A stretch of 33,824 nucleotides of DNA from positions 1 through 33,824 of the IMG/VR virus record IMGVR_UViG_3300002835_000629. One strand, given 5' to 3'. Numbering within the stretch: position 1 is the stretch's first letter; the number at the start of each line of letters is the position of its first letter. The position numbers and the translations under genes were made by a program. Positions 1 to 33,824 of this stretch are shown here, piece by piece. This stretch comes from a virus. The notes under the pieces are model-generated. The model made no database searches, was not told the DNA's origin, and was given only the letters and a program-made list of their open reading frames with translations.

Positions 1-309
1 CCACTAGTTCCTGCGCTTCCTGTGCTTCCAGAACTTCCACTAGAACCACTTGAGCCACTAGTTCCAGAAGTTCCTGCGCTTCCTGAAGTTCCGCTCTTTC
101 CGCTAGATCCACTGGTGCCACTAGTTCCTGCGCTTCCTGTGCTTCCAGAACTTCCACTAGAACCACTTGAGCCACTAGTTCCAGAAGTTCCTGCGCTTCC
201 TGAAGTTCCGCTTATTCCGCTAGATCCACTGGTGCCACTAGTTCCTGCGCTTCCTGTGCTTCCAGAACTTCCACTAGAACCACTTGAGCCACTAGTTCCA
301 GAAGTTCCG
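1..309. repeat. 117-bp tandem minisatellite within the fibre gene
   Basis: Two complete 117-bp units (1-117 and 118-234) differ at only two bases, in the segment that changes a Lys codon to an Ile codon. A third unit starts at 235 and stays identical until about 309. Each unit is 39 codons, or 13 Gly-X-Y triplets, so gain or loss of whole units keeps the frame. The array may continue left of position 1. From about 310 to 450 the repeat degenerates into shorter 9-bp and 18-bp GGA-TCT-TCT-type units. Confidence 0.95.
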
Positions 310-2669
310 CTTTTTCCAGAAGATCCGCTGGTTCCAGAAGATCCGTTCTTTCCAGAAGATCCACTGCTTCCAGAAGATCCACTGCTTCCAGAAGATCCAC
401 TTGTTCCAGAAGAACCGCTACTCCCAGAACTGCCTGAGCTTCCAGAAGAAGCAAATGATCCTGTAAAATCAAATCTTATAGATTTCGGAATAGAATATGG
501 ATCTGTAGTAATTTGTATTCCTGTTCCAGCTACAAATTCTATAGTATCTAATCCTTGTGCAACTAAGTTTTGCTGTCCTGAAACTTCCCACGTTTTAAAC
601 GTGGAATTCATTGATATTTTAACTGCTCCAGAAGTTAAATCTGTAACTTCAAAACCAGCATCAGTATCAAATCTTAATTTATTTACTCCTGTTATTACAT
701 TTGAAACTGTAGATCCACTTATTTCGCTAACTGTAATTACTAATTCGGCATCTGGCGCAGATGGAGAAATTACTGCGCCACGATAATTTAAATAATTTCC
801 TTCAGTTGATGAAAGAGCTATTAAAACAGGTTTAGAAACTTCACCAACAATATCTGTTTCATCGGGTGTATATTCTCCTGATATATAAGGAGATAAAAAA
901 TAAGTCTCACCAGCAGTTAAACCAGTTAAATTATCTATTTTTCCATTATAAACTATACAAAATTCATTGCCATCAACTGTTTGCACCATTCCCATAACTT
1001 CTGCATTTTCAGCAGAGTCTGCTATAGCTTTATACCAAGTAGTACCATCAAAACGAAGCAAATTTCCAGTTGTAAAACCATGAGAAGCTTGAGTAAAACA
1101 TTCTATTAATGATGTTCCGTTTCCAATACCACTGCTTGGATCATGGACAATTAAAGTTTGCTCATCAATAGTATCTTTAGAAAATGATATTAGATTAGAA
1201 AAATCTGTATAATCATTATCAGATAATACCCCTCTTACTCTTACCTGATAATTTTCAGAAACAAAGAATGGAATATAGAAAGATGGCTCATATGGAGAAA
1301 CAACTATCGATCCGCTTGGGTAATTCAAATCAACTCTTTCCGCAACTAAAGCTCCCGTATAATTATTAAGATAATTGATTCCACTTGTAGATGTAACTAA
1401 TTGACCACTATACAATCCCGAACTATACGAACCTTCGTTAGGATAATAAATGAAAGAATTAGTATTTTCGTCATAATAATAAACTAGATAAAGATCTTTA
1501 GAGTTTAAAGATCCAGAATCAAAAGATATACTATAAATATTATCTATAGTAGACGAAGCAAAAACTCCTTCAGGAAATGCTCCTCTTGAATCTAAAATTA
1601 TTGTGTGAGGTTTCCACTGAATACCGCTTGCTCCCGACGGAGAAAATATAGACTCATAAGACGTTCCAGAATAAAAAGCATTTATTCCTTGCTGAGAAAA
1701 AGATAATTGGTTATCTCCAGTACCTTGAACTATAGCATCTATGCTATCTATCTTTGGAGAATTATAATAAAATACATCTGATGCACTTGAATCTCCACTC
1801 TTAAGCAATTGTATTTCATAATTCAATGGCACATTAGATGAATTTCGCGCCCATTTAATAAACAATCTTCTATCAAAAGTATAAGAAATTGGATCGTAGT
1901 TTATCGATAAAGCGCCGCTTATATTCTGAGGCTTTATATCAAAACTATTTTGATTTAATATATCTAATTTAATTAAACCAATATTATAAGCAGTACCAGT
2001 ATTATAAAAGTCTTGAGAAACTAAACGATAAAATTTCTTTTCAGAATAATCTGGTGAATAAGAAATAGAAGAAGCAGGGAATCCCGCACTTTGATCTTCT
2101 ATATATTCAAAAGAATAAGAAGGACTTTTTTGCAAAAATACTTGTGTTGAATACTGTTTGTTAGTTAATTCGTAATTAACAAAAATACTATCACTTGTAG
2201 AAGCTTCTACATTTTCAAAAGTTGAAAATTTAAAATTAAATACAAAAACACCACTAGAAGAAAGACCATCTACTGTAAAAGAAGTTATTTGTATTTTACA
2301 ATCTCTTAGAAAATTGACATCTTTATATATAGATTGAGAAAAAGAAGGCAAAACTCCCACATCAAAAGAATAAAACTTATCTTTAAGAGAAGAATTTAAA
2401 ACAGAAACAATTTCATTATTCTTGTCTAATATTGAAACCGTAAAATAATTAAAAATTCCATCATTAAGATTGGCCGATTGATTTGTTACTGGGTCAAGAA
2501 TATCCCATTGTAAATTTATTATTTGACTATCTACATATGCAAAAAGCATGTCAACATCAGTAGAAAAACCATAATCCTGTTGATCTGTTACTATTGATGA
2601 GTTCAAATTTGAACTCAAACTAGTAACTTTATATGGCCCACTGCTATAAACTGTAGATTCTTTGAACAT
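1..2669 (-). CDS. Tail fibre with collagen-like Gly-Ser/Thr repeats (3' end outside window)
   Basis: Reading the minus strand from ATG at 2669 gives an open frame of 889 codons with no stop, so the gene leaves the window at position 1. It begins MFKESTVYSSGPYKVTSL, directly after the stop of the J-like gene (1 bp gap). Residues 1 to about 530 are beta-rich with fibronectin-like stretches. Residues about 535-630 contain LRFDGTTWYKAIADSAENAE and then LTGLTAGETYFLSP, a pattern I associate with phage fibre and tip proteins. From about residue 738 the chain is almost pure Gly-X-Y triplets (GSS, GTS, GSA, GKS, GIS), as in collagen-like phage fibres that form triple helices. Last place in the tail-tip operon, after J, fits a side or receptor-binding fibre. 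The receptor-binding end is missing. The coding strand is clear; receptor specificity is unknown. Confidence 0.85.
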   Translation of the reverse strand, partial: MFKESTVYSSGPYKVTSLSSNLNSSIVTDQQDYGFSTDVDMLFAYVDSQIINLQWDILDPVTNQSANLNDGIFNYFTVSILDKNNEIVSVLNSSLKDKFYSFDVGVLPSFSQSIYKDVNFLRDCKIQITSFTVDGLSSSGVFVFNFKFSTFENVEASTSDSIFVNYELTNKQYSTQVFLQKSPSYSFEYIEDQSAGFPASSISYSPDYSEKKFYRLVSQDFYNTGTAYNIGLIKLDILNQNSFDIKPQNISGALSINYDPISYTFDRRLFIKWARNSSNVPLNYEIQLLKSGDSSASDVFYYNSPKIDSIDAIVQGTGDNQLSFSQQGINAFYSGTSYESIFSPSGASGIQWKPHTIILDSRGAFPEGVFASSTIDNIYSISFDSGSLNSKDLYLVYYYDENTNSFIYYPNEGSYSSGLYSGQLVTSTSGINYLNNYTGALVAERVDLNYPSGSIVVSPYEPSFYIPFFVSENYQVRVRGVLSDNDYTDFSNLISFSKDTIDEQTLIVHDPSSGIGNGTSLIECFTQASHGFTTGNLLRFDGTTWYKAIADSAENAEVMGMVQTVDGNEFCIVYNGKIDNLTGLTAGETYFLSPYISGEYTPDETDIVGEVSKPVLIALSSTEGNYLNYRGAVISPSAPDAELVITVSEISGSTVSNVITGVNKLRFDTDAGFEVTDLTSGAVKISMNSTFKTWEVSGQQNLVAQGLDTIEFVAGTGIQITTDPYSIPKSIRFDFTGSFASSGSSGSSGSSGSSGTSGSSGSSGSSGSSGSSGKNGSSGTSGSSGKSGTSGTSGSSGSSGSSGSTGSAGTSGTSGSSGISGTSGSAGTSGTSGSSGSSGSSGSTGSAGTSGTSGSSGKSGTSGSAGTSGTSGSSGSSGSSGSTGSAGTS

Positions 2670-2670
2670 T

Positions 2671-5600
2671 TTATATTAAGAAATTATCGCTATTACCTAT
2701 TATATACACTCTTAAAAACTCAAAAGATAAATCCATTTCTGTTTGCGGTAAAGCTATTGTTGTTGAATTGGCATCTCCCTTTCTCCATACATAAGCTATT
2801 TTTTTAGAATTTAGCACATATTCCACAACAAGTCCATGTGCAGACTCTGACAATACTTTAGCATATGTATAAATTTGATTATTAAATATTTCTACTACAT
2901 TTGTTAAACCAGAATAAGAATCATCTGAATAATCAAAAGAAGGTATTAGATAATCATATTTTTCATTTATATCAAAATTTCTAGAAGTATCGCTTACATA
3001 ACCACGGGCTATAGGATCTATATCCGCTAAAATATTTTTAGGTATTATTTCTGTTGTGTTTGTCTGATCGCTAGAAAATAAGATTGAAGGAGCTAAATTT
3101 TTATTATTTTCAATAAAATTAAACTTTGTAATCTCGTATTCTGCCGCCCCAATCTCAAACTCTGTTTGCGTTTTTTCTTTTATAGAAACAATACGATAAT
3201 TTTTTGAATACGCTAGTGAACTACCTGATTTAGAATCATATATCCACAATGTAGAAGCACCAATTGTTTGCATTAAAGATGTCTCTTCTTCGGTTAATCC
3301 TGATGTATTCAATACAATTTTAGTTCTAAAGTTACCATCTAAACCTGTAGATGCTACAGTAAATTTATAAATATAAGTAGAAGATAACTCATCTATTCTA
3401 GCGTCTGATATTCCAGAGTTTGATAATTCTGATTCTTTATTTAAAGTAGATGGAGATATTGATGAGTTAGGAATTATGAATGCTATAGTATCTCCAACTC
3501 CTATAAAATCATATTTATCGTCTAATACAATATCTGATCCAGAAACAGAAACTACTCTTCCGCCTTTTCTTCCGCTGACCTTCATTTCGTCAGCCACGGA
3601 TATCACATTTCCCGGTAATAATAATAAAGCTTCTGGACCAGCAGTAAAGCTTACCAACTCTTGTTCTACTTGATTTGTCACTAAAAACCATTGACCTATT
3701 CTTTTTGCTTGCGATTTAGATGTAACGCCAAAGCCAATAATTTCTTTTTCTACATAACCATATTTTCTTATGTTAATCTGATCTTCGACGTAAACAGTTT
3801 GATCTTTAAAATTATTTTTTTCATCTGAATATGTTATTTTTGCAACTGTATATCTCGTATCTTTAGATGAACTAGAATACTGAAAGATACCATCTTTTAC
3901 ATTAGAATTATTAAAGAAGTACGCTGGAGATTTTGGCCTATCACTATCAAAATTAACAAAATTATTTGACCAATAAACGAGACCCTTAAACACCGAAGCT
4001 ACGTTATTTAATAGATTAATAACATCTGTTTCACTATTTAATGAAATATTCGCTCTAAATCTTGGTTCTACGAGCGGTAAAAATCCCTGAAATTCAGCAG
4101 TTGCTTTTCCTTTATTTTCTGAAACAGTTGTGTAATTAGCTAAATCTTCATCTGAAAAACATGCTTGAGATTTTATATAAGAAATAAAACCCGTTAATGC
4201 CGAATTGTTTTGACTTCCAACTGTATTGCTAGATGAAACATTAGCTGGAGAAGAAACAGCGGTAATTAAAGCATTCAAAGATTTTGCATATCTATTTTCT
4301 AACTTTGTGTTAGTTTTTAAAAATTCTTTAACAGAAGGAAATAAACTACAAGCTCTATGAATTCCGAACTCATTTATTAATTGAATAGTGGCGCTTGTAT
4401 TATTTATTTTCGTAACTGAAACAATTATCTTTTTAAAACTTTTAGAAACATTTTTTGTCAAACCGTCTTCATCTTTTTCTATAAAACCTAAATTAACTAA
4501 ATCTATTTTAGATCCAACAGGAAAATATACTTTGAAGTCTATAGCTGAATCTGAACTTACGGTTATGCTGTTTTTACTTATAGAATCTATTTTTACTGGT
4601 TTATATCTAGATACGTTATCAGTTGGAACAAGTTCGTCGCAATATTTTGCGATTTTATACATGCTCCATTTATCAGCTAAACTTTCTTGGAATGAAAATT
4701 TTCCTAACCCATATCTGTAATTTGTTATTAAATCATACAGTATCCAAGCTGGATTATCTGTCCATCTTAAAACAGAATCAAATTCACCATTCCAAAATCC
4801 ATCATAAGTCTTAGATTCTGCATCATAATTTTCAGGAACCTTAATTTTTAATAACTTAAAATCGAATTGCCTATTTGGCGGCTGAGTAAAACCCCTTCCA
4901 TCAAAAACACTTAAAAAGTAACAACTATTTGGATATCTAAATTTTAAAGACGTAATCTCAGTAACAGAAGAAACTCCGATTATTCGACCAACTTTGTTTT
5001 CAGTAGCGCCGACTTTTTTATCTAAATTAAATACTTTTATATATGGACCAAGAGTAAAATCAAAGTCAGAAACGTCAAAAAATAAATCAAATTGATATGG
5101 CGAACTAGCTATTCCAGTTACTCTATGAACTATATAACAAGCATAATCATCTCTTAACTTGTATCCAATTTTAATTCCAAAATTTGTTGTGTTGGGTTTA
5201 GTATTTCCTTTTTTATCAAAAGTGTACAAAGCTTGAATTTTTAAACTAAGAATTAAAAAGTCAGTATTAATATCTTTTATTTCATGATAAGCTCCAAAGC
5301 ATGTTTGAAAATTAAAATCGCTAAAAGCTGAAACATCAAATGTTTCACTAGGTTGCGACTGCGTTCTTTGTATACTTGTATTGCTATAAAAATTTTGCTG
5401 ATATCTTGCAACCCCAGCATAAGGAGAATTTAAAAAATTTTGCTCTTCTTTACTTATTGTAGTTGATTGAGTCGTGTTTGAGACGTTTGGAACGTAACCC
5501 TTCACTACTCTTAATTTAGAAGTATGCGTTTGTGTCGATGTAAAAGTTATAGCATTTGCGTTTTCATTGAGACCATATAGAGTTTTATCTATTGAATAAG

Positions 5601-5997
5601 AAACCCCAGGATTAGAAAATAAAAAACTATCTGCTATAGAACTACCTTCTGAAGAAAGGTAAGACTGAAATTCTGTTCCCGCTCTTGAGAAAATTTCCAA
5701 TCTATTATAGTTGTAAGTATTAGTTAAATGATTTTTTATTGCGTAATCATTTAAATAAATGCCTTTAAATATTTCACTATTATTTTGACCCTCATCAAAA
5801 AGAACAAGCTCATTACCATCTGGATCAACTAATCCAGCCAATGGTCCTTCACCTATCAAATCTTGAACATAATACTTTGTTGTGGATTCAAGGATTCCAT
5901 TGTTTGAATTGGAGGCGAAAGGTGCAAACGAACCCTTCTTATTTAAGAAGTCGAGCATCTTTGTTCCAAACTGATCTAAACTAGAATTTTCTGTCAT
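2671..5997 (-). CDS. Tail tip host-specificity protein, lambda J-like (central fibre)
   Basis: This 1108-residue protein carries the hallmarks of the gpJ tail-tip family, which forms the trimeric hub closing the tail tube and contacting the host. Seen in sequence: an N-terminal segment with GEGPLAGLVDPDGNELVLFD and a nearby KGIYLNDYAI; the family-typical DNPAWILYDLITNYRYGLG starting at residue 414; WSNNFVNFDSDRPKSPAYFF near 675; and FEIGAAEYEITKFNFIE in the C-terminal third. The length is close to lambda gpJ (about 1130 residues). The ATG overlaps the stop of the upstream gpI-like gene as ATGA, so translation is probably coupled. Its position after L, K and I homologues and before a fibre gene supports the call. 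Receptor specificity cannot be read from the sequence. Confidence 0.93.
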   Translation of the reverse strand: MTENSSLDQFGTKMLDFLNKKGSFAPFASNSNNGILESTTKYYVQDLIGEGPLAGLVDPDGNELVLFDEGQNNSEIFKGIYLNDYAIKNHLTNTYNYNRLEIFSRAGTEFQSYLSSEGSSIADSFLFSNPGVSYSIDKTLYGLNENANAITFTSTQTHTSKLRVVKGYVPNVSNTTQSTTISKEEQNFLNSPYAGVARYQQNFYSNTSIQRTQSQPSETFDVSAFSDFNFQTCFGAYHEIKDINTDFLILSLKIQALYTFDKKGNTKPNTTNFGIKIGYKLRDDYACYIVHRVTGIASSPYQFDLFFDVSDFDFTLGPYIKVFNLDKKVGATENKVGRIIGVSSVTEITSLKFRYPNSCYFLSVFDGRGFTQPPNRQFDFKLLKIKVPENYDAESKTYDGFWNGEFDSVLRWTDNPAWILYDLITNYRYGLGKFSFQESLADKWSMYKIAKYCDELVPTDNVSRYKPVKIDSISKNSITVSSDSAIDFKVYFPVGSKIDLVNLGFIEKDEDGLTKNVSKSFKKIIVSVTKINNTSATIQLINEFGIHRACSLFPSVKEFLKTNTKLENRYAKSLNALITAVSSPANVSSSNTVGSQNNSALTGFISYIKSQACFSDEDLANYTTVSENKGKATAEFQGFLPLVEPRFRANISLNSETDVINLLNNVASVFKGLVYWSNNFVNFDSDRPKSPAYFFNNSNVKDGIFQYSSSSKDTRYTVAKITYSDEKNNFKDQTVYVEDQINIRKYGYVEKEIIGFGVTSKSQAKRIGQWFLVTNQVEQELVSFTAGPEALLLLPGNVISVADEMKVSGRKGGRVVSVSGSDIVLDDKYDFIGVGDTIAFIIPNSSISPSTLNKESELSNSGISDARIDELSSTYIYKFTVASTGLDGNFRTKIVLNTSGLTEEETSLMQTIGASTLWIYDSKSGSSLAYSKNYRIVSIKEKTQTEFEIGAAEYEITKFNFIENNKNLAPSILFSSDQTNTTEIIPKNILADIDPIARGYVSDTSRNFDINEKYDYLIPSFDYSDDSYSGLTNVVEIFNNQIYTYAKVLSESAHGLVVEYVLNSKKIAYVWRKGDANSTTIALPQTEMDLSFEFLRVYIIGNSDNFLI

Positions 5998-6608
5998 ATT
6001 TTTGATGAGTAATTTCCTACGCCGATTTCTGTTTGAAAGGTGTTTTCTACGGTCGCTTTATAAGACGAATCAAAATTAAAAAGCACAGCATTTATAACAT
6101 TTGTGCCTACCTTTAATCTTCCATATCCTAATTGAACTGGAGTATTTCTTGCGGCCACGTTATCTTTTCCAGAAAATATAAAAGAAGAAGTCTTAATTTG
6201 TTTTGGATCTCCCGGCTTTAAAAGCATTGAAATTAAATAACTTATTCCTATACTAATAGCTAAAAATAAAATAAACTTTCCTACTCCAGCCCAAGTTAAT
6301 TTACCAGCAGCAACAACAATTGCTCCAATTAAACTTCCAATAAAATTAAATCCAGAACAAATAAAAATTTCTATTTCAGAAGCTAGTTTTATAAAATTAT
6401 CTAGTTCTGTTTCATTTTCATGGTAAAGAACTCCATCAATAACCAAAGCCAAACCGTATTCTTTTTTTACAAGTTTATTCATTTTAACCGAATAATCCCT
6501 TGTATTTGCTGCCATGCATTTAAAAATATCTTTTAAGGCATTCGCTTTAACAAAAAACGAATCACAAAACATTTTCTTTAATAGTCCATGTAATATAATT
6601 TTTTTCAT
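5994..6608 (-). CDS. Tail assembly protein, lambda I-like (second copy)
   Basis: The 204-residue product belongs to the gpI tail assembly family, which acts with K and J at the tail tip. It starts MKKIILHGLLKKMFCDSF. It has two hydrophobic segments at about residues 85-135 (with FILFLAISIGISYLISMLL) and the conserved C-terminal block KTSSFIFSGKDNVAARNTP followed by LGYGRLKVGTNVI. It is a clear paralogue of the gene just upstream, sharing the MKxxILHGLL start, the TSSxIFSxKxN block and the YGRLxxGT block. Both junctions are 4-nt ATGA overlaps (with J downstream and with the first copy upstream), so the three genes are probably translationally coupled. Confidence 0.85.
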   Translation of the reverse strand: MKKIILHGLLKKMFCDSFFVKANALKDIFKCMAANTRDYSVKMNKLVKKEYGLALVIDGVLYHENETELDNFIKLASEIEIFICSGFNFIGSLIGAIVVAAGKLTWAGVGKFILFLAISIGISYLISMLLKPGDPKQIKTSSFIFSGKDNVAARNTPVQLGYGRLKVGTNVINAVLFNFDSSYKATVENTFQTEIGVGNYSSKI

Positions 6609-7240
6609 TTTATTGAAGCTGTTATAAGACCAACTGATGTTGTCCCAGTATTAAGAATTTGAGGAGATTGATTATTTAATATATAACTTAAATCAAAATT
6701 AAATCCCACACTGCTAAGAACATGGGTTCCTATTCTCAACCTACCATATGAAACAGGTATTGGAGTATTTCTATTTGCCGCATTCTCTTTCGAAGAAAAT
6801 ATATAAGAAGATGTTTGAACTTGCTTTGGATTTTTCGGACTCAATAATTTATTAATTAAAAAACTTATACCAAAAGAAATAACAGACATTATTATTGTAT
6901 TAACAAGAAAGACACCTATTTTTCCAGCCACAGTTGTTGCTGTTATACTTGTAAAAAGAATTGTAGAAGAAGCAAAAGCCGCCAAAGAAAGAACTGGAAC
7001 CAATTCTATGACTTTAGCATTTCTAATTTTTTGATTTAAAACGGCACCATTATCTACAATAAAACCATCAACCACAATCAAAAGACCATCAAATTTTTCT
7101 CTTAGTTTGTTAATTTGTTTTCCAAAGTTATCGAAGTTTGCCGATATGCAAGATATCAATTCATCAAAAGAATCAACTTTTGCTTCGAAAGATGCACAAG
7201 CTATCTTCTGTAATAGGCCATGTAAAATAACTTGTTTCAT
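6605..7240 (-). CDS. Tail assembly protein, lambda I-like (first copy)
   Basis: This 211-residue protein is the first of two tandem gpI-like paralogues. It starts MKQVILHGLLQKIACASF, matching the start of its downstream copy, which fixes the ATG at 7240 even though it lies 68 nt inside the JAB gene. Two membrane-like hydrophobic stretches lie at about residues 80-145. The conserved block QTSSYIFSSKENAANRNTP plus YGRLRIGTHVL occupies about residues 150-190. A conserved AGTGTAA element lies 9 nt upstream of the start, inside the JAB coding sequence. Most siphophages carry one gpI; why two exist here is unknown (possible hetero-oligomer or specialised chaperoning). Confidence 0.85.
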   Translation of the reverse strand: MKQVILHGLLQKIACASFEAKVDSFDELISCISANFDNFGKQINKLREKFDGLLIVVDGFIVDNGAVLNQKIRNAKVIELVPVLSLAAFASSTILFTSITATTVAGKIGVFLVNTIIMSVISFGISFLINKLLSPKNPKQVQTSSYIFSSKENAANRNTPIPVSYGRLRIGTHVLSSVGFNFDLSYILNNQSPQILNTGTTSVGLITASIK

Positions 7241-7598
7241 GTTTAATATTTACACTTAAAAATCGATCCCAATTTAAACTATATATTATAATAGGAATAT
7301 CGTAATTTTTAATAAAAAAGATATCCTCTTTAGATGGATTCAATAAATGTAGGTGGCTATGGAAAGAAAATAAAAACTGTTTTCTTATTAGTTTAAGAAA
7401 GAAATCGTTAGGAGGAAAAAATCTATGACAACTCGGATTATCACTTGTATATTTATAAATGTTATAATCTTTATCTACTAATCCTCCAGATTCAAATGGA
7501 TAATTAGATAATAAAAAAGTTTTAATCTCTTCTAAAGCTTTGTTAAGTTTGATAATTGTAAGGTCTTGTTCCTGGAAATCCTCCAAAAGGTAATCCAT
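7173..7598 (-). CDS. JAB/MPN metallopeptidase-like tail tip protein (lambda K N-terminal half)
   Basis: The 141-residue product resembles the JAB (JAMM) domain of lambda gpK. Motif residues visible are Glu36 in YPFESGG, His80 and His82 in FSFHSHLHLL, and Ser89/Asp92 in NPSKED, matching E...HxH...S-x-x-D, although the loop after HxH is one residue shorter than usual. Lambda gpK also has a C-terminal NlpC/P60 domain; that half is absent here. The gene overlaps L by 56 nt and the first I copy by 68 nt, so more than a quarter of it is dual-coded. It has one of the few purine-rich leaders in the window (GGAAAGGG upstream of ATG). Order L-K-I-I-J supports the assignment. The domain probably acts in tip maturation or cell-wall passage. 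Confidence 0.75.
   Translation of the reverse strand: MDYLLEDFQEQDLTIIKLNKALEEIKTFLLSNYPFESGGLVDKDYNIYKYTSDNPSCHRFFPPNDFFLKLIRKQFLFSFHSHLHLLNPSKEDIFFIKNYDIPIIIYSLNWDRFLSVNIKHETSYFTWPITEDSLCIFRSKS
7250..7262 (-). promoter_or_regulatory. AGTGTAA element upstream of first gpI-like gene
   Basis: On the minus strand TTTTTAAGTGTAA ends 9 nt before ATG 7240. It lies inside the JAB coding sequence (codons for F-L-S-V-N) and is identical over 13 bases to the element before the tape measure gene. Confidence 0.4.
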
Positions 7599-8619
7599 CT
7601 TTATGCCCTTTCCATCTAAAAGCGCAGCCCTTTATATTCTTAGAGCAAGAATCTTTTATCCAAAACTCTTTATTTAATTTAGGATCTTTATTAATATTAG
7701 TAAGTATACAAACATATACAGATATTGAAATATTGTCTTCTGAAAATTGAAATTTGCTTCCAAAGAAATCGTAATTTACAGAATCCGCATAAACAACAAA
7801 TTCACCAGAATTGTAAGTTTTAGTTGAATCCCAAAATGCTTTATAAGCTTGATTTGGTATCTGTAATCCATATCCTTGCGGAGAGTAAAATAATTTATTA
7901 TTTTCGTCTGCAAATGGAATTCCTAAATTTGGAACTTTTTCTCCAAAAATATCACTTGCTGTTTTTGTGATTACTTGATTATTAGAATCTGTATAAGTTA
8001 TTGTTTGAGGCTGTCCAGACTGATCTTTCCAAGGAAGCTTTCCATAGTTGCATCCGCATCCTCTATAAGACCAAGAACATAGATTGTCTGATATTTTTCT
8101 ATTAGGTAAAAACTGATTCTCAAAATCTAAAGGACTTGAAAGCTCAAATTCTATAATATACTTATTCTCTGTAGTCTTACGATTTATAATATAATTTTCT
8201 TCAAAGAAAGACTGACCATACCCTTGCACAGAATTTCTTTTTGTTCTGTATCCGAAAAAAGGATTTTTGCCATCTGAAAAGTTTTCGTCATCAAGATTCT
8301 TTACGAATACTTTTAAACGTTTTAATCTTGAATTGACTAAATCATTTTTATTTTTAATTACATTAGTTATCAGACCATTTATGTTTGCCAATCTTATAGA
8401 TGGTCTGCTTTGTTTTCCATCGGATGAAAACTCAAATCCACCATACTCAATAGGAGCAGGTGTATATTGATTTCCTTTATAAACTATATATTTATTAAAA
8501 TTTTTACCAGCATGAAATCGCAATATACCAGTAGATTCATCTATGTAAATCTCAAAAAGATCTACAAAAGAATCAGGATCTAAATCTATTAAAGACTGAG
8601 TTGAAATTAAATCTGCCAT
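7543..8619 (-). CDS. Tail tip Fe-S protein, lambda L-like, with CBM-like insertion
   Basis: The 358-residue protein matches the gpL tail tip family. The N-terminal half (LFEIYIDESTGILRFHAGKN, then APIEYGGFEFSSDGK) is the typical start. The C-terminal domain has the cysteine pairs Cys181/Cys188 (plus Cys190) and Cys325/Cys332, each pair seven residues apart as in lambda gpL, where four cysteines hold an iron-sulfur cluster. It ends with the signature LPFGGFPGTRPY. Between the two pairs lie about 137 residues instead of a short loop. That insert contains FWDSTKTYNSGEFVVY, then YVCILTN and FWIKD, resembling a CBM5/12-type carbohydrate-binding module. It starts 1 bp after the stop of the upstream lectin-like gene and overlaps the JAB gene downstream. 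Confidence 0.88.
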   Translation of the reverse strand: MADLISTQSLIDLDPDSFVDLFEIYIDESTGILRFHAGKNFNKYIVYKGNQYTPAPIEYGGFEFSSDGKQSRPSIRLANINGLITNVIKNKNDLVNSRLKRLKVFVKNLDDENFSDGKNPFFGYRTKRNSVQGYGQSFFEENYIINRKTTENKYIIEFELSSPLDFENQFLPNRKISDNLCSWSYRGCGCNYGKLPWKDQSGQPQTITYTDSNNQVITKTASDIFGEKVPNLGIPFADENNKLFYSPQGYGLQIPNQAYKAFWDSTKTYNSGEFVVYADSVNYDFFGSKFQFSEDNISISVYVCILTNINKDPKLNKEFWIKDSCSKNIKGCAFRWKGHKDGLPFGGFPGTRPYNYQT

Positions 8620-8620
8620 A

Positions 8621-10243
8621 TTATGTAGATGTTTTCTTTATTTTACCAACTATATTAATTTTATCAGTAATAGAATAATACATATCAGTAGATTGAAATT
8701 CTACTGGCGAAGAAAAGGTTATTTTTTCTTGATATTTTCTAGAAAGGTAAGATAAAACTTTAGGTATATCCGACGATTTTAAATCTGTATATACCAAAAC
8801 TTCATATATTTTATTGGAATAATAGCACCTTGCAACTCCATTTATATATTTTATAGGAGATCCTAAAATTATTTTAATTGTTTTGTCTTGCAACATATTA
8901 AGAATATCTTGATTTAATTGATTATTGGAAATAAAAGAAGATATTTCTGATCCGCAACTATAAGTGGTAGACGCTTGGCTAGTATTAGATTCATTTCTAG
9001 AAATCGTTTTTTCTATTCCATGATAAAAAATACCAAACTTTGTTTTATTTTTAATTTCATTTTTTACAACATCTGTACCATACTGATCTTGCATATAACT
9101 TCTACTACCTATTCTATTATACGAAACATCGATAGGTAAAGATGCAAACTGCTCTGATAAAAACTTTCCTTCTGTACTGAAACCTACATTATTTAAAGTT
9201 TCTTTTTGATCAATAGTTATTTTTTTACCTATATTAAATTTAGTTCCGAATGAAGGATTTGAAAAAACAGTATTATAATCTGTAAAACTTGACAAAGACT
9301 GTTCTGTTGTAATAGATAATTTATTCGAACCATCTAATTCAACATCTTGAATTGTTGCGCTTGATCCGACTGGAAAAACAATCAAACTATTTTTTGCAGA
9401 AGAAGGTGTATTTATTTCTTTTGTTATAGATAATGTATAAATATTTGAAGGATCTTTTTGAGTTATTGTAGCATTGATGCCAAAATAATTATTTGGATGA
9501 GATATGTTAATTTTATCTCCAACTTGAAACTCATTATGGTAAAAACCTCCTGTTATTTGTGTAGATAAATCATCTTTTTGATAAGATATTTGCCCAGTGT
9601 TGTATGAGGCATAACCATCTGCTAAATCTGTTTGAGCTACATAAAAAATATAAATACTAGAATTAATATCTGCAAAATTAATCGATTTTTCTAAATAAAA
9701 ACCGTCAGCCACAGAGGCTGAATTTCTCAATTCAAGATAATATTTATTTAAATTTAACTCTGAATCTAATTGTGGAGTTAAAGAAGCTGAAGAAACAAAT
9801 GTAAAATTTCCAACATTATTGCCATCATTTAAGATAGTGGAACTACTAACGCCTCCAGTAAAAACATCAGAAAATTGTAAAAGTAGAGATCTATTATAAA
9901 TATCTAAATCTCCATAAGGATTGTACTGTCCAATAGTAAAATTACACTGATTAGAAACGTCAGTTTTGAAATCTATAGCATATCCACAATCGTTTTCATT
10001 TTTTATTTCAGTTGTAGTATGATTTGTTATGCTTGCCGACGCTAAAGATAGCTCTGAGCTATTTATGTTGGCTTTAGCTAATACAACTTTAGGTTTATAA
10101 CTTTTTTCTCCAAAAGATCCCCCCTGACCACCTTGCAATATTATCAAAGAAGACAATTCAGGTTTCTCCTCTTGTTCTTTTTTAGTTATTTCTGAAAGAA
10201 TTTCTTTTTCTACCACTAAATTTTGAGTTTGTATAAAAGGCAT
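8621..10243 (-). CDS. Tail structural protein with possible concanavalin-A-like lectin fold
   Basis: This 540-residue protein has no family that I recognise over its whole length. It is rich in Ser, Asn and beta-prone segments. Near the N terminus is a glycine-rich ILQGGQGGSFGE. A segment with IYIFYVAQTDLADGY and the C-terminal block IYEVLVYTDLKSSDIPKVL followed by SYLSRKYQEK (about residues 473-507) resemble strands and the closing helix of LamG/concanavalin-A-like domains, where 'E(V/I)xVY...L...E...V..YL..KY' recurs. A glycan-binding tail decoration is therefore plausible. It lies between the gpM-like gene (2 bp gap) and the L homologue (1 bp gap), so it is very likely part of the distal tail. 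The function assignment is inference. Confidence 0.6.
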   Translation of the reverse strand: MPFIQTQNLVVEKEILSEITKKEQEEKPELSSLIILQGGQGGSFGEKSYKPKVVLAKANINSSELSLASASITNHTTTEIKNENDCGYAIDFKTDVSNQCNFTIGQYNPYGDLDIYNRSLLLQFSDVFTGGVSSSTILNDGNNVGNFTFVSSASLTPQLDSELNLNKYYLELRNSASVADGFYLEKSINFADINSSIYIFYVAQTDLADGYASYNTGQISYQKDDLSTQITGGFYHNEFQVGDKINISHPNNYFGINATITQKDPSNIYTLSITKEINTPSSAKNSLIVFPVGSSATIQDVELDGSNKLSITTEQSLSSFTDYNTVFSNPSFGTKFNIGKKITIDQKETLNNVGFSTEGKFLSEQFASLPIDVSYNRIGSRSYMQDQYGTDVVKNEIKNKTKFGIFYHGIEKTISRNESNTSQASTTYSCGSEISSFISNNQLNQDILNMLQDKTIKIILGSPIKYINGVARCYYSNKIYEVLVYTDLKSSDIPKVLSYLSRKYQEKITFSSPVEFQSTDMYYSITDKINIVGKIKKTST

Positions 10244-10245
10244 AA

Positions 10246-13086
10246 TTAAGAAGATTTTAAAGGATATACAGAACCTTGAACTTTAAAAAGATTAGCCAAT
10301 ACATAAGGAACAGAAGGCTTATTTACTTCTGCGTCTTGTGTATATTCTAGATTAGCAGTATAATATCCAGAACCAAAAGCTGTTGCTGGACTTCCATAAA
10401 CTAATCCAGATGGAATAACCGCTGGATCAAAGAAATCATAAAAAATAGAAGCCCCAACCGTAGAAGTATAACTTTTATTGATTATTTGTTGAGCGCTAAG
10501 ATTAAAATTTTCAAATAAATTATTTATATCTTGTGTATTGTATTTGGTATTTGTTGGAATATCAAATATTCCAGACGCTGACAATGAAGATTGTCTAAAA
10601 ACTTCTTTTAGTGTTGAAAATTTATTATTTGTTACATTAAGAACGTCTCTTATTCCAATATTATCACCCGCTCCTCCTCCAGCTATAATATAAGAACTTT
10701 TATCCAAATAAAGATTTAAATCGCCACTACAATTTACATACAAGGCATTTTTTCCTGTTTTTACTGGATCGGAATCTGTCGATAACTTACTTGTGCTTCC
10801 ACCTTTAGCATAGATATTTGAGTTATTAAATAAATTAATAGTTAAACCACTATTTAAACTAGAATAATTTCCTGTTATTATGCAGCAGCCTGTATTGTAT
10901 ACATCATAATTATCAGATATACTATCGGCACCGATAAACACATTATCTAAGTTTAAAACTATTCCTGAATAAAAATCAAACCTATCTGCATATGTAAAGT
11001 TTTTCTTAATGTAATCATAAACATCTAAATAATCAAACTTTTGAGATTTAATTGTCCTGCTTTCAATCTTCTTTGTTAATCTTAAATTTGGTGGCGTAGA
11101 TCCAATTTGATTTAAAACACCTGTCGTTAATCCACTGAATACTGCCTCATAACCTTTAACCGGATCTGAAGAAGGCCAAGAATTTATTTCACTAACTCCA
11201 CTTGCAAAAACGGCTTGACCAGTGGTATTAGTATATGTATCATTCATGCCACTTATTGTGACATAATAATCTGTATTAAAACTTAAATCTGTAAAAAGCA
11301 TTTCATATGTAGTAATTCCTGGAGTTCCAACGTCATATAAATAGTTTGAAGTATTTAATGGAATCGCTACGTTTTTTCCTGTTACAGACAAAAGAGGAGA
11401 AAATCCACTATTCATTGATATTCTTCCAGAAAATCCTGTAAAGAAATATCCAGATTCAGGAAGTGTCCAACGAGTTAAAAGAGCTAATTTATTTTCATAT
11501 AAAACAGGCGAAGCTACGCAGTTTTGAACTCCAGATAAGAAGTTATAAGGAGCCGCCGATCCAGCACTTACTTTTGATCCTGTATAATATATTTGAAAAT
11601 CATTTCCAACTGTTCCAAAATTATCTTGGGATTGCCCCACATTAAAATATCCATATATTTGATCTGGACCTGTTCTATTTTGTGGGTGTTGAAATATTAT
11701 ATTAAAATACCCCGTACTACCCGCTCTTACATCAATCGTCGCACTTTCTGAAGAATCGTGATAAAAGAAATTTGTTGTTGGAGTAGATTGTTCTACTTTA
11801 TTTAAAATAGAATATGAAGCTGGATATCTTAATCCACTATTTATAATACCATATTCTCTACTTGTTTGAAACCCTGCTGGTAAAAAACCAAAGTCAAAAC
11901 CAGTTGGAGTTAAATAAGTTTTAAAATCGAATACTCTGTCAAAAGAAAATTTAGACTCAATGAATCTTGCGGTTATAGAATTATTGTCTAAGAAATTATA
12001 AGTATGACTCCATTCTGGACAATAAAAAGATCTTGTTCCAGTAAAGAATGTGTACATGTCATAATCAAAAAGATCAATTCCATTATGGTTTTCCAAGAAA
12101 TGTAAAATTGCTTTCGCTTGTTTATCTGATCTGTTATTAAAAGTTAAAGAAAAATCAAAAGAATTTGAGTTAATACCGTCGTTCTGATATAAATAAAAAT
12201 TTCCTAAATCGTTTTTATAACTATTAGAATTAAATTGAAGCTGCTGTGCATTGTCTGGCTGAAAATAAAATTTTTGAGTCCAAAACGAATTGCTAGTTGC
12301 TGGACTTATTCCTACAACAGGTTCATCTCCAGCGTCTCCGCTAAAATAATAAAATCCATTTTTTGATCCTGCATTATTCAAGAAAACATAATCATCTTTA
12401 GAATATGGTTTATTATTGTCAAAATCACATGCTCCGTATGGTATTAATTTTTCTTTCCATTCTGTTATTGAAACAAATGGAGATTCCAAGCTTAGAGTGA
12501 CAGAATTTAAATCAACCATTTCAAAATTATTATCTATAGTTTTAAGATAATAAGGTCTTACTTTTGAATGCGGAGGAAACAAAGCAGTCTCAATCGGCAA
12601 CAATCCTTGACCGCTAGACTGGGCAGGTTTTACAAATGATTGTTGATAAAAATGATTTAAAGCTTTTGCTTCAGTATCTGTTATATTACTAAATTGTAAT
12701 TTCGCGTCTACTTGAACCACGTTCTCACTTTTACCAATGATTACAGTATAATCATCTTGAAATTTATTTTCATAAAAATTAGCTTTAAAATTTACGCTTG
12801 ATCCATAAGTAGGAACAAAGAAAAATTTATTTGTCCAATAATAACCACTATTGTTTCCATCTGGACGATTAAAGAAAAAGTTTTCTCCAGAAGGTAAATT
12901 AGTTTTACAATAAAAATATCCAGTAGTAAATGGCGCAGCGACTACTCTTGAGTTTCCCTTGTCATCTATGTATGTGCCGGGATTTATTCCAGTATAATAT
13001 ACAACATCAAATTCATTAAAAGTCACTCCCGTTTCGTAAAACGGAATGTTTGGCATCAATATTCTATAATCGTTAATCGCTTTCAT
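10246..13086 (-). CDS. Multidomain tail protein with two gpM-like/CBM-like modules
   Basis: The 946-residue protein starts with two repeated modules about 182 residues apart. Each has a CBM5/12-like segment (GYFYCKTN...YYWTNKFFF at about 22-95; KPYSKDDYVFL...SFWTQKFYF at about 218-276). Each then has a block resembling the lambda minor tail protein M family (LQFSNITDTEAKALNHF near 128-145; LTFNNRSDKQAKAILHF near 310-327). Residues about 440-520 look like an immunoglobulin-type domain and 520-640 a fibronectin III-type domain. The C-terminal 250 residues resemble fibre beta-structure, including a glycine-rich IIAGGGAGDN. The start overlaps the upstream gene as ATGA. Lambda M lies between tape measure and L, as here. 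The M assignment is moderate; the module repeat is clear. Confidence 0.65.
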   Translation of the reverse strand: MKAINDYRILMPNIPFYETGVTFNEFDVVYYTGINPGTYIDDKGNSRVVAAPFTTGYFYCKTNLPSGENFFFNRPDGNNSGYYWTNKFFFVPTYGSSVNFKANFYENKFQDDYTVIIGKSENVVQVDAKLQFSNITDTEAKALNHFYQQSFVKPAQSSGQGLLPIETALFPPHSKVRPYYLKTIDNNFEMVDLNSVTLSLESPFVSITEWKEKLIPYGACDFDNNKPYSKDDYVFLNNAGSKNGFYYFSGDAGDEPVVGISPATSNSFWTQKFYFQPDNAQQLQFNSNSYKNDLGNFYLYQNDGINSNSFDFSLTFNNRSDKQAKAILHFLENHNGIDLFDYDMYTFFTGTRSFYCPEWSHTYNFLDNNSITARFIESKFSFDRVFDFKTYLTPTGFDFGFLPAGFQTSREYGIINSGLRYPASYSILNKVEQSTPTTNFFYHDSSESATIDVRAGSTGYFNIIFQHPQNRTGPDQIYGYFNVGQSQDNFGTVGNDFQIYYTGSKVSAGSAAPYNFLSGVQNCVASPVLYENKLALLTRWTLPESGYFFTGFSGRISMNSGFSPLLSVTGKNVAIPLNTSNYLYDVGTPGITTYEMLFTDLSFNTDYYVTISGMNDTYTNTTGQAVFASGVSEINSWPSSDPVKGYEAVFSGLTTGVLNQIGSTPPNLRLTKKIESRTIKSQKFDYLDVYDYIKKNFTYADRFDFYSGIVLNLDNVFIGADSISDNYDVYNTGCCIITGNYSSLNSGLTINLFNNSNIYAKGGSTSKLSTDSDPVKTGKNALYVNCSGDLNLYLDKSSYIIAGGGAGDNIGIRDVLNVTNNKFSTLKEVFRQSSLSASGIFDIPTNTKYNTQDINNLFENFNLSAQQIINKSYTSTVGASIFYDFFDPAVIPSGLVYGSPATAFGSGYYTANLEYTQDAEVNKPSVPYVLANLFKVQGSVYPLKSS

Positions 13087-14714
13087 GGTGTAAAAACATC
13101 ATAAACTTTTGAACCATTGGCAATAAATGGGAAATTTATTAAATAAATATTTTCGCTATCAGGTATAAACTCATCATTATTACGAGCGTAATTCATACGC
13201 GCAAGCAAATATTTCCATGTGCAATACGCTTTTAGACTATAACATGTTTTTGTATAAGATGGCGATATAATTTCTATACTTGGACTTTCAAATAAAGAAC
13301 ATTGAAAATCGCCATTCACTTCTGTATGTATATAATTAGTCCCTCTCGCTTGAAAGGCTAATTTATTTAGAACAGTAGGATCGTCTTCATATGAACATTC
13401 GTCTGAATTTGCAAAATTCGGAAATGGCAAAGGATCTAAAGCACTAGCATCTAAAACATTTTGATTTACTCCCACAGAACACATAAAAAGGATTGGAACT
13501 GTCAGATTATTTGCGATTTTATTGGCCGCAAGGGAGACATCATTATATTCTACTGTTTGTTGTAGATTTTTAGATTGTATTATATATTGTTTTCCATCTA
13601 TTATTGAATTGTAATCAGCTGCTATTTTTATTTGAGATATTATATGTTTTTTATTTGAACAAGCATTTGGCAAATCATATGGTGTAACATATATATTAAA
13701 CCAAATTAAATCAGGAGCCAATTCAGGAGCAGGAGGAATAATTGGTTGAACAAGCTCAGGTGGAGGCGGCATTGGTGGCTTTGGATTTGTTTGGCCTACT
13801 GGAGGAGTAGGAATACTTATATTTATAATAGGTTTTGAAACTTCAACAATTGCTGGATCATTAGTTCCAAAAGGTATATTAATTATATTTCTCTTTTTAC
13901 TTATGTTTTGGATCATCTTTATAGATCCAACTCCATAACTAGAATCAGAGATCGCATAATTTTGGTCCACAATTATTCCTGTCAAACTCATATTAGTATA
14001 AACTGAAGGATTTTGCGCGTCTTTTAAAACAGCATTAAATACCGCATCGTTTCCATGAATATCTAAAACTCCATCAATATTATTTGCAGTCACACCAAAC
14101 TGAGCGTTAACCTGCCTCAAAGCTACTCTTAAAGGTATACTTTGTTTTACTCTTAAAAGAGGCTGTCTTTCTACGGTAAAAGAATAATTAAAATTGCTTA
14201 CAATAAAATCATCATAATTATCAGGATAAGAAGATCTATTATTAGTTATTATATAACTTGATAGACCATTTAATGTCGCCAACTTATTTTTAACTTTTGT
14301 TGATCCATCAGCAGGACTAAATAAATTATGAACATCATTTAAATTTGTATCCAAAGCCTTGATTCCGTGATAAAAATCAAAACTTGTACTAACTGCAATT
14401 GGCTGATAAGGTTCTACACTAAAACTTAAATCAGTCAAAAATGCACTTGGAATATTAAAATTATTAAAAGAAACCGAAATAGGAACATCAGATTGATTCT
14501 CAAGTTTTAGAAAGTCTGGCAACGCTCCTGTCAAATAAAACTCTGTAGAAAACTTTCCTTGAATAGGCCCATTTGGGGCGTAATCAATAAGATTGCCATT
14601 AATATCAAAAACAGGAACAGTATTAGCCTGAAGACCAAACGATGCTGAATTAGAAGGGAAAATAGAATCGTTTAATCTTATCGCTGTCGTTTCAAATGTT
14701 AAAAATTTAGCCAT
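13083..14714 (-). CDS. Tail-tube-like protein with proline hinge and C-terminal Cys domain
   Basis: The 543-residue protein has three parts. Residues 1 to about 290 are beta-rich and contain AFLTDLSFSVEPYQPIAVST (about 92-111) and SFTVERQPLLRVKQSIPLRV (about 176-195), which parallel segments of the major tail tube protein and of the 368-residue protein upstream. Residues about 300-340 form a proline-rich hinge (PTPPVGQTNPKPPMPPPPEL). The C-terminal 200 residues hold several cysteines and are not recognised. The ATG overlaps the stop of the upstream gene by one base (TAATG) and its own stop overlaps the next gene as ATGA. It may be a distal tail (Dit-like) or tip adaptor protein. The tube relationship is inferred by eye only. 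Confidence 0.55.
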   Translation of the reverse strand: MAKFLTFETTAIRLNDSIFPSNSASFGLQANTVPVFDINGNLIDYAPNGPIQGKFSTEFYLTGALPDFLKLENQSDVPISVSFNNFNIPSAFLTDLSFSVEPYQPIAVSTSFDFYHGIKALDTNLNDVHNLFSPADGSTKVKNKLATLNGLSSYIITNNRSSYPDNYDDFIVSNFNYSFTVERQPLLRVKQSIPLRVALRQVNAQFGVTANNIDGVLDIHGNDAVFNAVLKDAQNPSVYTNMSLTGIIVDQNYAISDSSYGVGSIKMIQNISKKRNIINIPFGTNDPAIVEVSKPIINISIPTPPVGQTNPKPPMPPPPELVQPIIPPAPELAPDLIWFNIYVTPYDLPNACSNKKHIISQIKIAADYNSIIDGKQYIIQSKNLQQTVEYNDVSLAANKIANNLTVPILFMCSVGVNQNVLDASALDPLPFPNFANSDECSYEDDPTVLNKLAFQARGTNYIHTEVNGDFQCSLFESPSIEIISPSYTKTCYSLKAYCTWKYLLARMNYARNNDEFIPDSENIYLINFPFIANGSKVYDVFTP

Positions 14715-16687
14715 TACTGTGAAATGTAAGAACCAGCACTTGAATCGGTATCTGAAACGTAAAAATATTCTGCCATTGTTGTTATGTTCATTGCTCCAGT
14801 CAAAGGAGTAAAGACCGTTCCGCCAGAACCATCATTTCTTAAAGCATAGGCTACCCAACTTCCATAATCGTAACGATTAAAAGCTAATTTGGTAACTGAG
14901 TTATTAAATTTATTTCCTACTGAAAAGTTATTTATTCTAGCTTTTAAATTTAAAAATCCTTGACCAGATATAACTCCAGAAACATAACAATGGTTTGATA
15001 GAGTTGGAGAATCGTAGTAATCATTAGAATAAGCATCCCAAACTTGAAAAAATCTTTTATTAACACTAGTAGAAATTCCACTAACAAATGTTGTTCCACC
15101 AACATTGTTTAGCGTCATTCCGCTAAAATTATTAAATACTAAATATCCAGTTCCATCAGATATTCCGCTATTTAATTGGCAAATAAAATCAACGCCAATT
15201 ATTCTCCCTGAAGCTGGAAAAAGAGCATGGTACGCTGCGCTTCCAGATTGGTTGAATCCATAATCTATATTATCTAAATTTAAATAAACTGCACCGCCCG
15301 TTAAATTCGATGCGCGATGAATATCAATAAACTTACCATAACAAAAATTATCATCACTAGTATATAATCCTTTGTTATTTATATCTCCTTGATCTGAAAT
15401 GGTGACTATGTTTCTTGAAGCGTCATAAACATTAGAAGCATTTCCAGTTTGAAAGAAGAATTGTCCTACTCTTGTTGTTGGACCAGAAGCTGGGCCAGAA
15501 GGACCAACTGTAGCTTTATCAAAATCGTATCCAATTATAAATGAGTTAAAATCACCTGATCCATAGGCAGTTGCAACATAATCAACTGGACCACTTGAAG
15601 TAGCATAATTACTTTGCATTCTTGAAAATGCAGATTGAGAATAACTTTGGTAACGAGATAAAAATGAAGAAGTTCCAGTAACATCTAATGGATATGTAGG
15701 ATCTATTCCTCCTAATCCTAATCTTCCGTTAGCCAAATCAAAAATTACAGGATCAGTGGTATCAACAGTCGCCGCTGTCTTGTTTCTTGCAAAATGTAAT
15801 TGCGAGACTGGCTGATTATACATTATTGAAGCCGTAAGATTTGGAAGTGTTCCTGTATTTCTAAAAAATAAATTAGGAACACCAGCATCTTCTATCAATA
15901 ATGTTTTATAAGGAGAACCGTCAACGACAACATTTGAAATCGTTAGTCTTGCGTCTGTGTTTCTATTTGTGTTTCCAACTCTTACTGTAGCATCATCTTT
16001 GTCTACGAATACAGCACCACTAAGACCAAAAAATGCTCCAGTAATTGTATTTGCTCCTGTATTATATCCTATATAAACATCAGAATCAAAATTAATTCCA
16101 CTAGTACTTAATGTAATATCTCCAGCGTTAGTATTATCATCGAAACTAAATCTTATGCCTGTTGCTACAGAAAACTGAATATTAACATCCGAATCTACTG
16201 TATCATAAGAATATAAAGACCCATCCGTAATTAAAATAGATCCATCATTTGAAATTAAAAGACTATTGTTTTGAATATTTGTGCTAAATACTCCGCTGAT
16301 AGAAAAATTATTGTATCCATCTTTTAAAAGATACCAAGAACCTGTTTCATCATAAAATCTAATTGCGCCACTTGCTCCAGTATGATTCTGAAGAGTGAAA
16401 ACATTATTAATTCCAGAAGCCCCACTAATATGAAACGCTGACAATGGAGAAAAAGATCCAGTTGGCGATATCGCAATATATCTATTACTATTAACTATTC
16501 GTATTACTGGCGTATCTTGAATTCCAAACAACATGTCATTTCCAGAAACAGGTTGTACAAAATTAAAGTTTTTTGACAAATCCTCAAAAGATACAACTTG
16601 AGAAGCTGCGCCCGAATAGCTCAAAAGAAACAAAGCGTTTTGAGGTATCGAAGATACTTGATCTAGATCTGGAATTGTTTCTGCCAT
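14714..16687 (-). CDS. Putative tail fibre/appendage protein
   Basis: The 657-residue protein begins with IPDLDQVSSIPQNALFLLSY and VVSFEDLSKNF, the layout common at the N terminus of phage tail fibres ('dLp..t.l...d.l.......t..V.f.dL'). The middle is repetitive and beta-rich. Near residues 318-336 is GRLGLGGIDPTYPLDVTGT, a form of the GIGTxxPxxxLDVxG motif that often comes before the tip of fibres. No C-terminal S74 autoprotease/chaperone domain is visible. The last 180 residues have a jelly-roll-like beta character. The start at 16687 follows a 32-bp spacer with the AGTGTAA element. Placing a fibre between two tube-like proteins upstream of M and L is unusual. A role as a tail-shaft or tip appendage is inference. 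Confidence 0.65.
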   Translation of the reverse strand: MAETIPDLDQVSSIPQNALFLLSYSGAASQVVSFEDLSKNFNFVQPVSGNDMLFGIQDTPVIRIVNSNRYIAISPTGSFSPLSAFHISGASGINNVFTLQNHTGASGAIRFYDETGSWYLLKDGYNNFSISGVFSTNIQNNSLLISNDGSILITDGSLYSYDTVDSDVNIQFSVATGIRFSFDDNTNAGDITLSTSGINFDSDVYIGYNTGANTITGAFFGLSGAVFVDKDDATVRVGNTNRNTDARLTISNVVVDGSPYKTLLIEDAGVPNLFFRNTGTLPNLTASIMYNQPVSQLHFARNKTAATVDTTDPVIFDLANGRLGLGGIDPTYPLDVTGTSSFLSRYQSYSQSAFSRMQSNYATSSGPVDYVATAYGSGDFNSFIIGYDFDKATVGPSGPASGPTTRVGQFFFQTGNASNVYDASRNIVTISDQGDINNKGLYTSDDNFCYGKFIDIHRASNLTGGAVYLNLDNIDYGFNQSGSAAYHALFPASGRIIGVDFICQLNSGISDGTGYLVFNNFSGMTLNNVGGTTFVSGISTSVNKRFFQVWDAYSNDYYDSPTLSNHCYVSGVISGQGFLNLKARINNFSVGNKFNNSVTKLAFNRYDYGSWVAYALRNDGSGGTVFTPLTGAMNITTMAEYFYVSDTDSSAGSYISQ

Positions 16688-16699
16688 ATATATATTAAT

Positions 16700-16709
16700 T
16701 TACACTCTA
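16700..16709 (-). promoter_or_regulatory. AGTGTAA element upstream of fibre-like gene
   Basis: On the minus strand TAGAGTGTAA ends 12 nt before ATG 16687, after a poly-A tract and followed by ATTAATATATAT. It is in a true 32-bp intergenic gap, one of the few gaps of that size in the operon. Confidence 0.4.
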
Positions 16710-16719
16710 TTTTTTTAAA

Positions 16720-17826
16720 TTACTTGTTTTGTTCTTCAAAAGCTTGTGCAGCAGATTGATAAATAATTTGATCATTTTTATATTGATTAAAAAAGATATC
16801 AGAGTTCTGAGAAGTTTTATTAACATATGTTATATAACTTAATTTTACATTGGTTACGTCATCAGCAGACGCTGAAACTTGTTCAGAAACTAGCTTGCTA
16901 GTATCTGGAGAATAAGAAAAACTAAATAATTTAATATAATTATAAGATTCTGAACTTTCTGGAATCGGTCCTACAAAATTACTATTAAAACCTGGCTTTC
17001 TATTAAATAACAAAGGAGTTCCATCGCCAGCCTCTAAAGGAGTTAATAATGGACCATTGAAAGTAAAAGTTTGTGTATAAATTGGTTGATCTTCGAAAAC
17101 TGTTCCAAAAACATCGATTGTAAATGGATCTGCAATACCAGTTACTAACATATCTGTCATTCTTTTTGTTTCGTAATCATCCACTTCAAGGGTGAAATCC
17201 ACCATAACTTCAATAGGATATTTTATAGAAACCTGAATTGGCTTTATAGAATTTACGCCATATATAACATCGTAATTTATATTACTAGAGAAAGAAAAAG
17301 ATTTAACTCTATTTGTACTACTGTTTCTGCAAGACAAAACAATGTTTGCAGGATATATTGGTATATCTTCTGCATCATTATAATCACCTGTTGCATTCAA
17401 TGTTCCATCTATTCCTACAAATTGAGGATTAGAAGAGTTTGATAAATACATTCCGCTTCCAATGTCTCCATAAACTTTTATACCAATATTAGTTTGCGGA
17501 ACGTCTCCATAAGATACATCATATGAATAAGAAGATAAATAACCATCTTCAAATCCAAATATCTTATCTCCATAATTTAAAGAGCCTCGCAACCTTTCCA
17601 CAACTCCTGTAAAAGGATTAAAGATATCAGCAAAAGCAATATTTCTACTTATAGAAAAATCAGCCTGTGGAACATCGGCGATAACAGTTTTAATCGCTCC
17701 TTGACCAAGCACATTTATTGGCATAACTGAATGAGTATACGATCCATCAACAGAAGTAACACCTTTTAGTTTTACTCCTTCCAAAAATACTTTTTGATTA
17801 TATTGTGCTTGAGCTTTATTTTTCAT
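16720..17826 (-). CDS. Tail-tube-like structural protein after tape measure
   Basis: This 368-residue protein starts 3 bp after the tape measure stop. It has no enzymatic motif. It resembles the major tail tube protein of this genome in two segments: DGYLSSYSYDVSYGDVPQTN (near residues 94-115; compare NGFVTNYQFTASVGEVPTAS at residue 181 of the tube protein) and SFSFSSNINYDVIYG followed by IKPIQVSIKYPIEV (about 175-205; compare SFGFSVPLARTTLSRLGALF at 303). The order and spacing of the two segments are the same as in the 543-residue protein downstream. I infer a tube-fold protein forming the distal end of the tail (Dit-like or tube-to-tip adaptor). Confidence 0.6.
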   Translation of the reverse strand: MKNKAQAQYNQKVFLEGVKLKGVTSVDGSYTHSVMPINVLGQGAIKTVIADVPQADFSISRNIAFADIFNPFTGVVERLRGSLNYGDKIFGFEDGYLSSYSYDVSYGDVPQTNIGIKVYGDIGSGMYLSNSSNPQFVGIDGTLNATGDYNDAEDIPIYPANIVLSCRNSSTNRVKSFSFSSNINYDVIYGVNSIKPIQVSIKYPIEVMVDFTLEVDDYETKRMTDMLVTGIADPFTIDVFGTVFEDQPIYTQTFTFNGPLLTPLEAGDGTPLLFNRKPGFNSNFVGPIPESSESYNYIKLFSFSYSPDTSKLVSEQVSASADDVTNVKLSYITYVNKTSQNSDIFFNQYKNDQIIYQSAAQAFEEQNK

Positions 17827-17829
17827 TTG

Positions 17830-20800
17830 TTATTTTTTCTTTGTGGAATCCAACAAGCCGCCAGTTCTTTGCTCATTTGTGATAACTTGTAGAACAACTT
17901 CTTTAATCTTGTTACCCAAAGCTCTGTTTTTATCGTCTCCTCCGTCAGCAGAAGACTGTTCATTCTGAGCTTTACCATCTGTAGCATTAACTGTAATATT
18001 AACGCTAACATTATTGGAAGTTGAAGATTCTGTATTGGCGTTTGTTTTTGCTGTGTCACCAACCAAACCTCCATCTTGGAATCTAGCGACTCCAGAATTG
18101 ATTCTATTTAGTCCGCCAACTCCATACTTTCTAACGGCTTTACTATTAACAATATATTCGCCGCCACTTAGTAAAGCTGGAATACTATCGTTTAATCTGT
18201 TTCCATAAGGAAGATAACCACCATTTGCAAATCGTTTTCCTGAAAATAAACCACCCGTTTGACCGCCAGTTCCTATGGCTAAAGATGTCGTACTTGATGA
18301 TCCAACTCCATATCCTAAATCAGCTGGTTTATCAATTCCTGGACCTTTAGGTGCTGATGCTCCACCTGCACCTTTTGGACCCATTCCTTTAGCTAAAGAA
18401 CCGACACCCATCATTAATCCAGTTGTCAAAGCTGTACCAATTAAAGATCTTATTAATGCGCTTCTTTGGGCTTTCTTTGCATCTTTTTTGGCTTGTTCTG
18501 CTCTTATTCTTTCTAAATATTTTTGATATTCAGGATTATTTTCTTTTCCAAACTCACTTAATTCAGCAAAAGGTTCATTCATTGAAGCAGCAGCTTGCAT
18601 ACTTCCAGTGTTTCCACCATTAGCAAATCTTCTAGCTCCAACGCCAAATCTTGGAAACATCCCAAAATTAAGTTTATCTATTTCTTTTGGACCACCCAAA
18701 GCTTTAACTGTTTTTCTATTTAATACATATTCTCCATCTTCAAGCATGGCTGGATTAACGTCACCAGTTCTTCCAGCATCGCTAATATACATGCCAGCCT
18801 GAGCGTGTATGACCCCACCTTTTTGCTTACCAATTGCAAAACCTGCTCCACTGACTATCTGATTAGCAATTTGTTGGAACATTGCATTTTGTATACTCTT
18901 TAAGAATCCTCCAGCGACTTCTAACAACGCACTTCCAAGATCATCAGTCCTGTTTATTGCAGCATCCATGGCTCCAACCAAACCATCTCTGAAAGCGGTT
19001 ACGGTTGTTCCTCCAAGCCTTTCTTCAAAAGTATCAATTTCTGTTCTTATGTCTCCAAGAGCTTTAGAAACTCCTGTACCAAATTTACCCCTCTTTTCTC
19101 TATCTTTATCAAGTTGATTTTGACGAGTTTTTTCTGTTGTTATTTTTTCTTGTATAGAAAGGTTTGCATTGTCAACATCATTGACAACGCTTCTTTGTTT
19201 AGCTATTTGTTCATCAAGAGTTTTTAACTTTTGAGATTGCTCAAGAGTTAAATTTCCTTCTTCTGATTGAATAACTAGACTTTCCTTTTGATCTTCTAAA
19301 GTCTGCAAAATCTTTCTTTCTTCTGAAGCTCTTTCTTTTAAATAATTAACTGGATCTTTTATAGAAGACAAATCCATTGAACCAAAAGATCCTCCTTTAG
19401 TTCTGCGGTTTTGCAATTCTTGTCTAGCGACTTGCATTTCTATCTGCCTATTTCTTAAGTCGGAAGCCGCTTTGCCAGAAGCGTATTCAGAAGAAGAAAG
19501 AATTTTTTGTTTTTCTTCTTCTAATTTTTTTCTCTCTTTTTGCACAATTAAAGGATCTCTTTGCATTGCTTCATCAGATATAGTTGATCCAACATTTTGA
19601 ATTTGCTTGTCAAGCTCTGCAATTTTATTGGTCTGTGTTTCAAAATTTTTAGCGCCTTCCTGTGTCATAGCCATAATCAAGTCTTCTATAGCTGTTGTAT
19701 TTTGCAATGTCGCATCAGTATTATCGGCAAATACTTCTCTTTGTATTCTAGCTATTTCTGCATCAGCAATTGCTTGTCTCGCTTCTAACTCAAAACCTTT
19801 TTGAGTATTCTGCGCTTCTCTAGCTCTCTTTTCATCACTAATAGCAAATTCCCCTCTTCCAAGCATGAAATAAGGACTTTCTGTTTCGATGCGACTTCTT
19901 TCGATCTCAGCTTGTCCTTTAATCTGAATCTGTTTATTTTGATTAGTAATGCTATCTACTAATTCTTTTTCGCGTAAAGTATTTTTATAACGTCTTTCTG
20001 AAAGATCGTAATCTAGTTTTCCAACAGCAGTTTTTAATTCCAAAGATTTATTAGCATAAGCCTGTTCGGCCATAAAAGTTTTACGCGCATTGTCGTCTTT
20101 ATTTTTAGCCGCTTTTTCTTCTAAACTTGTAGTTAAATTAAAAGCTTGTATAGCTCTTTTTGATTCTTCTCCTTTTTTAAGACCAGATATAGTAGAGATG
20201 TCAACTTTTCCTGTTTTTTGAAAAGCTTCTACAACTTGATCTATATTTCCAGCAGCGGTTTCTTCTAAAGCTCCTTGAAGAACAGTGACTAGTTCTTTTG
20301 ATCTGCCTAAAGTTCTAGATTGTTTTTGCAATTCAAAACCCCTTTCAAAATTCGCAGCATCAAAATCCAACATTTTCTTTTGTTGAATATTTGCAGTTTC
20401 TCCAACTAATAAATCAAATTGATTTTTAAAAGCATTATCTATATTTTTAGAGATGGCGGCTAATCCATCATTAATTAATTGAGATGATTTTTCTAAATTT
20501 AGTTTTCCAAAACTCTTTTCAAAATCATAATTTTCAATCTGCATTGCTGTATTTGCAATAGCTTGTTCGATAGCCTGAGAATATTGAAATAGCTTTTGAC
20601 GAACACCTTCTTGTCTTTGTGCAATTTCTTTTTGAGCTTTAGCGGCTTCTGCTGCTGTTTTATATTTTCCGCTTACTAAACCTTCAATAATTTTATCAAA
20701 ATTATTAACTATAAATTTTCCATAGTCACCATTATCTTTTGCTACTTCTTGAAGTTGAATAGCTAAAGCATTTGCGTCTACTCCAGTAACATTATACTTT

Positions 20801-23800
20801 TTAAGCATATCAGACAATTCTCCTTGATTAAAAACCAAATCAGAAAATTGAGATTTAAATTCTGTTGCAAATTCTGCAAAATTTCCTTCTAACTGGTTTT
20901 GAACATTCTCTAAATCAGCAAAAAGTTGACTATTTTGAGTAACTATCTTTTTAAAATTAGCTTCTCCAGCTTCTCCTGTGCTAGCTATCACATCTTCCAT
21001 CACCACATAACTTGAAGTAGCGCCGCCAAGACCTTGATTTTGAGCGTATTTAGTTACTGCCGCTTTTTCTGTTCTCAAAATTCCCTTTTTACCCAATTCT
21101 TCAATAGATAAATCCTTTTTAGACATTCTATTTGCCGATTCAGCAACTCTCTTAGCGCCAGCCATTCTTTCCATTTCATAAGCTTTTATAGCTTCTGTCA
21201 TTTTTTCGACATCAGATCCAGCTTCTCTAAATTTTTCATCTAGACCTGTTTCTGATATTTTAACGAAATATTCTTCTAATTTTTGATTTGCATCGAACGC
21301 CTCTAAAGAATTAGGATCTAAATTTCCTAAAGCTTTTACTGTATCTATGATACCTTTTCCAGATTGAATTGCTTCTTGAGTTTGATTTCTATAATTTTCA
21401 GCTTTCTTTTGTAAATCTTCAAGATTATCAGAAGCTCCGAATGCTGCTGTTCCCAATCCTACAATCGCTCCAGTTGCTGCACCAATAGCTGGACCAAAAG
21501 GAGCTAATGGTCCAAGAATAGGCGCTAAAGCTGTTCCTAAAGAAGCTCCAGTACTTATGTTTGTTAATCCAGAACTTATAGCAGAACCCGCAAATCTTTC
21601 TCCAACAGACATTTCAGATCTGTCACGACCCCTTGTAATGGCGCTTTCAAGTTGCCCAGCAATTAACGGAGCGCCTAAAGTGAAAGCTAAATTATTACCA
21701 ATCCCTTGAGCAAATGTGTTAGCTTTTCTACCAAAACTTGATGCTCTTAATCTAGCAGACTGTAATGCTGTTGGATTAGGTGGCCCAAGAGGAACTGCCG
21801 CCGCTGCCGTTGTTGCGGTATTTTGTTGAGGCATTGGCCCAATAAAAGCTTGTGCTGCTTTTTTTTCTGCTTTCGCATGTGCAACCACTTCTTTTTTTAA
21901 TTTTTCAAATTCTTGACCAGTTAATCCTAATGTTTTATATAAACCGTCTAAAGCTTTTCTAATGTCGCCATTCGAAATAGTTAAAATATCAATAGATTTT
22001 AAATAATTATTTATTGCTTGTTCAACTTTAGCATTTCCAGCATATCCTTTTCCTGTTAAAGTTATAGGATTAGGCGCAGCAAAATTAGGTATATTACCAT
22101 TAGCCATCAATCCAGCAGCTTTTTGTCCAGCCATTGAATCACTCAATGCATTTTTAACTCCACCATGATCTGCTACCGCTGAAGCAAAATTTGGTTGGCT
22201 GCTATTTCTAACGAATGGAAAAGGTCCAGTAGTTTTATCAAGAATAGCTTTATTTCCGCTCATGCTTTCTTCCAAGCTCATTACTGCTTGTTGATAAGCG
22301 AAATTAGGAATGAAACCAGACGCCATATTATTTTTAACAAGCTCATCTAATTTAGATTTTTTAAATTGATAAGCGTATTGTAGAGACCAAATAGGATCAT
22401 TTTCAGAAGGCCATGTAGATTTATATTTTGATAAATCTTGTGGATTCATTGGAAACTCGTAGCTGCCTCCATTGAATGCTGGATCTAAAAACCAATTTTT
22501 CATTGGCAATTTTTTACTGTTTACATCGCCTGTTCTTAATTTTCTATAACCATCCCAAATTCTTTTAGCCTTGTCGCTAACTGTTAATCTATCGGATGTT
22601 AACCAACCTCCTCTTTTTGATATTTCGGCCAATACCGCATCATATAAAGGAATTCCAAACCCAGAACCTTGAATGTTTACAGCAGAAGATCCAACAGAAT
22701 ATAAATCTGTAGTTTGAGGAATAGGAAAAGCTATAACGCCACCTGTTAATTTTTTACCTTTTACTTCTGAATTTTTACTATAAAAAGATTCAACTGCGTC
22801 TTTGCCAGAGTTTATTTTAATTTTTGGATCAGCAAAATTAGGAATAAAACCTTCATTTCTAAACGCTGCCAAAGGTGAAATGCGTTTAGCTTTCGTTGGA
22901 ATTGGTTTCGGAATTCTAGTTTGTACAGCATTAAGTTTAGCTAAAATTTTTGCTTTTACATTTGGATCTTGTAAAGCTTCTTGTTGTTTCTCAGAATAAT
23001 CCCACGTTATTGTTCCATTAGGATATATAAACCCTCTAACTAAATTAGGAAGTTCAGCAAAATCATAATCATTAATATCTGCGCCAGCAGTTTTTAGTTC
23101 TGCATTGTATGCGTCTTTGTGATATAAATATTCTTTTCCTTTTATTCCTGGTTGAGCATAAGCTTCTTTTCCGGTTTTTAAATCATGAACAATTGGACGT
23201 AAATTATTTTGCATCATATTTTCACGCATTCTGTCACCCATACTAAAGTTAGGAATAAAACCTCCACTCAATCCTTTATTATTTCTCCAATTACTTTCTA
23301 TTTCTGATTCATGACCTGCGATTTTATCAGCATAAAAGCTTATTAATTTATTAGTAATTGTTTTAGCTTTGTCAACTCCGAGTCTCTTTAATAATCCTTT
23401 AGTAAGAAAATCAGTTCCTTTATACATGTTTGAATAAACGCGAGTACGTCTACCCAAAGTAGAACCGGGATTTTGAGTTTCAAAATCTTGTTCTTTTTTA
23501 AGTATATCTTTTGTTTTCCAGTTTTCTTCTGTTCCACCTTTTATTTCAATGCCGCCAATTCTTCCTGCTCTATTTCTAATAAGAGCATCCATTGGAGCAG
23601 TATTTGCTGCTTTGAAAGGATCAAATTTTGTAGGATTTCCATATTTATCTCGCATTGGAAAACCAGCTTCTTCAGCATCTTTAATAGATTTATTTTTAGT
23701 AACCTCATTTAAAATATCACGAACGTATTCTTCGTATAAATAACTAAACAATGGAGAATTTCCAGTTGTAATATTTTTATTATTTCCATGAGTTAAGAAA

Positions 23801-26800
23801 TTTAACTCTCTGAACATTTCAGAACCAGCAATCAATTTTCTTTCACCAGTATATGGATTGTAATCCATATTTTGACTTGTATTTTTTAAATCAATATCAT
23901 TAAACCAAGGAAATCTATTAAACCATTCTTTATTAGCAAAAGATTTTAACCAAGGAAGTCTTGTGACTTTTGGAGATAAACCTGTTGCAAAATTTGGAAT
24001 AAATCCATTTGCTGAAACACCTAAACTTGCTAATCTGGCTTCTTTTGTACCGGGTTTTGCTGAGTAAACTTGATTTCTTTTTTGTATGCCCCAAATGCTA
24101 GATATATATTCTGGCATACCTGGAGTTTCATCAGAAGCCGTCATTAATCCAAGTAAACTTGGATCAATTATTTTTTGTTGTATTTTTTGACGTAATAATT
24201 CACCAAACTGAGTAAGTTTAGATCCTTTAACATCTTTCAATCTAGCTTCTTTATCCAAAAACATTTTTTGCAAAACACCTTTTTTCTGTTCTGGTGCGAC
24301 TTTAGCGTAAGCTATGTCACCCATTGTTCTGACTAACGTTCTATCAAAATCCAAATACGTCATTTGACGTTTTCTTTGTCTATCTAAAATATTTTGTATA
24401 GCTTTATCTGGAATTGGGCCAATCGCAGTTCCACCGGGAAATGCGTGTTTATCAAAATAATTATCATCTATTATTGGAGAAAAGTTAGGTATAAAACCAG
24501 AATTATAAGCCAAACCAGAACCATAAGGCTGAACCACTACTAATCTTCCAAAATTTTCTGGACCTGTTTTATCGTCTGCCTTTAAAGAACTGCTACGAAT
24601 TCCTTTTCTTATTAATTGATCAAGTTCAGCTTGCCCACCTTTAGCTTCCAATGGTGGTAATGACAAATTGTATTTATCGCCGACTAAATCAACAGCGCTA
24701 TATTCATTATCCGCTAAAACATAACCTTTTAAATTATTTAAAAGAATACCTTCATAAAATGAACCAATAAAATTATTTTTATCACCAGACAAAGATTCTT
24801 GAAAATCCTTTGGTGTTTTTAATTCCCTTTTGGTTTTAACAGTTTTAAATGTTTTATTTTGCAAAGGTTGTCCACCAATAGAACGATTATATTTGTCTCT
24901 TAAATCTTGAAGAGAAACATTATTTTTTAATAAAGCACGATTGAATGCTTGTTTAGTTAAATCAGGAGATAATAAAAGTTTTAAAATTGAATCGTCAGGC
25001 GAATAATCATTTTTACCAGATGTAACTTTTTCCCAAATAGAATCTACAGCATTAGTAAGCATTTCTTTTTCAAGAAACTTGACAATTTTTATCTGGCCAT
25101 AAATTTGATCAAAATACTTATTTCTAGTTGGAATTTCGTCTGCATTAGAATAACCAGCATCTATTTTTGTGCCTTTAAAATCTAAATTTAAATCAGCGTT
25201 CAAACGATCAGATGGTAAACCATCAATATTTAAAGAATAAGAATTTCTTAATTTATTAGGAGTTTTACCTTTAACTACGTTATCATATTTTTCCTCTACA
25301 TATGCTTGCGGAATTGCAAAATTAGGTAAAAATCCGTTAGCAGCATATGGATCAACGCCTGTTTGATTTATAGATTTTATTCTATGCATACGACCCGCTT
25401 TTGATCCTGCTGGAGGATTAATAAAAGGTTGAGCGAAACCGGGAATATATTTTATTTTTTCTGCGGTATTCATTACTCCACCAACTGGAGCGTTTATAAC
25501 TTTTCCAGCTTTGTACCCACCAATCGCCGCACCCATTACTTCAGCATTTTGAACGTCTCTTGGAATATATCCACCTGCTTTTATTTTTCCAACTTGCAAT
25601 CCAGCTTGCCCTACTGTAATATTGCGAGGAGTTAAAGCAGCAGCTAATTGTTTTGCTGTGGCTAATTGTTGCTGATATTCTGCTGTTTGAGCTTGAGCTA
25701 AATTAAATAAAGTTTGAGATTGAGCTACAAGATTTCCTTGTTGACCTCTTAAAGCTAAAGATACTTGAGATTGACTTTGGATAATCTTTAAAACCGCTTC
25801 TTCAATATTTTTTCTCTTTTGTGTTTCGGTAGTGATTCCGAATAAAGCTGGCAGCGCTGAACTTGCATAACTAAAAGTATTTGTAATTACTTTTCCAATT
25901 ACTGCGACTGCGCCAACTAAACCGGGACCACTCAATATATTTTTAATTCCAAGTAATAAACCATTTGCAAATTGAGAACCAATGCCTTCTCCTTCTAAAA
26001 GATCATTAATATAAGTTACTGCGTCGTTGAAAGGACTTACCAAACTCTTGAAAACAGGTTCAAAAGTTACTTTACCAATATTATTACTTAACTGTTGAAG
26101 ATTTGTTCCTGTTTGAGATATTAGTGCAGCTAAAGTTAAATTTAGTTTAGCGTTAGCTTGTTCAGCCTCGTTTGTAGCTTGCGTTCCGTAATCTAAAGCT
26201 CTATTATAAACTCCTTGTTTTTCATTAAGATCTGTTACTATAGATTTTAATATGTTTACTTGATAAACACCAGCAACCTGTTCAGAAAGGCTGGCTTTTT
26301 GAGCTGAACTTAAATCTTTATAAGCTCCAGCGAAATTTTGTAATATTTGTATAGCTGGCAAAACATTTCCTTCGATATCTCTTACGGCAATATTAAAATT
26401 TTCCAACTGATCCAAAGTTTCAGTTCTTTGTAAACGAGTAAAAATTGTTTTAAGAGCGTTACCGATAACCGCACCACCACGGGCAGTTTTTTCCTGAGCA
26501 GAAGCGACCAAAGCGTTCAACTGATCGAAATTAACACCAGCTTCTTTTGCGGCCTGACCTGTTCTAGAAACGGCTGAAGTCAAATCGTCTGCTGAAACTG
26601 CAAATTGTTGTTCTACTGCTACAATTTTATTTAAAATATCGTTTGTAGTTAATCCTGTTTCTTTGAAAGCGTTTGTAGCAGCAGTCAAATCTTCTACGGC
26701 TTGAGTAGCTGATACTCCAGTAAGACGAACAAGAGTCATTGCATCGGCAGTTTTCTTCAAAGTGTCTTCAGCATTTAAACCTTGTCTAGAAAATTCTAAA

Positions 26801-27216
26801 CTTGCCTTAGCTGCATCTTGAAATGAAGAAGCTGTTAGTTTAGCAACTCCAAAAAGATCAGAAGAAAATTTTTGTAATTTATCTGTGCTTAACCCTAAAA
26901 CACGATTAATATCTGTGATATTTTTTTCAACTTCTATAGTAACATTAGCTATTTCTCTGAAAGCTTTACCTACACCACCGATTACCGCTGTAGAAGCTCC
27001 GAATGCAAGTACGCGAGCATTAGAAGCTGCGAGCGCAGATTCAAATTCTTTTAAGTTGCCAGTGATTCTTCCTAATGGCTGAGTAAAACTACCTGCATTA
27101 ATTTGCAGATTCAGTTGATTCTGTGATGCATATCTTGCATTAAATGCGGCAACGCCTTGAGCGATACTCTGCGCTAATGCTGTTTGACTAGCTTGAACAC
27201 TAATTTGTACTGCCAT
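17830..27216 (-). CDS. Giant tape measure protein with enzyme-like cargo modules
   Basis: This 3128-residue protein sets tail length and is usually ejected before the DNA. Residues about 50-350 are a TP901-type tape measure domain (FREIANVTIEVEKNITDINR; QEKTARGGAVIGNALKTIFT). Hydrophobic segments lie near 430-460, 1830-1885 and 2910-2935. Long charged, coiled-coil-prone helices fill about 1880-2750. The C terminus has two P-A-[ML]-L-x-x-G-E-Y-[VI]-[LI]-N motifs (about 2817 and 3009) and ends LGNKIKEVVLQVITNEQRTG, all typical of the family. Residues about 545-1715 are atypical: globular segments divided by seven GFIPNF-type motifs (listed separately). At 1.5 A per residue the whole chain would span about 470 nm, but without the insert nearer 300 nm. 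Start at 27216 follows a 24-bp spacer with the AGTGTAA element. Confidence 0.95.
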   Translation of the reverse strand: MAVQISVQASQTALAQSIAQGVAAFNARYASQNQLNLQINAGSFTQPLGRITGNLKEFESALAASNARVLAFGASTAVIGGVGKAFREIANVTIEVEKNITDINRVLGLSTDKLQKFSSDLFGVAKLTASSFQDAAKASLEFSRQGLNAEDTLKKTADAMTLVRLTGVSATQAVEDLTAATNAFKETGLTTNDILNKIVAVEQQFAVSADDLTSAVSRTGQAAKEAGVNFDQLNALVASAQEKTARGGAVIGNALKTIFTRLQRTETLDQLENFNIAVRDIEGNVLPAIQILQNFAGAYKDLSSAQKASLSEQVAGVYQVNILKSIVTDLNEKQGVYNRALDYGTQATNEAEQANAKLNLTLAALISQTGTNLQQLSNNIGKVTFEPVFKSLVSPFNDAVTYINDLLEGEGIGSQFANGLLLGIKNILSGPGLVGAVAVIGKVITNTFSYASSALPALFGITTETQKRKNIEEAVLKIIQSQSQVSLALRGQQGNLVAQSQTLFNLAQAQTAEYQQQLATAKQLAAALTPRNITVGQAGLQVGKIKAGGYIPRDVQNAEVMGAAIGGYKAGKVINAPVGGVMNTAEKIKYIPGFAQPFINPPAGSKAGRMHRIKSINQTGVDPYAANGFLPNFAIPQAYVEEKYDNVVKGKTPNKLRNSYSLNIDGLPSDRLNADLNLDFKGTKIDAGYSNADEIPTRNKYFDQIYGQIKIVKFLEKEMLTNAVDSIWEKVTSGKNDYSPDDSILKLLLSPDLTKQAFNRALLKNNVSLQDLRDKYNRSIGGQPLQNKTFKTVKTKRELKTPKDFQESLSGDKNNFIGSFYEGILLNNLKGYVLADNEYSAVDLVGDKYNLSLPPLEAKGGQAELDQLIRKGIRSSSLKADDKTGPENFGRLVVVQPYGSGLAYNSGFIPNFSPIIDDNYFDKHAFPGGTAIGPIPDKAIQNILDRQRKRQMTYLDFDRTLVRTMGDIAYAKVAPEQKKGVLQKMFLDKEARLKDVKGSKLTQFGELLRQKIQQKIIDPSLLGLMTASDETPGMPEYISSIWGIQKRNQVYSAKPGTKEARLASLGVSANGFIPNFATGLSPKVTRLPWLKSFANKEWFNRFPWFNDIDLKNTSQNMDYNPYTGERKLIAGSEMFRELNFLTHGNNKNITTGNSPLFSYLYEEYVRDILNEVTKNKSIKDAEEAGFPMRDKYGNPTKFDPFKAANTAPMDALIRNRAGRIGGIEIKGGTEENWKTKDILKKEQDFETQNPGSTLGRRTRVYSNMYKGTDFLTKGLLKRLGVDKAKTITNKLISFYADKIAGHESEIESNWRNNKGLSGGFIPNFSMGDRMRENMMQNNLRPIVHDLKTGKEAYAQPGIKGKEYLYHKDAYNAELKTAGADINDYDFAELPNLVRGFIYPNGTITWDYSEKQQEALQDPNVKAKILAKLNAVQTRIPKPIPTKAKRISPLAAFRNEGFIPNFADPKIKINSGKDAVESFYSKNSEVKGKKLTGGVIAFPIPQTTDLYSVGSSAVNIQGSGFGIPLYDAVLAEISKRGGWLTSDRLTVSDKAKRIWDGYRKLRTGDVNSKKLPMKNWFLDPAFNGGSYEFPMNPQDLSKYKSTWPSENDPIWSLQYAYQFKKSKLDELVKNNMASGFIPNFAYQQAVMSLEESMSGNKAILDKTTGPFPFVRNSSQPNFASAVADHGGVKNALSDSMAGQKAAGLMANGNIPNFAAPNPITLTGKGYAGNAKVEQAINNYLKSIDILTISNGDIRKALDGLYKTLGLTGQEFEKLKKEVVAHAKAEKKAAQAFIGPMPQQNTATTAAAAVPLGPPNPTALQSARLRASSFGRKANTFAQGIGNNLAFTLGAPLIAGQLESAITRGRDRSEMSVGERFAGSAISSGLTNISTGASLGTALAPILGPLAPFGPAIGAATGAIVGLGTAAFGASDNLEDLQKKAENYRNQTQEAIQSGKGIIDTVKALGNLDPNSLEAFDANQKLEEYFVKISETGLDEKFREAGSDVEKMTEAIKAYEMERMAGAKRVAESANRMSKKDLSIEELGKKGILRTEKAAVTKYAQNQGLGGATSSYVVMEDVIASTGEAGEANFKKIVTQNSQLFADLENVQNQLEGNFAEFATEFKSQFSDLVFNQGELSDMLKKYNVTGVDANALAIQLQEVAKDNGDYGKFIVNNFDKIIEGLVSGKYKTAAEAAKAQKEIAQRQEGVRQKLFQYSQAIEQAIANTAMQIENYDFEKSFGKLNLEKSSQLINDGLAAISKNIDNAFKNQFDLLVGETANIQQKKMLDFDAANFERGFELQKQSRTLGRSKELVTVLQGALEETAAGNIDQVVEAFQKTGKVDISTISGLKKGEESKRAIQAFNLTTSLEEKAAKNKDDNARKTFMAEQAYANKSLELKTAVGKLDYDLSERRYKNTLREKELVDSITNQNKQIQIKGQAEIERSRIETESPYFMLGRGEFAISDEKRAREAQNTQKGFELEARQAIADAEIARIQREVFADNTDATLQNTTAIEDLIMAMTQEGAKNFETQTNKIAELDKQIQNVGSTISDEAMQRDPLIVQKERKKLEEEKQKILSSSEYASGKAASDLRNRQIEMQVARQELQNRRTKGGSFGSMDLSSIKDPVNYLKERASEERKILQTLEDQKESLVIQSEEGNLTLEQSQKLKTLDEQIAKQRSVVNDVDNANLSIQEKITTEKTRQNQLDKDREKRGKFGTGVSKALGDIRTEIDTFEERLGGTTVTAFRDGLVGAMDAAINRTDDLGSALLEVAGGFLKSIQNAMFQQIANQIVSGAGFAIGKQKGGVIHAQAGMYISDAGRTGDVNPAMLEDGEYVLNRKTVKALGGPKEIDKLNFGMFPRFGVGARRFANGGNTGSMQAAASMNEPFAELSEFGKENNPEYQKYLERIRAEQAKKDAKKAQRSALIRSLIGTALTTGLMMGVGSLAKGMGPKGAGGASAPKGPGIDKPADLGYGVGSSSTTSLAIGTGGQTGGLFSGKRFANGGYLPYGNRLNDSIPALLSGGEYIVNSKAVRKYGVGGLNRINSGVARFQDGGLVGDTAKTNANTESSTSNNVSVNITVNATDGKAQNEQSSADGGDDKNRALGNKIKEVVLQVITNEQRTGGLLDSTKKK
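22522..22779 (-). other. Possible acetyltransferase-like segment in tape measure (approximate bounds)
   Basis: Residues about 1480-1565, between the GFIPNF motifs at 1456 and 1634, contain GSGFGIPLYDAVLAEIS, GGWLTSDRLTVS and AKRIWDGYRKL. The order G-x-G-x-x-LYDxxL ... SDRxxVSxxAxxIW resembles a pattern of GNAT-like domains in phage proteins. I am unsure; it could be another small alpha/beta fold. Confidence 0.3.
23497..23754 (-). other. PD-(D/E)XK nuclease-like segment 2 in tape measure (approximate bounds)
   Basis: Residues about 1155-1240 contain SYLYEEYVRDIL (Glu1162), then APMDALIRN with Asp1210, and GGIEIKGGTEEN with Glu1224 and Lys1226. The spacing Asp-x13-Glu-x-Lys-Gly-Gly is identical to segment 1, although the surrounding sequence differs. 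It lies between the GFIPNF motifs at 1071 and 1319. Confidence 0.55.
24013..24369 (-). other. HAD-phosphatase-like segment in tape measure (approximate bounds)
   Basis: Residues about 950-1068 begin MTYLDFDRTLVRTMG, where Asp956, Asp958 and Thr960 fit HAD motif I (DxDxT). GLMTASDETPGM near 1026 fits motif II (hydrophobic strand then Thr/Ser). AKPGTKEARLASLG fits the lysine-bearing motif III. A motif IV acidic pair is not obvious before GFIPNFA at 1071, so the domain may be truncated or inactive. Confidence 0.5.
24517..24774 (-). other. PD-(D/E)XK nuclease-like segment 1 in tape measure (approximate bounds)
   Basis: Residues about 815-900 contain GSFYEGILLNNL (Glu822), then SAVDLVG with Asp843, and PLEAKGGQAELD with Glu857 and Lys859. 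The pattern E...D-x13-E-x-K-G-G matches the catalytic core of restriction-endonuclease-like nucleases. It ends just before the GFIPNFS motif at 907. The fold call is by motif only, without a profile search. Confidence 0.5.
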
Positions 27217-27224
27217 ATTTTTAA

Positions 27225-27237
27225 TTACACTTAAAAA
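27225..27237 (-). promoter_or_regulatory. AGTGTAA element upstream of tape measure gene
   Basis: On the minus strand TTTTTAAGTGTAA ends 8 nt before ATG 27216, within the 24-bp gap after the chaperone-like gene. It matches the element at 7250-7262 exactly over 13 bases. Confidence 0.4.
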
Positions 27238-27240
27238 CTA

Positions 27241-28227
27241 TTAAACTCCCATGATTTTCATTAAATCATTCATGTCCAACGAGCCACCTTTTTTCTTCGC
27301 TTCTTCTGACAAAGAAAGAGTCTTTGTCGTACCTTTGTCCATATTAAGATATTTATAATCTTCTTTTGTTGCGCCAACGATAGATTGTGCTTGACCATCT
27401 TTTTCTTTATTAATTATATCTTTAGCTTTTTCATTAGCGTTTACATAATCAAAAATCTTCTCAGGATCTCGGCGGTATTCTTCTGGCATATTGTCGTTTT
27501 GCATAAAGATATTCTTAAAATATCTTGCATAAATTAGCGTTCTTAATTGATTAAACGTTAATTTAGTTACTGGAAGACCAAAAAAATGAATAGGATCTTC
27601 TGAAAACGATATATAATAACTAAAAAAGTCCTGCAATACTGTCTTTTGTATATTTAAATCAGTGAATTTGCGATTAACTTCATTATATTGTTCAATTATA
27701 TCGCCAAGATCTGATACAAGAATCTCATCGAATTCTTCATCAGAGAATTTTTTATCTGTTAAAGATGCATCTGTGTACAAAGTAAACTTTAAAAAGTCTT
27801 CTGTATTTTTTTGATCAGCGTAATTCTCGCAAGTATTACCAAGATAAGAGTTTCTTGTATTTTTTAACTTGTTTAATTTTTTAAGACTTTCTTCTATTTG
27901 ACTATTGAAAGCGTCAATTTGCGATTTTAAATATGTAGTTTTCTTTTGATCTTGCAATTTTCTAACAAAAACTTCTTCTTGATTAATCTTGCTTTCATCG
28001 GCTTTTGTCCAAAATCCTTCTTCTTCTAAATTAGCAAGGGCTTCCTGAACGGTAGGAAGCCCATTTTTCTTGGCGTATTCTAGATGTTTTTTTCTATTTT
28101 CTTCTATATAACTCTGTTCGATAAAATTAATATGCTTCACATAGGCTTTTCCAAAAACAGTTTCGATTACAGAAAAGCCAGCACATATATCTTTAAATAT
28201 ATTTTTATAGAATAGAGAATCATCCAT
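27241..28227 (-). CDS. Putative tail assembly chaperone (T-like position)
   Basis: I do not recognise a family in this 328-residue protein. It is charged and helical, with coiled-coil-prone stretches at about residues 80-125 (QKKTTYLKSQIDAFNSQIEE) and 170-200, and a compact aromatic region near 205-245 (FFSYYISFSEDPIHFFGLPV). The position directly upstream of the tape measure gene is where siphophages encode chaperones that coat the tape measure protein (lambda G and GT). Its ATG overlaps the upstream stop within ATGGATGA (8 nt), pointing to coupled translation. The reading frame is offset by +1 relative to the upstream gene, so it is not a classic -1 frameshift extension. The chaperone role rests on context. 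Confidence 0.5.
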   Translation of the reverse strand: MDDSLFYKNIFKDICAGFSVIETVFGKAYVKHINFIEQSYIEENRKKHLEYAKKNGLPTVQEALANLEEEGFWTKADESKINQEEVFVRKLQDQKKTTYLKSQIDAFNSQIEESLKKLNKLKNTRNSYLGNTCENYADQKNTEDFLKFTLYTDASLTDKKFSDEEFDEILVSDLGDIIEQYNEVNRKFTDLNIQKTVLQDFFSYYISFSEDPIHFFGLPVTKLTFNQLRTLIYARYFKNIFMQNDNMPEEYRRDPEKIFDYVNANEKAKDIINKEKDGQAQSIVGATKEDYKYLNMDKGTTKTLSLSEEAKKKGGSLDMNDLMKIMGV

Positions 28228-28981
28228 TCTGTTCTCTTATGATCTTATCGAACTCTTCCTTATCAACGACTCCAGAGAAGAACCAATAACTAAACAAGCT
28301 CGCTAACTTTAGATAAGTGTTTTGATAAATAAAGTCTTGCTCGTCTTCCATCTTTGACAACGCTTCTTCCTTTTCTTCGAAAGTGTTACCCTTGAAAATG
28401 GGAACGAAATCTTTATGACCCAAGCTTGTATCTTTATAATAAGATAGATTTAAAACGTACCACAAAATAGACTTATTCTGCGCCCTCGCATCCGCCGTGT
28501 GACTGAATAAAGTCAAATAACTGCTTTCACGCTGAACAATTTCTTTTCTCAATTCTAGCATTCTATTTTCTTTTTGTTGAAGTTCTTGTACCTGGTCTTC
28601 CGTCTTTTCAGCGTCAGGAATAATTCTGAGATTTACGATGTCTATTTGTACTTGCTGATAATCTGCATAAGCTTGCGACAAAGCCTTTGTTTCTTTTTCT
28701 CCATCCAAACCTCCAGTATCCTTGTACTTATTTAGCAACATGTTCTTTGTTAGGATACCGAGTTTAATAGATTTACTCATCTCTACAGAAAAAACTAGCT
28801 CTGCCTCTTGAACCTGCTTTCTGTTTGGTTCCTTCAATAAAATCTCTATTGGAATAACCTTTTCTACCTTTTCGGTGATGGTTCTTTGTTTTTCGATGCC
28901 ATCTTCCAAATAAGTTTCTATTCTTTTTTCTTCTACTTCGGCTTTCTTTTCTATATTAAACGTGTAAATACTCTTAGACAT
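28220..28981 (-). CDS. Putative tail assembly chaperone (G-like position), first gene of tail operon
   Basis: This 253-residue protein is hydrophilic and largely helical. It has VIPIEILLKEPNRKQVQEAE at about 44-63 and a coiled-coil-prone segment at about 115-150. The KEPNRKQVQEAELVF stretch resembles the short targeting segment seen in tail chaperone-like proteins ('...ep..k...ea......'), but I cannot name a family. It is the first gene of the long minus-strand operon. It faces the plus-strand neck genes across a 34-bp A/T-rich spacer and overlaps the next gene by 8 nt. The chaperone role is inferred from its place two genes before the tape measure. Confidence 0.45.
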   Translation of the reverse strand: MSKSIYTFNIEKKAEVEEKRIETYLEDGIEKQRTITEKVEKVIPIEILLKEPNRKQVQEAELVFSVEMSKSIKLGILTKNMLLNKYKDTGGLDGEKETKALSQAYADYQQVQIDIVNLRIIPDAEKTEDQVQELQQKENRMLELRKEIVQRESSYLTLFSHTADARAQNKSILWYVLNLSYYKDTSLGHKDFVPIFKGNTFEEKEEALSKMEDEQDFIYQNTYLKLASLFSYWFFSGVVDKEEFDKIIREQNG

Positions 28982-29015
28982 ACTTATAATAAAGTTAATA
29001 AATTAAATTTCTATT
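28982..29015. promoter_or_regulatory. Divergent A/T-rich spacer, probable bidirectional promoter region
   Basis: Only 34 bp, nearly all A/T, separate the start codons of the minus-strand tail operon (28981) and the plus-strand neck/tail genes (29016). It contains TTATAATAAAG and TTAATAAATTAAATTT. Transcription of both arms probably begins in or near this spacer, but no clear -35/-10 pair can be fixed. No Shine-Dalgarno sequence is present for either gene. Confidence 0.4.
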
Positions 29016-29471
29016 ATGGCTACAAGTTTATTATCAGATAGTGAAAAAGCCGCTTTAGACTTAATAATAGAGGATGTTCACGAAACATTCGCTCGTACTA
29101 TTACAGTCTTTAAAGAAGCGTCTGAAGTTGTCATTATCACTGATCCAAACTTTAATCCATTATATAATACTGCCGGTCAAACGACCTCTATCATAAATAC
29201 ACCTGTTTACAAGCAATTTAAAGCAAGAATTTATTATAATGATGATATTAGAAAACAATATTGGAGCGAAACTGCCGTAAATACCCAAATCAAACTAGAA
29301 GCAGTTGTAGGAACCGTAAGACTAAAAATTAGAGCGGAAGACTATGAATATATTAAAGATGCTAGACGTTTTGATTTAGATGGTAGAAGATTTGTTTTAA
29401 ATTCATCTTTTAGAGGCCACGGATTATTTGATAGCCAGTATTATACTTTATATCTCAAGCCTGATCCATAA
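29016..29471 (+). CDS. Putative head-tail joining (head closure) protein
   Basis: The 151-residue protein has an N-terminal helix (LLSDSEKAALDLIIEDVHET) followed by a beta-rich domain ending RRFDLDGRRFVLNSSFRGHG and YTLYLKPDP. Small beta-barrel proteins of this size at the start of the neck-to-tail-tube cluster are usually head closure or head-tail joining factors. The next gene starts one base after its TAA, and two further genes lead to the tail tube. The function is inferred from size, fold character and neighbours; no signature motif was found. Confidence 0.5.
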   Translation: MATSLLSDSEKAALDLIIEDVHETFARTITVFKEASEVVIITDPNFNPLYNTAGQTTSIINTPVYKQFKARIYYNDDIRKQYWSETAVNTQIKLEAVVGTVRLKIRAEDYEYIKDARRFDLDGRRFVLNSSFRGHGLFDSQYYTLYLKPDP

Positions 29472-29472
29472 G

Positions 29473-30066
29473 ATGAACCTAAATCCACAAGATTTAAATG
29501 CAATACTAAGACAATTAAACAAACAGCCAGAATACACCTCTTATGCCGACAAAGCTATTTCAGATCAATTTGATAAATTAAAAACAGAGATGCTGGCTGA
29601 TTTTGATAATCATCCTATTACTGTGGAAATAGAAGGAGGAATAGATGCTTCTAATTCTTCTAGGACATTGAATGGTATTACTAATTTGTATTCTTTCATC
29701 GGTTTTGAAAATGGCGACAGACCAACTGAAGTCATTCGCCAAATGTTAAAACAATCTTCTTTTAGAAAAATAGTACAAAATAATTCAATAATAACTTATA
29801 TATTTGAAATCCCAACGGCTAAACAAATATTTTTAGCCACCCCTTTACCTTGGGAAACCGGAAGAAGCTGGGCAAAAGGTATAGAAGAAGGTATTTCTGG
29901 ATTAGGATATTATGTAAAACAAGTTAAAAACAGTAGATCTGGACTTGGCATTCAAAGCCAAAACAAAGTTAGAAACGATGTTCGATTTAAAAATACCGCT
30001 TACATATCTAAATTAATCAATAAATATAATAAAAAAATTCAAGAACTAGAAAAATCAATTTTATGA
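29473..30066 (+). CDS. Putative neck / tail completion protein
   Basis: I place the start at ATG 29473 (MNLNPQDLNAILRQLNKQ), directly after the TAA of the previous gene. The longer frame from 29428 would overlap that gene and adds an unlikely leader. The 197-residue product contains PTAKQIFLATPLPWETGRSW and then EEGISGLGYYVK, SRSGLGIQ and FKNTAYISKLINKYNKKIQE. This pattern recurs in phage neck or tail-completion proteins that I know only as unnamed structural proteins. The stop overlaps the next start as ATGA, so translation is probably coupled. It probably acts at the head-tail interface. Confidence 0.55.
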   Translation: MNLNPQDLNAILRQLNKQPEYTSYADKAISDQFDKLKTEMLADFDNHPITVEIEGGIDASNSSRTLNGITNLYSFIGFENGDRPTEVIRQMLKQSSFRKIVQNNSIITYIFEIPTAKQIFLATPLPWETGRSWAKGIEEGISGLGYYVKQVKNSRSGLGIQSQNKVRNDVRFKNTAYISKLINKYNKKIQELEKSIL

Positions 30067-30926
30067 AACCCAAATTTACGCATGACATAGTAAATTCATT
30101 CTTTTTATGGTATGATAACTTTTTGATGAAAAGAAGTGATGCTTATAAAACTTACACTACTAAATTTTATAATTATGAAGACCCAAGACTAGGAGGCAAC
30201 AAAGTTGTATATGGAAGTCCATATAAACAATGGGTTTTTGACCATAATATAACTGGAGCGGTTATACCAAGCGGCTTAACCGTCAATGGAAACTTTGTTC
30301 CTACTGGAACAAGCGGATTAATGCTCGATTTTAATAATGGCAGAGCAATATTTAATAGCGGAGTGTCAAGCGGTTTAAATATAACTGGCACCTACACAGT
30401 AAAAGAAATTAATAGTTATATAACAGATCAACCAGAAGACAATTTAATAATCGAAGGCAAATATATACAAAACAGTCGTTTTACTGTTCAAGAAACATAT
30501 GTTCCTCCATATAATCCCGTCACACCTTGTTGCTTTATATCTTTAGAACATAATTTTAACGAACCTTTTTCATTTGGCGGTCAAGATCAAACGAATATAA
30601 AAATAAAAAGTGTTGTTTTTGCTGAAAATCTATATCAATTAGACGGTGTTTTAAGCACTTTTGCCGATTCTTTCAATAGTTGTTTTAAAATTATACCAAT
30701 GACCGCCCATCCATTGGGAGAGTTTTCTCAATTAAAAACAGGATTATATCCTACTGGTTTTAATTACGCTAACGCTATAACAAATGGTGGATTTACGAAT
30801 CCTTGTTTTATATATGATATTGATATATCTAAGATTCGCGACAACGTTCTTAAAGAACTTAATCCAAATTTGCACATCGGATTCATGGAATTCAACATTG
30901 GAAACGTTCGTTTCCCAAGGAATTAA
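30063..30926 (+). CDS. Virion structural protein, neck/tail terminator region (unrecognised)
   Basis: The 287-residue protein is not recognised. An N-terminal helical part (HDIVNSFFLWYDNFLMKRSD) is followed by a beta-rich insert with Gly/Ser/Asn turns (about 55-150) and a mixed C-terminal part with CCFISLEHNFNEPF and the final FMEFNIGNVRFPRN. It lies between a tail-completion-like protein (ATGA overlap) and the major tail tube gene (57-bp gap), the usual place of the tail terminator or tail-to-head joining protein. That role is a guess from position. Confidence 0.5.
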   Translation: MKPKFTHDIVNSFFLWYDNFLMKRSDAYKTYTTKFYNYEDPRLGGNKVVYGSPYKQWVFDHNITGAVIPSGLTVNGNFVPTGTSGLMLDFNNGRAIFNSGVSSGLNITGTYTVKEINSYITDQPEDNLIIEGKYIQNSRFTVQETYVPPYNPVTPCCFISLEHNFNEPFSFGGQDQTNIKIKSVVFAENLYQLDGVLSTFADSFNSCFKIIPMTAHPLGEFSQLKTGLYPTGFNYANAITNGGFTNPCFIYDIDISKIRDNVLKELNPNLHIGFMEFNIGNVRFPRN

Positions 30927-30983
30927 TTTCCCAAAAATACTTTTACTCTGTAAAAAATATTAACAATTTAACTATACAAACAT
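30927..30983 (+). promoter_or_regulatory. Leader of the major tail gene with small palindrome
   Basis: This is the only non-overlapping gap in the plus-strand cluster. It contains the inverted repeat TTTTAC-TCT-GTAAAA (30941-30955) followed by AATATTAACAATTTAAC. The GTAAA...ATATTAA part resembles the AGTGTAA element of the minus-strand genes. It may be a promoter, an operator or a processing hairpin that raises expression of the tube gene. There is no Shine-Dalgarno sequence before ATG 30984. Confidence 0.35.
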
Positions 30984-32411
30984 ATGTCAAGAAATCGTGT
31001 AATATATCAAAGCAAAGCTTTATTTATCGCTCCAAACGCAACAGGAGTTCAACTTTGGGCTTCTGGCGCACCAACCGCTGCTGCCGCTAAAAATCAACCT
31101 CAAGATGGAAATGTTGCTGCTGGTTTATCTGGAACCTATGGAACAGGTCTTCTTTATAAGCTAGATCGCGTACAAAATTGTAATTTTAACTTTACAATTA
31201 ACCGTCAAGATGTCAATGAATTCGGTAAACTAGCTCGTATCGGAACTATCGTTAACGAACCACCCACCGTAACTCTTGATTATAGCTATTATATTACTGA
31301 TGGCTTGAATGAAAGATTGATGGGATTCAATTTCGGTGGAACTACTACATCAACTGCTGGCGCTCCATCTTGGGATACTGCCATGGTATCTGGAGCAGGA
31401 GCTGTTTCTGGTTTCTTATCAGAAACTCAAGGACAAAATTATTATATTTTAACTGTTGACGAAGGTGAAGACGTAGTTGGAGCATCCATCACATCTCCAA
31501 CTGATAGCGTAATCGCCATCGGTAATGGTTTCGTTACTAATTATCAATTTACAGCTTCTGTAGGCGAAGTTCCTACTGCTTCTGTAACTGTTGAAGGATT
31601 CAATATCAAGAGTGATGTTAGAGCTGGAACTGCTGGAGTAGGATATAGTGGTAGTTCACCAGCTATTTACAACGGTTCAGCGACTTCTCCAGCTACAAGA
31701 ATTACTGGATATAATAAGTATTATAAGATCAATGCTGCTCAACTTGGGACAACAGCAGGTACTGGATCAGCCACAGTAACAGCTTTGAGACCAGGAGATA
31801 TTGTTCTTACTGTTCCAGGAGCTAGTACATCAGCAGAAGATACCTTTGTTAATGTTGAAAATATTGGAACAAATGCTATTAACATTCAAAGTTTTGGATT
31901 CTCAGTTCCTCTAGCTAGAACAACTCTTAGCAGACTTGGTGCCTTGTTCGGTTACAATCGCGTTGTTAATGTTCCTCTAAATATGGATATTACTATTAAC
32001 GCATTAGTAAATGAAATGGTTGATAATAAAGATCTATTTGATTTTCTTTGCGGAAATCAAACAACAAAACAATTCACAATTACTTTAAATCAATGTGCTG
32101 ATGTCGGACAAAATCCAACTCCAAAGATTTCTTACAACTTCCGTGGAGCTATCTTGACCAGTGAAAATCACACTCAAGATATCGGAGGTAATGAAACTGT
32201 TGATTTGACCTATTCAATTCAAATCGGTGGAGCAAACGATTCTACTAATGGATTGTTTATGAGCGGAAGTTATGCCACTGGAGTCAACATGGCTCTAGAA
32301 AGTGGATATGCTCTTCCTGCTAATGATCCTTCTCAAGGAACAGCCTTCTACTCTGGCTTAGGATACACTATCGCCAACTTCTACACAATCGGTAGTGGTA
32401 GAAATTATTAA
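30984..32411 (+). CDS. Major tail tube protein
   Basis: The 475-residue protein has the composition and layout of a siphovirus major tail protein: Gly/Ala/Thr/Val-rich, beta-rich, without cysteine-rich or catalytic motifs. It contains NRQDVNEFGKLARIG and EPPTVTLDYSYYITDGLNE, NGFVTNYQFTASVGEVPTAS from residue 181, SFGFSVPLARTTLSRLGALF from 303, and a C-terminal HTQDIGGNETVDLTYSIQIG. Residues about 205-290 look like an inserted, surface-exposed domain. Codons are more regular and slightly less AT-rich than in neighbours, as expected for a highly expressed gene. A strong terminator follows 15 bp after the stop. Position after neck genes and opposite the tape measure operon supports the call. Confidence 0.8.
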   Translation: MSRNRVIYQSKALFIAPNATGVQLWASGAPTAAAAKNQPQDGNVAAGLSGTYGTGLLYKLDRVQNCNFNFTINRQDVNEFGKLARIGTIVNEPPTVTLDYSYYITDGLNERLMGFNFGGTTTSTAGAPSWDTAMVSGAGAVSGFLSETQGQNYYILTVDEGEDVVGASITSPTDSVIAIGNGFVTNYQFTASVGEVPTASVTVEGFNIKSDVRAGTAGVGYSGSSPAIYNGSATSPATRITGYNKYYKINAAQLGTTAGTGSATVTALRPGDIVLTVPGASTSAEDTFVNVENIGTNAINIQSFGFSVPLARTTLSRLGALFGYNRVVNVPLNMDITINALVNEMVDNKDLFDFLCGNQTTKQFTITLNQCADVGQNPTPKISYNFRGAILTSENHTQDIGGNETVDLTYSIQIGGANDSTNGLFMSGSYATGVNMALESGYALPANDPSQGTAFYSGLGYTIANFYTIGSGRNY

Positions 32412-32425
32412 TAAATAAAAACAAT

Positions 32426-32456
32426 AAACCCCCAGTCGCAAGACTGGGGGTTTTTT
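32426..32456. terminator. Strong intrinsic terminator between convergent genes
   Basis: A perfect 9-bp stem CCCCCAGTC/GACTGGGGG (32429-32437 with 32442-32450) encloses the GNRA-type loop GCAA. A/T pairs extend it to about 12 bp, and TTTTTT follows on the plus strand. It ends the major tail gene transcript. The opposite strand shows an interrupted T-rich stretch, so weaker termination of the convergent gene at 32475 is possible. Confidence 0.95.
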
Positions 32457-32474
32457 ATTTAATTTAACTATTAA

Positions 32475-32990
32475 TCAAGGTCCAATGCCATATCCATAAG
32501 GATAATAGAAGTATCCAGAACCAGTAAATATAGGCGAACCATCTTCTCCCGCTACTTGAACTGGTGCCGCTTGATATATATTATAAGCAGTAACTAATCT
32601 TTCCATTTCTTCTCTAGCATCATTAGCTAATCCACGATAAGTTTTAGCCAATTCATTTTTATTTGTACGGGTAATCATGGTATCACCTTCACGAAGAGTA
32701 ACGAAATCAACACTAGAATCTATTCCACGAAGAACTTGACGAGTTTTCTTTGTATAAAACTCGTACAAATACATTTGTTTATATATCGATCTTTCTTCCT
32801 GTTTAAATTCTCCTGTAGGAATGAAATTAGAACCATCAACACTAAAATTAGTAAATAATTTTGTATTTAATAGTCCGACATTATTACCAAGCCATCCAGA
32901 AATATAATAAAACTGGGCATAACCACTGTCGTAGTCGAATTCGTTTCCAAAAATCTCATCAGCCAAATCATGGACGCTATAATTAACCAT
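32475..32990 (-). CDS. Putative head-tail connector/neck protein
   Basis: The 171-residue product begins MVNYSVHDLADEIFGNEFDY. It has a helical middle with QEERSIYKQMYLYEFYTKKT and a third block MITRTNKNELAKTYRGLAND followed by MERLVTAYNIYQAAP. Proteins with this layout occur next to phage structural genes and resemble helical head-tail connector (adaptor) proteins, but I cannot name the family. The last 15 residues are Tyr/Gly/Pro-rich (GYFYYPYGYGIGP). It is on the opposite strand to the other neck genes. It starts 9 bp after the APS-kinase-like stop, with the AGTGTAA element overlapping that stop. Confidence 0.5.
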   Translation of the reverse strand: MVNYSVHDLADEIFGNEFDYDSGYAQFYYISGWLGNNVGLLNTKLFTNFSVDGSNFIPTGEFKQEERSIYKQMYLYEFYTKKTRQVLRGIDSSVDFVTLREGDTMITRTNKNELAKTYRGLANDAREEMERLVTAYNIYQAAPVQVAGEDGSPIFTGSGYFYYPYGYGIGP

Positions 32991-32999
32991 ATATACTAC

Positions 33000-33011
33000 T
33001 TACACTTTTTT
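33000..33011 (-). promoter_or_regulatory. AGTGTAA element upstream of connector-like gene
   Basis: On the minus strand AAAAAAGTGTAA ends 9 nt before ATG 32990. Its TAA is also the stop codon of the APS-kinase-like gene, so this copy may be partly coincidental. Confidence 0.3.
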
Positions 33012-33455
33012 ATTCATTTTATGAACTATTTCGTTGTAGATCATTTTAGAATAATAGTTACTATTCTTGCTTTTGACTTCGATATCAAACTTTTTTGGCG
33101 GCTCAAATACTTTATTCGTATCCTCATATCTTGATTGATTAATAGTATTCATAAAGATTATAAAATCAGGATTAAATTGATCTCTAGTTTTCTGCAAAGG
33201 ACACACGAAATCACAAATAATTATTTCATTATATTGGCCGTGCATATCAGCCAGATCTTTCATTCTTTTGGCTTGGCGCTCACGACCAGCTTCGCTGAAA
33301 TCCCAATCATTGAATTGTTCACGAACTTTGTCTGCATTTAACCAATGGCACTTATAATTACTACTTAAAAGATAAAACAAATCTGCTGCTAATGTGGTTT
33401 TACCAGATCCCGGTAAACCCATGATTAACACCTTTAAAAACGAACCAACTGACAT
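33000..33455 (-). CDS. Adenylylsulfate (APS) kinase-like P-loop protein
   Basis: The 151-residue protein has a Walker A motif GLPGSGKT (residues 13-20) directly after a hydrophobic strand (LKVLIMG). It then has the APS-kinase-like block HWLNADKVREQFNDWDFSEA with RERQAKRM, a FVCPLQKTRDQF segment matching the 'F(I/V)SPxxxxR' region, and a late KVFEPPKKFDI resembling the 'YEPP' substrate loop. APS kinase makes PAPS, the sulfonate donor for sulfotransferases, from APS and ATP. It is shorter than typical CysC (about 200 residues), so activity or exact substrate is uncertain; another small-molecule kinase is possible. A sulfotransferase begins divergently 10 bp away, which strengthens the PAPS interpretation. 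Confidence 0.7.
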   Translation of the reverse strand: MSVGSFLKVLIMGLPGSGKTTLAADLFYLLSSNYKCHWLNADKVREQFNDWDFSEAGRERQAKRMKDLADMHGQYNEIIICDFVCPLQKTRDQFNPDFIIFMNTINQSRYEDTNKVFEPPKKFDIEVKSKNSNYYSKMIYNEIVHKMNKKV

Positions 33456-33465
33456 AATATATGGT

Positions 33466-33824
33466 ATGGTTGAAAAGATATTTTTTCAATGCTCTTTGCC
33501 GAGAGCAGGTTCGACATTATTACAAAACGTACTAGCCCAAAATCCTGATTTTTACGCCACACCAACAAGTGGGTTGATCGAAATCTTTCTTAATGCCAGA
33601 AATATATATTCTACAAATATAGAATTCAAGGCTCAAGATATAAATGTTGTTGAACCAGCGTTTAAAGCTCTTTGCAAAGAAGGCATGTTCGCATACTTCA
33701 ACGCCATCACCGATAAGAAATATATTATTGATAAGAGCAGAGGTTGGAGTGTGACTTATGACTTTTTAAACTGGTATTATCCAGAACCAAAGGTTATTGT
33801 TATGGTTCGCGATCTGCGAGCAGT
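33466..33824 (+). CDS. Sulfotransferase, N-terminal part (3' end outside window)
   Basis: The open frame from ATG 33466 continues past the window end (119 codons visible). It shows the PAPS-binding signatures of sulfotransferases: an N-terminal FFQCSLPRAGSTLLQNVLAQ (5'-phosphosulfate loop, residues 6-25, with P-R-A-G-S-T), then IIDKSRGWSVTYDFL, and YPEPKVIVMVRDLRA (strand and 3'-phosphate motif with Arg115). The enzyme would move a sulfonate group from PAPS to a hydroxyl or amine acceptor; the acceptor is unknown. The start was chosen because the closer ATG at 33461 opens a frame that soon stops. The divergent APS-kinase-like gene would supply the donor. No Shine-Dalgarno is present. Confidence 0.85.
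   Translation, partial: MVEKIFFQCSLPRAGSTLLQNVLAQNPDFYATPTSGLIEIFLNARNIYSTNIEFKAQDINVVEPAFKALCKEGMFAYFNAITDKKYIIDKSRGWSVTYDFLNWYYPEPKVIVMVRDLRA

Follow-up and report, generated by a model that had tools for sequence, protein, structure and literature searches.

What occupies the long stretch that separates the two cysteine pairs of the Fe-S domain in a lambda gpL-type tail-tip protein, and could it take part in contacts with the host surface? The question is raised by an IMG/VR virus record of 33,824 bases with 29-34% G+C, analysed here over its whole length as the window, in which no tRNA genes were found. Its gene at 7543..8619 on the minus strand (358 codons and the stop) encodes a protein of 358 amino acid residues, which matches Pfam family PF05100 (Phage_tail_L) at 2.5e-40 and 138.5 bits, the cut-off being 25, and the minor tail protein family phrog_18 at 4.8e-57; lambda L (8iyk) is a sequence match at 5.3e-19. 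By these sequence comparisons, the window protein is a clear homologue of lambda gpL. The PF05100 match falls in two stretches and leaves the middle of the protein unmatched, and the N-terminal gpL core, delimited by this match and by alignment, comprises residues 1-180 (8080..8619, minus strand).

The neighbouring genes show the tape measure ... L-K-I-J gene order of a lambda-like tail tip, K being assigned by position alone: the open reading frame in its place (7173..7598, minus strand, 141 residues) overlaps the end of the L gene and matched no Pfam or PHROG family. It is followed, all on the minus strand, by two gpI-type tail assembly proteins (6605..7240 and 5994..6608, phrog_32 at 3.7e-17 and 1.3e-14, respectively) and by a gpJ-type central tail fibre protein of 1108 residues (2671..5997, phrog_31 at 8.8e-115), and the tape measure protein is encoded at 17830-27216 (PF10145). 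Comparison of window positions 2671-16687 with 50,697 phage records by megablast gave no match, and no phage isolate was found to cover 80% of the window protein or of its relatives L183 or L267.

In lambda gpL, the passages of the structure paper on the Fe-S cluster name Cys173, Cys182, Cys205 and Cys212 as ligands (PMC10721106), with spacings of 9, 23 and 7 when the positions are recomputed from NC_001416. Cysteine residues of the window protein are Cys181, Cys188, Cys190, Cys304, Cys325 and Cys332, and in an alignment with lambda and three isolates Cys181, Cys190, Cys325 and Cys332 coincide with lambda Cys173, Cys182, Cys205 and Cys212. It is Cys190, and not Cys188, that stands in the lambda Cys182 column. 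All 31 aligned relatives keep each of these four residues, and 23 of the 31 keep Cys188; among 35 more divergent relatives, all have the C-x8-C spacing, and the Cys188 column holds cysteine in 24, tyrosine in eight and phenylalanine in three. The pairing of Cys181 with Cys188 as ligands was therefore rejected, since Cys190 occupies the lambda Cys182 column and Cys188 is replaced in relatives. The seven-residue spacing of gpL, attributed to both pairs in the first-pass annotation, holds for Cys325/Cys332 (lambda 205/212) and fails for the first pair, for which the lambda spacing is 9. With its four cysteine residues in the lambda ligand positions, the window protein is a candidate holder of an Fe-S cluster, whose domain would be formed by residues 178-194 (8038..8088, with Cys181 at 8077-8079 and Cys190 at 8050-8052) and residues 325-358 (7546..7647, with Cys325 at 7645-7647 and Cys332 at 7624-7626), both on the minus strand.

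The long stretch between the cysteine pairs is confirmed, with its borders moved: it runs from Cys190, not from Cys188, to Cys325, and contains 134 residues. The distance between the second and third cysteine residues is thus 135 positions in the window protein, whereas it is 23 positions (22 residues between) in lambda and 22-28 positions in ten isolate L proteins, picked from match lists and not at random. In a further count, fed by a genome survey with 28 places in 18 of 398 genomes, the spacing could be measured by pattern in 12 of 35 surveyed loci, the pattern having missed the others, and was 23 positions in all 12.

We collected relatives by scanning IMG/VR, which yielded 131 stretches encoding relatives of the insert and 96 encoding relatives of the C-terminal part, 80 being kept in each case; a divergent set of 40 loci was reduced to 35 distinct proteins by dropping five identical copies. 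By these sequence data the insert is real and not a chance feature: every relative examined has it, and pN/pS values of 0.23-0.36 show purifying selection. The first-pass annotation had described a single inserted domain; an insert is indeed present, and it has two parts: about 34 residues form a variable hairpin, and about 70 residues form a module. The hairpin, which we call slot 1, comprises residues 195-228 (7936..8037, minus strand), shows a mean identity of 31% across 21 window-clade members and stands at the site that a ConA-like lectin takes in relatives. A conserved NLGIPFADENNK stretch (residues 229-252, 7864..7935, minus strand), which adjoins lambda GPAVADEYDQPT in the alignment, separates it from slot 2, the CBM5/12-like module (residues 253-324, 7648..7863, minus strand) delimited by model and by fold and profile comparison. 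Within the module lies a frozen loop, DSVNYDFFGSKFQFSEDNISIS (residues 279-300, 7720..7785, minus strand).

In the AlphaFold2 model of the window protein, built with 26 relatives, the core is poor (mean pLDDT 48.3), and pLDDT is about 70-92 over most of the insert, except at residues 280-297 (below 50) and at its ends; slot 2 is modelled as a compact beta module. Structure prediction and comparison with gpL agree with the earlier idea of an inserted domain, in that the insert is modelled as a compact unit, at pLDDT of about 70-92 outside the loop. A scan of genome contigs with the family gave no member among 187 stretches. A match in Marine virus AG-345-E15 was set aside as chance, with no L protein among the matched-strand open reading frames over 80 residues, and weak insert matches in the L proteins of HK140 and phiKO2 comprised merely the core and the cysteine motif.

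The likeness of the module to CBM5/12 domains was first noticed as a pattern, W...Y...G-E-x-V-x-Y ... F-W, and this pattern is found in the window protein as W-x5-Y-x2-G-E-F-V-x-Y ... FW. In 31 relatives, the column of Trp263 holds tryptophan in 21 and tyrosine in 10, and Tyr269, Gly272 and Trp320 are kept in all. A structural comparison of the model with the PDB by VIA-align listed 33 matches, 24 of them on the insert, and 22 of these are chitinases, chitin deacetylases or chitin-binding domains, from about seven different proteins (Z 3.1-4.7 over 42-65 residues at 0.9-5.5 Å; for instance 4nyu, Z 4.7, 46 residues, 0.9 Å). The remaining two belong to 8kec_a, a chain from a tail fibre of cyanophage A-1(L), which over its residues 134-184 gives the best fold match among those listed (Z 5.3, 49 residues, 1.4 Å), and 7b5h_AE, a baseplate protein of the Anabaena contractile injection system, which matches by fold and weakly by profile. 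Z-scores of 3-5 lie below 8; a domain of some 45 residues can be expected to give such low values, which by themselves are insufficient to establish the small three-stranded chitin-binding fold of CBM5/12. Stronger evidence comes from an independent comparison of sequence profiles.

Profile comparisons separate two kinds of CBM5/12-like module. A motif pattern, biased to the first half of the module, caught 12 of 30 CBM_5_12 loci, from which six modules went to a tail-fibre set and five to a chitinase set; L284, intermediate in look, was left out of both. When a slot-2 profile built from 47 modules was compared by hhalign with the six tail-fibre modules, the probability was 95.5 with a score of 40.6 over 42 of 45 columns; in the controls, the maxima over 200 column shuffles were a probability of 7.9 and a score of 17.3, and the reversed alignment gave 0.6. 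Tail-fibre PHROGs were matched by all four scanned source proteins of these six modules. Against the five chitinase modules the same profile reached 56.6 over 18 columns. With the second half of the module alone, the values were 64.2 for the tail-fibre set and 0.3 for the chitinase set. Slot-2 and chitinase modules have in common the motif's first half, W-x5-Y-x2-G-(D/E)-x-V. The chitinase motif Y-x-A-x-W-W is present in five of five chitinase modules, with tryptophan for tyrosine in two, while none of the 47 slot-2 modules has tryptophan, tyrosine or phenylalanine in the three places after the equivalent of Y-V-C. The exposed tryptophan pair of chitinase-type modules has a role in binding; this chitin-binding pair is found in 0 of 47 slot-2 modules versus five of five chitinase modules.

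The tail-fibre modules (PF02839 hits, several beside collagen-like repeats) match the slot-2 profile over the whole module and share with it the motif W-x5-Y-x2-GD-x-V ... Y-x-C ... N-x2-P-x-N-T-x2-W. The window module differs from them in a loop of about 20 residues after the second strand, where they have just a short turn at the site of residues 279-300, and in being seated inside L and not in a fibre. With Pfam CBM_5_12, the window module scores 13.9 bits over 17 of 44 positions and misses the cut-off of 26.2, and 12 of the 47 modules are matched at E up to 1 (best 0.0018). A profile search of the PDB with the module alone gave nothing below E 0.1; two SusD homologues at 0.004-0.005, obtained with a narrower profile, were taken as chance. 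The CBM5/12 likeness proposed in the first-pass annotation is supported by the fold matches, low in Z, and by the hhalign probability of 95.5, and not by Pfam, by the chitinase modules or by the tryptophan pair. A CBM5/12-like fold is thus supported for slot 2 by model and sequence, and it works out as the tail-fibre kind of this fold, predicted to be without the chitin-binding site of the enzymes, because the profile match is with tail-fibre modules, the chitinase modules match poorly and the tryptophan pair is absent. The label CBM_5 in the text of PMC8540738 that mentions it is a running number and does not denote family 5.

The most unexpected part of this family is its lectin-bearing relatives. 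In 19 of the 35 divergent relatives, the hairpin gives way to a ConA-like lectin jelly roll, which has about 280-420 residues. Slot 1 has 22-52 residues in 16 proteins of the set and 283-420 in 18, one being missed by the pattern, and the gap between the second and third cysteine residues is 124-158 in 16 and 386-526 in 19. The long form of relative L267, predicted alone from 15 relatives, was modelled with a mean pLDDT of 88.8 and a pTM of 0.87. Its VIA-align matches are led by the Pan3 cyanophage tailspike (9vyh, Z 16.9, 206 residues, 3.2 Å), followed by the arabinan-binding domain of AbnA (5hon, Z 16.0-16.3), and further jelly-roll matches are the lectin-like halves of clostridial neurotoxin receptor-binding domains and trypanosomal sialidases. 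We take this jelly roll and its matches to belong to the ConA-like superfamily. As predicted from the model, the slot-1 domain of these relatives is a ConA-like lectin jelly roll with the same fold as the Pan3 tailspike and AbnA domains; the window protein has the hairpin of about 34 residues instead. Pfam searches with the lectin-like segment of 15 members listed 11 families, with no lectin family among them, and the best PDB sequence match of the domain is the minor pilin PilC (E 0.0019, over the last 107 residues), for which the available description gives a glycan-binding, concanavalin A-like lectin module at the C-terminal side (PMC9934059).

A tree of the N-terminal core (56 rows, 52 of them members with the insert) unites the 19 lectin-bearing proteins in a single clade (95/98). 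The short forms fall outside it in two clades, that of the window with 22 members and a second one with 11; the joining of the outgroup is unsure because of long branches. Since each of the three insert-bearing groups has the slot-2 module, the module probably predates the lectin. Compared with seven relatives, pN/pS is 0.01-0.11 in the core and 0.23-0.36 in residues 229-324, and falls to 0-0.06 in the loop 279-300, where synonymous differences are as frequent as elsewhere. The module thus changes faster than the core, apart from one frozen loop of 22 residues, whose letters differ in the second clade (34% mean identity).

In one clear pair, the window and L008, the insert alone looks like having been exchanged, as judged from the nucleotide differences. 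The two are identical at 529 of 546 sites in codons 1-182 (17 differ), at 347 of 420 in codons 183-322 (73 differ) and at 40 of 42 in codons 323-336, and third codon positions differ in 15 of 182 codons in the first segment versus 42 of 140 in the second. The segment limits were set after inspecting the similarity profile, so that p-values are indicative. A milder dip was seen between L013 and L017, and no clear dip between L009 and L011 or between L017 and L019.

We favour, with modest confidence, the reading that the window protein is a gpL-type hub protein whose Fe-S loop module contacts a host surface glycan. It draws on analogy, sequence and model, and is suggested because the module is fast-changing and exchangeable, has a tail-fibre fold and is accompanied by a lectin in relatives. 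That the site lies at the surface of the tip, as the first-pass annotation had assumed, is supported by the lambda structure paper, whose passages on gpL place the Fe-S domain on the outer surface of the tip (PMC10721106). The surface loop between the second and third cysteine residues would serve as a holder for accessory domains, which in the window virus would be the variable hairpin and a CBM5/12-like module of the tail-fibre type with a conserved loop of 22 residues added. By analogy with the lambda gpL trimer, three copies of the module would stand around the outside of the conical tip and might make a weak multivalent contact with a host surface glycan, beside the central fibre J, with the frozen loop holding the module on the tip while its variable faces meet the host. 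Sugar binding by the module is plausible from sequence and model. The first-pass annotation proposed that such binding could guide the tail through capsule or peptidoglycan; for peptidoglycan, the analysis yielded no support. Several observations stand against the glycan reading: the Pfam cut-off is missed, the tryptophan pair is absent, the Z-scores are under 8 and the core is poorly modelled; the top fold match is a baseplate-anchoring joint domain; and the frozen loop, the most conserved part, would fit a contact within the virion equally well.

The main rival is a structural module, that is, a CBM5/12-like spacer or anchor that would dock L to J, to the distal tail ring or to side fibres with no sugar contact, which we regard as a serious possibility, though a less probable one. 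From its length and the residue ranges given, we infer chain 8kec_a to be the short tail fibre of A-1(L), and the matched residues 134-184 would lie inside the joint domain (111-215), which anchors the fibre to the baseplate wedges according to the description of that fibre in PMC10966104. The fold match and weak profile match to the injection-system baseplate protein 7b5h_AE, the freezing of the 22-residue loop (pN/pS 0-0.06) and the missing aromatic sugar site are also what an anchor would lead one to expect. However, the module outside its loop evolves more rapidly than the core and in one pair seems to have been exchanged, an unrelated lectin fold stands beside it in relatives, and the site is on the outer surface in the part of the lambda structure paper that deals with it (PMC10721106).

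The remaining accounts fare worse. If the insert were an elaboration of the L core and not a domain of its own, this would agree with its presence in all 52 insert-type members of the tree, as it was never lost within the family as sampled, but lambda and the ten isolate L proteins are without it (22-28 positions between the second and third cysteine residues), it is modelled as a compact unit that matches stand-alone tail-fibre modules, and slot 1 ranges from 22 to 420 residues; we hold this to be very improbable. The least probable of all is a true CBM5/12 module, binding chitin or GlcNAc and acquired from a bacterial chitinase. Although most fold matches are chitinases and chitin deacetylases and the first half of the motif is shared, the five chitinase modules gave 56.6 over 18 columns (0.3 for the second half), the aromatic residues after YVC are absent from 47 of 47 modules and the Pfam score is below the cut-off. 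A chitinase-type module was thus rejected on its poor profile match and absent tryptophan pair.

Domains between the cysteine pairs have already been described in other tail-tip proteins. According to the description of the RcGTA hub protein (Rcc01696, g13), residues 168-249 form a domain between the Fe-S segments 143-167 and 250-263, which is called oligosaccharide-binding by its fold likeness and is likened to the insertion domain of LKA1 gp49 and to T4 gp27 (PMC7296036). In the hub of roseophage R4C (vBDshSR4C_014), the corresponding account places a domain at 162-243, between 142-161 and 244-266, and takes over the oligosaccharide-binding name from RcGTA (PMC10276861). These published parallels speak for the glycan reading proposed here; that the name rests on fold likeness in them too weighs against it. 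Compared by description, both hubs resemble the window protein in having a separate domain looped out between the Fe-S cysteine pairs, but their insert has about 82 residues, whereas that of the window protein has about 134, with a CBM5/12-like module and a second slot. The VIA-align matches listed for the window model include no RcGTA or R4C chain, which excludes nothing. In a literature search with most subscription journals outside its reach, we found no publication that places a CBM5/12-like module at the gpL Fe-S site, nor one that places a ConA-like lectin there. Judged by the parts of the papers concerned, a domain between the cysteine pairs is thus already published (RcGTA, R4C and JBD30), and the version with a CBM5/12-like module or a lectin appears to be new.

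Since distant relatives have a lectin-like domain in the same place, the site may be one where these viruses mount various devices for holding on to the host surface. We tentatively suggest, while regarding it as less likely than not, that gpL-type proteins generally use the Fe-S loop as a docking bay, which takes up glycan-binding folds unrelated to one another and where the cluster staples the ends of the inserted domain. The folds so docked would be the named oligosaccharide-binding domains of RcGTA and R4C, the CBM5/12-like module described here, and the ConA-like lectin together with the module in relatives; with the cluster as a staple, domains could be swapped without disturbing the tip. 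If true, this would give a concrete and testable role, stapling the ends of an inserted domain, to a cluster whose function is described as still to be characterized in the passages on it in PMC10721106, and L would join J as a second host-range protein. Viruses of uncultured bacteria would then add and swap surface-gripping domains on the L ring of lambda-like tips, and host-range prediction from sequence should read L together with J.

In lambda gpL, the core fold family, the four cysteine ligands and the L-K-I-J order are shared with the window, and the insert is absent, Cys182 and Cys205 being 23 positions apart. An intermediate distance is seen in the upper baseplate protein gp50 of Pseudomonas phage JBD30, for which the relevant passages describe a metal site, with no mention there of a sugar-binding role, and give Cys147, Cys156, Cys238 and Cys245 (PMC11445458). 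Their spacings of 9 and 7 are as in the window protein, and the second and third cysteine residues are 82 positions apart, versus 135 in the window protein.

When the DNA of L008, a locus read from another genome, was compared with that of the window (L008:5547-5966 against window 7654-8073), identity was seen to fall sharply only inside the insert that lies between the second and third Fe-S cluster cysteines of the gpL-type tail-tip protein, the remainder of the gene being almost identical, a pattern that looks, at the level of sequence, like an exchange confined to the insert. An insert is also found at another place in this protein type: in two further gpL-type ORFs (L100 in genome G397, 421 aa, and L101 in genome G098, 428 aa), the PF05100 match is split in two near profile position 92–94, which would place their insert in the N-terminal domain.

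Nineteen relatives are predicted to have, between the second and third cluster cysteines of their gpL-type proteins (slot 1, preceding the CBM5/12-like module), a jelly roll of the ConA-like lectin type, approximately 280–420 residues in length (e.g., L267:1625-2557, L248:1622-2506, L272:1334-2524 and L178:1247-2506). This stretch comprises 413–420 residues in L177, L178 and L253, against 283–322 in 13 other relatives; these three have around 100 residues more than most relatives, with the additional segment located around SGELAIGQVVSGTNIP.

Six CBM5/12-like modules (L280, L282, L286, L289, L300 and L304) follow the pattern Y-x-C ... PPN-T/A-x-W, several of them being immediately upstream of collagen-like repeats; the source proteins of four of the modules were scanned, and all four, encoded in bacterial genomes, matched tail-fibre PHROGs.

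At the place where lambda has one annotated I gene, the window has two in tandem on the minus strand (5994-6608 and 6605-7240), whose I-type tail assembly proteins share 41% identity across 208 aligned columns. The ORF in the K position (7173-7598, minus strand) retrieved no match in Pfam, PHROG or PDB searches; it contains HSHLHLLNPSKED, which we take to resemble the JAMM peptidase motif, and, with only 141 aa, leaves little room for an NlpC/P60 part.

Whereas in lambda M alone separates H from L, in the window the interval from the tape measure gene to L contains five large ORFs, all on the minus strand. Four of these (8621-10243, 540 aa; 13083-14714, 543 aa; 14714-16687, 657 aa; and 16720-17826, 368 aa) have no Pfam family above the cut-off. 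In the fifth (10246-13086, 946 aa), residues 272–377 match PF05939 (Phage_min_tail) with 35.2 bits, below the cut-off of 39; judging from this profile match, the product looks like a gpM-type ring protein enclosed within a far larger polypeptide.
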